Source of the DNA: Labilibaculum antarcticum
Lineage (GTDB): Bacteria; Bacteroidota; Bacteroidia; Bacteroidales; Marinifilaceae
DNA: 64,000 nucleotides
Assembly (NCBI RefSeq): GCF_002356295.1
Contig: NZ_AP018042.1
Coordinates: forward strand, 1,582,361 to 1,646,360
Reading direction: 5' to 3'
Shown here: positions 1-64,000 of the stretch, piece after piece
Position numbering within the stretch: the stretch's first letter is position 1
Layout: the number at the start of each line of letters is the position of its first letter
Notes under the pieces: generated by a model
Databases searched by the model: none
What the model saw: only the letters and a program-made list of their open reading frames with translations
What the model was told of the DNA's origin: nothing
Made by a program: the position numbers and the translations under genes

Positions 1-5
1 GCTTT

Positions 6-36
6 TTTGTGCATTTCATTTTTTTAGATAGCTTTG
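6..36 (+). promoter_or_regulatory. Bacteroidota-type promoter (-33/-7)
   Basis: TTTG at 6-9 and TAGCTTTG at 29-36 are separated by 19 nt, which matches the Bacteroidota sigma-ABfr consensus (TTTG, then TAnnTTTG 19-21 nt later). The -7 element ends only 6 nt before the ATG at 43, so the predicted transcript would start at or next to that codon. Confidence 0.6.
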
Positions 37-42
37 TTTTAA

Positions 43-366
43 ATGATTCTAAATAGAAGACATCGAATTTTGGCTTGGTTTTTATCATTGGCTTTTGCAT
101 TGCCAATACTGATAAAAACCCAACATGTACTGTTCCCAAATCACGAACATCACTTTCATTCGTGTTCAAACAACACGACTGCGATTGAGGATATTTGTGA
201 GATTCTAGCGTTCGATTATTTCTTCTTTACACCGGCAGATATTGCAATTATTCCTGTCTCTGTAGTTTTAAAATTCGAAAATCCAAGAGTCGAATCAACC
301 CAAAAACCGTATTACGCATCAAAGCTTCCCTATAGTTTAAGAGCTCCACCGATTATCGTAGGTTAA
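43..366 (+). CDS. Small His-rich exported/membrane protein upstream of a TonB receptor
   Basis: A 107-residue protein I do not recognise as a named family. Residues about 8-24 form a hydrophobic signal or anchor segment after a basic N-terminus (NRRHR). A His cluster (HEHHFHSC, about residues 34-41) follows and could bind a transition metal. The rest is low in recognisable motifs and ends in a Pro-rich tail. The ATG at 43 is the only in-frame Met. It precedes the TonB-dependent receptor by 121 nt on the same strand. The receptor also has a His-rich segment, so a shared role in zinc or copper uptake is a reasonable inference. The function is not established by the sequence. Confidence 0.6.
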   Translation: MILNRRHRILAWFLSLAFALPILIKTQHVLFPNHEHHFHSCSNNTTAIEDICEILAFDYFFFTPADIAIIPVSVVLKFENPRVESTQKPYYASKLPYSLRAPPIIVG

Positions 367-487
367 ATTTATTGATCTGATTGAAAAATATCAGAAGATA
401 TACTGTGGATGAGTTTTTCAAAAGCTCATCTAGTAAATCTATGTGTTTTAAATTTCACTATAAAAATCAATATAACTCTACGATATC

Positions 488-2758
488 ATGATACGATATA
501 TCTTGGCAATATTTATTCTATTGCCTCAATTCACCTATGGTTTGGGTGAACTAAAAAACAATAAACTGAATGGAAAAATCACTGATCAAGATAATGGAAT
601 AGGACTTCCAGGGGTTAGTATATTTATTCCCGAACTGCAAAAAGGAACAGTTAGTGATACTAATGGTTCCTACCAACTTGAAAATTTGCCCAATGGCAAA
701 ATCACCGTTCAGTTTTCCTCCATTGGTTACGAAAGTTCTATTAATACGGTCTCGATAGCAAAAGAAAATACGGAATTGAACATTAGCTTGCCTTTCACTT
801 CGGTTACTACACAAGACGTTGTTGTTTCGGGCGGTTTTCCTTCATCACAACACGAAAACACCGTTAAAATTTCAGTGCTTTCCAACAAAGAATTGGAAAT
901 GCTGTCAACACCATCTTTGGGTGAAAAATTAGCAAGTATACCAGGGGTTGATGTAATCTCCCGAAGTCCTGGCGTTAGCACTCCGGTAATTCGCGGGCTT
1001 TCCTTGAACAATATCCTATTCTTAAATAACGGTGTGCGTTTGGAGAATTTTCAGTTTTCGACTGATCATCCATTTTTGATTAACGAAGAGGGAGCTGATC
1101 ATATCGAAGTAATTAAAGGTCCGGCATCTCTGCTTTATGGATCGGATGCCATGGGAGGTGTGATAAATATCGTGCGCGAGAAACCAGCACCTGCCAACAC
1201 TTTAAAAGCAGATATCTCAAGCGAATACCACAGTGCAACTCATGGATATTCGACCAACATAGGGGTGAAATCTTCTCAAAAAAACTGGTTTTGGATGTTG
1301 CGTATGAATCAACAATCACACAAAGACTATAAAGATGGAAAAGGTGATTACGTTCCCAATACCCGTTTTAATTCAAATGGAGTGCAATTGGGTTTAGGCC
1401 TACAAAATAATTTTGGGAGTTTTAAAATTTACTACGACTACATTCAACCCAAACTTGGCATGACCAATGAGGAATCAATAGAAGTGGTAAATCCTGGCAA
1501 TCGGAAAAATTATTATTGGTATCAAAATTTGACTCAACATTTAATTTCGTCGAGAAACCGGCTATTTATCGGTAACTATAAACTTGAATTAAATGCAGCT
1601 TACCAGTTCAATCAAAGAAGATTAAACGGTAATCCTGAAAACGCTATTTTCAGGTTAGTAGATATGGATTTAAATACTTTTACATACGATGGTAAATTGT
1701 ATTTCCCAAGCTCTGAATCGAGCGAATATCTAATAGGAATTCAGGGAATGCATCAATCCAACACAAATCATGAAGCTCCAAACCATATTATTCCAAATGC
1801 TCAAACAGATGATTTCTCCGTTTTTTCCCTTTTAAAGAAAGAAATAAATATTGTAAATCTTCAATTAGGACTAAGATATGACCATCGGGCATTATATGTA
1901 CCCGAACAAGTTGCCGCAGGACATTCTCACGATGAAGCGGTAGTGAATGGTGAACATGAAGAAGAGGTCGTTCATATCAATCGAAATTTCGACAACTTAA
2001 ATGCATCACTAGGAGCTACATTTCAGATTACAAATGATTTGCTTATGCGCGCCAATTTAGCAACAGGTTATCGTGCACCAAATTTGGCAGAATTAACGCA
2101 GCATGGTTTACACGGAAATCGATTTGAAGAAGGGAATCCTGAGCTGTATCCTCAAAAAAGTTTGGAATCCGATTTGGGAGTTCACTATCATACCAATAGT
2201 CACAATATCGATTTTTCGCTTTTTTACAACAAGGTATACGATTACATTTATATGGCACTAACCAATGAACTTGCGCCTGAAGGAAGCGGTTTTGTATATT
2301 CATACCAACAACAAGATGCCAAATTGTATGGTGGTGAACTGTCTATTAATGTAGCACCAACATCTTTTTTAAAATTACATTCGGACTACGCCATGGTGAT
2401 TGCAAAACAAAATGATAATGGCCATTTGCCTTTTATTCCTCAGCACAAGCTAAATACTTCTGTTCGATTATTTGCTAAAGGAAATCAAACATTTACATCT
2501 CCTTTCATCAGCTTAAGCTGGAAACATGCATTTAAACAGAATCATCCTTCACAATTTAAAAGTGAAACATCTGCTTACGACTTAATTGCAATTCAGACAG
2601 GAACAGATTTTCAATTAGCGAAGTATCAAACGAGTTTAGTCCTTAGTGCAAATAACCTTTTCAATGAGACATATATCGATCATTTATCGAGTTTGAAGCC
2701 CTTAAATTACTACAATCCAGGAAGAAACGTTAGTATTAAATTTTCTGTAAAATTCTAA
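488..2758 (+). CDS. TonB-dependent receptor with His-rich loop, candidate metal receptor
   Basis: A 756-residue outer-membrane receptor. In order: a signal peptide (about 1-18), a CarboxypepD_reg-like Ig domain (about 27-105, with GLPGVSIF and GSYQLENLPNG), a plug domain (about 110-230, with LLYGSDAMGGVINI), and a C-terminal beta-barrel ending in KFSVKF. The segment at about residues 478-498 is rich in His and acidic residues (GHSHDEAV, GEHEEEVVH). It resembles the metal-capturing loops of ZnuD-type zinc receptors, so zinc or another divalent metal is the likeliest substrate. That is inference. No SusD partner is present, which argues against a glycan receptor. The gene follows a small His-rich protein and converges on birA. 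Confidence 0.88.
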   Translation: MIRYILAIFILLPQFTYGLGELKNNKLNGKITDQDNGIGLPGVSIFIPELQKGTVSDTNGSYQLENLPNGKITVQFSSIGYESSINTVSIAKENTELNISLPFTSVTTQDVVVSGGFPSSQHENTVKISVLSNKELEMLSTPSLGEKLASIPGVDVISRSPGVSTPVIRGLSLNNILFLNNGVRLENFQFSTDHPFLINEEGADHIEVIKGPASLLYGSDAMGGVINIVREKPAPANTLKADISSEYHSATHGYSTNIGVKSSQKNWFWMLRMNQQSHKDYKDGKGDYVPNTRFNSNGVQLGLGLQNNFGSFKIYYDYIQPKLGMTNEESIEVVNPGNRKNYYWYQNLTQHLISSRNRLFIGNYKLELNAAYQFNQRRLNGNPENAIFRLVDMDLNTFTYDGKLYFPSSESSEYLIGIQGMHQSNTNHEAPNHIIPNAQTDDFSVFSLLKKEINIVNLQLGLRYDHRALYVPEQVAAGHSHDEAVVNGEHEEEVVHINRNFDNLNASLGATFQITNDLLMRANLATGYRAPNLAELTQHGLHGNRFEEGNPELYPQKSLESDLGVHYHTNSHNIDFSLFYNKVYDYIYMALTNELAPEGSGFVYSYQQQDAKLYGGELSINVAPTSFLKLHSDYAMVIAKQNDNGHLPFIPQHKLNTSVRLFAKGNQTFTSPFISLSWKHAFKQNHPSQFKSETSAYDLIAIQTGTDFQLAKYQTSLVLSANNLFNETYIDHLSSLKPLNYYNPGRNVSIKFSVKF

Positions 2759-2766
2759 ACAGGCAA

Positions 2767-2803
2767 CAAAGAGGTGGGCTAACGAATAAAGCTCACCTCT
2801 TTG
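2767..2803. terminator. Possible bidirectional hairpin between receptor gene and birA
   Basis: An inverted repeat (CAAAGAGGTG with CACCTCTTTG) lies in the convergent junction and includes the last codons of birA. There is no clear T-run after it on either strand, so the call is weak. Confidence 0.35.
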
Positions 2804-3528
2804 AAATTATAAATGCGCTCTCCTTTATTGGCCCTAACCCGCAATTGTCCGTATTCAGTAATACCTACAATTTCACCCTCAAACTCTCCAAGTTCATCCG
2901 AAAACAGATGTGTCTCGTTCATCCAATACATCGCTTTCAAATAATCCCTCTCTTGTTCTTCTGATTTCTCATCCTCCAATTGAAAATATCGGTTTTCTAT
3001 GCATCTCAACAATTTTGTCAGTTCTTTGTCCAAATCATACTCCTTATGGGTTTTAATTGCCAATGAGGTTGGATTAGGAGCATCAGAGATAAATTTGATC
3101 TGATTTATATTTAAACCCAAACCACAAATACTATGACTTAAGGTAGATCCCATTATTGAATGCTCGATTAAAATCCCTGCAATCTTCTCATTTCCAACAT
3201 AAATATCATTTGGCCATTTAATTGAGACATCCTCTAAATATTCACTCAAATAATCGTATACTCCCAAGGAAATCACACAAGAAATTTGAAATTGATGTGG
3301 TATTGGAAGAAATTCAGGAGTAAGGATGATACTTATGGTAAGGTTTTTGCCACTTTCACTTTCCCAAACATTTGTGCGTTGTCCGCGGCCTTTTGTCTGA
3401 CTTAATGTCAAAACGACAGTCCCGCCTGACGGCTTTTGCGTTTTAATTAAGCCTAATGCAAAATCATTGGTTGAATGCAATTCGCTTTTGCGTATCAATA
3501 GATTGGGATAAAATAAACATCGATTCAT
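2779..3528 (-). CDS. birA: Biotin--[acetyl-CoA-carboxylase] ligase (BirA, no DNA-binding domain)
   Basis: A 249-residue monofunctional biotin protein ligase that makes biotinyl-AMP and attaches biotin to carboxylase carrier domains. The catalytic domain is recognisable from GRGQR (the biotinyl-AMP loop), KWPNDIY (biotin and ATP site) and AGILIE, followed by a small C-terminal SH3-like part. The N-terminal winged helix of E. coli BirA is absent, so it is not expected to repress biotin genes. It starts at an ATG and points away from rsfS across a 333-nt gap. Confidence 0.92.
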   Translation of the reverse strand: MNRCLFYPNLLIRKSELHSTNDFALGLIKTQKPSGGTVVLTLSQTKGRGQRTNVWESESGKNLTISIILTPEFLPIPHQFQISCVISLGVYDYLSEYLEDVSIKWPNDIYVGNEKIAGILIEHSIMGSTLSHSICGLGLNINQIKFISDAPNPTSLAIKTHKEYDLDKELTKLLRCIENRYFQLEDEKSEEQERDYLKAMYWMNETHLFSDELGEFEGEIVGITEYGQLRVRANKGERIYNFKEVSFIR

Positions 3529-3861
3529 GAATAAAAATTATTAATTTCAAATAGATTAGGTATTCTGTTAACAAATGTTGAATTGGAAACTTTGGTAAAA
3601 TTAATCATTACCTTGCATTATGAACCTTAAATATGAAATTTAGATTTCGTTCAACTTTTTAAGAAGTTATCAAGCAATAAAGCTTAAAAAGGGGTTTCTA
3701 ACGAGAAAGTTAAATTCAACGAGAAACAAGAATAAGATCAAAAAGTTGACTTCTAATGAATTACTTCTAAATGCAATAAAATTTAGATCTAATTCAAATC
3801 TATTTTAAAAAGAAATTTTATTCGTTTGAAAAAAAATTATCTTTGTAATTAAAATATAAGT
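3529..3861. other. Divergent intergenic region birA / rsfS
   Basis: A 333-nt AT-rich spacer between two divergent genes, with no ORF or repeat of note. On the minus strand TTTG (3572-3575) and TCTATTTG (3548-3555), 16 nt apart, could be a non-ideal birA promoter. On the plus strand the -7 element for rsfS is listed separately. Confidence 0.5.
3838..3845 (+). promoter_or_regulatory. -7 promoter element of rsfS-ftsH
   Basis: TATCTTTG fits the TAnnTTTG consensus and lies 16 nt before the rsfS ATG. The -33 position is only T-rich (about 3816-3819) rather than a clean TTTG. Confidence 0.5.
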
Positions 3862-4233
3862 ATGACAGATAAAAAGGGGAACACAACAGAAGAACTCGTT
3901 AAGACCTTAATTGAAGGATTGCATGAAAATAAAGCAGTAGATATAGTTAAGATTGACTTAAGAAAAATTGAAAGTTCTGTTTGCAAGTATTTCCTTATTT
4001 GCCATGGAACATCATCAACTCATGTTAACGGAATAGCCGTATCGGCAGAAGAGTATGTGAGAGAAAAAATTAATGAAAGGATGTGGAGAATAGAAGGGCA
4101 ACAGAATTCGCAATGGATTTTATTAGATTATGCTGATGTTGTTGTACATATTTTCCAGAAAGAATACAGAGAATTTTATCGACTAGAAAGTTTATGGGCA
4201 GATGCTACTGTTACAAAAATTAAGAACGCATAG
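3862..4233 (+). CDS. rsfS: Ribosome silencing factor RsfS (Iojap/YbeB family)
   Basis: A 123-residue cytosolic protein of the RsfS/Iojap family. It binds ribosomal protein L14 on the large subunit and blocks subunit joining when nutrients are low. Family features seen are the conserved N-terminal helix and a C-terminal core with WRIEG, WILLDYADVVVHIF and FYRLESLW. Length is normal for the family. It sits 28 nt upstream of ftsH on the same strand, the usual Bacteroidota order, and is preceded by a good -7 element, so the two genes are probably co-transcribed. Confidence 0.93.
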   Translation: MTDKKGNTTEELVKTLIEGLHENKAVDIVKIDLRKIESSVCKYFLICHGTSSTHVNGIAVSAEEYVREKINERMWRIEGQQNSQWILLDYADVVVHIFQKEYREFYRLESLWADATVTKIKNA

Positions 4234-4261
4234 CCAATACTATAACCGTTAACTAAAAAGA

Positions 4262-6298
4262 ATGACAGAGAATAATAATCAAAATAAATCTCCTTACCAA
4301 AAAGGAAAGAATGGCAATAGCATGCTTAAGCCACCAAAATTTAACGCATATTGGGTTTACGGATTAATTGCCGTAGCATTCATTGCTCTTAATCTTCTAA
4401 ACATTGGGCAAAAACCACAGGATACCTCCTGGCAAAAGGTGAAAAATGAAATGCTTCACAACTCGGATGTTGACAGAATTGTGGTCGTTCGTAATCTTCT
4501 TGAAGTAAATGTTTTCCTCAAATCGGAAAGCCTTGACAAATATCCATCTCTTTTCGAAAGCAGTTTTGATTCCCCTTCAAAAGCAGGTCCTCATTACACT
4601 TTCCCAATTGGAACCATCGAACAATTTGCAGAGCAATTAAGCGAAGCTCAGGAGAATGTCTCTGATCTTGACCGAATTGAACCTGAGTACACTACTGAAG
4701 AAAATTATTTCGGTGATTTTATTGGCTGGATACTTCCATTCGCCTTAATTATTGGTATTTGGTTTTATGTATTCCGAAGAATGAGTAAAGGTTCCGGCGG
4801 AGGCGGCGGTGGAGGAAACATTTTTAACGTTGGTAAATCAAAAGCCAAAGTATTCGATAAAGAATCGAATGTCAATACTAACTTTAAAGACGTTGCTGGC
4901 TTAGCAGAGGCAAAACAGGAAGTTGAGGAAATTGTAGAATTTCTTAAACATCCACTAAGATATACTAAATTGGGAGGTAAAATTCCTAAAGGTGCATTAC
5001 TTGTAGGACCTCCTGGAACGGGTAAAACATTATTGGCAAAAGCAGTTGCCGGTGAAGCAAACGTTCCTTTCTTTAGCATGTCGGGTTCCGATTTTGTTGA
5101 GATGTTTGTTGGTGTTGGAGCAAGTCGTGTTCGAGATTTGTTTAAGCAGGCTAAAGAAAAAGCTCCATGTATTGTATTTATCGATGAGATTGATGCAATT
5201 GGTAGAGCACGTGGCAAGAACCCTAACATGGGCTCGAACGACGAGCGTGAGAATACATTGAATCAGTTACTAACTGAGATGGATGGTTTCGACACCAACT
5301 CGGGAGTAATTATTTTAGCGGCAACAAACCGTGCTGATATTTTGGACCGCGCCTTAATGCGTGCCGGTCGTTTCGATCGTCAGATTCATGTTGAGTTACC
5401 TGATTTAAATGAGCGTAGAGAAATTTTTGATGTTCACTTACGTCCTCTAAAATTAGATCCAAATCTTGATAAAGAATTTCTGGCTAAGCAAACTCCAGGA
5501 TTTTCGGGTGCTGATATTGCAAATGTGTGTAATGAATCGGCGCTGATTGCAGCAAGAAAGAAGAAAGAAGTTATTGAGAAACAAGATTTCTTAGATGCAA
5601 TTGACCGTATTATTGGAGGATTGGAAAAGAAAAATAAAATTATATCTCTTCAGGAAAAGAAAACCATTGCTTATCATGAAGCTGGACACGCCACTATTTC
5701 GTGGATGCTGGAACATGCTCATCCATTAGTAAAGGTGACCATTGTACCACGTGGAAAAGCATTAGGTGCAGCTTGGTATTTACCTGAAGAAAGAAGCATT
5801 ACAACCAAAGAACAAATGTTGGACGAAATGTGTTCTGCATTGGGAGGACGTGCTGCTGAAGAAATAACTTTTGCTAAAATTTCAACTGGTGCTCAAAACG
5901 ATTTGGAAAAGGTTACCAAGCAAGCAATGGCGATGGTTTCAATTTTCGGCATGAGTGAAAAAGTTGGAAATGTAAGTTATTACGATTCTTCTGGACAATC
6001 GGATTATGGTTTTTCAAAACCCTACAGTGAAAAAACTGCAGAATTAATCGATGCCGAAGTGAAAATATTAATTGAAACCAGCTACAAGAGAGCCAAACAA
6101 GTTCTTAAAGATAACAGTAAAAAACACTGTAAACTTGCAGAATTACTGTTGGAACGTGAAGTTATTTTCAGTGAAGATTTAGAAGAAATCTTTGGTAAAC
6201 GAAAATTTGGTCAGCCTGAAGATTTTGAAGGAAAAAAAATAACTCCAACACCTGAAGCAGAAAAAACAAGTGAAGAAAATGAGAGTAAAGCTGTTTAA
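4262..6298 (+). CDS. ftsH: ATP-dependent zinc metalloprotease FtsH
   Basis: A 678-residue membrane-anchored AAA+ protease that extracts and degrades misassembled membrane proteins and some regulators. Two transmembrane segments (about 28-48 and 152-170) flank an extracytoplasmic domain. A Gly-rich linker follows, then the AAA module with Walker A GPPGTGKT (about 249-256), Walker [10 protein letters not shown] (about 306-314) and the second region of homology ending RAGRFDRQ. The M41 peptidase has the zinc motif HEAGH (about 473-477). The acidic C-terminal tail is variable in the family. It lies directly behind rsfS and is followed by a strong terminator. Confidence 0.97.
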
Positions 6299-6321
6299 GT
6301 AGCTTTCATCCTAATAAATCA

Positions 6322-6366
6322 AAAAGCTAAATTACTGGGAACTGCTCAGTAATTTAGCTTTTTTTT
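6322..6366 (+). terminator. Rho-independent terminator after ftsH
   Basis: A near-perfect hairpin has arms AAGCTAAATTACTG and CAGTAATTTAGCTT with a 9-nt loop, followed by eight T residues. It lies 23 nt after the ftsH stop. Confidence 0.85.
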
Positions 6367-6438
6367 AATCCTTTTTTCTTGATTCATCCCAAATTAGCGG
6401 CTCGGGCGATTCGATTCTTATAAGTGCTGAAAAAACAC

Positions 6439-6446
6439 TATTTTTG
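6439..6446 (+). promoter_or_regulatory. -7 promoter element of cdsA
   Basis: TATTTTTG matches TAnnTTTG. It overlaps a TTG at 6444 that opens the longest reading frame. A promoter here makes that TTG an unlikely start and supports initiation at the GTG at 6513. Confidence 0.45.
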
Positions 6447-6512
6447 GAATCGCTTATTAAAAGAAGCAAAATTTGCAGGTTAGGATCAATTTCAATTATT
6501 AAAATATATCAA

Positions 6513-7334
6513 GTGGGGAACTTTATCAAGAGAACATTATCAGCTGCCATTTTTGCAATTGTTTTACTAGCGGGAATTACCCTGCATCCAATTGGCTTTT
6601 TAGCTGTCTTTCTTGGAATTACCCTAATGGGAACCTTTGAATTTTATAAGTTGGCTAAAAAAGCAAACAGCTCACCACAATGTATTACTGGTATGATTGC
6701 TGCGGGAATTTTATTTTTAGCCTGTTTTGCAAACACCTATTTAAATAGCTCAAGTGTTTTTCTAGTGTTCTCAGTAACGCTTGTGATGATCCCAATAATA
6801 GAATTGTATCGAAAAAAAGAGAATCCATTTGCAAATATTGCCTTTACATTTTTAGGCTTACTATACGTCGCACTTCCTTTCTCTTTATTAAATTACATGG
6901 TTTTCCCATTTAATGATCAACAATTTCACTATGAAATTCTTCTAGGTGTTTTTGTGATGATCTGGGCTAATGACACGGGAGCTTATTTAGTTGGTGTTAA
7001 TTTTGGAAAACACAGATTATTTGAACGAATTTCCCCTAAAAAATCATGGGAAGGAAGTATTGGCGGAGCGATTACAACGATAGGAATTGCCTGGCTTTGT
7101 TCCACTTACCTTAGCGATTTAACGCTAATACAATGGCTTATTGTTGCTGTTATCATTTTTGTGTTTGGATCAATTGGGGATTTAGTTGAATCCCTTTTCA
7201 AACGAAGTATTAACATTAAAGACTCGGGAAATATTCTTCCGGGGCACGGTGGAATTCTGGACCGTTTTGATGCCATTTTATTAGTATCTCCAATGGTTTT
7301 TGTATTCTTACAAGCAATAAAAGAATTTTTTTAG
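6513..7334 (+). CDS. cdsA: Phosphatidate cytidylyltransferase CdsA
   Basis: An integral membrane enzyme that makes CDP-diacylglycerol from phosphatidate and CTP. The C-terminal CdsA signature is intact: GSIGDLVES, FKRSINIKDSG and LPGHGGILDRFD. About seven hydrophobic segments precede it. The frame is open back to a TTG at 6444, but that codon overlaps a -7 promoter element and the extra residues are basic and unlike the family. The GTG at 6513 (VGNFIKRTL) gives about 273 residues, a normal length. psd follows 27 nt later, and pssA at about 15.6 kb completes the phosphatidylethanolamine pathway. Confidence 0.93.
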   Translation: MGNFIKRTLSAAIFAIVLLAGITLHPIGFLAVFLGITLMGTFEFYKLAKKANSSPQCITGMIAAGILFLACFANTYLNSSSVFLVFSVTLVMIPIIELYRKKENPFANIAFTFLGLLYVALPFSLLNYMVFPFNDQQFHYEILLGVFVMIWANDTGAYLVGVNFGKHRLFERISPKKSWEGSIGGAITTIGIAWLCSTYLSDLTLIQWLIVAVIIFVFGSIGDLVESLFKRSINIKDSGNILPGHGGILDRFDAILLVSPMVFVFLQAIKEFF

Positions 7335-7342
7335 TAAATTTG
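7335..7342 (+). promoter_or_regulatory. -7-like element directly after the cdsA stop
   Basis: TAAATTTG matches TAnnTTTG and abuts the cdsA stop codon, 19 nt before the psd ATG. psd may have its own promoter as well as read-through. No clean -33 TTTG was found. Confidence 0.35.
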
Positions 7343-7361
7343 CAAAAATTAAAATCAAAAC

Positions 7362-8021
7362 ATGACAATTCATAAGGAAGGATACGGAATCATTACAGTG
7401 TTTTTTTTAATACTGGCTGCAATTGATGCACTAATTTATTTTACCGCTGGTTCCGGTCTTTTACTCAATAGCTTTTTAGTTGTAACTATCGTATTTTTCT
7501 TATTAATTGTTTCCTTTTTCAGGGTTCCAAAACGTATTCCTGTAGTTGGAGATAATTTGATTATTGCTCCGGCAGATGGAACAGTGGTTGTTATTGAAGA
7601 AACTGAAGAATTGGAATATTTTAAAGACAGAAGACTTCAGGTTTCTATTTTTATGTCCCCGCTAAACGTACATATCAACTGGTATCCTGTGCAAGGATTG
7701 GTAAAATATGTCAAACACCATAGCGGTTTATTTTTAAAAGCCTGGTTGCCAAAATCATCTACAGAAAACGAAAGAACAACAATCGTGATTGAGAAAGATG
7801 AAAAGATTACTGTTTTAATGAGACAAATTGCCGGTGCGCTTGCCCGCAGAATTGTTTCTTACTCGGTAGAGGGAGAAAAAGTAGATCAGAGCAAGCAGGA
7901 AGGTTTCATTAAATTTGGTTCAAGAGTTGACTTGTATCTTCCCTTAGGAACAAAAATTGATGTAAAATTAAGACAGAAAGTAACTGGTTCTCAAACCATA
8001 ATTGGTCGTTTTTCCGATTAA
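7362..8021 (+). CDS. psd: Phosphatidylserine decarboxylase (short, proenzyme form)
   Basis: A 219-residue PSD of the short (type II, archaetidylserine decarboxylase-like) class, converting phosphatidylserine to phosphatidylethanolamine. Two hydrophobic helices lie at the N-terminus (about 8-48), followed by the conserved APADGTVV segment and VSIFMSPLNVHINW. The autocleavage site reads KFGSRVD near residue 185, where Gly-Ser cleavage would create the pyruvoyl group. It sits directly behind cdsA. Confidence 0.93.
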   Translation: MTIHKEGYGIITVFFLILAAIDALIYFTAGSGLLLNSFLVVTIVFFLLIVSFFRVPKRIPVVGDNLIIAPADGTVVVIEETEELEYFKDRRLQVSIFMSPLNVHINWYPVQGLVKYVKHHSGLFLKAWLPKSSTENERTTIVIEKDEKITVLMRQIAGALARRIVSYSVEGEKVDQSKQEGFIKFGSRVDLYLPLGTKIDVKLRQKVTGSQTIIGRFSD

Positions 8022-8104
8022 CTTGCAATAAGTATTTCTTTATTGGTAATAATTTTTCAGGTCTGATCTGTAAAAAGTCGTAACTTCAAAACTGCGAACT
8101 TTTA

Positions 8105-8986
8105 ATGATCAATATCATGACAAAAATTATTCGATTTATTGCGATTATCTTAATTTGCATATCATCCTTTGCAAGTTTCGGACAACAAACAGACGTTCCT
8201 GCATATCTTTGCACAAAACTTGAATTTGTTTGGGAGAGCGAAAAATCTCTTGAAATTCCTGAATCGGTATTTTACGATGCTGATAATGCCTGTATATATG
8301 TTTCCAATATTAAAGGCACTCCTAGCAATCAGGATGCAAATGGCTATATTTCAAAGCTCAATCTAAAAGGAGAAATTACCAGTCACAAATGGGTTACCGG
8401 ACTTGATGCTCCGAAAGGAATGGCCAAATACGGCAATTTCCTTTTTGTTAGCGATATTAACGATTTAGTGGTGGTTGATATTGCGAAAGGTGAAATCGTA
8501 AAGAAATATCCTGCCCCAACAGCCATCTTCCTAAATGATGTAACAATTAATCCGAAAACTGGTACTGTTTATGTTTCCGATAATATGACAGGAAGTATTC
8601 ACCGTCTTAAAAATGGAAATTTTTCAGTCTGGTTAAAAGACGATCAACTGGATCATGTAAATGGATTAACCTTTAAAGATGATTTTCTTTATGCAGGTGT
8701 TCTCAACAAAATTCTCAAAATTGAGACTGACACGAAACTTATCAACACTCTTGTTAATAACACAAAAAGCATTGATGGTTTGCTGAGTATTGGTGACAAT
8801 AGCTGGATTACTTCCGATTGGGTTGGTAACATCCAAATGATTGACCACGGAGAAATTAAACTACTGCTTAGTTCAGCCGAACAGCAAATAAATGCAGCCG
8901 ATCTGGGCTTTATTCCCGAACAAAAAATTATTTTAGTTCCTACATTTCACAACAATCGGGTAATTGCCTATCAATTGAAATTATAA
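8105..8986 (+). CDS. Secreted SMP-30/gluconolactonase-like beta-propeller protein
   Basis: A 293-residue exported protein with a signal peptide (about 1-27, ending FASFGQQ). An in-frame Met at codon 5 (8117) is an alternative start. The body shows propeller-type repeats (ESVFYDADNACIYVSN, GLDAPKGMAKYGNFLFVSD, NDVTINPKTGTVYVSD, VNGLTFKDDFLYAG) typical of the SMP-30/LRE fold. Members hydrolyse lactones or organophosphates, but many have unknown substrates and I cannot assign one. An SDR gene starts 4 nt after its stop, which suggests translational coupling. Confidence 0.75.
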   Translation: MINIMTKIIRFIAIILICISSFASFGQQTDVPAYLCTKLEFVWESEKSLEIPESVFYDADNACIYVSNIKGTPSNQDANGYISKLNLKGEITSHKWVTGLDAPKGMAKYGNFLFVSDINDLVVVDIAKGEIVKKYPAPTAIFLNDVTINPKTGTVYVSDNMTGSIHRLKNGNFSVWLKDDQLDHVNGLTFKDDFLYAGVLNKILKIETDTKLINTLVNNTKSIDGLLSIGDNSWITSDWVGNIQMIDHGEIKLLLSSAEQQINAADLGFIPEQKIILVPTFHNNRVIAYQLKL

Positions 8987-8990
8987 ATTT

Positions 8991-9767
8991 ATGGATTTAC
9001 ATATTAAAGATCAGCTATTTGTAGTTTGCGGTGCCACTTCGGGATTTGGGAATGCCGTGCTGAAAAATTTACTTACCGATGGTGCTAAAGTGATTGCAAT
9101 TGCTCGCGGACAGGAAAAACTGGATGAATTGCAAAAATCGAATACAGATCAAATAGAAGCCTTTTGTGGCGACATCACTCAATCGGAGACCATTTGCTTG
9201 TTGATGGAGAAAATTGGCAAGAGAAAGCTCTCTGGTGCTTTTGTGAACGCTAGTGGTCCGCCTGCGATGAAGACTATGGAGACAAAACTAGCAGATTGGG
9301 ACAATGCCTATCATCAGCTATTACGATGGAAAGTAGAATTGACCCAGACTCTTGTTCCTTTGATGATAAAAGAGAGTTACGGCAGAATGGTTTTTTTGGA
9401 AAGCTCTTCGGTAAAACAACCCATTGATAATTTGGTTTTAAGTACTTCCCTGCGCCTTTCGGTTGTCGGTTTTGTAAAAACTCTTTCGCAGGAAATTGCA
9501 GAATCGGGAGTAACACTAAATATTATTGGGCCTGGATATCATGAAACCCCGGCAATCAATCGTTTATTAGACAAAAAAGCTGAACAGGAAAATATTACTT
9601 CTCAGGAAGCAAAAAATAAAATTGCCTCGGGCATCAGAATGAAACGAATGGGAAACCCTGAGGATTTGGGACAATTAGCAACATGGCTTCTCTCCCCTTC
9701 CTCCGGCTACATCACTGGCCAAACAATTAGCGTTGATGGCGGGCAAATATTAGGTATACACGGATAA
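8991..9767 (+). CDS. SDR-fold protein lacking the YxxxK catalytic pair
   Basis: A 258-residue Rossmann-fold protein of the short-chain dehydrogenase/reductase superfamily. The N-terminal NAD(P)-binding motif is CGATSGFG, and the C-terminus has the classic YITGQTISVDGGQ. The catalytic Ser region is present (FLESSSVKQP), but where classical SDRs have YxxSK this protein reads NLVLSTSLR, so both Tyr and Lys are missing. This substitution recurs in a divergent SDR subgroup, from memory of the family. The reaction is therefore unknown. It follows the SMP-30-like gene by 4 nt and ends in a strong terminator. Confidence 0.8.
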   Translation: MDLHIKDQLFVVCGATSGFGNAVLKNLLTDGAKVIAIARGQEKLDELQKSNTDQIEAFCGDITQSETICLLMEKIGKRKLSGAFVNASGPPAMKTMETKLADWDNAYHQLLRWKVELTQTLVPLMIKESYGRMVFLESSSVKQPIDNLVLSTSLRLSVVGFVKTLSQEIAESGVTLNIIGPGYHETPAINRLLDKKAEQENITSQEAKNKIASGIRMKRMGNPEDLGQLATWLLSPSSGYITGQTISVDGGQILGIHG

Positions 9768-9808
9768 AACAAACTCCCAAAGAAATTAATTCTTTGGGAG
9801 TTTGTTTT
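9766..9808. terminator. Bidirectional terminator
   Basis: A 19-bp perfect hairpin (arms at 9766-9784 and 9790-9808, core AACTCCCAAAGAA) lies between convergent genes. The A-run on one arm and T-run on the other let it serve both the SDR gene and the DUF4349 gene. Confidence 0.85.
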
Positions 9809-9813
9809 ATTAA

Positions 9814-10662
9814 CTATTTATTTCCTTTCCTTCTTTTTCTAAACCATCTTAGCAAAGGGTACAATATCCCAATTACAATAGCAAAAGGCCACAAGTGAAT
9901 TATCCCTATAAAAAAATCAACAAACCCAAACCATCCATTAGATATTGCATGCTTAAATCGTAAAGCAAATTTGGCTTGTTTCTTAGTTCTTAATTGAATC
10001 GTCTTTTCTTTATTTAAACGCAAACGAAGAGTACTGTAACCTACTAAATCACTCAAGTATTTCAAACGTCCTTCGGTACTATCTATTTCTTCTTCAATAA
10101 CTCGTATCTTCTCCTCGATTTCAATAATATCAGTTACTGTTTTAGCTGATTTTAAAAGATCACGGTATCTCTCCAAGTACTTCAATTTGTTTACCAATCG
10201 ACTTTCCAAATCAATAAACTGATCTGTAACGTCTCGAGCTTCAATTTCTTTACTGGTTAGCTTGCCGCTTCCCATTTCAATATTAGCAATCAAACTTTCA
10301 AAATTTACAAAAGGAACCCTAATTGTTAATTCGTACGACAATTCTTTATAACCATCGTTGTAACTTTCATTTGCATAATATGCATCATAAATCTTTAGTA
10401 AGCTATCCACCTGATGTTTTGCTTCTTTCAGGTTAGCAACATCAACAACAATACGACCATCTTTGATGATTTTCTTTTTGCTAATTTCTACATTTTTAAG
10501 TTCGGGCAATGGCAGTAAAGAAGCATTCACTGCCTGCCTTGTCATCGGAGTCATTTCTTCTTCTGCCATCTCCATCCTAAGAGAATCTGTACTTCCCAAA
10601 TCACAGGAAGTCACACAAAGAATGGTGAAAACAAGTAATAGTATCTGTTTCATATTCATCAT
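9814..10662 (-). CDS. DUF4349 lipoprotein
   Basis: A 282-residue DUF4349 family protein. A lipoprotein signal (LCVTSC) ends near residue 20. The DUF4349 core follows: KIIKDGRIVVDV, then LTIRVPFVNFESLI, then a coiled-coil (about 145-205, with DLESRLVNKLKYLERY and EKIRVIEEEID). One transmembrane helix (about 238-262) and a basic tail (WFRKRRKGNK) end it. Function is unknown; the layout suggests a cell-envelope protein held at both ends. Met codons 1, 2 and 4 are all possible starts. It begins 10 nt after the upstream 181-residue gene, with which it is probably co-transcribed. Confidence 0.82.
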   Translation of the reverse strand: MMNMKQILLLVFTILCVTSCDLGSTDSLRMEMAEEEMTPMTRQAVNASLLPLPELKNVEISKKKIIKDGRIVVDVANLKEAKHQVDSLLKIYDAYYANESYNDGYKELSYELTIRVPFVNFESLIANIEMGSGKLTSKEIEARDVTDQFIDLESRLVNKLKYLERYRDLLKSAKTVTDIIEIEEKIRVIEEEIDSTEGRLKYLSDLVGYSTLRLRLNKEKTIQLRTKKQAKFALRFKHAISNGWFGFVDFFIGIIHLWPFAIVIGILYPLLRWFRKRRKGNK

Positions 10663-10672
10663 CTTAATAAAA

Positions 10673-11218
10673 CTATTTGTTTTTGGATTCTAAAATTTCA
10701 AAATAGCCGGAAGTGTGGATATAATTGCTTTTATCGGTAAACCAAAACTCCATTTCCTCAGCTGTAGATTTTTTAGTTTGATATTGGTAAGAATCATATT
10801 TTAGTTTCTTTCGCATTTTCGGACTTAGATACTCAATATCCATTTCTAAGGCACAGGTATCTTTCTGATTTAAAACTACAAGCGGTGCCACTTTTAATTT
10901 GTCGGGATTCTCCAAATAAGAATAGTAAGCCAATAATTTTTGGATGTTGGTATGATATTCCTGCAATTTCGACTGATCTACTTCCATTAGTTGATTACCA
11001 GATTGAGAATGCACATTCAAAAAATAGTTGTCTCCCTCTTTCATAATTTGAGCAAACTCAAAAGAGGAATCCTCAACATTAGCAAACAACAAATAAGTTT
11101 GTTTCTCAGCTAAATCGATAGTATCTCCCACAACGGGATGAAGAATTATAACTTGTTTTTGGGCAAAAGCAGAAAGACTGCTAATCAGAAACAGAATGTT
11201 TACGATTAAATTTTTCAT
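10673..11218 (-). CDS. Hypothetical exported protein
   Basis: A 181-residue protein with a clear signal peptide (about 1-19, ending SAFAQ). The mature part is mixed alpha/beta with no motif I recognise. It has a single Cys (DTCALEMDIEY) and many Tyr and Lys residues. It is the first gene of a two-gene unit with the DUF4349 lipoprotein (10-nt gap), so a joint envelope role is possible. Confidence 0.65.
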   Translation of the reverse strand: MKNLIVNILFLISSLSAFAQKQVIILHPVVGDTIDLAEKQTYLLFANVEDSSFEFAQIMKEGDNYFLNVHSQSGNQLMEVDQSKLQEYHTNIQKLLAYYSYLENPDKLKVAPLVVLNQKDTCALEMDIEYLSPKMRKKLKYDSYQYQTKKSTAEEMEFWFTDKSNYIHTSGYFEILESKNK

Positions 11219-11716
11219 GACGCTCAGTAATTTACTATTACTACATGAATTTAATCAATTTAATCCTTATATGCATTTATAATGCTTCTAACCATGATCA
11301 TATCTGTTTAGTTTAGAATAAAACAAAATTCCAAATAAATTGATGTATTTATCCTCTACGGAAAATTTTACGAGCCCCTTTTTCTGCTGCAATAATTTAA
11401 CCAATGTGCGGTAAACTTTACAAACTCATACAAAATCTCTACAATTACATTTCCAGTCCCTCAACCTACATACGAATTCCCTTTAGCTACATTCGCACAA
11501 ACTTGCACTACAGACAGATTTCCAGAAGCTGCATTTGGAGTGTTTTGAGTTGCATTTTCACACCCAAAACCAATAATCACATTCCCAAGAACTGAAATTA
11601 TTACTTATTCCTGAATTTGATAGTATTTGCGAAGTGCTAAATCTGGTATAATCCGGATATACCATGAAGTCAGCAAATTTATCAGCGCCAGCAATATTGA
11701 CCTATTAAAATGTATC
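11219..11716. other. Intergenic region, mostly a degenerate periodic block
   Basis: A 498-nt stretch without a convincing gene. The only structure seen is the 21-nt periodic block at 11410-11583. The remainder is AT-rich. Short open frames at 11404-11595 and 11627-11830 lack coding character. Confidence 0.5.
11410..11583. repeat. Degenerate 21-nt tandem repeat (about eight units)
   Basis: Three consecutive 42-nt blocks (11410-11451, 11452-11493, 11494-11535) and a 48-nt block (11536-11583) all end in ACATT or GCATT. Each 42-nt block splits into two 21-nt halves ending in similar (t)ACAT/CATA/GCATT text. On the plus strand this encodes a loose heptad (xxxSYIR type), but a 7-codon period also arises from any 21-nt DNA repeat. 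Confidence 0.5.
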
Positions 11717-12745
11717 TTATCTCTTTCGGCGCAACCATGTTTGCACTTTTCTTTTTTGAATGGAAAGTTTCAATTTTGTTATTTTGAAGTATTTATCAGT
11801 TCTTCGAGTCATTTTTTCTTGGAATGTTAATCGTTCCGAAATATTAAACTCATTTAAGATTTTAGCGAATTCAGCGGTTCGTAAGTAGCCATAGGATTTA
11901 TGAGGATTGGGAATTCCATTAATTTCGTAGTTGTTTACAACTAAAAAATCGACAGGTTTTACACCAAATTCATTCTCAGAAAAATCATCAGCTAATTCAT
12001 AGTTTAAAGCCACTTTATCTAGAATATCTGAAAAATTGTACCAATTATTCTTCACTCCACTAGGCGTAATCATAAAACTTTGTCCATTTAACTTTCGCCT
12101 TTGCTCTGCTGCAATTTTACTGACAACTATTGGTAATCCCAGAGGAGAACCTATTGTTAACAAGGTATGAATATTGATGTGATCGTTTAAAAATGTCAAT
12201 ACATCAAAGGCAATAATCGATCCCATTGAATGAGCGATTAACATGATATTATCATTCTTATACTTTTCGAGCACCGTTAATAATCTCTCTCTTATCAGAT
12301 CTTTTATTTTGGTGGTAGATCCTGTCTCAACAATGCTTTCTACTTTGTAGTAGGTCTCCAAATCCTTAAAGTAATTGCTTAAAATACTATCAGTTATAAA
12401 AGAATAGTTTAAAGTAAAATCTTCATTTAGAAAAATTCGTTTTAGTTGTCGGTTTAAAAAACCAATGATCTTTTTTCTTGTATCATGATTCTCCGGCAAG
12501 TGTTCTTTACTTGGTTTTTCATAAATTTCATCCAAATAATAAGGACTTTCTTTATCCTTTTCGAACTGATTTAATGGTTTATCGTGCAAAATGTCAGCCC
12601 AATAAACCATTTCATGTTTCGGTAAATCCGTTTTATAATTATATTTTTTTAAGCCTTCAATCATGGCTCGTTCCCACCAACGTTCCAATAAGTCTTTTGG
12701 TGGTTTATTCCCTAAACCATGAATTTGAATGATAACATTTGCCAT
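11717..12745 (-). CDS. Alpha/beta-hydrolase-fold protein (lipase/PGAP1-like)
   Basis: A 342-residue soluble protein with no signal peptide. It begins with the hydrolase signature strand and oxyanion region (VIIQIHGLGNKPP). The nucleophile elbow is IAHSMGS at about residue 170, followed by LLTIGSPLGLP, which is common in lipases and PGAP1-like esterases. A C-terminal His-containing segment (NPHKSYGY) may provide the catalytic His. The basic C-terminus (QKRKVQTWLRRKR) is notable. Substrate unknown. It lies 20 nt downstream of the glycerophosphodiesterase on the same strand, so a shared lipid-turnover role is plausible. Confidence 0.75.
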   Translation of the reverse strand: MANVIIQIHGLGNKPPKDLLERWWERAMIEGLKKYNYKTDLPKHEMVYWADILHDKPLNQFEKDKESPYYLDEIYEKPSKEHLPENHDTRKKIIGFLNRQLKRIFLNEDFTLNYSFITDSILSNYFKDLETYYKVESIVETGSTTKIKDLIRERLLTVLEKYKNDNIMLIAHSMGSIIAFDVLTFLNDHINIHTLLTIGSPLGLPIVVSKIAAEQRRKLNGQSFMITPSGVKNNWYNFSDILDKVALNYELADDFSENEFGVKPVDFLVVNNYEINGIPNPHKSYGYLRTAEFAKILNEFNISERLTFQEKMTRRTDKYFKITKLKLSIQKRKVQTWLRRKR

Positions 12746-12765
12746 TACGAACTATCCTATTCTGT

Positions 12766-13548
12766 TTATAAATTCTTGTTTATTTGCTCAGTAATCCATG
12801 CGGCCCGATCGGTTGTAATCCCATCAATCCCTTGCCTAATTAGTAATTCTGATTTTTGCGGACTATTAACAGTCCAGGTGTAAACCAACAAATCAGAATT
12901 TTTAAACGCTGTAATAAAATCTTTAGTCAGCAGTTTTCCTGCCCACACATCTACGCCATCAAAATTTAATTGTTTCGCCTTTTTGATGAGACTATTTTTA
13001 GACTTCCAAATAAGCCACCATGGCAAATAGTAATCAAGATCCAGCAACCATAGCATTCTATATTCCGGCATTATTCTTTTCGCTTTAGCTAAGGTACTAC
13101 TGTCAAAAGCGATGATTTCTATCTGTGAATTTTTAAGCTTCGACTTAGCCAATTCAATCTTTAAGCGATCCAATAAATCTGAATTACTTTTGATTTCTAT
13201 AATCAATCTTCCATAACCGGGAACCGTTTTTAAGACTTCCTGTAATGAAGAAATGTGCTCACCCTTCCATTTCTCATTCTTAAAAGAACCAGTATCCAGT
13301 TCTTTAAGTTCTTTGAAAAAGGATTTTTTTATAATCATCTTCCTATTGGAAACCCTAGCCGTATCCTCATCGTGAATCACTACAATCTGCTTATCTTTGG
13401 TCATATGAACATCAATTTCAACCGCAGATGCTCCACGTTCCCATGCTAAATTGATTGCCGCTAAAGTATTTTCCGGAGCATCAAAAGATTCACCCCGATG
13501 AGCTATAATTATATCGTTCACATTTTTCATACAATTCCTTAAATCCAT
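12766..13548 (-). CDS. Glycerophosphodiester phosphodiesterase (GDPD/UgpQ-like)
   Basis: A 260-residue cytosolic GDPD-family enzyme that would release glycerol-3-phosphate and an alcohol from glycerophosphodiesters. Active-site motifs seen are AHRGESFDAPENT (HRG plus ENT), VEIDVHMTKD (metal-binding Glu and Asp) and VVIHDE (second catalytic His). The late strands LIIEIKSN and TWTVNS and the terminal GIDGITTD complete the TIM-barrel pattern. A Met at codon 7 (13530, MKNVND) is the more likely start. It is transcribed together with the downstream alpha/beta hydrolase and divergently from the MscS gene. Confidence 0.9.
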   Translation of the reverse strand: MDLRNCMKNVNDIIIAHRGESFDAPENTLAAINLAWERGASAVEIDVHMTKDKQIVVIHDEDTARVSNRKMIIKKSFFKELKELDTGSFKNEKWKGEHISSLQEVLKTVPGYGRLIIEIKSNSDLLDRLKIELAKSKLKNSQIEIIAFDSSTLAKAKRIMPEYRMLWLLDLDYYLPWWLIWKSKNSLIKKAKQLNFDGVDVWAGKLLTKDFITAFKNSDLLVYTWTVNSPQKSELLIRQGIDGITTDRAAWITEQINKNL

Positions 13549-13627
13549 GGTGAAAATAAGAATTGTTTATCATTTAGATATTTAATTTTCTATTTTTATA
13601 AGAATTAAAATTTTAAAAATTCACTAT

Positions 13628-14434
13628 ATGGATCTTACATTTGAATTAAAAAAAATTCTTTTCATTCTAGTTATAGCCATTTGTGGCCATGCAATTGCTC
13701 TTTTAGTGAAATTTATCCATCGCAAAGTCATTAAAAAATCTCACAACCGCAAGAAAACTAAATGGCTTAGCTTCACCAGCTTGGGCCTGAGCATTCTTGT
13801 TTTCACGATTTATTTTATTGCTTTTGGTCAGATTTTAAAAGAATTTGATGTCTCTCTAACCACTTACTTTGCAAGCGCATCGGTAATTGGTTTGGCCGTT
13901 GCATTTGGCTCGCAAGGTGTAGTTCAGGATGTGGTAACTGGCATGACACTGGTTTTTTCAGATCTTCTTGATATAGGGGATTTGGTGGAGATAGGCGGAC
14001 AAACTGGCTATGTAGAAAATATTACAATGAGATTTATCACCATAAAAAATGCCCATAAGGCAACTATTTATATTCCCAATAGAACCATAAGCAATGTGAC
14101 TAACTATTCATACGGCAAAATTAATTACTATGTAGATGTTCGCTTGCCTCAAGAGCAAAATAAGAAAGCCATTACATCTCAAATAATAGTTGAGATGGTT
14201 GGGGATTTTGAAGAACAATACCCTTCCTACTTTATTGGTAAAACTAGTATTCTGGAACCAATAAAAACCAATAATAAAAAAGAAATCATCAGAATCGTAT
14301 TCAAGCTTTGGCCATCGCGATACACTTTAATTGAAACAAATTTTAAGCAGGAACTAGTAGCTCGAATTAAGGAACATGACTCTTCCTTTCCTGACTGGAT
14401 GATTACCTGTGCGGCCGAAATAAGCGGCGAATAA
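13628..14434 (+). CDS. Small mechanosensitive ion channel (MscS family)
   Basis: A 268-residue MscS-family channel that would open under membrane tension during hypo-osmotic shock. Three predicted transmembrane helices lie at about 8-28, 48-68 and 76-115. The pore-lining TM3 and beta domain read SASVIGLAVAFGSQGVVQDVVTG, then DLVEIGGQTGYVENITMRFITI and YIPNRTISNVTNYS, all typical. The cytosolic alpha/beta domain closes the protein. It stands alone between divergent and convergent neighbours. Confidence 0.92.
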   Translation: MDLTFELKKILFILVIAICGHAIALLVKFIHRKVIKKSHNRKKTKWLSFTSLGLSILVFTIYFIAFGQILKEFDVSLTTYFASASVIGLAVAFGSQGVVQDVVTGMTLVFSDLLDIGDLVEIGGQTGYVENITMRFITIKNAHKATIYIPNRTISNVTNYSYGKINYYVDVRLPQEQNKKAITSQIIVEMVGDFEEQYPSYFIGKTSILEPIKTNNKKEIIRIVFKLWPSRYTLIETNFKQELVARIKEHDSSFPDWMITCAAEISGE

Positions 14435-14459
14435 ATAAGAAACTATTTCGTTTAAATAC

Positions 14460-15524
14460 TTATTCGAAAGCGTAGGACACTGAAAACACATTAGAATATT
14501 TTGCTATGGATCGATCTCCTATATCTGTTAAAGCATAATCGAGTTGGAAATTTTTATACCGAATGCCTAATCCCAAATTTGGTTGAAAAGTCCACGAATT
14601 AGTTTGATCAAAATCTGTTTCTTCCTGAAAATTACTTATTCCGGCGCGAAGAAATATGAATTGTTTGTAGGAAGCTTCCATTCCAATGTGAGGATCTATA
14701 CTGATTGGATCTCCTTGAATCAACACATTTCTTTGTCCATCAAAAGTCATATCCATATCGAGCTCGGCCAGTAATGAGAATTTATCTGAAATAGAAAATT
14801 CTCTACTTAGGGCAAGAATCAATCTTGGCAGGGTAATTTCAGTTGAATTCTCAGGTATTTCGTTGCCCGTTAACTCAAACACCTCTTCTAAATTACCAGT
14901 TTTAAATACCCAGGCATTAAAGGTACTCGTTGCATCTCTCAGAACTGCTCCTGCTCGCCATTTTCCTTTTCGATAAGTTCCTGCAATATCAAACCCAAAA
15001 CCGTAGGCCGAAGCAAAATCACCAGTATGTCGATAAATCAATTTCACATTTCCCCCTATGCTTAATCCTTCAACCCGAGTTTTTCGCGAATAGGAAAAAA
15101 GGAATGCATAATCAGCGGCCGAGAAGGTTGTCACTAAATCGTATCGAATGTTTCCATCTTTATCAATCAATTCCAAAGTATTCGGAATATCATCAACACC
15201 GTAACGAATCAGACTTAATCCGACCGCACTTTTCTCATTGATTTTCATGCCAAATCCCAAATAATCATATGCCGACAATCCCCCAAAATACTCCGCATGC
15301 ATTGCCGAAACATCGAATTTTGTTCTTAAATCTACTAAATTAGCAGGATTCCAATAAGACGATTCAATACCTTTTTGAGAAGCGACTGTCGCATTTCCCA
15401 TTCCAAAAGACCTTGCACCAACTCCAATTGACAGGAATTCATTACTATATGTAGGAGCTGAAGTCTGACTATACACTGAACCAGCAACACATAAGCAAAC
15501 AAAAAATGCAATTATTCTGAACAT
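14460..15524 (-). CDS. PorV/PorQ-family outer-membrane protein
   Basis: A protein of about 354 residues when started at MFRIIAFF (15524). The longer frame to 15596 adds residues with no signal-peptide character. A signal peptide ends at VYSQ. The mature start FLSIGVGARSFGMGNATVA followed by SSYWNPANL is the hallmark of the PorV/PorQ family (FadL-like barrels). PorV and PorQ take part in type IX secretion, but the family also has members of unknown role, and no other T9SS gene lies nearby. It is divergent from pssA. Confidence 0.85.
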   Translation of the reverse strand: MFRIIAFFVCLCVAGSVYSQTSAPTYSNEFLSIGVGARSFGMGNATVASQKGIESSYWNPANLVDLRTKFDVSAMHAEYFGGLSAYDYLGFGMKINEKSAVGLSLIRYGVDDIPNTLELIDKDGNIRYDLVTTFSAADYAFLFSYSRKTRVEGLSIGGNVKLIYRHTGDFASAYGFGFDIAGTYRKGKWRAGAVLRDATSTFNAWVFKTGNLEEVFELTGNEIPENSTEITLPRLILALSREFSISDKFSLLAELDMDMTFDGQRNVLIQGDPISIDPHIGMEASYKQFIFLRAGISNFQEETDFDQTNSWTFQPNLGLGIRYKNFQLDYALTDIGDRSIAKYSNVFSVSYAFE

Positions 15525-15616
15525 ATATTTAATTTCATTGACAGGTAAAAATACTATGCTTTTTTTTAACTCATGCATAGAGATGAAAAAAATCATGAGT
15601 TTCGAAAAAAATCCAT

Positions 15617-15624
15617 TATTTTTG
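15617..15624 (+). promoter_or_regulatory. -7 promoter element of pssA
   Basis: TATTTTTG matches TAnnTTTG and lies 26 nt before the chosen pssA start. It falls inside the longer frame that opens at 15573, which supports the downstream ATG at 15651. Confidence 0.45.
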
Positions 15625-15650
15625 TGCGGTACTTTACAAAATTCTATTTC

Positions 15651-16406
15651 ATGTCAGAAGCAAAAGGGATTATCAAACACATTCCAAACTCAATTACTTG
15701 TTTGAACTTACTATCAGGATGTACAGCAAGCCTTATGGCTATGGAAGGCTATCTGATTTATGCGTCTTTTCTAATTCTTTTAGCGGCAGTATTCGATTTT
15801 TTTGACGGCTTAGCTGCTCGCACACTAAAAGCGTATTCTCCTATGGGAAAAGAGCTCGACTCACTCGCTGACATGGTTAGCTTTGGTTTTGCTCCTGGAG
15901 TTATTGCCTTGGCTTACCTAAAAGGTGCTGTTCTTGGCAGTGTTTCAGCAGATTTTATTCCCGCTGATTTAAGTTCTTTGCAAATAGTAATCTTATTATC
16001 CGCATTTATTATCCCAATATTTTCAGCCTTACGATTGGCTAAATTTAATGTAGACACCAGACAAACCTCCTCTTTTGTTGGCGTCCCAACTCCAGCAAAT
16101 GCTATGTTTTGGGCTTCTCTCCCACTGGTAATGTTCTATGGAGATTATCCATTAATTAAAGAATTATTATCTAATGAGTTCATTATAATTGGAGCTGTAC
16201 TAATAACATCTTACTTATTGGTTGCTGAAATTCCAATGTTTGCACTTAAAGTAAAAAACCTTGCCTGGAAAGAAAATAAAATACAATACTTGTTTCTAAT
16301 CAGCTTGCTAATTTTAGCAATACTTTTAAAATGGTTAGTGATTCCGATGATCTTATTCGTTTACATTATCTTCTCATTGATTAACAACATGATCAGTAAA
16401 AAATAA
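15651..16406 (+). CDS. pssA: CDP-diacylglycerol--serine O-phosphatidyltransferase PssA
   Basis: A membrane-bound CDP-alcohol phosphatidyltransferase of about 251 residues from the ATG at 15651 (MSEAKGIIKHIPN). An upstream frame from 15573 is unlikely because a -7 promoter element lies inside it. The catalytic signature DGx2ARx8Gx3Dx3D reads FDGLAARTLKAYSPMGKELD, continuing SLADMVSFG. About seven hydrophobic helices follow. It makes phosphatidylserine, the substrate of psd at 7.4 kb, using CDP-DAG from cdsA at 6.5 kb. Confidence 0.93.
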   Translation: MSEAKGIIKHIPNSITCLNLLSGCTASLMAMEGYLIYASFLILLAAVFDFFDGLAARTLKAYSPMGKELDSLADMVSFGFAPGVIALAYLKGAVLGSVSADFIPADLSSLQIVILLSAFIIPIFSALRLAKFNVDTRQTSSFVGVPTPANAMFWASLPLVMFYGDYPLIKELLSNEFIIIGAVLITSYLLVAEIPMFALKVKNLAWKENKIQYLFLISLLILAILLKWLVIPMILFVYIIFSLINNMISKK

Positions 16407-16431
16407 ACAAAGCTTTTTGCAGATACAAGAT

Positions 16432-16476
16432 AAAAAGAAGACTAAAATGATGATTTCATTTTAGTCTTTTTTCTTT
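16432..16476. terminator. Bidirectional terminator between pssA and CPBP gene
   Basis: An inverted repeat of about 19 bp (core GACTAAAATGA with TCATTTTAGTC) is flanked by an A-run on the left and a T-run on the right, placed between convergent stop codons. Confidence 0.85.
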
Positions 16477-16478
16477 GC

Positions 16479-17318
16479 CTATTCCACCTGTTTGCTTTTA
16501 CTAAAAAAATTCTCGAAGTAGCGGTACGAACCCCAAAGAATTGCCGAAGCAACAACAAACAATCCTATTCGTTCAAGGATTCCTATGTCAAAAAGCTCAA
16601 CAAGATCGAACGTATCGCTATAACGAACCATTAAATAAAAGGCAATGCCATTGTTCAAAGAGTGAATGAACATGCATAAAAACAACGATTTAGTTTTCCA
16701 ATAGAGGTAGCCAATTGCAATTCCCGCAATCATGGCGGTAATAAATTGCCATGGATTTAAGTGTATCACACCAAAAAATACTGAAGACCAAATAATGGCT
16801 TTCCATGGCGAATAGTTGCGCAATAAGCCATCTAGCACTATGCCGCGCATCAAGAGTTCTTCCAAAATGGGAGCAGCTACCACAACGGTCAAAAATCCCC
16901 AGATATTTGGCTGTAGCATTTCTTTAAACATCTCCATCAGAATATCGGGCATGGGTATCCAACTGCCAATTTCAGAATCGATAATGACGATTGCCAATGT
17001 CATAACAATTACGACAGGCAAAAGGACCGACGGAAAAGATTGAAGCTTGAGAACCTCAGTATTCCGAGGATTCTTTTTCCACCATCTTCCTGTGATAAAA
17101 ATTAGAATAATAACAGGTACGGCATAATTTAACACCAAAAAAGGACCGTGCTGAATATCAATGCCGAAAAGGCTAATCATTGTTAATGGAATAAAGTAAG
17201 CAAAGGTAATTGCTAAAAATAATCCAAGAATCCCCCATCCCTGTTTAATTGTTGGATAAGCCATTTCTGCTTCAAACTGTACTTCTTCAACTTTAGTTTC
17301 TTTTATAATTCCATTCAT
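16479..17318 (-). CDS. CPBP-family intramembrane glutamic endopeptidase
   Basis: A 279-residue polytopic membrane protein with about seven helices. The CPBP/Abi (CAAX protease-like) motifs are present: EELLMRG near residue 155 carries the catalytic Glu-Glu, and FGVIHLNPWQF supplies the His of motif 2. A later conserved stretch reads HSLNNG. The substrate is unknown; family members cleave within membranes or act in bacteriocin immunity. Its ATG overlaps the stop of the upstream DUF3857 gene by 4 nt, so the two are translationally coupled. Confidence 0.88.
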   Translation of the reverse strand: MNGIIKETKVEEVQFEAEMAYPTIKQGWGILGLFLAITFAYFIPLTMISLFGIDIQHGPFLVLNYAVPVIILIFITGRWWKKNPRNTEVLKLQSFPSVLLPVVIVMTLAIVIIDSEIGSWIPMPDILMEMFKEMLQPNIWGFLTVVVAAPILEELLMRGIVLDGLLRNYSPWKAIIWSSVFFGVIHLNPWQFITAMIAGIAIGYLYWKTKSLFLCMFIHSLNNGIAFYLMVRYSDTFDLVELFDIGILERIGLFVVASAILWGSYRYFENFFSKSKQVE

Positions 17319-19258
17319 TTTTCTGATATATTATCACTTTTTCTGATTATAACCTGAGCGCCCATTGTATCAATCATTTTACTGTAAAATTCTCTTAAAA
17401 CCTCGTAATACTCTTTCGTAAACGCCACCACATTTATGGAGAATGACGTTCGTACCGTTAGTTCCTTACCCAATAATTGAGAGCTAAGCTTAAAACTTCC
17501 TGAATCTTCCGGTAAAGCAATACTCTTGCCTTTTGGATAATCCTCAAACTGATATCCATCTGGAAGAATAAACTTCACCATATAAGTTTTGGTTCTAGGA
17601 TAATTGTAATCGATTCGGTATTGCCTTGTTTCTTTTAAGAATGGGTTTTTTAAATCCTTATTTTTAAACAGACTGATATATTTAAACTCAGTATCTTCAT
17701 CCAAACCATCCTCCAATTTTAAATTACACTCCATTTGCAATGAGAGATTCACGTTCTCTTCATTTTTAAATTGAAGCGAATCTACTTGAAAGTCAAACTT
17801 TTCAAGATCAAACAAATCAGACATCCATGTTTCAGAACCAGATTCAGCCAATTCTTTTCGGCTATTTGCCGCAAAATAACCTGTTTCCCGTAATTTTAAA
17901 CTACAAGTAGGTTTCAATAAATCAGAATAATCATAGGTTATAATTATATCCTCATGATTCTTATCATTGGGAACAATTTTAGCCCAATATGGTTTTTCTT
18001 TCCGCAATACAAAAGCATGAAAATTTAAGTCTTCTTCTGCAAGCAATCCATAAGGGCGATATGAAGATGTAGCATTCAGAAAATGTTGTTTGCCATATAG
18101 CTCTACGCACGCAAAAACCTGATCGAACTGACTTAACAACGGATAATCTTTTTGAATTAATCCACGGGTATTGGTTCTGGCCAAGGCAGGATTACACTCC
18201 AATCCTGCTTCACGCAAGAGCAGTACAAGTAAAAAATTAATTTCAGAATTAGTCCCTTCCTTCTCTTCCAATATATTGGGTGCTGATTTTACAGGATAAA
18301 TTCGATACTCACCATTCCATTTTACCTTAGTGCGAACAAAATCATAGATCTTTTCAATTTTCTCCCAATTGTTCTCATTTCCATCCAAAATAGTTTCCAA
18401 TTGTTTTTTTGCAAAACCCTTTCTTCCTAAAAACTGAATCCTTTCGATATATTCTTTGGCCAAGTTTTCATATGTCATCATCGAGTTTACAAATTTTGGA
18501 GAACCACCTCTGATACTTTCTTCTCGTGTATAATAACCTGCCAACTGAAAACGTATCTGCTCAACAAAATCATGATAACCATTCACATAAGCCTCTTCCT
18601 TTATCGACAACAAATTAGTCAAAATCCATTCATTTTCTTTGGAATCGGGATATTTCCCCTGAATTCTACTCCCAAACATTACCAAATTATATCGAAATGT
18701 CTCAGGCATATTTACTTTCAAAGAGCTATAAAAGGTCGGTATTTCATCTTGAAAATACCACGTGTCTAAATAAGAATAGAAATGAGAGCTCGTTTTGTAT
18801 TGGTATTCAATTATGGATCCCACTTTCACATTAGGCATTGTAAATCTCACTTCTCCATAATTCTCATTTACATCTACATCGAATATTGATTTTTTCGAAA
18901 TCTCACTAACTTCAGATTTACCCCGATCACTCAAATTAATTGTTTGTCCTTTTACTCCAGAAATATTTTCCAATTGATCTTTTCGATAGTAGGACAATTT
19001 AATATTCGCCTGATCAAATCCTTCCTCCTTTAATATTTTTATTCGCACATGATAAAAATAACGGATTGCTGTGTAACTCAAATCAACGGTACAAGTTCTA
19101 CTGAGAATAACCGCAGAAGCATCTTTTTCATAAGAACACTCTTCTAAGGCAAATTCATCTTTAGATATTTTACCATATCTAATTTTTTGTGCATTTAACG
19201 TACAGATAGTAAGCTGTGAAAAAATCAAGAGTAATACTAATCTTAAAATAGTTTTCAT
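17315..19258 (-). CDS. DUF3857 / transglutaminase-like exported protein
   Basis: A 647-residue protein with a signal peptide (about 1-23, ending TLNAQ). A DUF3857 domain follows (about 50-200, with MPNVKVGSIIEYQYKT), then a transglutaminase-like core (about 270-400, with IYDFVRTKVKWNGEYRIYP) and a C-terminal beta-rich domain. In active transglutaminases a Cys starts the helix before LLVLLLREAGL. Here the sequence is GTNSEINFLLV with no Cys, so enzymatic activity is unlikely. A binding or scaffold role is inferred. It overlaps the CPBP gene by 4 nt (ATGA). Confidence 0.85.
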   Translation of the reverse strand: MKTILRLVLLLIFSQLTICTLNAQKIRYGKISKDEFALEECSYEKDASAVILSRTCTVDLSYTAIRYFYHVRIKILKEEGFDQANIKLSYYRKDQLENISGVKGQTINLSDRGKSEVSEISKKSIFDVDVNENYGEVRFTMPNVKVGSIIEYQYKTSSHFYSYLDTWYFQDEIPTFYSSLKVNMPETFRYNLVMFGSRIQGKYPDSKENEWILTNLLSIKEEAYVNGYHDFVEQIRFQLAGYYTREESIRGGSPKFVNSMMTYENLAKEYIERIQFLGRKGFAKKQLETILDGNENNWEKIEKIYDFVRTKVKWNGEYRIYPVKSAPNILEEKEGTNSEINFLLVLLLREAGLECNPALARTNTRGLIQKDYPLLSQFDQVFACVELYGKQHFLNATSSYRPYGLLAEEDLNFHAFVLRKEKPYWAKIVPNDKNHEDIIITYDYSDLLKPTCSLKLRETGYFAANSRKELAESGSETWMSDLFDLEKFDFQVDSLQFKNEENVNLSLQMECNLKLEDGLDEDTEFKYISLFKNKDLKNPFLKETRQYRIDYNYPRTKTYMVKFILPDGYQFEDYPKGKSIALPEDSGSFKLSSQLLGKELTVRTSFSINVVAFTKEYYEVLREFYSKMIDTMGAQVIIRKSDNISEK

Positions 19259-19662
19259 AAGAAATGATTTAGAGGATTCAAAATAAACAGAATATTTATA
19301 CTTCTCACCTATCTAATCCTCTTTCTTCTCAAAATCTACTCAATATCAGTAATATAGAATTATTAAAAATTACAAAAACCACAGAACATAACAATTCAGA
19401 ACAAATTAAATCAAGAACTTTCCATGAATCAATGCGTAATAAACGGCATATGACTAATCGTTTTTACTGATTAGCCCAGTACTGCGAAAAACCTCTAATA
19501 GAATAAACCATAATTAAAAATATTGTTTTGTTTTATTTATTCCTGGCTATTTCTGCATGCTTTAAAGAAAAAACAAAGGTGAGATTTGGTTTGACTGCGC
19601 AAAAAAAGGGAACAACCTTCGTTATACTCTTTCCTATCCATTGTATAATTTCAATAGATTAA
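19259..19662. other. Intergenic region downstream of DAHP synthase gene
   Basis: A 404-nt AT-rich spacer between the start of the DUF3857 gene and the stop of the DAHP synthase/chorismate mutase gene, both on the minus strand. It should hold the DUF3857 promoter. I see no ORF, terminator or repeat that I can defend. Confidence 0.4.
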
Positions 19663-20751
19663 TTATTTTCGATTCATTACTTCATTTTGTTTCAAGATGG
19701 CTTCCTTATGAATCATTCGCAATAATTGCGTCAGGAACGGTTCTGACAGCCCTAAGGATTTTCCCAATTCAACTCCCTTTTCACGTACCTTTTCCCATCG
19801 TTGAAGTTGAAGAATTGTCATATTCTTCTCAGCCTTATATTCGCCAATTCCCTCAACAATATTCATCCGTTGTGCAAGTAATTCTATCAACTGAGAATCC
19901 ACAGAATCTATTTGGTCGCGATACTTTTCAAGTCGGTTTTCTGTAATATCATCAACAGAAGGCAGTCGGCAAACCAAACTCCTTACTATCAGATCTAAAT
20001 CCGCAGGTGTTAATTGGTCTTGATCCCTTATCACATCAGCAGTGTTAAAATGGCTATCAATCATCAAACCATCCATATTCAAGTCCATTGCCTTTTGCGC
20101 CATTTCCTGAACATATTTGTTTGCTCCAGCAATATGACTGGGATCACAGATAATAGGAAGATTATGAAATCGTGATTTTAATTCGATAGGAATTTCCCAT
20201 TTAGGAATGTTACGAAGTCTTGTTTTTTCGAATGGATAAAATCCTCTGTGAATAGCAGCTAATCTGGAAATACCTGCTTTATTAATTGTTTCCAAAGCCT
20301 CAATCCATAAATTAATATCAGGATTTATTGGATTCTTTACCATTACCGGAACACTCATTCCCTGCATAGCACTAGCCAGTTCCTGAACAGAGAAAGGGTT
20401 GGAGCTCGTTCTTGCGCCAATCCATAAAATATCAACATTATGCCTTAAACACATTTCAACATGCTTTGGTGATGCCACCTCAACCATTGTAAGCAAACCT
20501 GTTTCCTGCTTTACTTGATTCAACCATTGTAAAATATCTAAACCTCTATCTCCATAAGTTTTAGTTGCGGTTTGCGGCTTCCATACACCCGCTCGAAATA
20601 TTTTAACCTGATCTACTTTTTTAAGTTCTCTGGCAGTATTCAATAATTGTTCTTCTGACTCGACAATCGAGGGACCACTTATCACTATTGGTCTTGTATC
20701 CAATTTTTTAAACCAAGTATTCATTGGTTTACAATTCTCCAATCCACTCAT
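19663..20751 (-). CDS. Bifunctional DAHP synthase / chorismate mutase (AroQ type)
   Basis: A 362-residue fusion. The N-terminal part (about 1-255) is a KDO8P/type-Ibeta DAHP synthase that condenses PEP and erythrose-4-phosphate at the shikimate entry. Motifs seen are ISGPSIVES, KIFRAGVWKPQT, LLTMVEVASP, IGARTSSNPFSVQ, MVKNP and IICDPSHIAG. The C-terminal part (about 270-355) is an AroQ chorismate mutase helical domain (LEKYRDQIDSVDSQLIELLAQRM, MTILQLQRWEKV). Such fusions are common in Bacteroidota, and the mutase domain often provides feedback control. It stands alone here, away from other aromatic genes. Confidence 0.93.
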   Translation of the reverse strand: MSGLENCKPMNTWFKKLDTRPIVISGPSIVESEEQLLNTARELKKVDQVKIFRAGVWKPQTATKTYGDRGLDILQWLNQVKQETGLLTMVEVASPKHVEMCLRHNVDILWIGARTSSNPFSVQELASAMQGMSVPVMVKNPINPDINLWIEALETINKAGISRLAAIHRGFYPFEKTRLRNIPKWEIPIELKSRFHNLPIICDPSHIAGANKYVQEMAQKAMDLNMDGLMIDSHFNTADVIRDQDQLTPADLDLIVRSLVCRLPSVDDITENRLEKYRDQIDSVDSQLIELLAQRMNIVEGIGEYKAEKNMTILQLQRWEKVREKGVELGKSLGLSEPFLTQLLRMIHKEAILKQNEVMNRK

Positions 20752-20860
20752 ATCTTCATTTTAAGGCTGATTAATATCAAAGCTGATAGTAATCACCACA
20801 AAAATACACTTTTAAATGACATCGGGAAATGCACAAAAGAGAATTAACATCTGTGACTTA

Positions 20861-21220
20861 TTAAAGTGAAAAAATCCAGCTTATAAAATCCACTCCATCA
20901 TATTTAAGAATACTTTCATTTGTAGCAAGCCAGATTAATCCATTTCTATCTTCTTCTATATCTCCTACTTCATTAACGACTAGTCCGTCCTTTTCCGTCA
21001 AGGAACTCCATTCTCCACCTTTCTTTATACTAATCCCTGACTCTGTTCCTATCCATAAGTTATTTTTACTATCCTCAAAAATAACTTGAACCCAAGAACC
21101 AATCAAACCATTGTCCCCAGTGTTAGTTGTTGCATAATCCAAATTGATCCACTTATCCTGAGCTGAAATGCTAAAAAGGTTTATAAAACCTAATAAAAGA
21201 AGAAGTAAAGTTTTTTTCAT
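20861..21220 (-). CDS. Short exported protein with two Reg_prop-like repeats, probable fragment
   Basis: About 119 residues from the Met at 21220 (MKKTLLLLLL), or 123 from 21232. A signal peptide is followed by two repeats of the two-component regulator propeller type: VIFEDSKNNLWIGTESGISIKK and IEEDRNGLIWLATNESILKYDG. Full propellers have about 14 such repeats; here the frame stops after the second (SWIFSL). The usual continuation with a YYY domain, kinase and AraC domains is absent in the 109 nt before the next gene. It is probably a decayed remnant, but expression as a small protein cannot be excluded. Confidence 0.55.
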   Translation of the reverse strand: MKKTLLLLLLGFINLFSISAQDKWINLDYATTNTGDNGLIGSWVQVIFEDSKNNLWIGTESGISIKKGGEWSSLTEKDGLVVNEVGDIEEDRNGLIWLATNESILKYDGVDFISWIFSL

Positions 21221-21232
21221 GTCAAGGGTCAT

Positions 21233-21872
21233 TCAATATTTACTTAAAGATATTTATTTTACACTAAACAGCTATAATTCATCAGCTTAGAATTAAAATG
21301 AATTGTTTGACAAAATCTTCCAGATAACATAGGTGAAAAAATTGCAATAAGAAAAACATCATCCCTATAGATATATTTTATACAGTCATATAGAAAATCA
21401 ATAAATATTTAATTCACAACCAGTTGATGCACCAATAAGAAAACAAATAATCTTCAAACTCATTGATTTTAAAGGTCTCCAATAATATGCAGCTGCTTAT
21501 TGCTAATTCATGTGTTTTATTTCACGTAATATCTAAAATCACCAGCCACCACCACTTTACATTAATTAAGATCCACTTAATCAATGCATTAACACTACCT
21601 ACTCCTAACAATAGTAGAAACACATTAAAATCAGTCAATTACCGGCCCATTTTGAGAGACCTGTAAAATGGAATTATTTATTTATATTTGAGTTACCACG
21701 CAATCGTATGTGAAACATAAAAGGATTAAACAATCACAGGTTAAATGGCCTGAACCCGATGATCTTAAATGCTTATTTAGAATCATTTAAAAGAGTGTTT
21801 TTATTCTCATTTTAATTTCTTTCCGTTCGGTAAAATGGATATACTAAAACAGAAAACTAACCTAATTGCATA
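21233..21872. other. Long leader/intergenic region before the Fe-S/NrfD/cytochrome module
   Basis: A 640-nt AT-rich region between divergent genes with no convincing ORF. The plus-strand -7 element at 21683-21690 implies a leader of about 175 nt before the Fe-S gene. The leader has a GC-richer core (about 21740-21762, GGTTAAATGGCCTGAACCCG) that could fold, but I do not recognise a riboswitch class. Confidence 0.45.
21683..21690 (+). promoter_or_regulatory. -7 promoter element upstream of the Fe-S/NrfD/cytochrome module
   Basis: TATATTTG matches TAnnTTTG. A TTTG lies at 21651-21654, but the 28-nt spacing is too long, so the -33 element is uncertain. Confidence 0.45.
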
Positions 21873-22808
21873 ATGAAAGAAGAAACATCAAACAACAGCA
21901 GACGAAAGTTCCTAAAAAGTGTTGGACTTACCGTTGGTGCTGCCGGTGTTGTTAGTGGATTTTCTCTTCTTGGCGCAGCAAAGGCTGTAGCACAAGAACC
22001 AGGAGAAACTGTAAATCTGTTAACACAAGATGGACAACTTGTTCAAGTTGATAAAAATCAATTGCGCCCAACAGTAAGCGAACCTCTTACTGAATTGCAA
22101 AAAAGAGGCCGTGAAGGCATTGCTGGAAAATCTTTTGTAATGGTAATTGATCTTAGTAAATGTCGAAATGCAAGAAAATGTATGGATGCATGTCAAAATC
22201 ATCACCAGCTAAGACCCGATCAACACCATATTAATGTTCTTCAAATGCAGGATGCAGAACACACTGCTCCTTATTTCATGCCAAAACCTTGTCAACATTG
22301 CGATAATCCTCCTTGTACCAAAGTTTGCCCTGTTGATGCAACTTTTAAACGTCAGGATGGAATTGTTTTGATCGATAATGAAAGATGTATTGGTTGCAGA
22401 TTCTGTATTGCAGCTTGCCCATACTCAGCGCGTATTTTCCAATGGACAGAACCTAAGGATGCTGAAAAATATAAAGACCTCACCTACAATATCGAAGCTA
22501 ACGTTCCTCAAAAGAAAGGTACCATAAGCAAGTGTTTGTTTAGCGCCGACAGACTTCGCGAAAACAAACTTCCTTCTTGCGTATCTTCCTGTCCGAATGG
22601 CGTTTACTATTTTGGTGATCAAAATGAAGATGCTGTTACAAACGGAACGACTCACGAAACCGTTCGTTTTTCTCAATTGATAGAAGAAAATGCAGGATAT
22701 ACGCTGTTGCCGGAGTTAGGAACGAAACCTCGCGTTTACTACCTGCCTCCTAAAAACAGAGCTTTTGAGTTTAATGGTGATCTTCTAAATGAAGAAAATC
22801 TTCATTGA
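21873..22808 (+). CDS. Tat-exported four-cluster Fe-S protein (PsrB/NrfC/ActB-like)
   Basis: A 311-residue electron-transfer protein. The twin-arginine signal (SRRKFLKSVG) sends it across the membrane folded. Four Fe-S motifs follow. II (CQHCDNPPCTKVCP) and III (CIGCRFCIAACP) are complete. Motif I reads CRNARKCMDAC and motif IV CLFSADR...CVSSC; both lack only their second Cys (Ala and Ser instead). Motifs I and IV normally pair, so two clusters may have three Cys ligands. NrfD-like and cytochrome c genes follow, with no molybdopterin subunit. It probably carries electrons from the NrfD quinol site to the cytochrome (inference). Confidence 0.88.
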   Translation: MKEETSNNSRRKFLKSVGLTVGAAGVVSGFSLLGAAKAVAQEPGETVNLLTQDGQLVQVDKNQLRPTVSEPLTELQKRGREGIAGKSFVMVIDLSKCRNARKCMDACQNHHQLRPDQHHINVLQMQDAEHTAPYFMPKPCQHCDNPPCTKVCPVDATFKRQDGIVLIDNERCIGCRFCIAACPYSARIFQWTEPKDAEKYKDLTYNIEANVPQKKGTISKCLFSADRLRENKLPSCVSSCPNGVYYFGDQNEDAVTNGTTHETVRFSQLIEENAGYTLLPELGTKPRVYYLPPKNRAFEFNGDLLNEENLH

Positions 22809-22876
22809 AAACATTGATTTCACTTTCAAAAAACAACTAATAAACAGATTTTATTTGCCCTAAATAATTTAATCTT

Positions 22877-24217
22877 ATGAATGACTTACCAAAACAGAAA
22901 GAAACAACTCTTTCGTTTGAAAAGATCAAAGAAGACATTCTACGTCCAATGCAAAACCACAAAGGATTAGAACTTTGGATTGCGTTCCTAATAACAGTAA
23001 TTAGTGTCTGCGCCTGGGCGTACTACGTACAATTACGCGATGGATTGGGAGTTACCGGTATGCGTGATTACGTATCCTGGGGACTTTACATTGCCAACTT
23101 TGTGTTTTTTGTTGCCGTAAGTTTGGTTGGAATGCTTATTTCGTCGATTCTGGGTTTGCTCCGAATAGAATGGATCACGCCGATATCAAGAATTGCTGAA
23201 ATAATAGCCGTAGCTTTTGTTGCAGTTGCTGGTTTAGTAATTATAATGGATATGGGACGCCCCGACAGAGTCGTTAACGTACTCATCCATGGTCGCTTCC
23301 AATCTCCAATTCTTTGGGATATAACCGTAGTAACAACATACTTGGTAATAAGTGTCTTACTACTGATTCTACCCATGATTCCCGATTTGGCGATCTGTAA
23401 GAATGAGTTGAAGAAAACTTCTCCTGTTCTGAAAAAGCTGTACAATATTCTATCATTTGGTTACATTAACACACCTAGTCAGCACAAGCATTTACACAAA
23501 ATGATTAGAACATTAATGGTAATAATTGTTCCGGTAGGTTTGGCAATTCACACAGTAACTTCCTGGCTGTTTGCGGCAACTTTGCGTAACGGCTGGGATA
23601 CAACAATTTTTGGACCTTATTTCGTTGCAGGTGCATTTGTAGCTGGTTCTGCAGCCTTAGTCGTTGCCATGTATTTTTTCCGGGTTAGTTATAAGCTTCA
23701 GGATTATATTACTGATTTACAATTTGATAAAATGGGCAAGCTAATGGTAGCTGTTTGTTTGGTGTACTTGTACTTTAACCTGAATGAATTTTTAGTTCCG
23801 GGTTATAAGATGAAAACCGGAGATGACATTCACCTAAAAGAATTGTTTACAGGTCATTGGGCCATAATGTTCTGGTCTTCACAATTATTAGGAAATATCA
23901 TTCCAGTTATGCTATTGGTTACAAAAAAATTCAGGAAGCCATTACCGCTAATGATTATTTCACTTTTCATTTTGGCTGGAGCCTGGATTAAAAGATATGT
24001 AATTGTTATTCCAACATTACTTCATCCACATTTACCCATTCAGAATGTACCCGATAATTTTGTACACTACTATCCTTCCGCAATAGAAATTTCGGTAACT
24101 GTTTTAAGTTTTGCCTTGGCACTCTTGATTATCACAGTTTTATCTAAAATTTTCCCGATTGTACCAATTTGCGAAACTGCCGACAATAATGGAATTGATT
24201 ACAAAATTGATGCTTAA
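22877..24217 (+). CDS. NrfD/PsrC (ActC-like) quinone-interacting membrane subunit
   Basis: A 446-residue polytopic protein with about ten transmembrane helices, of the NrfD/PsrC family. The sequence GLYIANFVFFVAVSLVGMLISS and the C-terminal GAWIKRYVIVIPTL resemble the ACIII subunit ActC encoded at 46.2-47.6 kb (which has GMWFERFVIIVTSL). NrfD proteins oxidise or reduce quinones and pass electrons to an attached Fe-S subunit. It lies 68 nt after the Fe-S gene and 12 nt before a cytochrome c gene. That context suggests quinol oxidation coupled to cytochrome c reduction. Confidence 0.88.
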   Translation: MNDLPKQKETTLSFEKIKEDILRPMQNHKGLELWIAFLITVISVCAWAYYVQLRDGLGVTGMRDYVSWGLYIANFVFFVAVSLVGMLISSILGLLRIEWITPISRIAEIIAVAFVAVAGLVIIMDMGRPDRVVNVLIHGRFQSPILWDITVVTTYLVISVLLLILPMIPDLAICKNELKKTSPVLKKLYNILSFGYINTPSQHKHLHKMIRTLMVIIVPVGLAIHTVTSWLFAATLRNGWDTTIFGPYFVAGAFVAGSAALVVAMYFFRVSYKLQDYITDLQFDKMGKLMVAVCLVYLYFNLNEFLVPGYKMKTGDDIHLKELFTGHWAIMFWSSQLLGNIIPVMLLVTKKFRKPLPLMIISLFILAGAWIKRYVIVIPTLLHPHLPIQNVPDNFVHYYPSAIEISVTVLSFALALLIITVLSKIFPIVPICETADNNGIDYKIDA

Positions 24218-24229
24218 AAGACAAAGACA

Positions 24230-25150
24230 ATGAAAAATGCTATCAAAATAATTGCCTGCCTATTTCTAGTTTTCACCTTCACAACTGCTGTTGTAAAGGC
24301 CGAAGAATGGTCGGTTCCGGCATCTGCAAAAAAGAAGCAAAACCCATACGAGGCCAGCACTAAAAATATAAGCTCAGGTAAAAAGATTTACAATATTAAT
24401 TGCAAGTCCTGTCATGGTGATGCTACCCTAGGAAACATGTTGCCTCTTCAACCAGTTGCTCCTTCCGATTTAGGATCGCAAGCTTTTTTAATACAGACTG
24501 ATGGAGAAATATATTACAAGGTAAACAAAGGCAATGGAGCAATGCCAACTTTCGAAAAAACCTTAAGCGACGAGGACAAATGGATGGTAATTACCTATCT
24601 GCGATCTTTCGACCAAAACAAAAAGGCAAGTAAGAAAATTGCTGAAGTAATAAACCCTGAAGTAAACGATGTTAGAATTCTTTTGGACATTAATAAAGAG
24701 GATAAACGAATTATCGCAAACCTCTCGGGACTTACGAAAAAAGGAGATCGCGTAGCCTTGCAGGGCATTGAACTAAGCATAAAAGTTAAAAGAAGCTTTG
24801 GATATTTAGATATCTCGGGCGACGATGCATACACCAACGAAAAAGGTGAAGTTAATGTTCAATTTCCAGAAGATTTACCAGGCGATCGTGAAGGACATGT
24901 AGATCTTTTAGTTAAAGTTACCGATGATGCCTATTACGGAGAAGTGAATGTTGACAGGATTGCTAGTCTGGGATTACCAACCGACCCGGTAAATCCGTTA
25001 GACGAAAGAGCTATGTGGGGAACCAGAGCGAATGCTCCTATTTGGATTGTTTTAAGCTATGTGGGTGGAGTAATCAGCATTTGGGGTGTTATATTCCTTG
25101 TACTTTTTCAACTGATGAAATTACCTAAGTTGGCAAAAACCGAGGAGTAA
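24230..25150 (+). CDS. Membrane-anchored monoheme cytochrome c with Ig-like domain
   Basis: A 306-residue protein. A signal peptide (about 1-24) is followed by a class I cytochrome c domain (about 40-130) with a single CxxCH (CKSCHGD) and likely Met ligand in GNGAMPTF. A beta-rich Ig-like segment (about 135-250) follows, then one C-terminal transmembrane helix (about 270-292) with a short cytosolic tail. The third gene of the Fe-S/NrfD/cytochrome unit, it could pass electrons to the cbb3 oxidase encoded just downstream. I know of no described complex with this exact architecture, so the role is inferred. Confidence 0.87.
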   Translation: MKNAIKIIACLFLVFTFTTAVVKAEEWSVPASAKKKQNPYEASTKNISSGKKIYNINCKSCHGDATLGNMLPLQPVAPSDLGSQAFLIQTDGEIYYKVNKGNGAMPTFEKTLSDEDKWMVITYLRSFDQNKKASKKIAEVINPEVNDVRILLDINKEDKRIIANLSGLTKKGDRVALQGIELSIKVKRSFGYLDISGDDAYTNEKGEVNVQFPEDLPGDREGHVDLLVKVTDDAYYGEVNVDRIASLGLPTDPVNPLDERAMWGTRANAPIWIVLSYVGGVISIWGVIFLVLFQLMKLPKLAKTEE

Positions 25151-25153
25151 AGT

Positions 25154-25285
25154 TTACTTGGCACCCTCATCTTTCTTTGATTTTGGTGAACGCCCTAACT
25201 TATATAGCAGGTATCCCATTCCCACTAAAAAGTGTAAAGCTGTAATTCCAGCAACAATGTAAATAAGAGTTGAATCGTTATTCAT
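25154..25285 (-). CDS. 43-residue single-TM small protein, antisense between cytochrome c and ccoI
   Basis: An ATG at 25285 opens a 43-codon frame ending TAA at 25154. The product starts MNNDSTLIYIVAGITAL, continues HFLVGMGYLLYKLG and ends in a hydrophilic basic/acidic tail (SPKSKKDEGAK). That is one clean transmembrane helix with an N-out, positive-inside pattern. It fills almost the whole 167-nt gap between two plus-strand genes. Its composition is that of a real small membrane protein rather than chance. A role near the oxidase is possible, but the strand is opposite and no family is recognised. Confidence 0.55.
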   Translation of the reverse strand: MNNDSTLIYIVAGITALHFLVGMGYLLYKLGRSPKSKKDEGAK

Positions 25286-25317
25286 ATCTAATAATTTAAG
25301 ACTGAGAGGTCTGCAAG

Positions 25318-27804
25318 ATGGCTAAAATACAGGAAGAAACAAAAAAACACATTTGTGTGCACTGCGGCGATGACTGTGGTTCACATCCCGTTATTTGGGA
25401 TGAGAAGCCATTTTGTTGCAATGGCTGTTCTACTGTATATCAAATTCTGCACGAAAATGAACTTTGTACCTATTACGATTTTGAATCCAACCCAGGAATT
25501 AAGATTGAATCAGGAAAATACAAGGAGAAATTTGCTTTTTTAGACGATGATGAAATTGCTGATCAACTTTATGAATTCTCTGAAGGAAATATCCGTAAAC
25601 TAAGCTTTTATATCCCAAGCATACATTGTAGTTCCTGTATTTGGTTGCTCGAACATCTTAGTATTTTGAATCAGGGAGTTATTAAATCGATGGTTAATTT
25701 CGTTAAAAAGGAAGTATCCATTACTTTCAATTCCGATGAGATTTCCATTCGGGAATTGGCTGAACTGCTATCTTCAATTCATTATATTCCTGAAATCACA
25801 TTGGATAAACTGCAGGAAAAACAAAATGAAGGTGTAAACAAAAAGCTTCTATATAAAATTGGTATTGCTGGATTTTGTTTTGGAAACATCATGCTTTTGA
25901 GCCTGCCTGAATATGTACCAGGCCACGAGTATTTGGAAGCTCATTTCAAAGAATTCTTTGGCATGATGAATTTCTTTCTCGTTTTACCTGTTTTCTTTTA
26001 CAGCGGAAGTGATTATCTATTATCTGCCGGTAAAGCAATAAAACACAAATTCATTAATATTGATGTTCCTATTTCAATGGGAATATTGATGCTATTTATT
26101 CAAAGTAGCATAGAGATTTTTACACAAACTGGTTCGGGCTACATGGATTCCCTTACCGGATTAATCTTTTTCCTTTTAATTGGAAAATGGTATCAGAACA
26201 GAACCTATCAAGCTCTTTCATTCGAACGGGATTACCGTTCCTATTTTCCGGTTGCGGTTAGTAAATTGAATAAAGGCATTGAGGTAAGCACTCCAATCGA
26301 AAAGTTACAAAAAGGCGATATCATATTAATCCGAAATCAGGAATTGATTCCTGCTGATAGTGTATTAATTAAGGGAGAAGCCCAAATTGATTACAGCTTT
26401 GTAACCGGTGAATCGAAACCAGTATTTAAAGAAAGCGGAGATCATATCTTTGCTGGTGGTAAGCAAATGGGAAGTGCCATTGAATTAACAATTGAAAAAG
26501 ATGTAATTCAAAGTCGATTGACTCAATTGTGGAATCAATTTGAAGGGACAGAATCTTCAAGCACCAAGCTTAACTCATTAATTGATCAAATTAGTAAATA
26601 TTTCACCATAGCGATTATTGCCATTGGAATGTTTGCTGGTATTTATTGGTTGTTGAATGATTCTACAAAAGCACTTTTTGCTTTCACATCAGTTTTAATT
26701 GTTGCCTGCCCTTGCGCTTTGGCTCTTTCAGCTCCGTTCGCTTTAGGAAATACCATGCGATTAATGGGAAGAATGGGCATCTATCTAAAAAGCTCCGACG
26801 TAGTTGAAAAATTGAATTCAATTACAAGCATTGTGTTTGACAAAACCGGAACGATAACACAAGCCGACGAAGTAAAAGTTAATTTTCATGGAGATGCATT
26901 AAGTGATACTGATAAAATCGCAGTAAAATCGTTAACAAGACATTCTACACATACGCTAAGTTCCACCTTGTATGAGTATTACAAAAGCATTCCACCTGAA
27001 ACCGTTGTAGACTATAAAGAATTGCCTTCAATGGGAATTTCAGGCACAATTAATGGCCGAAAAATCAAACTGGGCTCCGCTAAATTTATTCATGAGGGGA
27101 ATACCGAAACCAGTTCGCTAAATACAGAAGTTTACCTTTCGGTAGATGGAAAAATCAAAGGACATTTCGCGTTGAGTAATCAATACAGATCTGGTTTATC
27201 GGAACTCATAAATGGATTAGCACTCAAGTATGATTTGCACGTTCTTTCGGGAGACAATGATTCGGAGATGGAAAACTTGAAGCAGATATTTCCTAGCAAA
27301 TCAATTATTCGCTTCAATCAGTCGCCAAACGATAAATTAGAATACATCAATAATTTAAAGAAAGAAAATAAGCGTGTTCTGATGATTGGTGATGGATTAA
27401 ATGATGCCGGCGCTTTAAAAACAAGTGATGTAGGAATTTCAATAGCAGATGACATTTACCATTTTTCACCTGCTTGCGATGCCATTCTGGAAGCTTCAAA
27501 ATTTCAACAATTAAAGTACTTCCTAAAAATATCAAGGAAAAGTGTTTTAGTCGTAAAACTAAGTTTTGTACTCTCTTTTCTTTACAATTTATTTGGCTTG
27601 TATTTCGCAGTACAAGGTGTATTATCTCCAATTGTTGCAGCATTGTTGATGCCAATTAGTTCCATTTCGGTAGTGGCATTTGCAACTTTTACAACCAATT
27701 ATATTGCAAGATCAAAAGAGACTAACAATAAATCAAATAACGAATCAGTAGTAGAGTTTGCTAAAACAATCTCTTCATCGAGAAAACCGGTTCAACTAAA
27801 TTAA
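25318..27804 (+). CDS. ccoI: Copper-translocating P1B-type ATPase for cbb3 assembly (CcoI/FixI)
   Basis: An 828-residue heavy-metal P-type ATPase that exports copper for the cbb3 active site. A Cys-rich N-terminal domain (CVHCGDDCG and FCCNGCSTVYQIL) is typical of FixI/CcoI. It is followed by an HMA-like domain with IHCSSCIWLLEHL. The core has the TGES loop, the membrane metal site ACPCALALS, the phosphorylation site FDKTGT and the hinge GDGLNDAGAL. About eight transmembrane helices are expected. It starts the cco run and is separated from ccoS by 7 nt. Confidence 0.94.
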   Translation: MAKIQEETKKHICVHCGDDCGSHPVIWDEKPFCCNGCSTVYQILHENELCTYYDFESNPGIKIESGKYKEKFAFLDDDEIADQLYEFSEGNIRKLSFYIPSIHCSSCIWLLEHLSILNQGVIKSMVNFVKKEVSITFNSDEISIRELAELLSSIHYIPEITLDKLQEKQNEGVNKKLLYKIGIAGFCFGNIMLLSLPEYVPGHEYLEAHFKEFFGMMNFFLVLPVFFYSGSDYLLSAGKAIKHKFINIDVPISMGILMLFIQSSIEIFTQTGSGYMDSLTGLIFFLLIGKWYQNRTYQALSFERDYRSYFPVAVSKLNKGIEVSTPIEKLQKGDIILIRNQELIPADSVLIKGEAQIDYSFVTGESKPVFKESGDHIFAGGKQMGSAIELTIEKDVIQSRLTQLWNQFEGTESSSTKLNSLIDQISKYFTIAIIAIGMFAGIYWLLNDSTKALFAFTSVLIVACPCALALSAPFALGNTMRLMGRMGIYLKSSDVVEKLNSITSIVFDKTGTITQADEVKVNFHGDALSDTDKIAVKSLTRHSTHTLSSTLYEYYKSIPPETVVDYKELPSMGISGTINGRKIKLGSAKFIHEGNTETSSLNTEVYLSVDGKIKGHFALSNQYRSGLSELINGLALKYDLHVLSGDNDSEMENLKQIFPSKSIIRFNQSPNDKLEYINNLKKENKRVLMIGDGLNDAGALKTSDVGISIADDIYHFSPACDAILEASKFQQLKYFLKISRKSVLVVKLSFVLSFLYNLFGLYFAVQGVLSPIVAALLMPISSISVVAFATFTTNYIARSKETNNKSNNESVVEFAKTISSSRKPVQLN

Positions 27805-27811
27805 ATAGAAA

Positions 27812-28024
27812 ATGAGTGTATTGTTCGTTTTAATTGGTGCTAGCATGCTCGTGGCCGGAGGATTTCTGATCGCATTTCTTTGGGCTGTGAAAAAAGGACA
27901 ATATGATGATACTTATTCTCCATCTGTTCGGATTTTATTCGACGATCAGGAAAAAGAAGCACAAAAAAAAGAAAAAGAACAACAAATAGAAAAGGAAACA
28001 ACTAAGAAAAACCATAAATCTTAA
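27812..28024 (+). CDS. ccoS: cbb3 oxidase maturation protein CcoS
   Basis: A 70-residue single-TM protein. The N-terminal helix MSVLFVLIGASMLVAGGF is followed by FLWAVKKGQYDD, a CcoS hallmark. A highly charged Lys/Glu tail (about 45-66) ends it. CcoS is needed to insert heme and copper into the cbb3 catalytic subunit. It lies between ccoI and ccoNO with gaps of 7 and 4 nt, so the three are surely co-transcribed. Confidence 0.93.
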   Translation: MSVLFVLIGASMLVAGGFLIAFLWAVKKGQYDDTYSPSVRILFDDQEKEAQKKEKEQQIEKETTKKNHKS

Positions 28025-28028
28025 TTTA

Positions 28029-30158
28029 ATGGAAACACAACATTTTTCGTACGATAACAAAATCGTGAAATTTTTCGCCTACGCAACCATTATTTGGGGA
28101 GTAGTTGGAATGTCGGTAGGGCTTTTGGCAGCCTTACAATTGGCATTCCCGATTTTCAATTTCAACTTCGCCTACACTTCTTTTGGTAGAATTCGTCCAG
28201 TTCATACCAATGCGGTAATTTTCGCATTTGTAGGGAATGGAATATTTACCGCAGTATATTATTCTCTTCAGCGCTTGCTTAAAGCCAGAATGTTTAATGA
28301 CAGACTGAGTTGGATCCATTTTTGGGGTTGGCAAGCCATTATCGTTTCGGCTGCAGTAACCTTTGTTTTAGGGATCACAACAAGTAAAGAATACGCTGAG
28401 CTGGAATGGCCAATCGATATTGCTCTGACTATAATTTGGGTTGTTTTTGGTTGGAACATGTTTGGTACCATTTTAAGAAGAAGAGCCGATCACTTGTATG
28501 TGGCCATTTGGTTCTATATAGCCACTTTTGTTACCGTTGCCGTTCTTCATATTGGTAATTCTATTGCCTTGCCATATAGTTGGATTCAATCTTATCCGGT
28601 TTACGCAGGTGTTCAGGATGCCTTGGTACAATGGTGGTACGGACACAATGCGGTTGCCTTCTTTCTGACCACTCCATATTTAGGATTGATGTACTATTTC
28701 TTACCTAAAGCTGCTAATCGTCCCATATATTCGTATCGCTTATCGATCATTCACTTCTGGGCATTAATATTCCTATATATCTGGGCTGGTCCTCATCACT
28801 TACTTTATACTGCTTTACCAGATTGGGCACAATCATTGGGTGTTGTTTTCTCAATTATGCTTCTTGCTCCATCGTGGGGAGGTATGTTTAACGGGTTGCT
28901 AACACTTCGTGGCGCCTGGGATAAAGTTCGCGATAGCGCAACCTTAAAATTTATGGTTGTAGCAGTAACCTGTTACGGTATGTCCACTTTCGAGGGACCA
29001 ATGATGGCTCTTAAATGGGTAAACTCATTAACTCACTATACCGACTGGACAATTGCTCACGTTCACATTGGCGCAATGGGCTGGAATGGATTCCTAACAT
29101 TCGGAATGTTGTACTACCTATTCCCAAAAATGTGGAATACAAAATTGTATTCAGAAAAATTAGCCAATGCACACTTCTGGATTGGCACATTAGGAATGAT
29201 TTTTTATGCTCTTCCTTTATACTGGGGAGCTATTGTTCAAACCTTAATGTGGAAAGAATTTACTCCCGATGGATTACTGGCTTATCCTAATTTCTTAGAG
29301 ACTCTCACACAGATTTTACCTATGTATCATGCAAGGGTGTTTGGCGGACTTCTTTATTTCTCCGGATTATTCTTAATGGTTTACAATCTATTGAAAACTG
29401 CAGCATCAGGTAAATGTGTAGATAATGAAGAAGCTTCGGCTCCTGCGATTGTTACCGACACAAAACGTGGTCAAAGCGAAGGTTTACACCGTTGGTTAGA
29501 AAGAAAGCCTATTCAATTTATGATTTTAGCTACTGTTGCGATCTTAATTGGTGGTGCATTCGAAATTATTCCTACTTATTTAATCAAATCAAATATTCCG
29601 ACAATCGAGAGCGTAAAACCATACACTCCTCTGGAGTTACAGGGGCGGGACATCTATATCCGCGAAGGCTGTAACACTTGTCACTCTCAAATGGTTCGAC
29701 CATTCCGTTCGGAAACAGAACGATATGGTGAGTATTCCAAAGCTGGGGAATCAGTTTACAATCATCCACACTTGTGGGGATCGAAACGTACCGGACCCGA
29801 TTTGGCTCGCGAGGGGGTTCCTGGTGGAAAAATGTACAAGACTAATGTTTGGCACTATAACCACATGTTGGATCCACAAAAAATGAATGCTCAATCCATC
29901 ATGCCAAAATATCCTTGGCTGATAAAAGATAAGTTGGATATTTCATCGACTCCTGCAAAAATTCGAGCGATGACTACCTTAGGTGTTCCTTATGCGCCAG
30001 GTTACGATCAGCTTGCAAATGATGATTTACAAAAACAAGCAGAGGAAATTGCTGCCGATCTTAAAAATTCAGGTGTTGAAGTAGCAAGTGACAAAGAAAT
30101 ACTCGCTATAATTGCCTATTTGCAACGTTTGGGTCGGGATATTTCAGTTGGAAACTAG
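28029..30158 (+). CDS. ccoNO: cbb3 oxidase subunits I and II fused (CcoNO)
   Basis: A 709-residue fusion. Residues about 1-470 are the C-type heme-copper oxidase catalytic subunit CcoN with about twelve helices and the His ligands of hemes b and CuB (RPVHTNAV, WWYGHNAVAFF, GPHHLLYTA, AHVHIGAMGW). Residues about 500-709 are CcoO: one helix, then a cytochrome c domain with CNTCHSQMVRPF and a likely Met ligand in SIMPKYPW. The fusion is usual in Bacteroidota. The enzyme reduces oxygen with high affinity and pumps protons. Confidence 0.96.
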   Translation: METQHFSYDNKIVKFFAYATIIWGVVGMSVGLLAALQLAFPIFNFNFAYTSFGRIRPVHTNAVIFAFVGNGIFTAVYYSLQRLLKARMFNDRLSWIHFWGWQAIIVSAAVTFVLGITTSKEYAELEWPIDIALTIIWVVFGWNMFGTILRRRADHLYVAIWFYIATFVTVAVLHIGNSIALPYSWIQSYPVYAGVQDALVQWWYGHNAVAFFLTTPYLGLMYYFLPKAANRPIYSYRLSIIHFWALIFLYIWAGPHHLLYTALPDWAQSLGVVFSIMLLAPSWGGMFNGLLTLRGAWDKVRDSATLKFMVVAVTCYGMSTFEGPMMALKWVNSLTHYTDWTIAHVHIGAMGWNGFLTFGMLYYLFPKMWNTKLYSEKLANAHFWIGTLGMIFYALPLYWGAIVQTLMWKEFTPDGLLAYPNFLETLTQILPMYHARVFGGLLYFSGLFLMVYNLLKTAASGKCVDNEEASAPAIVTDTKRGQSEGLHRWLERKPIQFMILATVAILIGGAFEIIPTYLIKSNIPTIESVKPYTPLELQGRDIYIREGCNTCHSQMVRPFRSETERYGEYSKAGESVYNHPHLWGSKRTGPDLAREGVPGGKMYKTNVWHYNHMLDPQKMNAQSIMPKYPWLIKDKLDISSTPAKIRAMTTLGVPYAPGYDQLANDDLQKQAEEIAADLKNSGVEVASDKEILAIIAYLQRLGRDISVGN

Positions 30159-30367
30159 ATATGAGATTTAAAATATGAGAATTGAGAAAAATACTCTTAT
30201 AATTATTTTATCTCACTTCTCATATCTCTCATCTAAAACGAATAAATATGGAACGTCAATGATTAAATAATTATTAACTCACATACGAGAATGATTATTT
30301 ACTCATAGAAAGTTCTCCCGATAAATCGGGACAGGCTATCTGACCATAAAATAAAAAATATAAACAG
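30159..30367. repeat. Repeat-derived spacer between ccoNO and ccoQ
   Basis: A 209-nt gap inside the cco operon. It holds an imperfect inverted repeat (ATATGAGATTTAAAATATGAG near 30160 and CTTCTCATATCTCTCATC near 30217) and the palindrome TCCCGATAAATCGGGA near 30318. Both resemble widespread Bacteroidota intergenic repeats; no ORF is present. Confidence 0.45.
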
Positions 30368-30568
30368 ATGAAAATAGTTAGTCATTATTTACAGGGAATT
30401 GCAGATGTAGGATTTTTCCCAAGCATCTCTTTACTGATTTTCTTCCTGTTTTTTATAGGAATGCTTTGGTGGGTTTTTAGAAAAAGCAACAAAGAATTCT
30501 TTACAAAAATGGAAAGTTATGCCCTTGACGAGGATGGTGTAAATCCATCATCGGAAGCAAAAGAATAA
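30368..30568 (+). CDS. ccoQ: cbb3 oxidase small subunit CcoQ/subunit IV
   Basis: A 66-residue protein with one transmembrane helix (about 17-37, LLIFFLFFIGMLWWVF) followed by RKSNKEFF and an acidic tail. This is the usual pattern of CcoQ, which stabilises the cbb3 complex. It ends one nucleotide before the longest ccoP frame and 22 nt before its likely ATG. Confidence 0.85.
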   Translation: MKIVSHYLQGIADVGFFPSISLLIFFLFFIGMLWWVFRKSNKEFFTKMESYALDEDGVNPSSEAKE

Positions 30569-30590
30569 ATTGGCCCAAAATCGAGATAAA

Positions 30591-31157
30591 ATGGAGAAAA
30601 AAGATAAATTCTTAGAAGAAAACGAGCATCTAATGAGCGATCATGATTATGATGGAATTAGAGAATTAAACAACCCAATGCCAACATGGTGGCGTTACTT
30701 ATTCTATATCACAATCATTTTTTCAGCAGTATACATGTTTCGTTATCATGTGTTTGGTGACGATTTACAAATAGATGAATACAATAAAGAAATGGCTCTT
30801 GCCGAAGCTAATAAACCGAAGGCTTCCTTTGATGAAAACGCACTTGTTCTAATGACAGATGCAGGAAATCTTGGAAAAGGAAAAGCCATTTACGACAAAA
30901 ACTGCATTGCCTGCCATGGAACTGTAGGTGAAGGAAATGCAATTGGACCAAACCTTACCGACAAATATTGGTTGAATGGTGGCAGTCTTAAAGATGTTTA
31001 CCAAATCATTAAAATAGGAAAACCTATGAAGGGTATGTTAGCCTGGCAAAACCAATTATCGCCTGAACAGATGCTTCAAGTTACCAGCTATACTTTGAGC
31101 TTGCAAGGAACAAATCCGGCAAACGGAAAAGAGGCTCAAGGTGAATTGGCAGAATAA
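30591..31157 (+). CDS. ccoP: cbb3 oxidase subunit III, monoheme CcoP
   Basis: About 188 residues from the ATG at 30591; the longer frame begins with a TTG at 30570. It has an N-terminal CcoP segment (YDGIRELNNPMPTWWRYLFYITIIFS) that includes the single TM helix. One cytochrome c domain follows with a single CxxCH (CIACHGT) and likely Met ligands (PMKGMLAW). Proteobacterial CcoP carries two hemes; this one has one, as in many Bacteroidota. It accepts electrons from soluble or membrane cytochromes. Confidence 0.93.
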   Translation: MEKKDKFLEENEHLMSDHDYDGIRELNNPMPTWWRYLFYITIIFSAVYMFRYHVFGDDLQIDEYNKEMALAEANKPKASFDENALVLMTDAGNLGKGKAIYDKNCIACHGTVGEGNAIGPNLTDKYWLNGGSLKDVYQIIKIGKPMKGMLAWQNQLSPEQMLQVTSYTLSLQGTNPANGKEAQGELAE

Positions 31158-31237
31158 TATGTAAGCTTCAAGCTATTAGTTACAAGCTTCGAGTAATTCA
31201 ACTTGGAGCTTATAACCAATTCATAAATAAAACAATA

Positions 31238-32638
31238 ATGGCGCCAAAAAATCCATATACTGGCTATCGCGACCAACTTGCTACTCTAAGTGAGTCGGGA
31301 AATCGCAGATGGGTATACGCACAAAAACCAAAAGGAAAATTATACAACTATCGGAATCTCGTTAGCTATACCCTGCTGTTTCTGCTCTTTGCAATTCCGT
31401 TTGTAAAGCTAAATGGTGAGCCATTTTTATTATTGAATATTCTGGAGCGTAAATTTATTTTGTTTGGGGTTCAATTTTGGCCTCAGGATTTTCATCTCTT
31501 TCTGTATTCCATGATTACACTTTTTGTATTTGTGGTACTGTTTACTGTTAGCTATGGGCGAATATGGTGTGGTTGGACTTGTCCGCAAACTGTGTTTTTA
31601 GAATTTATTTTCAGAAGAATTGAGTACTTAATTGAAGGAAATCCAAGCCAACAACGTAAGTTAAATTCCCAATCAATGAATTTCGAAAAGTTTTGGAAGA
31701 AAAGTCTAAAACTAATTCTGTTTTACACAATATGCTTTTTAATTACCAATGCCTTTTTATCTTATATCATTGGCATTGATCAGCTATTGGAAATAATGAA
31801 AGCTCCGATCTCTGAACACAGTGTTGGATTTACTGTGTCGGTTTTATTTTCAGTCGTTATGTTCTTTGTTTTCACCAAATTGCGCGAGCAAGTATGCTCG
31901 ATGATTTGCCCTTACGGACGACTGCAAGGTGTACTATTAGATTCCAATTCGATTGTTGTTGCTTACGACTACAAACGAGGGGAAGAAAGAGCTCCCCTTG
32001 AGGCTGGTGAAGATCGAAAAGAAGATGGCAAAGGAGATTGTATTGACTGTTATCAATGTGTTAATGTTTGTCCTACGGGGATTGATGTTCGTGATGGCAC
32101 TCAATTGGAATGCATCAACTGTACTGCCTGCATAGATGAATGCAATTCTGTTATGGAATGGGTCGGAAAACCGAAAGGCTTAATTCGATTCGATTCTGAA
32201 AAAAATATAGCCGAAGGCAAAAAACAAAAATGGCCGGCCCGTAAGATTGCATACACAGTCGTTCTTTGCATTTTATTGGGAATTGTTGCAGCACTTTTTG
32301 CTTCCCGAAGTGATTTAGAAGCAATCATATTACGAGCTCCTGGTTTGATGTATCAAGATCAGGATAATGGCAAAATTAGTAATATGTACAACTTCAAAGT
32401 CGTTAATAAAACTTCTGTTGATATTCCTATTCATTTTAAAATCATGAATCACGAAGGAGATATCCTGATTATTGGGAAAGAAATGAATGCTGTAGCCAGT
32501 TCGATAAAAGAAGGTGTGTTCTTTGCCATTCTTCCTCCTAAAGAAATTACAAGCGACAACATTCCAATTACCATTGGCGTATATTCCGGGGAACGATTAA
32601 TAGAAGAAGTTAAGCTGACTTTCGTTGGACCGAACTAA
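31238..32638 (+). CDS. ccoG: cbb3 oxidase accessory ferredoxin-like protein CcoG
   Basis: A 466-residue polytopic membrane protein. Early helices are followed by the conserved YGRIWCGWTCPQTVF. Two 4Fe-4S motifs then appear (CIDCYQCVNVCP and CINCTACIDECN). A C-terminal Ig-like domain (IG_FixG) lies after the last helix. CcoG/RdxA has been shown in other bacteria to reduce Cu(II) to Cu(I) for oxidase assembly. It sits 80 nt after ccoP, with a small repeat-like spacer between them. Confidence 0.94.
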   Translation: MAPKNPYTGYRDQLATLSESGNRRWVYAQKPKGKLYNYRNLVSYTLLFLLFAIPFVKLNGEPFLLLNILERKFILFGVQFWPQDFHLFLYSMITLFVFVVLFTVSYGRIWCGWTCPQTVFLEFIFRRIEYLIEGNPSQQRKLNSQSMNFEKFWKKSLKLILFYTICFLITNAFLSYIIGIDQLLEIMKAPISEHSVGFTVSVLFSVVMFFVFTKLREQVCSMICPYGRLQGVLLDSNSIVVAYDYKRGEERAPLEAGEDRKEDGKGDCIDCYQCVNVCPTGIDVRDGTQLECINCTACIDECNSVMEWVGKPKGLIRFDSEKNIAEGKKQKWPARKIAYTVVLCILLGIVAALFASRSDLEAIILRAPGLMYQDQDNGKISNMYNFKVVNKTSVDIPIHFKIMNHEGDILIIGKEMNAVASSIKEGVFFAILPPKEITSDNIPITIGVYSGERLIEEVKLTFVGPN

Positions 32639-32767
32639 GAAGAACAATTAGCAGTGAACAGTGAATATTCGGAATTTTCAATTCCTTAAAACGGAATTAC
32701 AAATCCTGAAACTCAAAACCTGTAGATTACAAATCGACAGGAGCATCAAATATTAAAAAGGATAAAA

Positions 32768-33214
32768 ATGAAAAAAATGAGTTGGGGCACAAAGCTTGGA
32801 ATAGGAGCTTCGATATATGTTATCGGAATTCTTGCATTTGTTGGCTTTAGTACAACACAGCAGATCAACCTGGTTTCTAAAGATTACTATCCTAAAGAGG
32901 TAGAATATCAGAAACAAATTGATAAGATTAAGAATGCAAAGCAACTGAAAGAAGATGTTCAAATTATCCAGGAAAATGGTAAGCTTCAAATTCAATTCCC
33001 AGCTAAAATGCACAATCAGGTAAAAGGTGAAATCATTTTTTATCGGCCTTCGAATTATCAATCAGATATTAAATGTGCTATTGAAATTGATGAAACCGGT
33101 TTCCAGGAATTAAATACCGATCAGTTATTAAAGGGAATGTATAAGATTAAAATAGATTGGGAACACGATGGCATTGGATATTATAAAGAAGAGGCTATTT
33201 ATCTCAATAAATAA
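32768..33214 (+). CDS. ccoH: cbb3 assembly protein CcoH/FixH family
   Basis: A 148-residue protein with an N-terminal transmembrane helix (about 5-27, KLGIGASIYVIGILAFVGFS) and an extracytoplasmic beta domain. LVSKDYYPKEVEYQKQIDK is characteristic of the FixH family. FixH supports cbb3 maturation together with CcoI and CcoG. It lies between ccoG (129-nt gap containing repeat-like text) and a SafE-like gene. Confidence 0.88.
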   Translation: MKKMSWGTKLGIGASIYVIGILAFVGFSTTQQINLVSKDYYPKEVEYQKQIDKIKNAKQLKEDVQIIQENGKLQIQFPAKMHNQVKGEIIFYRPSNYQSDIKCAIEIDETGFQELNTDQLLKGMYKIKIDWEHDGIGYYKEEAIYLNK

Positions 33215-33218
33215 AATA

Positions 33219-33308
33219 CCTCATCCCCTATCGCCTTCTCCTTGTGGAGAAGAGAGAACAATACATTAAAGTTTCCCTCTCCTTGAGGAGAGGGATTAAG
33301 GGTGAGGC
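33219..33308. repeat. Palindromic intergenic repeat, CCTCATCCC...GGGTGAGG type
   Basis: Outer arms CCTCATCCC (33219-33227) and GGGTGAGG (near 33301) enclose two hairpins, CTTCTCCTTGTGGAGAAG and CCCTCTCCTTGAGGAGAGGG. This resembles a dispersed Bacteroidota/Cyanobacteria-type repeat. It fills the ccoH-SafE spacer. Confidence 0.6.
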
Positions 33309-33331
33309 ATACACGTACAAAAAATAAAATA

Positions 33332-34063
33332 ATGATATATCTATCAGCATTAATATTGGGACTTATGGGCAGTTTTCACTGTGTGGGAATGTGTGGTCCT
33401 ATTGCATTGGCAATTCCTTTGAAAACAACTTCATGGCTGGCAAGAATTTCAGGTGGTGTAATTTACAACATTGGCCGTGCCCTTACCTATGCCTTTATGG
33501 GAGCTATTTTTGGTCTTTTGGGGCGAGGTTTGGTGATGAGTGGATTTCAACAATGGGTATCTGTTATCATGGGCGCTATCATGATTCTTTCGGTTATTAC
33601 CCCTTCCATTTATAAGAATCGCTTTAACGCTGAAAAAGGTTTGTTCTCCTTTGTTGGCAAAGTAAAACTCTCATTAGGAAAGTTATTTACTCAACGAAGT
33701 TATGGATCGCTTTTTTTGATTGGATTGCTAAATGGATTACTTCCTTGCGGATTGGTTTACGTTGCTATCGCAGCGGCAATCGCAACAGGATCGGCTGCTG
33801 GCGGTGGGCTTTTCATGTTTATTTTTGGCTTGGGAACTCTTCCGATGATGTTAGCGATTTCGCTTATTGGTAATTTAATAACTCTTGAACTGAGAAAAAA
33901 AATAACTCGTTTGATTCCTTATGCAATTGTTTTTATTGGTGTTCTATTCGTTCTTCGCGGATTGAGTTTAGGAATTCCTTTTTTAAGTCCTCCGGAGAAA
34001 GCAATGACAGTGCCTACTGAACAAGTGGATGTGACGAAACCAAAACCGGATTGTTGTCATTAA
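33332..34063 (+). CDS. SafE/TauE-like membrane protein in the cbb3 cluster
   Basis: About 243 residues from the ATG at 33332. The longer frame opens with a GTG at 33302 inside a DNA repeat, so it is unlikely to be coding. About six transmembrane helices, with the family motif GSFHCVGMCGPIALAIP near the N-terminus and NGLLPCGLVYVAIA in the middle, place it in the TauE/SafE-DsbD-like group regularly linked to ccoGH. The Cys/His motif and the terminal PDCCH suggest copper or thiol chemistry in oxidase assembly (inference). A terminator follows. Confidence 0.88.
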   Translation: MIYLSALILGLMGSFHCVGMCGPIALAIPLKTTSWLARISGGVIYNIGRALTYAFMGAIFGLLGRGLVMSGFQQWVSVIMGAIMILSVITPSIYKNRFNAEKGLFSFVGKVKLSLGKLFTQRSYGSLFLIGLLNGLLPCGLVYVAIAAAIATGSAAGGGLFMFIFGLGTLPMMLAISLIGNLITLELRKKITRLIPYAIVFIGVLFVLRGLSLGIPFLSPPEKAMTVPTEQVDVTKPKPDCCH

Positions 34064-34071
34064 GAAAATAA

Positions 34072-34106
34072 AAAGAGGCTACATCCATTTAGTATATAGC
34101 CTCTTC
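34072..34106 (+). terminator. Terminator of the cco operon
   Basis: A hairpin with arms AAGAGGCTA and TAGCCTCTT and a 16-nt loop starts 9 nt after the stop. The T-run is poor, so strength is uncertain. It may also serve the convergent gene. Confidence 0.55.
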
Positions 34107-34147
34107 GCAAGTTTTGAGAAAAATCGAAAATAAATTTTCAATAAACT

Positions 34148-34828
34148 TTATTTGATTAGAGCTTTTAACTCTTCAACTGTTTTAGCCATTACAATTCCAG
34201 GAATTTCTACCGGAGCTCCAACTTCTGCTATAAAAGTACCTTTTACTTCCCCTTTTTTAAAAGTTGTAAAACCAATTCTGTACAATCCTACAGTTAATGC
34301 TTTCAAAGGATTACCGACAACACTCTTATATCTTAGCAATGAATTGTATTTTGTTCCTCTTGGAGTTTTTGGCATTTCACTGCTATCATCATTTTTAGCC
34401 AATGAAAACCATTTCGCACCTTTTACTTTTTCAGCAGAAATACTTTCAGCTGTAACAATATCAGAACGTTCCAAAGTGATATAAGTATCAAAATAGTCTT
34501 CCGATTCAGCATTAGCGGTATAAACATCCGAAACTATTGCATCTTTTACCTTGGTTTTACCAACTGGAGACATCATTCGAACACCTAATTCAGGAGCCAC
34601 TGCTGGAACCCACAAATAAATAAAGTAAAATTTCTTGCCATCAATCACCTCATCTTCGGTGTCTTTAGCTGCGTATCCCAAATACGAAACAACATCTGTG
34701 TAAGGTACTTTAATAGTTTTAGGTCCCATTTTCTTTTCGGTTAAACTACCAAATTCACCTAGTTTTTGTGCTTGAGAAGGTGCTACAACGGCTAAGGCTA
34801 GTGCCAAAATCAAAATTAATCTCATCAT
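34148..34828 (-). CDS. LipL32-like exported protein
   Basis: About 226 residues from the ATG at 34828 (34825 is also possible; the TTG at 34834 is not needed). A signal peptide ends APSQAQ with no lipobox Cys. The mature part follows spirochaete LipL32, recalled from memory, over most of its length: KKFYFIYLWVPAVAPELGVRM, then SPVGK, YFDTYITLERS, TKYNSLLRYK and GLYRIGFTTFKKGEVKG, ending in EIPGI. LipL32 is a calcium-binding surface protein. The long acidic loop of the Leptospira protein is reduced here to NDDSSE. Its role in this organism is unknown. Confidence 0.8.
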   Translation of the reverse strand: MMRLILILALALAVVAPSQAQKLGEFGSLTEKKMGPKTIKVPYTDVVSYLGYAAKDTEDEVIDGKKFYFIYLWVPAVAPELGVRMMSPVGKTKVKDAIVSDVYTANAESEDYFDTYITLERSDIVTAESISAEKVKGAKWFSLAKNDDSSEMPKTPRGTKYNSLLRYKSVVGNPLKALTVGLYRIGFTTFKKGEVKGTFIAEVGAPVEIPGIVMAKTVEELKALIK

Positions 34829-35102
34829 CACCAAAATCTTACAGAAATAATCAGCCTATCAACAAACACTATAATTTAACTTATTATTTACATATCAAAA
34901 CACATAACTTAACATCACGCTCCCACATCATAATGTATTCACAACACCAATCAATTATTTACCCTCATAAATAAAATTTTGAAAATAATCATTTTCATAT
35001 TTCTCCAAATAATTCACACGAGAATTTATTTTTATTGTTTCCAACCAGGATATCTCGTAAATTAAAGGAACTTAAAGTTTAACCTTTTGATATTCTAACA
35101 CT

Positions 35103-35366
35103 ATGAGAAAAATCCTTAACAACTTGTTGACTTTTTTCAACAACACAGAAGAAGACACCTTTTACTATGTAAGAATTGAACGAAATGACAAATGCTTCTG
35201 CAATAGCGGTAAAAAATACAAAGTTTGTCATTACCCCGATCATCAGAAGAAAGGTAAGGTTGCAGTTAAAAAAATTAGTGAAACAAGCGCAGAAGAACAG
35301 ATTAAAGTTCTAAGTGTAAAACGACTCCGTAAAGAATATTATCGTGTAAAATCGAATGTGCATTAA
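35103..35366 (+). CDS. Small SEC-C-like zinc-binding protein
   Basis: An 87-residue protein. A central motif, CFCNSGKKYKVCHYPDH, matches the SEC-C/SecA C-terminal zinc-binding pattern (CxCGSGKKYKxCH). It is flanked by an acidic N-terminus and a Lys/Arg-rich C-terminus. Such small proteins may bind zinc and ribosomes or SecB-like partners, but no function is proven for this type. It stands alone and ends in a hairpin terminator shared with the convergent cytochrome gene. Confidence 0.7.
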   Translation: MRKILNNLLTFFNNTEEDTFYYVRIERNDKCFCNSGKKYKVCHYPDHQKKGKVAVKKISETSAEEQIKVLSVKRLRKEYYRVKSNVH

Positions 35367-35374
35367 AATACAGC

Positions 35375-35416
35375 AAGCTTTTGGCTTATGGAAAAGTATA
35401 TCATAGCCAAAAGCTT
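35375..35416. terminator. Bidirectional terminator
   Basis: Arms AAGCTTTTGGCTTATG (35375-35390) and CATAGCCAAAAGCTT (35402-35416) form a long hairpin between convergent stop codons. Confidence 0.75.
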
Positions 35417-35418
35417 AT

Positions 35419-35850
35419 TTATCGCTTTACAGCCTCAACCTCTTCCAGAGAAACCTGTCCGTAATCATTCCCCCATGAATTCAGAATATAATTAAAAACG
35501 GCAACCAATTCCTTATCGGTTAAACCTGATGCAGGCATTAAACTGTTGTACTTTACGCCGTTCACTTTAATGGGTTTATTACTTCCGAATTTTACCATTT
35601 TAATGGCATCTTCCCTGTTTTTTTTCAGGTAATCCGAATTAGCCAGAGGAGGAAAAACCTTTTCAATTCCACCCCCTTTAATCATATGACAATTCATGCA
35701 CTTGGCCCGGTACAATTGCTCCCCTTTTTCTAGTTCATTTGTCGATATTTCGGACTCCACGACTTCATTCTTCGCCGTTTTCTTTTCCGATCCTCCACAA
35801 GAGATTAAAAAAAATGCAATTGTTAAAAATATTACGTTCTGCTTATTCAT
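35419..35850 (-). CDS. Lipoprotein monoheme cytochrome c
   Basis: A 143-residue protein with a lipoprotein signal (FFLISCGGSEKK) and one cytochrome c domain containing CMNCHMIKGGG. A likely Met axial ligand lies in NSLMPASGL. Its neighbours are the SCO gene and caa3 operon on the opposite strand. It could be a membrane-tethered electron shuttle between ACIII and the terminal oxidases, which is inference from position. Confidence 0.88.
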   Translation of the reverse strand: MNKQNVIFLTIAFFLISCGGSEKKTAKNEVVESEISTNELEKGEQLYRAKCMNCHMIKGGGIEKVFPPLANSDYLKKNREDAIKMVKFGSNKPIKVNGVKYNSLMPASGLTDKELVAVFNYILNSWGNDYGQVSLEEVEAVKR

Positions 35851-36064
35851 AGTCCTTATTCTTTTTTAGATCCAGTAAAAATAGTAAACACACACCAAAC
35901 AATCAAAATTATTCTACCATCTAAATAGCTAACTACCGCAAAAAAAGCCGTTTAACCATAAGAACCCATCAAATATTTTTATATATTTATATAGATCAGA
36001 ATAATGATTATCACAATAATTGCCCCATTTCATTCCTTACCCTTAAAACTATGGAGGATTACTT

Positions 36065-36850
36065 ATGAAACTTAAAATTATTGTTTGTCTTTTATTAATA
36101 CTAAAGACAACTTCATCATTTAGCCAAGATGCCAAAGATTTGTATTACGACATGGAAGTTGGTGTCATAGAGCATCTTGATGACACCATTCCACAAAACA
36201 TACAGTTAACCAACGAAGCAGGCGAATTGGTCTTTCTAAAGGATCAAATTGACAAACCAACTGCAATTGTATTTGTCTACTTCAGATGTCCTGGAATTTG
36301 CAGTCCACTTATGGATGGTTTGGCAGATGTCATCCAAAAAAGTGATTTGAATATCGCTGAAGATTATCAAGTCATCACAATAAGTTTCGATCCAACAGAA
36401 ACCTATGATCTTGCAGTTAAAAAGAAGAACAACTACAAATCCTTAATTAAAGGAAAAAACACACAAGAGGGTTGGAAGTTTTATACAGGCGATAGTCTTA
36501 ATATCGCCAAAGCTACAAAAGCACTGGGCTTTAGATATAAAAGAGTCGGCAATGAATTCACTCATGCCGCTACGGTTATTATTACCAGTCCCGAAGCAAA
36601 AATTACCCGCTATTTAAATGGAACCTATTTTTTACCCTTTGAATTTAAGCTAGCCATAATGGAAGCTTCCAAAGGCCAAACAGGACCAACCATTAACAAA
36701 ATACTTCAATATTGTTACTCCTACGATCCTGTAGGACAAGCCTACGTTTTAAATGTCACCAAAGTAACAGGAACCATTATCTTAGTTATGGGACTAATCG
36801 TTTTTCTGTTGTTAGTATTTAAAAAACCTAGAAAGAAACAGCATCAGTAA
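36065..36850 (+). CDS. SCO1/SenC-family copper chaperone with C-terminal TM anchor
   Basis: A 261-residue exported thioredoxin-fold protein. The signal peptide is about 1-20. The copper motif FRCPGICSPL (CxxxC) and the third ligand in FTHAATVII are present. A C-terminal helix (about 228-250, GTIILVMGLIVFLLLVF) anchors it, unlike the usual N-terminal anchor. SCO proteins deliver copper to the CuA site of subunit II. It lies 84 nt upstream of ctaD on the same strand. Confidence 0.9.
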   Translation: MKLKIIVCLLLILKTTSSFSQDAKDLYYDMEVGVIEHLDDTIPQNIQLTNEAGELVFLKDQIDKPTAIVFVYFRCPGICSPLMDGLADVIQKSDLNIAEDYQVITISFDPTETYDLAVKKKNNYKSLIKGKNTQEGWKFYTGDSLNIAKATKALGFRYKRVGNEFTHAATVIITSPEAKITRYLNGTYFLPFEFKLAIMEASKGQTGPTINKILQYCYSYDPVGQAYVLNVTKVTGTIILVMGLIVFLLLVFKKPRKKQHQ

Positions 36851-36851
36851 G

Positions 36852-36920
36852 CCACAAATTCCTCAGATTAACACAACTATTATCTGCAAGAATCTGTGAA
36901 ATCGGTGATTGTAAAATAAG
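36852..36920. repeat. Intergenic repeat between SCO gene and ctaD
   Basis: CACAAATTCCTCAGATTAACAC and AGAATCTGTGAAATCGGTG form an imperfect inverted pair of the common CACAGATT...AATCTGTG type found between Bacteroidota genes. Confidence 0.4.
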
Positions 36921-36934
36921 ATAAAACTATACAT

Positions 36935-38545
36935 ATGTCTGATACCGTAATTCAAAACCATGAGCCCAATTACCTTGAATATAAGGGACGATACAAAGGT
37001 ATATTTGCATGGATTTTCTCAACAGACCATAAACGAATTGGCTTGTTGTATTTATACAGTATGCTGGTGCTTTTTAGTATAGCAGCTATTCTGGGGCTAC
37101 TAATGAAAATAGAGTTAATTGCCCCTGGCAGAACCATTATGGATGCCCAAACCTACAACAGCTTTTTTACCCTTCACGGGATAACCATGATTTTTTTAAT
37201 TGTAGTTCCTGGCTTGCCGGCTGTGTTTGGCAATTTCTTTCTGCCTCTGATGATTGGGGCAAAAGATGTAGCTTTCCCTAAGCTCAACCTTTTATCCTGG
37301 TGGATCTATATTTTAGGAGCTGCGATTGCTCTTTCGGCTCAGTTCTTTGGTGATGGTCCTCCTGATACCGGATGGACATTTTATGCGCCCTACAGTTTTA
37401 GAACCGGCACCAATATGTTGCCTGCTGTAACCGGTGCCTTTATATTGGGTTTCTCATCTATTGCAACAGGAATCAACTTTATAGTAACCATGCACCGAAT
37501 GAGAGCACCGGGAATGGACTGGATGAAAATGCCTCTTTTCCCTTGGGCTTTATACGGAACCAGCTGGATTCAAGTACTCGCAACTCCAATTGTTGGTGTT
37601 ACCTTATTAATGATTGTATTGGAACGTACCATGCAAATCGGTTTTTTCGATCCTGCTTTGGGTGGCGACCCAATTTTATATCAGCATTTATTCTGGATTT
37701 ACTCCCACCCTGCCGTTTACATCATGATATTACCTGCTATGGGTGTGATTTCTGAAATTATACCCACATTCGCCCGAAAAACCATTTTTGGATACAAAGC
37801 AATCGTAATATCAACCCTTGCCATCGCATTTGTAGGCTACTTTGTATGGGGACACCACATGTTTACATCAGGAATGAGTGGAACAGCTTTGTACACTTTC
37901 TCGATTCTAACATTTTTGGTTGCTATTCCAAGTGCTATTAAAATATTTAACTGGGTGGCTACTCTTCACAAAGCATCCATCGATATTCAAACGCCTTTTT
38001 TATGGGCACTTTGCTTTCTTTTTGTATTCATGATTGGTGGATTATCAGGGATGGTATTGGGTGCTTTATCGGCTAACGTTCATTTACACGATACCGCATT
38101 TGTAGTTGCTCACTTCCATTTCATTGTTTTTGGGGGTACCGGATATGCATTTTTTGGAGCTTTGCATTATTGGTATCCTAAAATGTTCGGTAGAATGTAC
38201 GACAAAGGCTGGGCGAATATTGGTTTGGCTATCTTCTTCACAGGCTTTAACACGCTATATCTTCCGATGTTCTATTTAGGAATGATTGGAATGCCTCGCA
38301 GGTATTACGACTATGTTGAAGAATTTCACGGCCCCAATATCGTATCCTCATTTGGAGCCATGCTCATGATTTCCGGCTTGGTAATTATCATCACCAATTT
38401 GGTTCGATCGGCACGTAAAGGAGAAATTGCAGAAGCCGATCCATGGAAAAGTAAAACCTTGGAATGGACAGTTGCTAGTCCTCCACCTTTAGAAAATTTC
38501 GCTGAAATTCCAGTAGTAACCAAACGACCATACGACTATGAATAA
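36935..38545 (+). CDS. ctaD: caa3-type cytochrome c oxidase subunit I (A2 type)
   Basis: A 536-residue heme-copper oxidase catalytic subunit with about twelve helices. The heme and CuB ligands are recognisable (FFTLHGITMIF, WIYSHPAVYIMILP, WGHHMF, HDTAFVVAHFHFIVFGG). In place of the D-channel Glu of A1 oxidases (HPEVY) it reads YSHPAVY, the Tyr-Ser signature of A2-type oxidases such as Rhodothermus caa3. Its stop overlaps the ctaE start by 8 nt. It reduces oxygen to water and pumps protons. Confidence 0.96.
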   Translation: MSDTVIQNHEPNYLEYKGRYKGIFAWIFSTDHKRIGLLYLYSMLVLFSIAAILGLLMKIELIAPGRTIMDAQTYNSFFTLHGITMIFLIVVPGLPAVFGNFFLPLMIGAKDVAFPKLNLLSWWIYILGAAIALSAQFFGDGPPDTGWTFYAPYSFRTGTNMLPAVTGAFILGFSSIATGINFIVTMHRMRAPGMDWMKMPLFPWALYGTSWIQVLATPIVGVTLLMIVLERTMQIGFFDPALGGDPILYQHLFWIYSHPAVYIMILPAMGVISEIIPTFARKTIFGYKAIVISTLAIAFVGYFVWGHHMFTSGMSGTALYTFSILTFLVAIPSAIKIFNWVATLHKASIDIQTPFLWALCFLFVFMIGGLSGMVLGALSANVHLHDTAFVVAHFHFIVFGGTGYAFFGALHYWYPKMFGRMYDKGWANIGLAIFFTGFNTLYLPMFYLGMIGMPRRYYDYVEEFHGPNIVSSFGAMLMISGLVIIITNLVRSARKGEIAEADPWKSKTLEWTVASPPPLENFAEIPVVTKRPYDYE

Positions 38546-39152
38546 GCCTGCACACATTGATGAACACCGAGACGATGAAGGTGCGAAAACAGGAATGTGG
38601 ATCTTCATATTTACTGAATTAATCCTTTTTGGCGGATTGTTTATCGTCTATTCGGTATACCGATACTTAAACCCGGCCGCTTTTCATTTGGCTGCCGAGG
38701 AGCTAGATACTTTTATTGGCACAGTAAATACCGTAATTCTTCTGGTCAGCAGTATGACTATTGCGATGTCGATAAGTGCCATACAGTACAAAAATAAGAA
38801 GCTCACACTGATATTAATGAGTGTTACCATTTTATTAGCGGCTGTATTTATGGTGAATAAATATTTTGAATGGAGCGGGAAAATATCACATGGCATATAC
38901 CCTGGTAGTCCAACACTGATGGAAGCCAGTCAGGGAGAAATCTTGTTTTTTGGCTTGTATTACGCCATGACAGGTCTTCACGCTATCCATATTATTATTG
39001 GAGTCGCTTTTATTGCCTACGTAATGGTATTGGTTGCAAAAGATGAGATTCAACACGACAATTTTGTCATTCTTGAAAATAGCGGATTGTATTGGCATTT
39101 GGTCGATCTTATTTGGATTTTCCTTTTCCCCTTATTCTACCTAATCACTTAA
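38538..39152 (+). CDS. ctaE: Cytochrome c oxidase subunit III
   Basis: A 204-residue membrane protein with five helices, as is usual for bacterial subunit III lacking the first two. Motifs: WIFIFTELILFGGLF, FGLYYAMTGLHAIHIIIG and YWHLVDLIWIFLFPLFY. The start overlaps ctaD by 8 nt, which indicates translational coupling. Confidence 0.94.
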   Translation: MNKPAHIDEHRDDEGAKTGMWIFIFTELILFGGLFIVYSVYRYLNPAAFHLAAEELDTFIGTVNTVILLVSSMTIAMSISAIQYKNKKLTLILMSVTILLAAVFMVNKYFEWSGKISHGIYPGSPTLMEASQGEILFFGLYYAMTGLHAIHIIIGVAFIAYVMVLVAKDEIQHDNFVILENSGLYWHLVDLIWIFLFPLFYLIT

Positions 39153-39162
39153 TTGTACGACC

Positions 39163-39447
39163 ATGGAAAAAGAACATACCCACATTGTAAAATACAAAAC
39201 CTATGTATTCGTTCTAATTGCTTTGCTTTTTATGACATTCGCTTCGGTTGCCATAACAAGTATCAATTTAGGCCCTTACACAGTTTCTGCAGCCTTACTA
39301 CTGGCAAGTATCAAATCAATACTCGTTTTACTGATTTTCATGCACCTTAAGTTCGATAAAAAGTTCTATTCCCTTATGGTAGGCGGAGTGTTACTACTAT
39401 TTGCCTGTGTTATTTTCATTACATTCTTAGACTACTTATACCGATAG
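39163..39447 (+). CDS. ctaF: Cytochrome c oxidase subunit IV (CtaF-like)
   Basis: A 94-residue protein with three hydrophobic helices. It starts MEKEHTHIVKYKTY and has the conserved SIKSILVLLIFMHLKFD. This is the small prokaryotic subunit IV (COX4_pro) that aids subunit I assembly. Gaps of 10 nt to ctaE and 3 nt to ctaC place it firmly in the operon. Confidence 0.88.
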   Translation: MEKEHTHIVKYKTYVFVLIALLFMTFASVAITSINLGPYTVSAALLLASIKSILVLLIFMHLKFDKKFYSLMVGGVLLLFACVIFITFLDYLYR

Positions 39448-39450
39448 ATT

Positions 39451-40395
39451 ATGACTTCCAAAGCAATACCCGATGCTTCTAATTTTGTAAAAGGTGTAGA
39501 TACCTCTTTCGAGGTAATATTAGGAATTATTTTCTTTTTCCTCATCGCCATTACAGCTACCATGATTTACTTCGTATTTCGCTATCGAAAAGAAAGGAAT
39601 CCGGTAGCCACTCAAATCCACGGAAGTGTTCCCCTTGAAATACTGTGGACAGTTATCCCAACCATATTGGTGATGGTCATGTTCTATTACGGATGGATGG
39701 GATACAAGCCAATGAAAGAGGTTCCTGATGATGCTTTTGTGATAAAGAGCGTTGGAAGAATGTGGAATTGGCAGTTTGAATATGAAAATGGAAAAAAAAC
39801 AGATACTCTATATGTTCCTTTGGATCGTGCTGTAAAATTAGACTTGGTTGCGCTGGATGTGATACACAGTTTATACATTCCTTCCTTTAGATTAAAACAG
39901 GATATTGTTCCCGGAAAAGAACAAATGATGTGGTTCATACCCGGACGTGAAGGTGAATATGATGTGTTTTGTACCGAATATTGTGGCTTGCAACATTCCT
40001 CCATGCAAACTTCTGTTATTGTGATGCCACAAGATAAATTTGATAGCTGGTACATCGATACTACCAAAACGGTTACACTTATATCGGATAGACCAGGAGC
40101 CTTAGGTCTAACTATCGTAAAGAAAAATGGATGTTTGGCTTGTCATTCTTTGGATGGATCTAAATTGGTTGGTCCTAGCTGGAAAAACTTATATGGCAAA
40201 ACCGAAACTGTTGTCAGTAAGGGTGAAACAAGAGAACAAACCATTGACAGAGCCTATATAATTAACTCGATATACAATCCAAACGATGATATCGTAAAAG
40301 GCTTTAGTAAAGGATTAATGCTTTCCTATAAAAACGAATTACAAGAAAGTGATATTGATGAGATCATTGAATTCATGAAAACTCTTAACGACTAA
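39451..40395 (+). CDS. ctaC: caa3 oxidase subunit II with fused cytochrome c domain
   Basis: A 314-residue protein. Two N-terminal helices (about 22-45 and 65-85) are followed by the cupredoxin domain. The CuA ligands are in VIHSLYIP and FCTEYCGLQHSSM. A C-terminal cytochrome c domain (about 210-314) has CLACHSLDG, making this a caa3 oxidase that receives electrons on its own heme c. It lies third or fourth in an operon where subunit II usually comes first. Confidence 0.95.
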   Translation: MTSKAIPDASNFVKGVDTSFEVILGIIFFFLIAITATMIYFVFRYRKERNPVATQIHGSVPLEILWTVIPTILVMVMFYYGWMGYKPMKEVPDDAFVIKSVGRMWNWQFEYENGKKTDTLYVPLDRAVKLDLVALDVIHSLYIPSFRLKQDIVPGKEQMMWFIPGREGEYDVFCTEYCGLQHSSMQTSVIVMPQDKFDSWYIDTTKTVTLISDRPGALGLTIVKKNGCLACHSLDGSKLVGPSWKNLYGKTETVVSKGETREQTIDRAYIINSIYNPNDDIVKGFSKGLMLSYKNELQESDIDEIIEFMKTLND

Positions 40396-40416
40396 ATATC
40401 AAATTACAGTCAGCAT

Positions 40417-41283
40417 ATGCATACAAGCACTAAAATATCCACGCTCTCTGAATTGGGGAAAATTAAAATCGCTATCCCAATAGCCATTTCCTGTTTCACT
40501 GGGTATTTACTATATGCTTCGGAATTCTCTCTGGATATGGCTTATGTCGTGTTTGGTATTTTTCTGATTGTTGCAGGAGCTTCTGCTTTAAACCACATTC
40601 AGGAGCATAAAAAAGATGCCTTAATGGATCGCACCAAGTTCCGTCCCATCCCATCCGGCAAAATCAGCATTTCCGAAGCCGTTAAATGGAGTGTTTTCTT
40701 CCTGCTTTCAGGCTGTGGCCTTTTGGCTTTAGGAGGCACTACCGGAAGTTTATGGCTAGCCATTTTTTCAATCTTTTGGTACAATCTGGTTTATACTCCA
40801 TTAAAGCAAGTTTCAGCATTTGCCGTTGTTCCAGGAGCGTTAAGCGGTGCATTCCCTCCAATGATTGGTTACGTAGCGGCAGGTGGTAATTTTTTGGATT
40901 GGCCAATTTTGGCTCTGTCTTTTTTCTTCTTTATCGGGCAAATACCCCATTTTTGGCTCTTACTACTACTCTATGGCGAAGATTATAAAAAAGGTGGCTT
41001 TAAAGTACTGATAGATGTGTTTAGCGTGAAACAAATTCACAACATCACCTTAATATGGATATTGGCAACAATCATGGTCGCTTTGCTGCTCCCCATCTTT
41101 GATGTTCTCTCGTCAAAAGTGCTCATTTGGTCTTTACTGGCGATGTCTTTATTCATCATCCCGAGCAGTTTTGTCCTTTTAAAAAATTACGACCGAACAA
41201 CCGTTCGTAAATTATTTTTACAACTGAATCTATACTTCCTCATCATCATGATCCTAATTAGTATCGACAAACTTTACTTTTAG
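40417..41283 (+). CDS. ctaB: Protoheme IX farnesyltransferase (heme O synthase)
   Basis: A 288-residue UbiA-superfamily membrane enzyme with about nine helices that farnesylates heme b to heme O for caa3. The prenyl-diphosphate motif reads NHIQEHKKDALMDRTKFRPIP. Also present: YTPLKQVSAFAVVPGALSGAFPP and a second Asp-rich loop near EDYKKGGFKV. It follows ctaC by 21 nt. No ctaA (heme A synthase) is in the window. Confidence 0.92.
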   Translation: MHTSTKISTLSELGKIKIAIPIAISCFTGYLLYASEFSLDMAYVVFGIFLIVAGASALNHIQEHKKDALMDRTKFRPIPSGKISISEAVKWSVFFLLSGCGLLALGGTTGSLWLAIFSIFWYNLVYTPLKQVSAFAVVPGALSGAFPPMIGYVAAGGNFLDWPILALSFFFFIGQIPHFWLLLLLYGEDYKKGGFKVLIDVFSVKQIHNITLIWILATIMVALLLPIFDVLSSKVLIWSLLAMSLFIIPSSFVLLKNYDRTTVRKLFLQLNLYFLIIMILISIDKLYF

Positions 41284-41364
41284 TAGTGTAACTTTATTGT
41301 TATCAGAGACTAGACATTTACACCAATCCTTTTTATATTTAGACTTCAACTAAACCAAATTCAG

Positions 41365-41685
41365 ATGAAAAAGATTTTATTAGTAGTATTTGCAATTGGC
41401 TTCCTGGCCGCTTGTCAGTCGAATACTAAAAAAGTGAGTGACGATTCAAAAGCAGAAACTACTCAGGTGGTAGAATCTGAAACAATGGAATTGACTGTAA
41501 CAGGAATGACTTGCACTGGCTGCGAAAACACAATTAAAAATGGCTTACAACAAATTGATGGTGTTCTTGAAGTGGAGGCTTCCCATACAAGTGGTAAAGT
41601 AAACGTGAAGGTGGAAAAAGATAAGCTTAAGCGTGAAGAAATTGAACAGCAAATTGAGACCATTGGTTATCACGTAGAAAAGTAA
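41365..41685 (+). CDS. Lipoprotein with heavy-metal-associated (HMA) domain
   Basis: A 106-residue protein. A lipoprotein signal (FLAACQS) is followed by a short acidic linker and one HMA domain with MTCTGCENTI. This is a surface- or periplasm-anchored copper-binding chaperone-like protein. Its place 81 nt after ctaB suggests copper supply or buffering for the oxidases (inference). HMA lipoproteins are known in Bacteroidota but poorly studied. Confidence 0.85.
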   Translation: MKKILLVVFAIGFLAACQSNTKKVSDDSKAETTQVVESETMELTVTGMTCTGCENTIKNGLQQIDGVLEVEASHTSGKVNVKVEKDKLKREEIEQQIETIGYHVEK

Positions 41686-41708
41686 AATCAGATACTGCGA
41701 AGCTACAT

Positions 41709-41851
41709 TGCAAAGAGGATGTCCAAAAAGGAATATTTCGCACCAGATTGTCATGTTGAGCGAAGTCGAAACATCTGTTTTTCAAAGTGAAAGATTCTTC
41801 GACTAGCTCAGAATGACAATAGAACGATACTTTTTGCACACCCTCTTTTTC
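41709..41851. repeat. Long imperfect palindrome (MITE-like)
   Basis: Inner arms of about 29 nt (41747-41776 and 41792-41820, core GTCATGTTGAGC with GCTCAGAATGAC) sit inside outer arms (GAGGATGTCCAAAAA at 41715-41729 and TTTTTGCACACCCTC at 41831-41845). The whole folds as one hairpin of about 67 bp. The core resembles a repeat widely scattered in Bacteroidota genomes. Confidence 0.7.
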
Positions 41852-41973
41852 CTTTCCACAATTAGCCCAAAGCCATACTTTAGCTGCGAATTTGCACCCG
41901 ATGCAAAATGATACCGATAAGTATTTACATTGAAAATCGCCCCGATCTATCCCTATTTAGACTAATAATTAAT

Positions 41974-42060
41974 AGCTCAGGGCGTGCCCCTCAATACTTC
42001 GGGTCGGGCTTTCCGTTGCTGCCGATAGCTATCGGAACCCTCACGCAAATTCCTATCGAA
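41974..42060. repeat. GGGCGTGCCCC-type dispersed repeat fragment
   Basis: The stretch begins CAGGGCGTGCCCC, runs through CGGGTCGGGCTTTCCG and contains the palindrome CCGATAGCTATCGG. It is GC-rich against an AT-rich background and matches a familiar dispersed Bacteroidota repeat. The inverted partner sequence GGGCACGCCC lies at 43890-43899. Confidence 0.5.
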
Positions 42061-42247
42061 ACCAATCCTCAATTATGATCCCTATTTACCGGGAGAAATG
42101 ATTGAGTAATTTTAAATAGTAATATGTATTGTTCAACTAAAAAAAATGCTACATTTGTTAGGCATCTTGCAAAAAATAAAGATAAGTGAGTTATAGTAAG
42201 GAACATGACAATAGCAAACAAGAGCCTTTTGATCAATACCAATAGGC

Positions 42248-42380
42248 GAAAATCCTAAGGATATTGTTTTTTGATCAATGAATATATCGTTAAAGCCTGA
42301 AAAATTAGTTTTTCACTCAATGTGAATATGACAAGGCTTGAAAAATTGATTTTTGACCCAATGTCAAAATGACAAAAGTG
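42248..42380. repeat. Degenerate tandem direct repeats, about 41 nt
   Basis: Two adjacent 41-nt units (42299-42339 and 42340-42380) share GAAAAATT, a TTTTT core, CAATGT and ATGACAA. A weaker copy (GAAAATCC...TTTTTTGATCAATGAATAT) precedes them from 42248. Confidence 0.55.
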
Positions 42381-42451
42381 ATATAAGACGCATCGCATCT
42401 TAGCCACTTGGTCATAACACATTTTTATTTTTACAGACTAAATTTAATAAT

Positions 42452-42736
42452 ATGGGAATTATAACGAAACTTGCAATTTTAATGATATTAATGGTAATTA
42501 TTTCAGTGCCTTTTCAAATTAGTATTGTTCAGACATTACAGAAAAAAGGATATGACGCTTCAATTTTCCTATTCAAATCTTCAAACCTTAGAAAGTTCAG
42601 AAAGATAATGCTAAATGAAAATGAGAAGAGTATTAAGTTAAGAATGAAACTAACCTACTTTGGTTATATCATCCCAATACTGACAGGAATTTCTTGTTTT
42701 ATTACAATTATTGTAATTACAGCATTAACTAAATGA
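42452..42736 (+). CDS. Small two-helix membrane protein, hypothetical
   Basis: A 94-residue protein with hydrophobic helices at about 4-27 (KLAILMILMVIISVPF) and 69-91 (FGYIIPILTGISCFITIIVITAL), separated by a basic loop (about 30-65). No family recognised. It lies in the repeat-rich gap between the caa3 and ACIII operons. A 39-codon frame overlaps its stop by 4 nt. Confidence 0.55.
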   Translation: MGIITKLAILMILMVIISVPFQISIVQTLQKKGYDASIFLFKSSNLRKFRKIMLNENEKSIKLRMKLTYFGYIIPILTGISCFITIIVITALTK

Positions 42737-42852
42737 TAGGTATATCTCTTAATGATAAAAAAGTTGAAATTATTTCCGATATTACAGTTCGGTTTATTGC
42801 TCATGACAATTATAAGACCTTGGATGGTGTAATTTCAAGTTTGAAAAAGTGA
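42733..42852 (+). CDS. 39-residue ORF coupled to the preceding membrane protein gene
   Basis: The ATG at 42733 overlaps the upstream stop (ATGA). The product starts MIGISLNDKKVEIISD and ends in VISSLKK before a TGA at 42852. The composition looks protein-like, but the length suggests the N-terminal remnant of a longer protein. No family recognised. Confidence 0.35.
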   Translation: MIGISLNDKKVEIISDITVRFIAHDNYKTLDGVISSLKK

Positions 42853-43354
42853 CTTGATAATTATTCTAATAATGAGAAATGACAATTTATTTATCATATA
42901 TTGTAGACAGAAATATAAAATAAAAACTGGCTATAACAAAAGTAACCGTTGCACAACCAAATAGTATTTCTAAAAAATAAGATGTAAGCTTTAAAAGTTT
43001 GCTAATTAGCAAGCTTTAAAAGCTTCATTTTTCAGGTTAAAAATCTAGATTTTTTAAATTATTGAAGGAGTAAGATGATGCTAAAGCAAAACATTATAAA
43101 TATTTTAATTTTAGTTGGCTAAAGCCAAACTGCAATAGATAAAAACCACAAAGCATTAACTAATGCAATTAGAAAATCAGACTGTTTATTGCTCCTGTTT
43201 CCAGGCAACTGATAACAGGAAAAATAAAGGCTTGAAGGCTTAAAAAGGAATTAAATGAGCCAAATTGCCGAGGGGAAAAAGTACCATCAAGCAGAAAGCT
43301 CATAATACGGTTTTAAATTTTGTGTCAATGATTAAAAATTAAAAAAAATAGCAA
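42853..43354. other. Non-coding debris between small ORFs
   Basis: About 500 nt without a gene. A short hairpin TTGGCTAAAGCCAA lies near 43114, and a 15-codon ATG frame follows an AAGGAG-like site near 43067. Degenerate TTTAAAAGTTTGC/GCAAGCTTTAAAAGC repeats lie near 42992-43025. It looks like decayed sequence. Confidence 0.4.
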
Positions 43355-43756
43355 ATGGCTGGAGAAACAAATTTGTCTGAATTAATTAAAGGAATGACTC
43401 CAAAACTAAACGATGGAGAATATGTCTTTACAACAATAAAAGATGTAAGTAAGATTGACCGAAAAGACACTATTTGTGAATTCAAAGAAAGGGAAGGAAC
43501 AACTATTGTTATTGAAAAAGAGAAAGCAGATGAACTAAACTTGAGTTATGAATATATTGCCTCTTGGATTACCCTCATGATTCATTCATCTCTTGATGCT
43601 GTTGGTTTAACCGCAATATTTTCGTCGGAATTGGCAAAAAATAATATTAGTTGCAATGTAATCGCTGGATATTATCACGACCATATTTTCGTTGATAAAA
43701 AAGACTCGGACAAAGCAATTAAAGTTTTGATGAACTTATCTAAAAGTCAATCATAA
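43355..43756 (+). CDS. ACT-domain protein (DUF2241/CASTOR-like)
   Basis: A 133-residue cytosolic protein. It begins [23 protein letters not shown], typical of a small two-ACT-domain family in which residues such as [36 protein letters not shown] form the second ACT fold. ACT domains bind amino acids or other small ligands. The role is unknown. It lies alone among repeats, 142 nt from the actE stop, and may be an acquired accessory gene. Confidence 0.8.
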
Positions 43757-43898
43757 AACCAGTTGCTAATGGGGTAGATAGCTAATGCTCTATTGACCGC
43801 CACTGTGCCTCTCACACCACCAGATGCTTAGCAAGCTCAGCATAAACCAAGCGGGTTTATTTACAAAATAATTTCACGATAATCCATAAGGGCACGCC
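43757..43898. repeat. Repeat remnant abutting the actE stop
   Basis: The segment ends GGGCACGCCC directly against the actE stop codon, the inverse of the repeat near 41976. Another part (GTGCCTCTCACACCACC at about 43805-43821) recalls text found next to Bacteroidota group II introns, but no intron ORF or full structure is present. Confidence 0.35.
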
Positions 43899-44465
43899 CT
43901 ACTTTTGTTCCTGCAGTTCAACTTTTATGTACTCAATAATTTTCCATCTGTCGGCTTGTTTAATTTGAGCACCATGAGCACCCATAACTCCAAAACCAAC
44001 GGTTATTACATGGAAAATCTCACCTCGGGGAGTTGCCTTCATTACATCAGTAACTAGGCTTTTGGGAGGATAAGGATATTTTCCACTTGTAAATAGGAAT
44101 CCTTTTCCGTCGCCATTCTCTCCGTGACAATAAATACAATATGTCTCAAAGAGTTTCTTTCCTCTTTGCACATCATCAGCGGTCATTTCGTTGGGATTAA
44201 TAATATTTTCGCCTGCCCAAATCCTTTCTTCCGGTGTTTTTTCAAAATGATAAGGAATCATTTCTCTGGGAATAGTTCCCTCTGCCGGTAATCGCAAACT
44301 CAATCCATCTTCGAAATTAGGATTCGTAGAATAAGGTTCAAAAGCACGCGATTGAACCATATCCGGAAAATAAGAATACCCTGGATGGTTCCGGTCTTTA
44401 TCACAAGACGCGAACAAAACCACAACTACCAATAAAGCACTACAATATGAAACGAATTTTTGCAT
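43899..44465 (-). CDS. actE: ACIII monoheme cytochrome c subunit ActE
   Basis: About 188 residues from the Met at 44465 (MQKFVSYCSAL). The longer frame to 44531 runs into actF and lacks signal character. A lipoprotein signal (LFASCDKD) precedes a cytochrome c domain with CIYCHGENGDGKG. A conserved N-terminal stretch (YFPDMVQSRAFEPY) matches ActE. It is the last gene of the operon, after actF, where the published order has actE before actF. The gene ends inside a dispersed repeat. Confidence 0.92.
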   Translation of the reverse strand: MQKFVSYCSALLVVVVLFASCDKDRNHPGYSYFPDMVQSRAFEPYSTNPNFEDGLSLRLPAEGTIPREMIPYHFEKTPEERIWAGENIINPNEMTADDVQRGKKLFETYCIYCHGENGDGKGFLFTSGKYPYPPKSLVTDVMKATPRGEIFHVITVGFGVMGAHGAQIKQADRWKIIEYIKVELQEQK

Positions 44466-44490
44466 AACAATTTCTTTTTTTGGTAATGAA

Positions 44491-45654
44491 TTAAGTTTCG
44501 TAATGAAAACTTTCTTTGAGCAAAGGATCATTTTTACTTAATAGTGGTGCTTTAGCCAAAGAGGCAAATACGACAAACAAGAAACCACCAAGATATAAGC
44601 ACACAAATCCTATTTCAGTGAATCCAATTTGAGCAGTTTTGCCAATTGTTCCGGGAATTACCAATAAATAGATATTCAACCATTGACCAACCAAAACAAC
44701 GACTGCCATAAGCGATAACCACTTCAAATTTCGTTTTGAATTTCGTGTCATTAATCCAAGCAAAGGAATCAAAAAATTAAGAACCAGAATTGTGAAAAAA
44801 AGTACAGTATGATCATTTAATCTTGGGGCAAAATAGGCTGTTTCTTCAGGAATATGACTGTACCAGATCAACAGATACTGAGAAAACCACAAATACATCC
44901 AAAAAATACTGAATGCAAAAAGGTATTTCCCCATGTCATGAATGTGTTCTTTGTTGATGAATTCCAAGTGTCCCTTCCATTTCAAAAAGCTAATAAAAAG
45001 AATAATAGAAGCAATACCAATCTCAAAAAGCCCAATAAAAACAAACCATCCGTAAAGGGTACTGTACCAGTGTGCATCAATTGACATCAGCCAATCCCAG
45101 CTCATGGTAGAACTTGAAATGGCAAAGAAAACCATGAATAATGCGGCCAGTAACTTTCCCTTTTTATAGTATTTGATATCATTTGACAAATCTTGTTGCA
45201 AAGAATTTTTACGCAGTAATCGGGTCAACCAAATCCAAACCCCAAAATAGACAGCCATTCGAATAAAGAAGAAAGGAATATTAAGGTAAGCGGCTTTCGC
45301 CTCTAAAATTGGATCGTGCAATCCCTCATGCGACCAATGATAGATATCATGCATCCCAAAGTATAGGAGGAACATCATAATTGCTGAAATCGGCAAAAAT
45401 GAAGCTAAGGCTTCGGGAATTCTTTGCAAGGCGATATGCCAACCCGAATAGGCTATTTTGTGCAATGCCTGAAACACACCTCCGAACAGAGCTATGAATA
45501 GGAAAAACAGGTTGTTAATTAAATAATTTGTCCAAAACCTCTGACTGCTGGGAGCTTCAATGAAGTACCCAAGCAAAAGCAATAGAATTCCGAATCCCCC
45601 TACTGCGAGTAGTGTAATTTGGGTTTTTCGGGAAAATGTATAATTCTTGTCCAT
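44491..45654 (-). CDS. actF: ACIII membrane subunit ActF
   Basis: About 387 residues from the ATG at 45654 (a TTG at 45660 opens the longer frame). About ten transmembrane helices. Typical ActF text: NYLINNLFFLFIALFGGVF, SSTMSWDWLMSIDAHWYSTLYGW and WMYLWFSQYLLIWYSHIPEET. ActF resembles ActC but lacks a confirmed quinone site and may help in proton translocation. Gaps: 20 nt to actD, 25 nt to actE. Confidence 0.94.
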   Translation of the reverse strand: MDKNYTFSRKTQITLLAVGGFGILLLLLGYFIEAPSSQRFWTNYLINNLFFLFIALFGGVFQALHKIAYSGWHIALQRIPEALASFLPISAIMMFLLYFGMHDIYHWSHEGLHDPILEAKAAYLNIPFFFIRMAVYFGVWIWLTRLLRKNSLQQDLSNDIKYYKKGKLLAALFMVFFAISSSTMSWDWLMSIDAHWYSTLYGWFVFIGLFEIGIASIILFISFLKWKGHLEFINKEHIHDMGKYLFAFSIFWMYLWFSQYLLIWYSHIPEETAYFAPRLNDHTVLFFTILVLNFLIPLLGLMTRNSKRNLKWLSLMAVVVLVGQWLNIYLLVIPGTIGKTAQIGFTEIGFVCLYLGGFLFVVFASLAKAPLLSKNDPLLKESFHYET

Positions 45655-45674
45655 AACCAAGTGGTTTATGTGGT

Positions 45675-46196
45675 TTACGATTCAATCTCCTTAATCTGCA
45701 TATTCATAGCGTCTTCTTTCTCCAAAATGCCTTGCACAATAGCATCCTGACTTCCAGCCTCATCCAGATCTACTATAATCACAAAACGATCGTTGGTACT
45801 TCGTTCGTCGTGAATGACATTGTTAGCTCCTGGTCCGAGTTTCGAGCGAATAAAAAATGCGATTGCCATTCCAAAAGCAGCGAATAAAACCGTCAATTCA
45901 AAAGTGATAGGAATGAATGAAGGAATCGCAAAATGAGGTTTTCCTCCAATAAACAATGGATAATCGACCGTAAATGCCCAGGTTTGAAAGCCAAAAGCTA
46001 CGGCCAAACCAATGCCTCCACAAATAAATGCTACAGTTGGCAAATTTGATCGTTTGTACCCCAAAGCAGTATCCAATCCATGAACTGGAAAAGGAGTCAA
46101 AACATCCTGAATGGACACATCCTGAGCTCTCAATTCCTTGGTAGCACGAAGAAGATTCTCCTCATCTTCAAAATAGGCTGAAATATATCTTCTCAT
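45675..46196 (-). CDS. actD: ACIII subunit ActD (DUF3341)
   Basis: A 173-residue DUF3341 protein. It has a cytosolic N-terminal domain (YFEDEENLLRATKELRAQDVSIQDVLTPFPVHGLD), two transmembrane helices (about 52-74 and 97-118) and a C-terminal domain (DERSTNDRFVIIVDLDE). It is a structural subunit of ACIII. Gaps of 2 nt to actC and 20 nt to actF. Confidence 0.94.
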   Translation of the reverse strand: MRRYISAYFEDEENLLRATKELRAQDVSIQDVLTPFPVHGLDTALGYKRSNLPTVAFICGGIGLAVAFGFQTWAFTVDYPLFIGGKPHFAIPSFIPITFELTVLFAAFGMAIAFFIRSKLGPGANNVIHDERSTNDRFVIIVDLDEAGSQDAIVQGILEKEDAMNMQIKEIES

Positions 46197-46198
46197 GA

Positions 46199-47572
46199 TT
46201 ATTCGTTTTTATCCTTATTTGTAAAATTTTCCCCAGAGCTTTTCATTACGGTCTTCACCTCAGCAATTGCAATTACCGGGAATACCCGAATAAATAAAAG
46301 GAAACAGGTGAAAAATAAACCTAAGGTTCCAATAAATATTCCGACTTCAACAACAGTTGGACTATACATCGACCAACTTGAAGGCAGATAATCGCGGTGC
46401 AAAGAGGTTACGATGATTACAAATCGTTCGAACCACATTCCAATGTTGATGAAAATGGATAGAACGAAGGTAAATGCGAGATTTCGTCTCAGTTTTTTGA
46501 ACCAAAGCAGTTGCGGAGAAATCACATTACAGGTCATCATGATTGCATAGGCCCACCAATAAGGTCCGGTTGCCCGATTCAGAAATGCATATTGCTCATA
46601 TTCAACGCCCGAATACCAGGCAATAAACAATTCGGTGATGTATGCAATACCAACAATCGATCCTGTTGCGATAATAATTTTATTCATCGATTCAACATGA
46701 CCAACGGTAATATAGCTTTCCAGATTTAATACTTTTCTAGTTATTATTAAAAGGGTCAACACCATTGCAAAGCCAGAAAAGATAGCTCCGGAAACAAAAT
46801 AAGGCGGGAAAATTGTCGTGTGCCATCCCGGAATTACCGAAGTTGCGAAATCGGAACTTACAATACTGTGGACCGAGAGTACAAGCGGTGCGGCCAATCC
46901 GGCCAATATTAAACTCATGGTTTCATGTCTGCTCCAGTGTCTGGCAGATCCTGTCCAACCAAAACTCAAAAATCCGTAAATCGCTTTTTTAAATTTTGAT
47001 TTCACCTTGTCGCGAATGGTTCCTATATCTGGTATTAAACCAACATACCAAAATAGAAGAGAAACACTAAAATAAGTACTGATGGCAAACACATCCCACA
47101 GCAGTGGTGAGTTGAAATTTACCCAAAGACCACGCGTATTTGGATAAGGAAACACAAAGAAAGCAAGTAGTGGACGTCCCATATGAATTAGAGGAAACAA
47201 ACCGGCGCACATTACTGCGAAAAGGGTCATTGCCTCGGCAGATCGATTGATACTGGTTCTCCATTTCTGACGAAACAGTAATAATATGGCCGAAATAAAC
47301 GTACCGGCATGACCGATTCCTACCCACCACACAAAGTTGGTTATTCCCCAACCCCATCCAATGGTTTTATTCAATCCCCAGGTTCCAATTCCTTGCCAAA
47401 TGGTCCATCCCATCATGGCTAAGCCAAAAAACAATGCTGATATCGTGATTGTTATTCCAACGTACCAAGCTTTCCCCGCTTTTCCTTCTATTGGAGCAGA
47501 AATCTCATCAGTAATCTGTTTATACGTTTTTTTCCCCGTGATTAATGGTTCACGAATTGGCGACACATACAT
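46199..47572 (-). CDS. actC: ACIII quinol-oxidising subunit ActC (NrfD family)
   Basis: A 457-residue polytopic protein with about ten helices. It begins with the ActC-type leader (YVSPIREPLITGKKTYKQI) and contains WWVGIGHAGTFISAILLLFRQKWR and GMWFERFVIIVTSLHRDYLPSSW. ActC forms the menaquinol site on the periplasmic side next to the [3Fe-4S] cluster of ActB. It lies 10 nt after actB. A paralog, without the molybdopterin-like partner, is encoded at 22.9-24.2 kb. Confidence 0.95.
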   Translation of the reverse strand: MYVSPIREPLITGKKTYKQITDEISAPIEGKAGKAWYVGITITISALFFGLAMMGWTIWQGIGTWGLNKTIGWGWGITNFVWWVGIGHAGTFISAILLLFRQKWRTSINRSAEAMTLFAVMCAGLFPLIHMGRPLLAFFVFPYPNTRGLWVNFNSPLLWDVFAISTYFSVSLLFWYVGLIPDIGTIRDKVKSKFKKAIYGFLSFGWTGSARHWSRHETMSLILAGLAAPLVLSVHSIVSSDFATSVIPGWHTTIFPPYFVSGAIFSGFAMVLTLLIITRKVLNLESYITVGHVESMNKIIIATGSIVGIAYITELFIAWYSGVEYEQYAFLNRATGPYWWAYAIMMTCNVISPQLLWFKKLRRNLAFTFVLSIFINIGMWFERFVIIVTSLHRDYLPSSWSMYSPTVVEVGIFIGTLGLFFTCFLLFIRVFPVIAIAEVKTVMKSSGENFTNKDKNE

Positions 47573-47582
47573 AAGCGTGGTT

Positions 47583-50567
47583 TTATAATTCGTTCGTTTT
47601 TTTATTTCTAATCTTAGTCAAATAGCTCACCGAAGGAAGCGTATGAATCTCCTCTAACAAATGATAATTTCGTTGACTCGAAGTTTCTTTGACTATCTGG
47701 CTGTCATTATCATTTAAATCTCCGAAAATGATTGCTCCAGATGGACAGGCTTGCTGACAAGCTGTCTTAATTTCTCCATCATTAACTTTTCGACCCTCAA
47801 TTTTCGCATTCAATTTTCCTTCCTGAATTCGCTGCACGCACATGGAGCATTTCTCAATAACTCCTTTTGCCCGAACCGTAACATCCGGATTCAAAACCAT
47901 TCGCTTTAAATCGATCGTCATTTCAGCAACATCGTGCAAATTATTTGGAATAGAATCCGCATTCGTGAAATTGAACCAATTGAAACGACGCACTTTATAC
48001 GGACAGTTATTTCCGCAATAACGAGTCCCAATACAACGGTTATAAGCCATTTGGTTCAGGCCTTCGCTACTATGAGTGGTTGCCGCTACCGGACAAACAT
48101 TCTCGCAAGGTGCATTATCGCAATGCTGACACATTACTGGCTGATAGGAAACATCCGGATTAAAATCGCTGCCTGAAAAATACCTGTCAATACGAATCCA
48201 AGACATTTCGTGCGCCCGAATCACTTCATTTTTACCAACTACAGGCACATTATTTTCCGCCTGGCAGGCAATAGAACAGGCACCGCAACCAACACAAGAA
48301 TTTAAATCAACTACAAGTCCCCAATGATGATTTGGGAAATTTGGTTTCTTGTAAATACCTGCGTTTTCATATTTATGATGCGACTCATTTCCGGCCGCCG
48401 GATCTTTTAAATATTCTCCCAAGGAAGCTTCACGAACAATTGCTCTTCCTTCCATCGAATGATGAGTTTGAGTCATTGCCAATTCGTACTTCTCTTCTGT
48501 TAACCTGATTTCAACACCAATTGAAAAATCAATACGGGAATCATTTTTAAACTGAGATAACTTCGAAACATTAACTCCTACATTTTTACCAACCACACCA
48601 CATTCTGTTCTGCCATAGCCTAAGGCAACAGCCAACGTATTGTATGCTTGTCCTGGTAAAATATATACCGGCAATTTCATTCCTGAATTCAACTCTACAA
48701 CATCACCTGTCTCTAAAAGCATTTCTTCCGCTTGTTTTGGCGATATGGTTAGGTAATTGTCCCAACAAATTTTCGTTACCGGATCAGGAAGCTCCTGAAT
48801 CCAAGGATTGTTTGCCATTTTCCCATCGCCCATGGCCGAGCTTTCATATACCTGAAGTTCAAAACCTGAAGATTTTGGTGTACTTGCAATTTCAGCCATC
48901 AATTCCCCAATTCCAGCCATCGAAAATCTGGTGTCGAAAACTGATTTCGTTTGAGGTTCAAAGACTCCTTTTTGCAGGCTATTGTTCCAAAAACTGATGA
49001 AATTTGGATAAGTTGTTTGAAGCGGATATAATTTCTCTTCCCAGTAATTTTTTATGAATTTTAAATAGTCGGTTTCCTGACCCGACCATGCAAGCAGTGT
49101 AGATTGAAACTGTCGGGTATTGAATAATGGACGAATACCTGGTTGCATTAAACTATAGCGACTCGTTTTAGGTTCGAGATCGTTCCAGCTTTCGATAAAA
49201 TGATTATCGGGCGCTACATATTTAAAATAACCACTTGTTTCGCTTGGAGCAGCATTTAAGGATACCGAAAATGGAACTTTCTCTATTGCTTTTCCAAATT
49301 CCTCTCCTTTAAAATAATCGTATACCGGATTAACATCGTAAGAGAACAAAGCTTTTATCCTGCCCGAATTCAGATCAGAAAGTAATTGTTCCATATCCGA
49401 ATCAATCGCTTGCTTGGTCAATATTTGCTTGTCAATTCGCAGAGTTGTTCCGTAATTTTCCAATTCGTAATTAATCGCATTGATCAAAACCTGAATGTTC
49501 AAATCATTTTCACCTGCAACAACCAATGATTTCCCTTTATTTGCCCATAGTTCTTTTGCCAATTCTTGAATATCATCAGTGGCATCACTTATGGAATAGG
49601 AATCTAATCCTTTTAGTTTCAAAATCTCATTGTACAATTGAGCAATCAGCATGGCTTGCTCGGAAGGTTTTACCGGAATCCGATAATCGGCATTACTTCC
49701 TGTTAGGGATAAACGCGATTCAAACTGAATGTGTCGTGACATATTTGTATTTCCATCGCTAAGCTTGCGCTTTTTGGTGTACTGACGAATGTGTTCAACA
49801 GGCATCAGCCAATTCCCTAAAAAATCTGCATCAAAACTCACAATCACATCTGCATAATCGAACCGGTAATCGCAAATTCCTGCTTTCCCAAAACACATTT
49901 CATTGGACTTTATCAATGCTGATGCAGATCGATTATCATACTGTACCCATTTCACATTTGGGTAAGATTTTAAAAACATCTCTATGACAGCCTTTGTAGA
50001 TGGACTGTATATTGTCGGAGTCAAAAGAACTGCGCTTTCTTTATTTCCTTCTAATTGATTTAATTGCTGAATAATGTCTTGATCCAGCTCGTCCCAGGAA
50101 ATTTTGGTATCGCCTTTCAGCGGATTTTTATATCGACTTGTATCGTATAATCCTAAAATTGAAGCCTGAACCCTTGCACTTGTCCCTCCGTAAGTAACCG
50201 AAGACAAATCGTTGCCTTCAATTTTTATTGGACGGCCTTCTCTGGTTTTTATAAGGATGCTACAATATTCACTTCCATTTACATAGGATGAGGCATAGTA
50301 ATTCGCTTTCCCCGGAGTGATTTCTTCAGGTTTAATCAGATATGGAATGGCCTTTTGAACCGAATTTTCGCAGCTGGCCAATACGGTACTTATCGCAAGA
50401 CTGTATCCGCAAAGCTTTAAAAAATCACGTCGGTTCGATTGCGACTTCTCATTTCCATTATCAAATATATCGAGTATTTGTTCCAGATTCCCCTTAGGCA
50501 AACTTAGCTTTTCGGGAGTATCTGATCCATTTTTACGTTCGGCAAGACTTTTCCAATGTTTCTTCAT
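47583..50567 (-). CDS. actB: ACIII Fe-S subunit ActB (molybdopterin-oxidoreductase-like)
   Basis: About 994 residues from the Met at 50567 (MKKHWKSLAERK). An internal Tat-like signal (SNRRDFLKLCG) lies near residue 45. The large N-terminal part is a molybdopterin-oxidoreductase fold that in ACIII carries no cofactor. The C-terminal part (about 730-960) has four Fe-S motifs: CVGCGACSIAC, CQHCDNAPCENVCP, CIGTRYCGNNCP (one Cys missing, as expected for the [3Fe-4S] cluster) and CSMCVQR...CQQACP. Electrons pass from ActC through these to the hemes of ActA and ActE. Confidence 0.95.
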   Translation of the reverse strand: MKKHWKSLAERKNGSDTPEKLSLPKGNLEQILDIFDNGNEKSQSNRRDFLKLCGYSLAISTVLASCENSVQKAIPYLIKPEEITPGKANYYASSYVNGSEYCSILIKTREGRPIKIEGNDLSSVTYGGTSARVQASILGLYDTSRYKNPLKGDTKISWDELDQDIIQQLNQLEGNKESAVLLTPTIYSPSTKAVIEMFLKSYPNVKWVQYDNRSASALIKSNEMCFGKAGICDYRFDYADVIVSFDADFLGNWLMPVEHIRQYTKKRKLSDGNTNMSRHIQFESRLSLTGSNADYRIPVKPSEQAMLIAQLYNEILKLKGLDSYSISDATDDIQELAKELWANKGKSLVVAGENDLNIQVLINAINYELENYGTTLRIDKQILTKQAIDSDMEQLLSDLNSGRIKALFSYDVNPVYDYFKGEEFGKAIEKVPFSVSLNAAPSETSGYFKYVAPDNHFIESWNDLEPKTSRYSLMQPGIRPLFNTRQFQSTLLAWSGQETDYLKFIKNYWEEKLYPLQTTYPNFISFWNNSLQKGVFEPQTKSVFDTRFSMAGIGELMAEIASTPKSSGFELQVYESSAMGDGKMANNPWIQELPDPVTKICWDNYLTISPKQAEEMLLETGDVVELNSGMKLPVYILPGQAYNTLAVALGYGRTECGVVGKNVGVNVSKLSQFKNDSRIDFSIGVEIRLTEEKYELAMTQTHHSMEGRAIVREASLGEYLKDPAAGNESHHKYENAGIYKKPNFPNHHWGLVVDLNSCVGCGACSIACQAENNVPVVGKNEVIRAHEMSWIRIDRYFSGSDFNPDVSYQPVMCQHCDNAPCENVCPVAATTHSSEGLNQMAYNRCIGTRYCGNNCPYKVRRFNWFNFTNADSIPNNLHDVAEMTIDLKRMVLNPDVTVRAKGVIEKCSMCVQRIQEGKLNAKIEGRKVNDGEIKTACQQACPSGAIIFGDLNDNDSQIVKETSSQRNYHLLEEIHTLPSVSYLTKIRNKKTNEL

Positions 50568-50624
50568 AGATAAACGATTATCAATAGGTAAAATGCAATA
50601 GGGCAACAATCGGCTTTTACAATT

Positions 50625-51779
50625 CTAATAATGGCATCGGGCACATTCCCTTCCTCCAATATCCGTAACTCTAACAGAGTCTCTTACACCAGTCGCCAAT
50701 TCTTCGTGTAACTCTTTAAATCCATTGGAATAGTATCCATTGGCCTGAAAATCAACGGCAGTTTTATCGTGACAATCCAAACACCAACCCATTGATAAAT
50801 CCTCTACCTGTCGAATAACATCCATTTCTTCTACAAAACCATGGCATTCCTGACATTCTCTTTTACCGACATTAGCATGCTGAGCATGACTGAAAAATAC
50901 ATGATCGGGTAACTGATGAATTCGAACCCATTCTACCGAAGTATTATTTTCTATGGCTGCGTGTATTTTATTGATTTCGAATTTTCCCGAATTGGTTCCT
51001 TCGCGCACAATCACGTGGCAGTTCATACAAAGATTTACATGAGGAATACCAGCAGATTTGCTTTCGTCGACTGTTGTATGGCAATATCTGCAATCAATTT
51101 TATTACCAGTAACATGCACTTTATGAGAAAACTTAATTGGCTGTGCTGGTTGGTAATTTTGTTTGCGACCTAAGGCCATTGCTCCATCAGCAAGCATATT
51201 TATTTGATATCCAAAGGCGAATACAAAAATTAATATCGGTATTAACTTGTACTTGATTTTCTTGGTGAAGATCAAATCGATTAAAGCCATGGTGATTAAT
51301 GCACCCAAAAAGACAAATACCAATATATTATTGACCTTTGGTTTTGTTTCAAAGAGGGTATCCTCCTTTAACTGGGACAAATATGTTTTAATATATCCAA
51401 GTTCCTCATCCGAATAGGTATATCCGACATGAGACGCCTCCATCTTTTTACCCAATGGACTCATCAATACAGCTTTAAATTCTGCAATTGATTTATCGGC
51501 AAATGTTTTTGAAATATCTGTTGCGGAAGGATTCCAGTTCAGCGTATCGATATAATCGATATTGTGACAGGAAACACAAGATGTTACATCTGTTTTTATT
51601 CTGGTTAAGCCTTTAAAAAGTCGCTCACCCCGTTTCTCAGAATTCAAGAAGTAGTTAAAATGATGATCTACTGTTTTAGCAACATGCGTACTATCTGCCT
51701 CAATCGCAAAAAGGGCGGGTGGACTAAAAAACAAAAAAAGTATAATCAGGGCATTAAAAAATCCGTAGGGTTTACTCAT
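50625..51779 (-). CDS. actA: ACIII multiheme cytochrome c ActA, six CxxCH motifs
   Basis: A 384-residue first gene of the ACIII operon. A signal peptide (about 1-25) is followed by an N-terminal monoheme domain (CVSCHNIDY), two transmembrane helices (about 152-172 and 182-202), and a pentaheme domain with CRYCH, CMNCH, CQECH, CLDCH and CARCH. ActA relays electrons in ACIII. The fused N-terminal heme domain gives six c-hemes in this subunit, besides the one in ActE. 57 nt separate it from actB. Confidence 0.94.
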   Translation of the reverse strand: MSKPYGFFNALIILFLFFSPPALFAIEADSTHVAKTVDHHFNYFLNSEKRGERLFKGLTRIKTDVTSCVSCHNIDYIDTLNWNPSATDISKTFADKSIAEFKAVLMSPLGKKMEASHVGYTYSDEELGYIKTYLSQLKEDTLFETKPKVNNILVFVFLGALITMALIDLIFTKKIKYKLIPILIFVFAFGYQINMLADGAMALGRKQNYQPAQPIKFSHKVHVTGNKIDCRYCHTTVDESKSAGIPHVNLCMNCHVIVREGTNSGKFEINKIHAAIENNTSVEWVRIHQLPDHVFFSHAQHANVGKRECQECHGFVEEMDVIRQVEDLSMGWCLDCHDKTAVDFQANGYYSNGFKELHEELATGVRDSVRVTDIGGRECARCHY

Positions 51780-52174
51780 AGAACAGGTATTTGGTACAGA
51801 TTAAGCTTATATAATAGCCAATATTGAAAATACAAATCAAAATACGAAACCTTTCTCTACACCAAATCTTACTATTCTCTCTCTTTTCTTTAAAAGGCAG
51901 CCGAGCACACTTTTTCGTAACTTACTCGCTCTCTACCAAATATAATAATTTAAACGAATATTTCATATCCTTTCACTTAATGAAATGCAAATACAATCAA
52001 CAATAGATCCGAACTTCCATTTCTTTTATTAATGTTTTCTAAGGATAGCTGATTAAAAAAAAATACCGAAAAGGTGTAATTCAGAAACAAATGAGAAAGT
52101 GAAGCTCAGAACTACGCTTTAAACCAAAAAAGGCATTCTCCTAGAAGAATGCCCTTGGTTATTTTGCGTGGAAA
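51780..52174. other. Intergenic region with ACIII promoter and a terminator
   Basis: A 395-nt AT-rich spacer that must hold the actA promoter (minus strand). No clean TAnnTTTG was found. Its right end carries the terminator of the collagen-like lipoprotein gene's operon end at 52122-52160. No ORF is supported. Confidence 0.45.
52122..52160 (-). terminator. Terminator after the collagen-like lipoprotein gene
   Basis: Read on the minus strand: AACCAAGGGCATTCTTC, a short loop, GAATGCC and then TTTTTTGG. The stem of about 9 bp with flanking complementarity lies 15 nt after the stop codon. Confidence 0.75.
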
Positions 52175-53140
52175 CTATTCTATAATTCCCATCTCTACTG
52201 CAGCAACTTCAAACCCTATTTGATCATTAGCTTTGGACATTACTTCACTAGCTAATTCACCAGTAATAATAACTGCTCTATAATCATAATCCGCTTTTGC
52301 TAATTCTTCTTCTACATTCGCAAAAGTAAATAACTCTCTTTGCATATAAATTTTTTCTTGCCCACCAATCGTAAAAGACTCTGTTAAGAGATTACCCAAC
52401 GATGTCTTGCTTGAACTTGGTAATAAAATTGCATGATCGTTTGCATCAATCCTATAAACCAAAACAACACCACTATCCAGAATATCATCAGTAATCTTAT
52501 CATATAAAGAAATGCGTTCATCGTAAATGTATAATTTATCTTTTGCATCTGTCAAAATCCAAACATTCTCATAAATACTGAACACATATGATTTTACATT
52601 GGCATTTCCATCAGCACCTTTCAACTCTAAACCAGCTCCCCATCCTGTGGCTCCAATTACTAAACCTCTGTTGTTTTTAGGTCCATAAAGAATAGCTGTT
52701 TCCTTATCAAGGTAAAAATCACCATGCTCACCGTCTTCAGCTGTTGGTATGCCATCACCAGATAAAGTTGTAGCGCCATCAGTTCCATCTGCTCCGTCTT
52801 CCCCATTGGTACCGTTTGTTCCATTTGTACCCTTTAAAGAAAATCCATCTGTATCGGTCCAATTATCAGCATTTACTTTTGGCCCATACAACATTCCTGT
52901 TGCAACATCAAGATAGTAATCACTAACTGCACCAACTGTAGCTACAGGCTCACCTTCACCACTGAAAATAATACTACCATCGGTTCCTGCAGCTCCAACT
53001 GCTCCTGCTACACCTTGTTCTCCTTTATCACCTTTAGGACCTAATAATCCAGCTTCACCATCGTCACCACTGCATGATACCATCGAAATACTTAGCGCTA
53101 GAAAAGCGACTGCGAAAAAATAAAGTTTACTCGTTTTCAT
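52175..53140 (-). CDS. Surface lipoprotein with collagen-like Gly-X-Y repeats
   Basis: A 321-residue protein. A lipoprotein signal ends SMVSCSGDDG. A Gly-X-Y collagen-like run follows (about 31-55, GLLGPKGDKGEQG...GAAGTDG), with further short runs near residues 104-120 (GTNGTNGTNGEDG). Two copies of a repeat with YLDVATGMLYGPK and YLDKETAILYGPK flank them. The C-terminal domain (about 175-321) is of unknown fold. Such proteins are common on Bacteroidota surfaces, but no ligand can be named. It is monocistronic, with its own terminator. Confidence 0.82.
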   Translation of the reverse strand: MKTSKLYFFAVAFLALSISMVSCSGDDGEAGLLGPKGDKGEQGVAGAVGAAGTDGSIIFSGEGEPVATVGAVSDYYLDVATGMLYGPKVNADNWTDTDGFSLKGTNGTNGTNGEDGADGTDGATTLSGDGIPTAEDGEHGDFYLDKETAILYGPKNNRGLVIGATGWGAGLELKGADGNANVKSYVFSIYENVWILTDAKDKLYIYDERISLYDKITDDILDSGVVLVYRIDANDHAILLPSSSKTSLGNLLTESFTIGGQEKIYMQRELFTFANVEEELAKADYDYRAVIITGELASEVMSKANDQIGFEVAAVEMGIIE

Positions 53141-53222
53141 TTTTTTTGTAAATTTGAAATGATTAATAATTTGGAATTAAAAAGATCTTACATGATGTTT
53201 AATTCCTGTTAATTGTATACTT

Positions 53223-53252
53223 CCGGAGGCTGTAACCTCCGGATTTTTTTTT
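53223..53252. terminator. GC-rich stem-loop with T-run (oriented to the plus strand)
   Basis: CCGGAGG, a 6-nt loop, then CCTCCGG followed by a run of nine T at 53244-53252. It lies just after the Yip1-family gene, but the T-run favours plus-strand termination; on the minus strand the stem is preceded by A-run and followed by AAGTATAC. Confidence 0.55.
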
Positions 53253-53844
53253 AATATGTATTTAGGCCTGCTGAAAGCAAGACCGCACCAATCAGAAGTG
53301 AAACTAAAAAAGACACTCCAATTACTAAAATCAAGCTAAGAATAAAGTAGTTTGTCTTTTTTTCCTCACTCACCATTGTTATTGGAACAAAACCGATATA
53401 TAAAATATACAGGCCATATATTCCTGCAATTAGACCAAGAATGGAAAGACTTGGGAGAATGTAAAAAACTCCTGCTAGCCAAACTGGTGTATAAGAGTAG
53501 GCAACCAATTTAATTGCATTATTCAGACTTACCTGGGTATCGAAAGTCGCTGCTAACTTATGAATGCAGAAAGCACTAACAAAAACGCCTAAGAATGCTC
53601 CTACAAAAGCAAGTATTGCTTGATGAAGTCCCCAACTAAGAGAAGTGACTTTAAAATAACTGCCCAAGCCTATTAACCCATAACCAATGAATGATGCTAT
53701 GGTAGGAATCAAAACCAATGGAAGCACATAGGACAGCAAAAAATCTTTACGATCTATTGGTTCACTACTAATTTTCACCCATGCTCCCTTAGGACTAATA
53801 AGAACCAGCTTTACTCTGTCAATTAAAAATTCAATATTTATCAT
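53251..53844 (-). CDS. Yip1-family membrane protein
   Basis: A 197-residue protein with about five transmembrane helices. It has the Yip1-domain start (LISPKGAWVKISSEPIDRKDFL) typical of bacterial members. The family has no firm function in bacteria. It is the last gene of a tight run with the AIM24-like and DUF3592 genes (gaps of 16 and 36 nt), so a common membrane-related role is likely. Confidence 0.82.
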   Translation of the reverse strand: MINIEFLIDRVKLVLISPKGAWVKISSEPIDRKDFLLSYVLPLVLIPTIASFIGYGLIGLGSYFKVTSLSWGLHQAILAFVGAFLGVFVSAFCIHKLAATFDTQVSLNNAIKLVAYSYTPVWLAGVFYILPSLSILGLIAGIYGLYILYIGFVPITMVSEEKKTNYFILSLILVIGVSFLVSLLIGAVLLSAGLNTY

Positions 53845-53860
53845 GATTTCGAGATTTTAA

Positions 53861-54631
53861 TTACGACTCTAACAGACTTTGTAAAATGCCTCCACTACTT
53901 TCCTTTTTACTATTTGAACCTCCTGTTGATAATTGACTAATTAGCTTGCGAATTGGCATGGACTGCAACCATACTTTTCCTGTTCCTTGCAGCGTAGCCA
54001 AGAATAAACCTTCGCCACCAAAAACCATCGATTTTAAATTTCCCGCCTGTTGAATACTAAAATCAATTCCTTCTTGAAAACCAACCACGCATCCGGTATC
54101 AACCCGCAATGTTTCGCCATTCAACTCATGTTCAATTAATGTGCCTCCTGCGTGAATAAAAGCATTTCCGTCTCCTTGCAATTTTTGAAGAATAAAACCT
54201 TCGCCTCCAAAGAAACCTGCACCCAATTTCTTGTTAAAATGCATACTTATCTTAGTTCCCAAAGCAGCACATAAAAACGCATCGCGCTGTACAATTACAG
54301 AACCGCCTAATTGCTCTAAATCAAGTGGAACAATTGTTCCCGGATATGGTGCAGCAAAAGCTACCTGACTTTTTCCCGATCCACGATGTGTGAAATGGGT
54401 AATAAATATTGACTCACCAGTAATTTTTCTGGATGCTGCCGAGAGTAATTTGCCAAAAAGTCCTTTGTCTGGTTCCGAACCATCTCCCATTTTGGCTATA
54501 AAATCAATCCCTTCTTTCATGTATAACATCGCTCCAGCCTCAGCTATAACTGTTTCATTTGGATCCAATTCAATCTCTACTAACTGAATATCGTGCCCTA
54601 TAATTTTATAATCTATTTCGTGTGATTTCAT
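53861..54631 (-). CDS. TIGR00266/AIM24-family protein
   Basis: A 256-residue soluble beta-rich protein. The pseudo-repeat pattern with [46 protein letters not shown] and [23 protein letters not shown] is characteristic of TIGR00266 (AIM24 in mitochondria). The C-terminal tail is Ser/Gly rich. Function unresolved. It is co-transcribed with the DUF3592 and Yip1 genes. Confidence 0.9.
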
Positions 54632-54667
54632 GACTTCTGAATTTTAAATTTGTGACTATTAATTATT

Positions 54668-55186
54668 TCAGCCCCTTGAGCCTATAATCAAGGCCAAAAC
54701 AAACAATCCAATCTTTTTAACAAATTGCCATAACATCAAGACTCCAATAAAACAAAAAAGTAAGGGGCCATAGGTAATCATATAAGTAAAAAAACTGGAA
54801 CCAGGTTCGAGCAAGGAAGCATCAGGCAATTCCGGGTCATAATAGACCATAACCATACTTCCCTCCGAATATTTTTGCATATCCTTTTTTGCGTCCGACG
54901 CACTGCTACTGCTTCCATCGACAGTAGAAATTCTATTTCCAAAATATATTTTCCCCTCTACGGTATAAGTATAATTGATATCAGAAGCATACATTTTTGT
55001 ACCGTCGCTTATGTGCGTATTGATATCAGCGGAAGTAACAATGCCCTCAACAGTAGGCCATGACTTAGAAGCTTCAGCCTCGGCAATTATGGTTTGACTT
55101 ATGTTTTTATAAAAAAACCAACCTCCAACAATAAATGCGATTGCAAAAATAAATAATGCGATCGGTGAACTTTGCTTGTTTTCCAT
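54668..55186 (-). CDS. DUF3592 membrane protein
   Basis: A 172-residue protein. Helices at about 10-27 and 135-165 flank an extracytoplasmic domain with SWPTVEGIVTSADI, YTYTVEGKIYFGNRIS and MVMVYYDPELPDASLLEPG, the signature of DUF3592. Function unknown. It lies 13 nt after the 354-residue secreted protein gene. Confidence 0.85.
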   Translation of the reverse strand: MENKQSSPIALFIFAIAFIVGGWFFYKNISQTIIAEAEASKSWPTVEGIVTSADINTHISDGTKMYASDINYTYTVEGKIYFGNRISTVDGSSSSASDAKKDMQKYSEGSMVMVYYDPELPDASLLEPGSSFFTYMITYGPLLFCFIGVLMLWQFVKKIGLFVLALIIGSRG

Positions 55187-55199
55187 GATGTCTATTTAT

Positions 55200-56264
55200 T
55201 TAAAAATTAAATTCATCCATTAGCTGAAGCATCTCTGCTTTAGTTTGAACAGAATTAGATATCAGAATAATATAGGTATCGTAATTTGAAAGTTCGACAA
55301 TTAAAGAATTGACTTCATCATCCTCATCATCTTTCATTTTACCATACATACACTTTTTCCCACTATGAGTAAAGGTTTCAAAATTTCCTTCGTGGTCTGG
55401 ATTCCCATTTTGACGGGAAGTTGCGGAGACTGCCAAATTGCCATTCATTCCTTTCATGAACATGGCACTATACGCCCCTTCAGAATTCATCACCATCAAT
55501 TTTCGATAATTATCATAGCTAAATCCGTTCGCTATTTTCTGGAATTTCTCGTAAGGATACTTTACAGGCACTAAATCCATAGCTTCATCATCGCCATCAT
55601 CATAAGCATCATCGTTAAAAGCATCACTCATTCCTCCAAACATTTCTTGCTGGTATTTATCCTGATCTTCATAATCGATACCAGAGGGAGGTGTGAATTT
55701 TGAACTTGACACAGAACTATTTTTGTCGAATTTAGTCGCCGTTTCGATCGCTTCAATGCCTAAGATTTTTGCTTCTGATTTTAATGTTACACCATCATAA
55801 ATCCAACAGGTAGCTCCCATTAACTTCACTACTTCACATTGATTCCCTAAAACATATTCAGTACCAACAATCTCACCACCAAAAGATTCCAAAAGGTCTT
55901 TTCCCATCTTCTTTTTTTCTGCATCGGTCATATTATCAGTAATATCCTGAAAAGGAATTGTTCCTTTTTGCCCTGTATTTTCAATTAAGTTAGCAGACCA
56001 AAATTTTCCTCCTTTTATAATAGAGATATCATGTGTCTTTGTTTCACTTTTAAATCCAAACATCTTAGTCACACTAAGCGACTTGGTTTCGGTAAAAGAT
56101 GAATTCCCATAGTTGTCCCACCAAACAGATTTGGTGCCAGTAGTATTTCCGCTGAGCTGATACTCAACATGCCCCGATTTGATGGCATATATTTGACTCT
56201 TTTGTTGAGAAATAGCAACATGAGTCATTAGCAAACAGGTTACTATCAGAATTAATTGTTTCAT
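55200..56264 (-). CDS. Exported protein, paralog of the 59.4-60.1 kb lipoprotein
   Basis: A 354-residue protein with a signal peptide (about 1-19). The N-terminal half (about 25-210) matches the lipoprotein at 59441-60103: GHVEYQLSG with GMIHYVHTISG, LGNQCEVVKLMG with FGYDCEVWELLG, and CWIYDGVTLKSEAKILGIEAIETATKF with the corresponding WIYKGLTLKS stretch. The middle is acidic (about 211-232, DAFNDDAYDDGDDEAMD). The C-terminal part may hold a second domain. Function unknown. First gene of the four-gene unit with DUF3592, AIM24-like and Yip1. Confidence 0.72.
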   Translation of the reverse strand: MKQLILIVTCLLMTHVAISQQKSQIYAIKSGHVEYQLSGNTTGTKSVWWDNYGNSSFTETKSLSVTKMFGFKSETKTHDISIIKGGKFWSANLIENTGQKGTIPFQDITDNMTDAEKKKMGKDLLESFGGEIVGTEYVLGNQCEVVKLMGATCWIYDGVTLKSEAKILGIEAIETATKFDKNSSVSSSKFTPPSGIDYEDQDKYQQEMFGGMSDAFNDDAYDDGDDEAMDLVPVKYPYEKFQKIANGFSYDNYRKLMVMNSEGAYSAMFMKGMNGNLAVSATSRQNGNPDHEGNFETFTHSGKKCMYGKMKDDEDDEVNSLIVELSNYDTYIILISNSVQTKAEMLQLMDEFNF

Positions 56265-56344
56265 CAGTTAAAGGATTTGAATTAAATGTTCTGGCTTATT
56301 TGTAAGCTTTAAGAAAGAATGATTGAGAAAGATTTGATTAGAAA

Positions 56345-56422
56345 AACTTCCTGTTTGGGACTTTAATTATTAAGGTTGTTTGGTTGTAAAGTGAATTGGT
56401 TGAGTTGCCCAAACAGGAAGTT
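56345..56422 (-). terminator. Inverted repeat with 48-nt loop, probable terminator
   Basis: AACTTCCTGTTTGGG (56345-56359) and CCCAAACAGGAAGTT (56408-56422) are perfectly complementary. On the minus strand the second arm is followed by TTTTC. It lies 31 nt after the small beta-barrel gene and separates two operons. Confidence 0.6.
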
Positions 56423-56452
56423 CTAACTAAATGTATGTAGTCAAATAGTTTT

Positions 56453-56971
56453 CTAGAAATGGTATAATACACCTACTCCTGCTGACAAATAATTGGCATT
56501 ACCAATGGTATACTTTAAATCTGCATTGAAATACATTTTATCAGAAATAGCAAAACGACTTCCCACACCAATGTTTACACCAACATCGCTACCCGAAGCA
56601 TCTAAATCGAAGCCTCCAAAATAGTCATCAAGCTCACTTCCTCCATCCATTTTAAATTTCCAGAAAGTAACATTTAAACCTCCAATGGCATAAAATGTAT
56701 TTTTAGAATCTGCAGAAAAAACATAATGTGCATCAAAATCTAAGGTTGACCAGTTTACATTATTTTTCTTAAAATAATAAGTGAATGCAGGAGCAATTTC
56801 CCAAGTATCACTTGCTAAATAAACACCCTTAGCTTCAATACCCATAGTACTGATTTCGGTTGCATACTTAAGACCAGCTCCGGCCAAAATTTTTGAGTCT
56901 TGTGCTTGAGTTGTCAGGCTAAACAATACTGAAAGCACGGTAGCGAATACTAAAATTAACTTGTTTTTCAT
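56453..56971 (-). CDS. Small outer-membrane beta-barrel protein
   Basis: A 172-residue protein with a signal peptide (about 1-23, ending TTQAQ) and an OmpX/OmpW-like barrel pattern with alternating hydrophobic strands. It ends YLSAGVGVLYHF, with the C-terminal aromatic typical of outer-membrane barrels. The substrate is unknown. Last gene of the OmpA-headed unit; 40 nt after the upstream lipoprotein gene. Confidence 0.82.
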   Translation of the reverse strand: MKNKLILVFATVLSVLFSLTTQAQDSKILAGAGLKYATEISTMGIEAKGVYLASDTWEIAPAFTYYFKKNNVNWSTLDFDAHYVFSADSKNTFYAIGGLNVTFWKFKMDGGSELDDYFGGFDLDASGSDVGVNIGVGSRFAISDKMYFNADLKYTIGNANYLSAGVGVLYHF

Positions 56972-57011
56972 TTGATTACTTTTTACTAGTTATTAAAAAA
57001 TTTAATTAAGG

Positions 57012-57542
57012 TTATAGAACTTCCACTTCGACATCTACCAAGGCTGTAATTTCAATATTGAAACTTACTGGTTGCTCGGTAACCGTACCCGTGATTAAAA
57101 TTTCCAGGTTTTTATTCAGTAACAATGTATTTGCGATTGCATCCAATTGTTCTGTAGAGAAATTCACAAACAGAGATTGATTCAATGAGACAGTAGGGAT
57201 GTCAAAATCGAAATTTAGATCAGGCACACTAATAGTTAAAGATTCTATTTCACCACTAGTAAGGTTCGTAATTTTACAGTTTACCGATGTTACATCAACA
57301 GCTTCCAGCTTGTTCAAATAATCTTTAATCTCTTCGATATCTGCAAATCCAAGATTAATGGTTTCTGAGAAAGGATATGTTTCGGCTATCTTTAAACTGG
57401 CTGATTCTACAGTATTTACAGTTACCAATGTATTCTTCGACAATTCGATATCGTAAAAATCTTTTGTCTTTAAATCGTTTACTTTATCGCAAGAAGTGAA
57501 TCCAACCACCATAGCGAATAGAATAAATAGTGTTTTTTTCAT
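57012..57542 (-). CDS. Hypothetical lipoprotein
   Basis: A 176-residue protein with a lipoprotein signal (GFTSCDKV). The mature region is beta-rich and acidic, with repeated hydrophobic strands (SLTISVPDLNFDFDIP, EILITGTVTEQPV). No domain recognised. The gene starts 3 nt after the stop of the 407-residue gene, so the two are co-transcribed. Confidence 0.65.
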   Translation of the reverse strand: MKKTLFILFAMVVGFTSCDKVNDLKTKDFYDIELSKNTLVTVNTVESASLKIAETYPFSETINLGFADIEEIKDYLNKLEAVDVTSVNCKITNLTSGEIESLTISVPDLNFDFDIPTVSLNQSLFVNFSTEQLDAIANTLLLNKNLEILITGTVTEQPVSFNIEITALVDVEVEVL

Positions 57543-57545
57543 AGC

Positions 57546-58769
57546 TTAATTATTTTCAATTATGTTATTTAATTCATAGATATAGTAATGACCAAACCGG
57601 CCCTCTTTGTCTTCAATTATTTTGGCATAAATTCCGGGCTTATCGTTAATCATCCATAGTTTATATTTTTCTTCGGAAGTCCCTAGCGACTCTATTACCA
57701 TGCAATCGAAAACTCCTGATGGTGTTGTGAGCTTCTCTTCTCCAACTACTCGAAATGAATTGTCTCCTAATGGATACAGACGATTATAATAATTGAAATC
57801 CAACCTGTTAGGAGGTAATTCCGCATCATCAGGTAAGTTGTACCTGTCATATCCGTAAAAAATAAAATCGATACTTAAACTCTGCTCGTCTTTATCGGCA
57901 GTTACATCGGCAGTCAGTTTCTTAGTCTCAAAAACTTCTGTACCCTCAACTAATGTTGAGAAATTATATTCTAGCTGCTTCGTATTTACTAAAGACATCA
58001 GCATATCAAAAGGATCAGTCCAAGGCAATTTTCCCTCTTCCCCATCATACTTGTAATCTCCATTCTCATCGAAGAATTCGGCTTCCGTGAAATTCAATCT
58101 TTCAATTTTTTGAGAATTAGCCTCTGATTTATTCAGGACTACTTCTACTCCTGCATTTTCTAAAAGAAATTCTTTATCACTCAGTTTAAAAACTCTGTTT
58201 TTGCCACCAATTTTATCAATTCGGCCAACCAACAACAAGCTTTTCTCTTTTTGATTATAAATCCACATTCCACCTGTTCTACTTTCCATTCCGGGCTGTT
58301 TCTCAATCAATGTAAAACTATCCGGAGCTTCAAAATTCAATACTCTCGTCACATCAGCATTTGCATCATCAGTAAATTTCCACGTTCCGACAAGCCCCGA
58401 TTCCAAATTATTCGCTGCAATTTCAGCCATATTTAATCGTGACAAAAACCATTTCTGATCCCCTTTGGTAAAATTGAATTGCTTCTGATTAAGACTTGTA
58501 ATCATACAGTCGCCACCAAAATCTTTATCCATATTCGAGCTCATAATCATTTTCTCTTCTTTTTGATTATGCGACCATGAGCCTACATTAATTCCCTGCG
58601 TTATTATAGATCCATCGGTATTATAATCAATAATGATTAAAGGTTCATCGACCTTATCTCCCACTACTATTTTGGTAACTAACCAACTTCCACTTATTTT
58701 TGAATCCTGAGCATTTGTCACTTTTATCAGCGACAGCATTACGATAAGAATAATTGTTGCTTTTTTCAT
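57546..58769 (-). CDS. Exported protein with two lipocalin-like repeats and a C-terminal domain
   Basis: A 407-residue protein. A signal peptide (about 1-20) is followed by two lipocalin-like units (about 25-110, starting GSWLVTKI; and about 125-215, starting GTWKFTDD). The C-terminal half (about 250-400) has TPSGVFDCMVIES and PGIYAKI, resembling DUF3108-type beta domains. Its ATG overlaps the stop of the 205-residue gene (ATGA), a sign of translational coupling. Ligand unknown. Confidence 0.68.
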   Translation of the reverse strand: MKKATIILIVMLSLIKVTNAQDSKISGSWLVTKIVVGDKVDEPLIIIDYNTDGSIITQGINVGSWSHNQKEEKMIMSSNMDKDFGGDCMITSLNQKQFNFTKGDQKWFLSRLNMAEIAANNLESGLVGTWKFTDDANADVTRVLNFEAPDSFTLIEKQPGMESRTGGMWIYNQKEKSLLLVGRIDKIGGKNRVFKLSDKEFLLENAGVEVVLNKSEANSQKIERLNFTEAEFFDENGDYKYDGEEGKLPWTDPFDMLMSLVNTKQLEYNFSTLVEGTEVFETKKLTADVTADKDEQSLSIDFIFYGYDRYNLPDDAELPPNRLDFNYYNRLYPLGDNSFRVVGEEKLTTPSGVFDCMVIESLGTSEEKYKLWMINDKPGIYAKIIEDKEGRFGHYYIYELNNIIENN

Positions 58770-59383
58770 TTTTGATTGGGTTTAAATGGGTTACCTAATA
58801 CTTTCATTATTTCATTGTAAGCATCTTGAATTTCACTCTCGCTAGCATCTGGCTTTTTAGCTTTTGCTTGTTTTCTGAAATCCTCGTAAGACATGAAATT
58901 TGATTCGTTATGAAGTTTTCCAAATTCCTTTTCGGCTTCTTTCAGCATTCTTTCCAATTCGGGTTTGGCTTCATCAAATTGCTTTTCAGCTTTTTTCAGT
59001 TCCTTATCCAATTGACTTTCCTGCTCTGGCTTGTTTGGTTTTCCACCTTCTTGTCCAATGGCATTGTCTGCATTGATGTATGCATTAATAAATTGAAAAG
59101 CATCCTCTTTGGTCAAACCACTTTTATCATTCTTCACCTCATCCATAACTCCCATTTCATTCAACATCTGATCAAAATCGACTTGATTGGGATCCTTCAA
59201 ACTATCCTTTTCATCATACTTTAGAAAAAAATCAATCATTGGCTTGGCGGTATCAATCGATTTTTTATTTGCCTTTAGGTAAGCTTCCTGGATTTTATCC
59301 CCTTCGTCTTTCTTCTCCTCAATTTGGGCGGATAAAATACTACTCGTGAAAAGGCAAATCATTATGACTAAAACTTGTTTCAT
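58766..59383 (-). CDS. Exported helical protein, hypothetical
   Basis: A 205-residue protein with a signal peptide (about 1-20, ending LSAQ). The mature part is highly charged and predicted coiled-coil (about 110-160, LDKELKKAEKQFDEAKPELERMLKEAEKE). Asp-rich stretches (KYDEKDSLKDPNQVDFD, INADNAIG) could bind calcium, but no canonical EF-hand is seen. It overlaps the next gene by 4 nt. Confidence 0.62.
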   Translation of the reverse strand: MKQVLVIMICLFTSSILSAQIEEKKDEGDKIQEAYLKANKKSIDTAKPMIDFFLKYDEKDSLKDPNQVDFDQMLNEMGVMDEVKNDKSGLTKEDAFQFINAYINADNAIGQEGGKPNKPEQESQLDKELKKAEKQFDEAKPELERMLKEAEKEFGKLHNESNFMSYEDFRKQAKAKKPDASESEIQDAYNEIMKVLGNPFKPNQK

Positions 59384-59440
59384 ACCTTTATTTTTTCAAA
59401 TGTTGAATAAAATACCCGTGTATTTATAACCATAAGTAGC

Positions 59441-60103
59441 TTACAAGCTATAAAGGTCTTGGTGAGGAAAATCTGGAAGCTCAAAGTAACTGTCGGCAAC
59501 AGAAACATCAAATTTAATGCTTGTAGCTTCTTCAATAATGGTAATTCCAGCTAGACTACTAACCGATTTTAAAGTTAATCCCTTGTATATCCATTGCTTC
59601 ACCCCAAGAAGTTCCCAAACTTCACAGTCGTAACCAAAAACTTCTTCATTGTCCAATTGTACTCCACCCAAGCTTATCATCGTCTCTCTTCCTGCTTCCA
59701 ATGCATCTAAATCATTCTGACGCATGTAGTCAATTAAAGGATCCTCTTTGGTATAAATTATACCCGCAGCATAATCAACCACATAAATCTTCTCATTGTC
59801 AATTTTGGCAGCACTACGTGCATTGGTGGTTGTTGATTCCTCTATTCCTTCTGCATTAATGATGGTAAGCGTTTCCGATTTATCCTCAAAACGAATTTCA
59901 AGAGCTCCCCATTTTTTAAAATACAAATCACTGGTACCCGATCCATTCACATACGGACCCGAAATTGTGTGTACGTAATGAATCATTCCGCTTTCTACAT
60001 TGTATCTTTTAATGTCTTTACTTGTTAAATCATCATCTTTATCGCAAGCAACAAATGCAGCAACAAAAAATAATATGCTTAGGTACTTTAGTGTGTTTTT
60101 CAT
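59441..60103 (-). CDS. Lipoprotein, paralog of the 55.2-56.3 kb protein
   Basis: A 220-residue protein with a lipoprotein signal (FVACDKDDD). The mature domain shares the pattern of the 354-residue protein nearby: GMIHYVHTISG, an acidic middle, LDNEEVFGYDCEVWELLG, KQWIYKGLTLKS and LAGITIIEEAT. The common pair of Cys/Trp residues around CEVWELLG suggests one fold. Function unknown. It follows the OmpA gene by 44 nt. Confidence 0.7.
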   Translation of the reverse strand: MKNTLKYLSILFFVAAFVACDKDDDLTSKDIKRYNVESGMIHYVHTISGPYVNGSGTSDLYFKKWGALEIRFEDKSETLTIINAEGIEESTTTNARSAAKIDNEKIYVVDYAAGIIYTKEDPLIDYMRQNDLDALEAGRETMISLGGVQLDNEEVFGYDCEVWELLGVKQWIYKGLTLKSVSSLAGITIIEEATSIKFDVSVADSYFELPDFPHQDLYSL

Positions 60104-60147
60104 GCTTCTGTTTTTTATTTATTATAATGTGTTTTAAATTCTTTTTG

Positions 60148-61872
60148 TTAGTTTGGAACTACATAGAAACCTGTATTTTCACTTTGAACAATTGTTGTGG
60201 ATTTATCATCCGATCGGTTCAACCAAAAATCTTCTTCTGAACTGATCAAATCTTCAGTTTTTCCTTTATCTAAATCGCAGGTATAGGTTCCACCTATTTC
60301 CAAATGATCCGATTTACTATGTACCGAACCATTATCATCGTAGGTAACATATCTAACGGTAAGCTTATAATTGTCATTCTGATCAACATCTAGAACTTCC
60401 ATTTTACCAAGATACCCGTCAGACGTACCATAAATTATTGTAGTTCCATTTTGCAAAACAACTCCTGATTGATTCGCTACTTCAATATTTCCACTTTGTA
60501 AGCTGTTCATTTTAGTATCAATTGTTTTTCGATCCAAAGAAGTAAACATTGATTTGTTGGATGAATTTGAATGAGAGGAAGCTGTTTTGCCTTCTGTTTT
60601 CACAAACTCTACTCTACGGTTATTTGCTTTTCCTTCTGGAGTACTGTTATTATCCAATGGCTTACTTTCACCATAACCTGCATAGCTTAATCGGTTCGAT
60701 GAGATGCCCATTTGAATCAATTTCTCCATAACAACTTTTGCTCTAGCCTCAGACACTCTTTTGTTTGATGCATCATCGCCATCGCTATCGGTATGACCTT
60801 CGACACTAAAGTTTAGGCTTGGCTGTTTTTGTAATAGTTGATATATTTTATTGATTGGTCCCATCGACTCAGGCTTAAGACTAGCCTTGTTTACATCGAA
60901 GCGAATACCGTTGCAAATAATCTTTCCATCTTGTAGAACTCTATCGTAATACTTTACTCCTCCTTTTGCAATGCGAATATTTTTTAGAAACATATTTCCA
61001 GATCCAGCAGCTAATGTAATTCCCATTGGTTGACCTTCTAAATGAGGGATGTTTATTAAACGCTGATCCTCTAAATAAACTTTTAATTTTCCTTTGGTAT
61101 AAGCAATTGAGATATGACGCCAACCAGCTATTTTATCGTAATTAGATCTTTCCTTATCTTTTAAAGAGCCTTCGATAGTTCCCATTTTAATTGTATTAAC
61201 ATACGTTACTATCTGAGAAATATTAGATCGACTTTGGTTTTTCCGATCATGAAATGTAAAGTAGTACCTTTCGTTATATTCGTTTGGATTAAAAAAGGCA
61301 TCAAACTCTATAGTAAAAACCTCAGGTAAATAGTCTTCTTTGGCATTTTTTAAATAAGGAACAATACCTTTACTGTGCATGTTTCCGATATCGGTAATGA
61401 ATGTTATTACAGGTTTCCCATCTACTTCTGCAATTTCAGCACCTCCTTGATATAAATCCCAACGACTTGGAAACTCACCATTTTCCTCTGTTACTGCAGG
61501 ACCATCTTCAAAAATCACAACATCGCCAGGAACAAAATCGAATTTATTCCAAACTACATTTGGCGTATGAGCAACTTGTTCTTCAACTTCTCCCTGCTCA
61601 TTACTATTATTCTGATTCTCTTGCTTATTGTTCTCTTCCGAATTGCTAACTTCCTTACTCGATTCTTGCTTCTTTTTCTTTTTCTTCTTCCCAAACAAGC
61701 TACCTAGTCCCTCTTCTATTTTATCGAAGCCTTTATCAACACCTTGCTCTATTTTATTATTAGCTCGACGAGTTCCTTGTTTCTTTACTACTTTTTCTGG
61801 CTCCACTACTTGAGCATCTACTAGGGTGATGCACAGTGACATTAATAATGTTATGAATATAAGCTTTTTCAT
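60148..61872 (-). CDS. OmpA-family protein with LamG-like and C-terminal extra domains
   Basis: A 574-residue protein. A signal peptide (about 1-20) leads into a Lys-rich stretch (about 63-72, GKKKKKKKQES) and a Gln/Asn/Glu linker. A concanavalin/LamG-like domain (about 110-305) follows, with VFTIEFDAFFNP and WRHISIAYTKGKLKVYLEDQRL. The OmpA peptidoglycan-binding domain (about 325-430) shows INKIYQLLQKQPSLNFSVEGHTDSDG and NRRVEFVKTEG. Unusually, another 130-residue domain with a KMEVLDVDQNDNYKLTVRYVTYDD pattern comes after it. It heads a six-gene minus-strand unit with a promoter and direct repeats upstream. Confidence 0.85.
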   Translation of the reverse strand: MKKLIFITLLMSLCITLVDAQVVEPEKVVKKQGTRRANNKIEQGVDKGFDKIEEGLGSLFGKKKKKKKQESSKEVSNSEENNKQENQNNSNEQGEVEEQVAHTPNVVWNKFDFVPGDVVIFEDGPAVTEENGEFPSRWDLYQGGAEIAEVDGKPVITFITDIGNMHSKGIVPYLKNAKEDYLPEVFTIEFDAFFNPNEYNERYYFTFHDRKNQSRSNISQIVTYVNTIKMGTIEGSLKDKERSNYDKIAGWRHISIAYTKGKLKVYLEDQRLINIPHLEGQPMGITLAAGSGNMFLKNIRIAKGGVKYYDRVLQDGKIICNGIRFDVNKASLKPESMGPINKIYQLLQKQPSLNFSVEGHTDSDGDDASNKRVSEARAKVVMEKLIQMGISSNRLSYAGYGESKPLDNNSTPEGKANNRRVEFVKTEGKTASSHSNSSNKSMFTSLDRKTIDTKMNSLQSGNIEVANQSGVVLQNGTTIIYGTSDGYLGKMEVLDVDQNDNYKLTVRYVTYDDNGSVHSKSDHLEIGGTYTCDLDKGKTEDLISSEEDFWLNRSDDKSTTIVQSENTGFYVVPN

Positions 61873-61903
61873 GTGTCCCGTTTTTTTAGTTTCGAATACA
61901 ATG

Positions 61904-61932
61904 TAAATGTATGGCAGGAATCAATCTCCAAA
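61904..61932 (-). promoter_or_regulatory. Promoter of the OmpA-headed operon
   Basis: On the minus strand TTTG (61929-61932) is followed after 17 nt by TACATTTA (61904-61911), a 7 of 8 match to TAnnTTTG. The ATG lies 31 nt downstream. The direct repeats at 61940-61970 begin 7 nt upstream of the -33 element. Confidence 0.5.
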
Positions 61933-61939
61933 TAGGAGT

Positions 61940-61970
61940 CATGTTCCAAAAACCTAAACACATGTTCTAA
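61940..61970 (-). promoter_or_regulatory. Direct-repeat pair, candidate AraC-type operator (proximal)
   Basis: CATGTTCCAA at 61940-61949 and CATGTTCTAA at 61961-61970 are exactly 21 nt apart. The minus-strand form is TTAGAACATG and TTGGAACATG. The spacing of two helical turns is typical for AraC-family dimers and for HTCS sites. Confidence 0.55.
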
Positions 61971-62214
61971 ACCTTGATTACATGATCATTAACCTATTTT
62001 AATTTAATATTATCGCAAAAAGTTACATACATAACACGATTTTTATTCCAAGACGTGAAACATCATAATTAAACACAAGGATTTAATTAATATTAATCAA
62101 TTCAATCTTTAAAAACCTACTAGTTATGTGCTTTACAGAAGAATACCACGTCTTCTTACCTTCAACAGACACAGATGTATTTTTGATAGTGAGGAGGAAA
62201 AAAAACAACTTGAG

Positions 62215-62252
62215 TATTACAAATGTTCCACTGGCTATTACAAATGTTCCAC
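62215..62252 (-). promoter_or_regulatory. Direct-repeat pair, candidate AraC-type operator (distal)
   Basis: A perfect 17-nt direct repeat (TATTACAAATGTTCCAC at 62215-62231 and 62236-62252) has a 21-nt period. It shares the ATGTTCCA core with the proximal pair about 275 nt away. Confidence 0.55.
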
Positions 62253-62438
62253 ACATGCATTAATGCTTGATTATCAGAAAATTGCAGTACGAATAAAATA
62301 GAATACCCAGACATACATTATAAAAAATTATTGCCTTGAGTTTTGCAATAACATCATTTTTGGGATTTGAGTTTTTGAGATTGAGTCATTTTGAAGAAAA
62401 CCAGGTAGTCTTCAATCAGTAATTATCCAGATCCTAAA

Positions 62439-62486
62439 TCAAAAAAAAGCACCAATATATTATCAATTGATAATATATTGGTGCTT
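62439..62486 (-). terminator. Terminator of the hybrid histidine kinase gene
   Basis: A perfect 40-nt palindrome at 62447-62486 (arms AAGCACCAATATATTATCAA and its complement) is followed on the minus strand by a run of T (A-run at 62441-62448 on the plus strand). It lies 20 nt after the stop codon. Confidence 0.88.
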
Positions 62487-62505
62487 ATCTAATTAGAATT
62501 AAATC

Positions 62506-64000
62506 TTAGTTGGAATGCTCTTTCATATATTCCGATGGCGTACAACCTTGAATCTCTTTAAAACATTTGGAGAAATACGAAGTATCATTAAAGCCTGTTG
62601 AGAAACAAACATCGCTAATCGTTACATTTGGCTTTAATAAAAATTCTGATGCCATTTTTATTCTTTGTGTTCTAATGAATGCTGTTGCAGATAAACCTGT
62701 TAATGCTTTTAATTTACGATGAAGCTGTGTTCGGCTCATTAAACTTACTTCACAAAACTGATCGACCGTAAAATCGGGATCAGGCAAATGTTTCTCCAAA
62801 ACTTCCTGTAAAATTTTGGCAAACTTTTCTTCTTCCGACTGAAATACTATGCCTAACGGATTAATAACAAGTTCCTTTTGAAACTTCTTTTGCATTTCTC
62901 TTCGCGTGGCAATTAGTCTTTCAACCTTAACAATTAATGCTTGTGCATTAAATGGCTTCACAATGTAATCATCTGCCCCAGACTGAAGTCCCTCCAGTTC
63001 ATTCACATCACCAACTTTAGCAGTCAATAAGATAATTGGTATATGATTGGTTTTCACATCTGCTTTTAAACAGGCACAAAGCTCAACGCCTCCTACTTTT
63101 GGCATCATCACATCAGAAATAATCAAATCAGGAATGTGATCAATAGCCATCTTAATTCCCATCTCACCATCTTCCGCTTCTAAAATTTTGTACTGATGAA
63201 CAAAGTAAGTCTTAATGTATTTCCTCATGTCAAAGTTGTCCTCAACAATTAACAATACTGGTAATTCAGCAAATTTATCCTCATTTTCCAAATCTCCATT
63301 TATATCTAAATTTGCTTCATCAAGCTGTGTTTCCTTTATTTGAATAGGCAAAAGGGATATCTCGTTTGCCCTAAAATGATCTTTAGATGTTGGTAGCTGT
63401 AGCTCAAATTGAATAACTTGACTGTTTGAACAACTAATTTTTATAGGTGCGCGGTACAAAGTACAGAGTTCTTTCACTAATGAAAGACCAATTCCTGTTC
63501 CTTGCGTTTCATTTTCTCCGGCACGATAAAAACGATCAAAAATATGAGATAATTCTTCCTTTGTTAAAGTACATCCAGAATTACTTACCGTTATTTTTAT
63601 ATGATCCTCGAATCCATCGAGCTTCATTTCCACGTTCCCATTTCCAGGCACAAATTTAAATGCATTGGATAGTAAATTGGTAATTATTATTTCAACAATA
63701 TTCGTATCGAACCAAACAACACTTGATTCATTTATCTCCAGCTTATAATTAATTTTCTTTTCGGTAGCTTGATAAGTAAACGAATTTGCAATCCCTTTTA
63801 GTAAGGTGGCTAAATCGCCTTGTTGCGCATTTATAGCAAAATGCCCTGCATCAATTTTAGAGAGATCCAATAATTGATCAACCAATGAAAGTAATCGTTC
63901 CGAATTACGCAAAATTAGTTTCATCTCTTCCTGCTCCTCTTTACTATGGCTTCTAGTTAAATGCTTTTCTACAGGGCCTTTTATTAATGTTAATGGTGTT
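62506..64000 (-). CDS. Hybrid histidine kinase / response regulator / AraC protein, 3' part (window edge)
   Basis: The frame is open to the window edge (64000) and enters inside the HisKA domain. The first residues read TPLTLIKGPVEKH, so the phosphoacceptor His of the H-box lies just outside. Domains in order: HisKA end, HATPase_c (NLLSNAFKF, GTGIGLSLVK), receiver (VLLIVEDNFDMRKY, phosphorylatable Asp in LIISDVMMP, TAKVGDV, DYIVKPF) and an AraC DNA-binding domain (SRTQLHRKLKALTGLSA, ISDVCFSTGFNDTSYFSKCFKE). It is of the HTCS type. The sensor part is not visible. It is the likely regulator of the OmpA operon downstream. Confidence 0.95.
   Translation of the reverse strand, partial: TPLTLIKGPVEKHLTRSHSKEEQEEMKLILRNSERLLSLVDQLLDLSKIDAGHFAINAQQGDLATLLKGIANSFTYQATEKKINYKLEINESSVVWFDTNIVEIIITNLLSNAFKFVPGNGNVEMKLDGFEDHIKITVSNSGCTLTKEELSHIFDRFYRAGENETQGTGIGLSLVKELCTLYRAPIKISCSNSQVIQFELQLPTSKDHFRANEISLLPIQIKETQLDEANLDINGDLENEDKFAELPVLLIVEDNFDMRKYIKTYFVHQYKILEAEDGEMGIKMAIDHIPDLIISDVMMPKVGGVELCACLKADVKTNHIPIILLTAKVGDVNELEGLQSGADDYIVKPFNAQALIVKVERLIATRREMQKKFQKELVINPLGIVFQSEEEKFAKILQEVLEKHLPDPDFTVDQFCEVSLMSRTQLHRKLKALTGLSATAFIRTQRIKMASEFLLKPNVTISDVCFSTGFNDTSYFSKCFKEIQGCTPSEYMKEHSN

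Follow-up and report, generated by a model that had tools for sequence, protein, structure and literature searches.

Complex III is usually assumed to be a cytochrome bc complex or an alternative complex III (ACIII). The window analysed here, a stretch of 64,000 nucleotides from Labilibaculum antarcticum, carries three genes in front of a cbb3 oxidase locus, which raises the question of whether so small a set could pass electrons from menaquinol to the oxidase. An earlier note on this DNA had proposed that it could, as a minimal ACIII-like complex. Our reading, to which we give a probability of roughly 0.78, is that the triad would be a minimal menaquinol:cytochrome c oxidoreductase that is not an ACIII and is paired with the acceptor encoded downstream. 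It draws on what was observed: the genes and their domains, the conservation of certain residues, a linkage that recurs, and a complementary distribution.

The triad consists of three + strand open reading frames that occupy exactly positions 21873-25150, as the earlier note had described. The first (21873-22808) encodes a 311-residue Fe-S subunit with the Tat motif SRRKFL, the second (22877-24217) a 446-residue NrfD-family membrane subunit, and the third (24230-25150) a 306-residue membrane-anchored monohaem cytochrome c (PF13442; one CxxCH). The gaps between them are 68 and 12 bp, and a further 167 bp with no terminator-like site listed separates the cytochrome gene from ccoI. No molybdopterin gene adjoins the triad among the open reading frames of the window, in agreement with the earlier description of the unit.

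In the Fe-S subunit, the four ferredoxin-type motifs together contain 14 cysteines where 16 are usual. Motif I reads CxxAxxC and motif IV reads CxxS, and motif III (CIGCRFC) is unaltered. Among 112 Fe-S proteins, 11 did not fit the motif I pattern; nine of these show CxxA by eye (the L118 stretch ends there), and for the other two the stretch inspected was not motif I. The serine of motif IV is also found in two copies outside the class with a fused cytochrome, L123 and L110, the latter with a 129-residue open reading frame that separates NrfD from a fused cytochrome gene of the ordinary type. The cytochrome consists of a signal peptide, a class I haem domain (C58xxC61H62, Met105), an Ig-like domain, and a C-terminal TM helix. 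A predicted model places the haem domain at residues 31-125, a beta-sandwich at 146-245, and a long C-terminal helix at 271-305, which agrees with the anatomy given in the earlier note. The top Foldseek match of the cytochrome was soluble cytochrome c552, not ACIII; chains E of ACIII appeared at ranks 2, 18, and 23 (6lod, 8k9e, and 6f0k). The fused cytochrome is present in 88 of the 112 copies with an Fe-S gene. All 89 fused copies have one haem each, and 85 of these 89 also have the Met motif.

Simple counting gives 10 hydrophobic segments for the NrfD subunit, which matches PF03916 with 131 bits (cut-off 25.8). The quinol-site positions Asp-125, Ser-143, and Asp-148, together with Arg-373, are invariant in 29 diverse copies; the diverged copy L063 lacks Asp-125. 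In an alignment to ActC, the four correspond to His-139, Ser-164, Asp-169, and Arg-395, the roles of which are described in the accessible text of PMC8076601. Three of the four proposed quinol-site positions are kept, and the equivalent of ActC Asp-253 is Leu-231. An aspartate at the ActC 139 position is shared with DsrP, QrcD, TtrC, and the Wolinella PsrC. With Arg-373 aligned to Arg-395, proton pumping by NrfD is possible.

Downstream, the order ccoI-S-NO-Q-P-G-H proposed earlier holds by NCBIfam and Pfam, with CcoS and CcoQ assigned by size and position only. All of these genes lie on the + strand. They comprise ccoI, a heavy-metal/copper P-type ATPase (25318-27804; NCBIfam); a ccoS candidate of 70 residues (27812-28024); the ccoNO fusion, the catalytic part of the cbb3 oxidase and the presumed electron acceptor (28029-30158; NCBIfam); a ccoQ candidate of 66 residues (30368-30568); monohaem ccoP with a listed TTG start codon (30570-31157; Pfam FixP_N); ccoG (31238-32638; NCBIfam); and ccoH (32768-33214; Pfam FixH). 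A DsbD_2-family membrane protein of the same locus follows at 33302-34063 (+). On the - strand at 35419-35850 lies a monohaem class I cytochrome c of 143 residues with a lipoprotein-like N terminus and no hydrophobic TM segment by count, a possible shuttle to the oxidases. A scan for sigma-70 promoters over 21200-34200 gave 44 matches, compared with 42.5 in shuffles.

The window contains further respiratory genes. An A-type (caa3-like) oxidase locus at 36065-41283 (+) encodes SCO, COX1, COX3, COX2 with a cytochrome c domain, and a UbiA family protein, and has no triad in front of it. A complete ACIII, which the earlier note had also recognized, is located at 43899-51779 (-) with ActA, B, C, D, F, and an ActE-type cytochrome; its multihaem ActA is at 50625-51779, and its ActF, which has no Pfam match, is named by position and a weak NrfD-type match. 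Elsewhere in the genome, there is a Rieske/cytochrome b/octahaem cluster at 3.99 Mb, so that the triad, previously counted as a second route, is probably a third. With the ACIII and this cluster also present, cbb3 in the host may receive most of its electrons from a donor other than the triad.

The triad recurs across Bacteroidota. In the family of the host, it occurs in the same order and leads into cco genes in 10 of 10 regions (the window and nine regions of 20 kb), and this recurrence indicates that the linkage is more than chance. To describe the partners more widely, we used the best 80 of at least 582 relatives by match to the NrfD of the window, which is a non-random sample. Among the 63 copies from this set with at least 6 kb of flank, the downstream partner is coxA (A-type, caa3-like) in 33, cbb3 in 11, Nap in eight, EB_dh/DUF5777 in five, and something else in six. 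Linkage to cco genes is found, but no specificity for cbb3: in the loci examined, the triad is most often partnered by an A-type oxidase. The coxA class was assigned by BLAST and position, with a gene-by-gene Pfam check in one locus, that of Geofilum (L142), where the triad is followed by SCO-COX1-COX3-COX4-COX2/cytochrome c-UbiA. In other bacteria, ACIII genes occupy this kind of position next to oxidase genes. In Melioribacter, for instance, the accessible texts of PMC3534657 and PMC5492636 give Mros0045-0040 as ACIII and MROS_0038 as CoxI.

In the Nap loci (8 of 63 copies), the triad adjoins NapA, followed by napG, napH-like, and napB-like genes; napA and napG were identified by HMM in one locus and the other loci by similarity to it. 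From this arrangement, the triad there looks like the electron donor of Nap. One further copy (L162) precedes a NarGH-like pair, and a related copy (L061) adjoins a 6-haem NapC-like protein. In the loci examined, a molybdopterin subunit is thus not the main neighbor of the triad. No recognized partner was seen for 23 of 114 extracted copies, some of which are at contig ends. A search ahead of the Fe-S gene for boxes of the FNR type (TTGA-N6-TCAA) found them in 0 of 22 cbb3-linked, 1 of 34 coxA-linked, 0 of 18 Nap-linked, 0 of 14 EB_dh/DUF5777-linked, and 0 of 20 other copies, a yield similar to that of shuffles.

A tree was built from 46 of 115 triad rows, leaving out the diverged copies L063 and L150 and the E. 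coli rows, which have very long branches. The rows with a recognized partner form one group each for cbb3-linked (92/94), coxA-linked (99/95), and Nap-linked (99/100) copies. When partnerless copies, which fall among the cbb3 and coxA rows, are included, cbb3 needs two changes and coxA four instead of one. The copies with a fused cytochrome form one group except for L123, where the gene after NrfD encodes a 149-residue haem protein. Support for the triad versus ActC and DsrP is lower, at 77/75.

These data bear on the possibility that the triad is a general quinol dehydrogenase, similar to SirCD or Cbc4, which would reduce a shared periplasmic cytochrome pool for several acceptors, its adjacency to oxidase genes reflecting co-regulation only. 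The related copies beside Nap, EB_dh/DUF5777, and NarGH-like genes and beside the 6-haem NapC-like protein are what such a hub would predict, and the accessible text of PMC11434368 describes SirCD and CbcSTU as general periplasmic donors. However, the copies with a recognized partner sort by partner in the tree, and genomes G001, G040, G049, and G050 have separate copies for cbb3 and for Nap. Both observations speak for dedicated pairing, and we consider a general hub possible though on balance improbable.

The distribution of other complex III types was compared with that of the triad. The ACIII test covered 74 of the 80 loci (50 + 24; L094, L137, L138, L146, L150, and L158 were left out), and L085 and L086 among the 24 appear, from their identical positions, to duplicate G035 and G001. 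ACIII, detected as ActD, is nearly absent where the triad is coxA-linked (2 of 36 genomes), whereas 17 of the 38 remaining genomes have it (p = 0.0001, ignoring kinship). Among the 74, ActD was detected in 7 of 13 cbb3-linked and 7 of 7 EB_dh/DUF5777-linked genomes. Neither ACIII nor a cytochrome b (PF00033) match was found in 28 of the 36 coxA-linked genomes; genomes lacking ACIII are mostly metagenome-assembled, with completeness not given. The genome of Geofilum rubicundum, a cultivated bacterium, has the triad and gave no match to either.

COX1, ActC, and PF13631 were tested in the first 50 genomes, which were our own choice and left out the family of the window, where ACIII is common. ActD had no match in 42 of these 50, and calls by ActC (at least 51% identity) and ActD agreed in all 50. 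A cytochrome b match elsewhere was present in 15 of 50 and was strong in seven. Of the 50 genomes, tested for everything, 35 have a cytochrome oxidase with neither ACIII nor a strong cytochrome b match. In the family of the host, ActD accompanies the triad in 20 of 22 genomes; the one single-contig genome there that lacks ACIII (G026) has a cytochrome b.

A second alternative is that the triad forms an auxiliary branch that guards against over-reduction or feeds cbb3 only at very low oxygen, with ACIII as the main donor in the host. The host has an ACIII, and of its two oxidase loci the cbb3 one is preceded by a triad and the A-type one is not; the retention of ACIII in most triad genomes of its family (20 of 22) points the same way. 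Such a role leaves unexplained those 28 coxA-linked genomes in which both ACIII and cytochrome b went unmatched, and we find it rather unlikely. For the host itself, an auxiliary branch is compatible with our preferred reading.

A redox factor for oxidase assembly or maturation, in haem or copper delivery, would suit the position directly next to the maturation gene ccoI, but several features are very hard to reconcile with it: NrfD has 10 segments and conserves quinol-site positions, the cytochrome belongs to class I and has a Met motif, copies lie beside Nap, which has no haem-copper centre, and the triad is the only complex III candidate found in many genomes. It is equally far-fetched that the triad is an orphan of a Psr/Ttr/Nrf-type molybdoenzyme with its catalytic subunit encoded elsewhere: such enzymes typically do have subunits of these Fe-S and NrfD families, but the fused cytochrome replaces the catalytic subunit in those 88 of 112 copies, and the other NrfD of the host, with an Fe-S protein and a 745-residue Tat protein, is in a separate locus (L081).

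For the triad as a dedicated menaquinol:cytochrome c oxidoreductase, the following path can be proposed. Quinol would be oxidized at NrfD in a pocket containing Ser-143 and Asp-148, and the electrons would then enter the Tat-exported Fe-S subunit through the clusters of motifs II and III, which have intact ligands. They would continue through the clusters of motifs I and IV, in each of which one cysteine is replaced. By analogy with NarH/PsrB-type subunits, we take motifs II/III to hold the membrane-proximal clusters and motifs I/IV the distal ones. Because of the replaced cysteines, the exit-end clusters are predicted to be high-potential [3Fe-4S] or Ser-ligated clusters. The next acceptor would be the anchored cytochrome, whose His/Met haem may pass electrons to the haems of CcoP/CcoO, either by direct contact or via a small cytochrome c. 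In the host the triad would serve cbb3; in relatives it would serve periplasmic nitrate reductase or an A-type oxidase, and with the latter it would take the place of ACIII or cytochrome bc. Comparative genomics gives strong support to the core of the earlier proposal, a molybdenum-free quinol:cytochrome c oxidoreductase that would serve the oxidase encoded next to it; the proposal as a whole stands in part, with three points corrected.

We would give slightly better than even odds to a broader view, in which the triad represents a third, independently assembled kind of complex III: in many Bacteroidota the only enzyme that carries quinol electrons to cytochrome c, maybe proton-pumping through its NrfD, with unusual high-potential exit Fe-S clusters, and evolutionarily paired with A-type oxidases, cbb3, and Nap. 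The triad could then account for how the oxidases are supplied with electrons in the 35 of 50 triad genomes that have neither ACIII nor a strong cytochrome b match. If true, three genes would suffice as a very small complex for this function, the annotation of aerobic and microaerobic respiration in environmental Bacteroidota would change, and the question of proton pumping by NrfD proteins would become easier to resolve with an NrfD in such a simple context.

No description of the triad was found among the open-licence papers searched. It contains neither the cytochrome b nor the Rieske protein of cytochrome bc1/b6f. With ACIII, it shares an NrfD-type quinol subunit, an Fe-S wire, a monohaem cytochrome, and oxidase genes nearby. 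In contrast, its NrfD shares ~30% identity with ActC and branches outside the ActC clade, and its Fe-S subunit has 311 residues compared with 1008 in ActB of the window and lacks the Mo-like N-terminal half. ActD and the second NrfD-like ActF are absent from the triad operon, and no penta- or hexahaem ActA is found there or between triad and partner in the loci displayed. ActA/ActB-like genes lie further off in L091, and a 2-haem protein in L162 has a weak BLAST match to ActA and is Cytochrom_C by Pfam. Cysteines are lost from motifs I and IV in the triad, whereas the window ActB has lost one in motif III (CIGTRYC, Thr for Cys); kinship with ActB through shared cysteine loss was considered and ruled out, as different motifs are altered. 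The label ACIII-like may thus describe the presumed work of the triad, not its membership.

The best NCBIfam matches are DsrO for the Fe-S subunit (182.6 bits; cut-off 200) and DsrP for NrfD (154.1 bits; cut-off 350), both below the curated equivalog cut-offs. The five aligned DsrO proteins differ in keeping the cysteines of both motif I, where one residue is inserted, and motif IV, and DsrMKJOP has the trihaem DsrJ where the triad has a class I monohaem cytochrome. Cbc4 (CbcSTU) of Geobacter also comprises three genes, for a c cytochrome, an Fe-S protein homologous to DsrO, and a membrane protein. By its published description, it differs in that CbcS is likened to a protein of the cytochrome c3 family, figure legends label CbcU a b-type cytochrome, and the complex serves metal reduction. 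SirCD and NrfCD of Shewanella and E. coli likewise combine an Fe-S protein with NrfD and pass quinol electrons to periplasmic acceptors with no Mo subunit (accessible text of PMC11434368 and PMC3534657). As described there, they serve anaerobic acceptors and multihaem cytochromes, whereas the triad has an anchored class I monohaem cytochrome and is linked to aerobic oxidases. Like them, the triad has an exported four-motif Fe-S protein adjoining NrfD, no molybdopterin subunit in the unit, and conserved quinol-site residues, and where it lies beside NapA (8 of 63 copies from the best 80 of at least 582 relatives), NapA brings its own napG/H/B-type genes. The best reading of these comparisons is that the triad was probably built from an NrfCD/SirCD/Cbc4-type kit.

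The Labilibaculum antarcticum window encodes on its + strand an Fe-S protein with a Tat motif (311 aa; 21873–22808), an NrfD-family protein (446 aa; 22877–24217) and a cytochrome c (306 aa; 24230–25150). Downstream of this triad are ccoI, candidates for ccoS and ccoQ, a ccoNO fusion, ccoP, ccoG and ccoH, and no molybdopterin protein was found among the ORFs scanned in these two gene sets. The unit that the earlier note described, leading into cco genes without a molybdopterin gene, was seen in all its parts, and the full alternative complex III (ACIII) that it also reported is complete at 43899–51779 (− strand). The window further contains a small cytochrome c with one haem and an N-terminus like that of a lipoprotein (35419–35850, − strand) and an A-type oxidase locus (36065–41283, + strand). 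A gene with a LipL32 domain, a spirochaete surface lipoprotein family (PF12103), is situated at 34148–34834 (− strand, 262 bits) in this Bacteroidota genome, with the cbb3 locus on one side and the caa3 locus on the other.

The triad is a real, recurrent system. In the same taxonomic family, an NrfD match occurs in 24 of 56 genomes, and, as read from the match table, a close orthologue (≥84% identity) is present in 22 family genomes, with that of genome G030 split into two parts. In each of the 10 family regions examined (the window and nine regions of 20 kb) the close orthologue lies upstream of cco genes. A second NrfD paralogue, about 55% identical, is found in 10 family regions upstream of napA, napG, napH-like and napB-like genes. 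At one locus napA and napG were confirmed by NCBIfam; the napB candidate there, with no NCBIfam match at the threshold used, was named from two haem motifs and its position, and the napH candidate from position and similarity to CcoG. One NrfD copy of about 56% identity, in the Nap-linked range, is broken by an in-frame TAG (G036:C4:118395-119671, in a related genome).

A wide search returned at least 582 relatives, and the titles of the best 80, which were retained, carry Bacteroidota or Chlorobi names or "uncultured bacterium". Among these best 80 of at least 582, 63 NrfDs have at least 6 kb of downstream sequence, leading to A-type oxidase subunit I (coxA) in 33, cbb3 in 11, Nap in 8, EB_dh/DUF5777 genes in 5 and other neighbours in 6. 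The linkage to cco genes that the note suggested checking holds in the family regions examined; among these 63, coxA is a commoner partner than cbb3 (33 against 11). With Nap following 8 of the 63, the triad does not in these loci lie mainly beside a molybdopterin subunit, the pattern that the note had set against its own reading. In Geofilum the genes after the triad include SCO, COX1, COX3, COX4, COX2 with a cytochrome c domain, and UbiA; the first of them (145 aa) has no Pfam match. In a MAG named Odoribacter sp. (L162 10001–21341), a two-haem cytochrome of 288 aa and NarGH-like genes lie downstream of the triad. The close subfamily is rare in an evenly drawn phylum sample of 296 genomes, where seven matches at 48–54% identity occur in six genomes besides its own, one further match is at 39%, and the rest of those listed are at 35% or less.

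In the cleaned tree, ActC and DsrP each form one group (both 100/100), and the triad forms one group with support of 77/75. Copies with the haem domain and Ig-like anchor fused in one gene group together, except for locus L123. Among rows with a recognised partner, each of the three partner classes, cbb3, coxA and Nap, makes up a single group; rows without one fall among the cbb3 and coxA rows, and Nap is still one group. This grouping suggests that the choice of partner is ancient and has changed rather little.

The Fe-S protein has 14 cysteines against 16. Of 101 copies fitting the pattern, 100 have lost the second cysteine of motif I. In motif IV, serine replaces the second cysteine in 88/88 copies with a fused cytochrome. 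It is kept in 21 of 24 copies without one (two have serine, one is unread). The ActB of the window, in contrast, has a threonine in motif III instead. In NrfD, Asp-125, Ser-143, Asp-148 and Arg-373 are invariant in 29 diverse copies, and Asp-125 is absent from the diverged copy L063. These residues align with His-139, Ser-164, Asp-169 and Arg-395 of R. marinus ActC, whose roles are treated in the excerpts used of PMC8076601; there, DsrP, QrcD, TtrC and Wolinella PsrC are listed with Asp in place of His-139. The counterpart of ActC Asp-253 is Leu-231.

The fused cytochrome has a single haem in 89/89 copies and a Met motif in 85. Its predicted model (mean pLDDT 88.4) best matches small cytochromes c, with a cytochrome c552 at the top. 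An ACIII chain E comes second, and two more such chains stand at ranks 18 and 23, all at an rmsd above 8 Å over the aligned stretch. In the unfused loci inspected, haem domain and anchor are separate genes. In L061 (11815–15142) and L062, of the same family, an unfused triad precedes a 13-TM protein of 565 aa, which neither Pfam nor NCBIfam matched at the thresholds applied, and a six-haem NapC/NirT-like protein of 501 aa. The unfused triads of L064, L066–L069, L144, L154, L157, L159, L161, L163 and L164 have as neighbours genes for DUF5777 beta-barrels, EB_dh-domain proteins or small cytochromes, and may carry electrons towards the outer membrane.

The triad is best read as a predicted minimal quinol:cytochrome c oxidoreductase. 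From family and residues, quinol would be oxidized at the periplasmic side. Electrons would then run along an Fe-S wire with altered exit clusters, whose types and spatial order are predicted partly by analogy with NarH/PsrB-type subunits, and linkage suggests that the cytochrome would pass them to CcoP/CcoO or Cox2. NrfD may also move protons.

ActD is present in 8/50 triad genomes, and true ActC (51–64% identical to that of the window) in the same eight. With 24 more named-locus genomes ActD occurs in 19/74, including 2/36 coxA-linked, 7/13 cbb3-linked and 7/7 EB_dh/DUF5777-linked genomes. Cytochrome b was matched in 15/50, seven strongly, with Rieske-size and octahaem neighbours in both of two inspected, and eight weakly, in open reading frames approximately 900 aa long. 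The one weak case inspected (L197 7472–10165) is a protein of 898 aa that carries 11 haem-binding motifs and fits the cytochrome b profile in its N-terminal part. Oxidase subunit I is found in 48/50, with nitric oxide reductase-level matches excluded. Together these counts leave 35/50 genomes with triad and oxidase and without ACIII or strong cytochrome b, or 30/50 without any cytochrome b match. Neither ACIII nor a cytochrome b match was found in 28/36 coxA-linked genomes (24/32 plus 4/4). In the family of L. antarcticum, however, ActD accompanies the triad in 20/22 genomes; the other two are one that is 63% complete and the single-contig G026, which has cytochrome b. The triad of L. antarcticum thus coexists with ACIII, and replacement of ACIII fits other lineages.

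The single-contig genome (5.72 Mb) has three NrfD-family matches: the triad NrfD, ActC, and a third at 4.16 Mb, whose neighbours are a Tat protein of 745 aa and a separate Fe-S protein. At 3.99 Mb (L201 3789–7854, − strand), a cytochrome b gene beside octahaem and Rieske-type proteins, the latter assigned by reading the sequence, is a possible further quinol-oxidizing complex.

No description of the triad was found in the portions searched of the open-licence PubMed Central literature, a scope that leaves aside subscription papers and preprints. In the excerpts used, the catalogue of known NrfD-containing complexes in PMC8076601 holds no Fe-S/NrfD/monohaem complex of this kind. Other NrfD-containing clusters, reported from Planctomycetota and KSB1 in PMC10732223, as excerpted, did not correspond to described complexes; they include ActD, a multihaem cytochrome and a second subunit that binds quinone, and look like full ACIII. 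An ActC-like NrfD was proposed to stand in for complex III in SAR324 (PMC4782131, in part). NrfCD units without a Mo subunit are presented as multifunctional quinol:acceptor reductases in the part used of PMC3534657, and SirCD and CbcSTU, treated in that of PMC11434368, are Mo-free Fe-S/NrfD quinol dehydrogenases. The term "ACIII-like" is apt for the predicted work of the triad, but not for its parts, which resemble these Mo-free dehydrogenases and include an NrfD outside the ActC group of the tree. The triad belongs to a known category of system and is novel as a variant within it.
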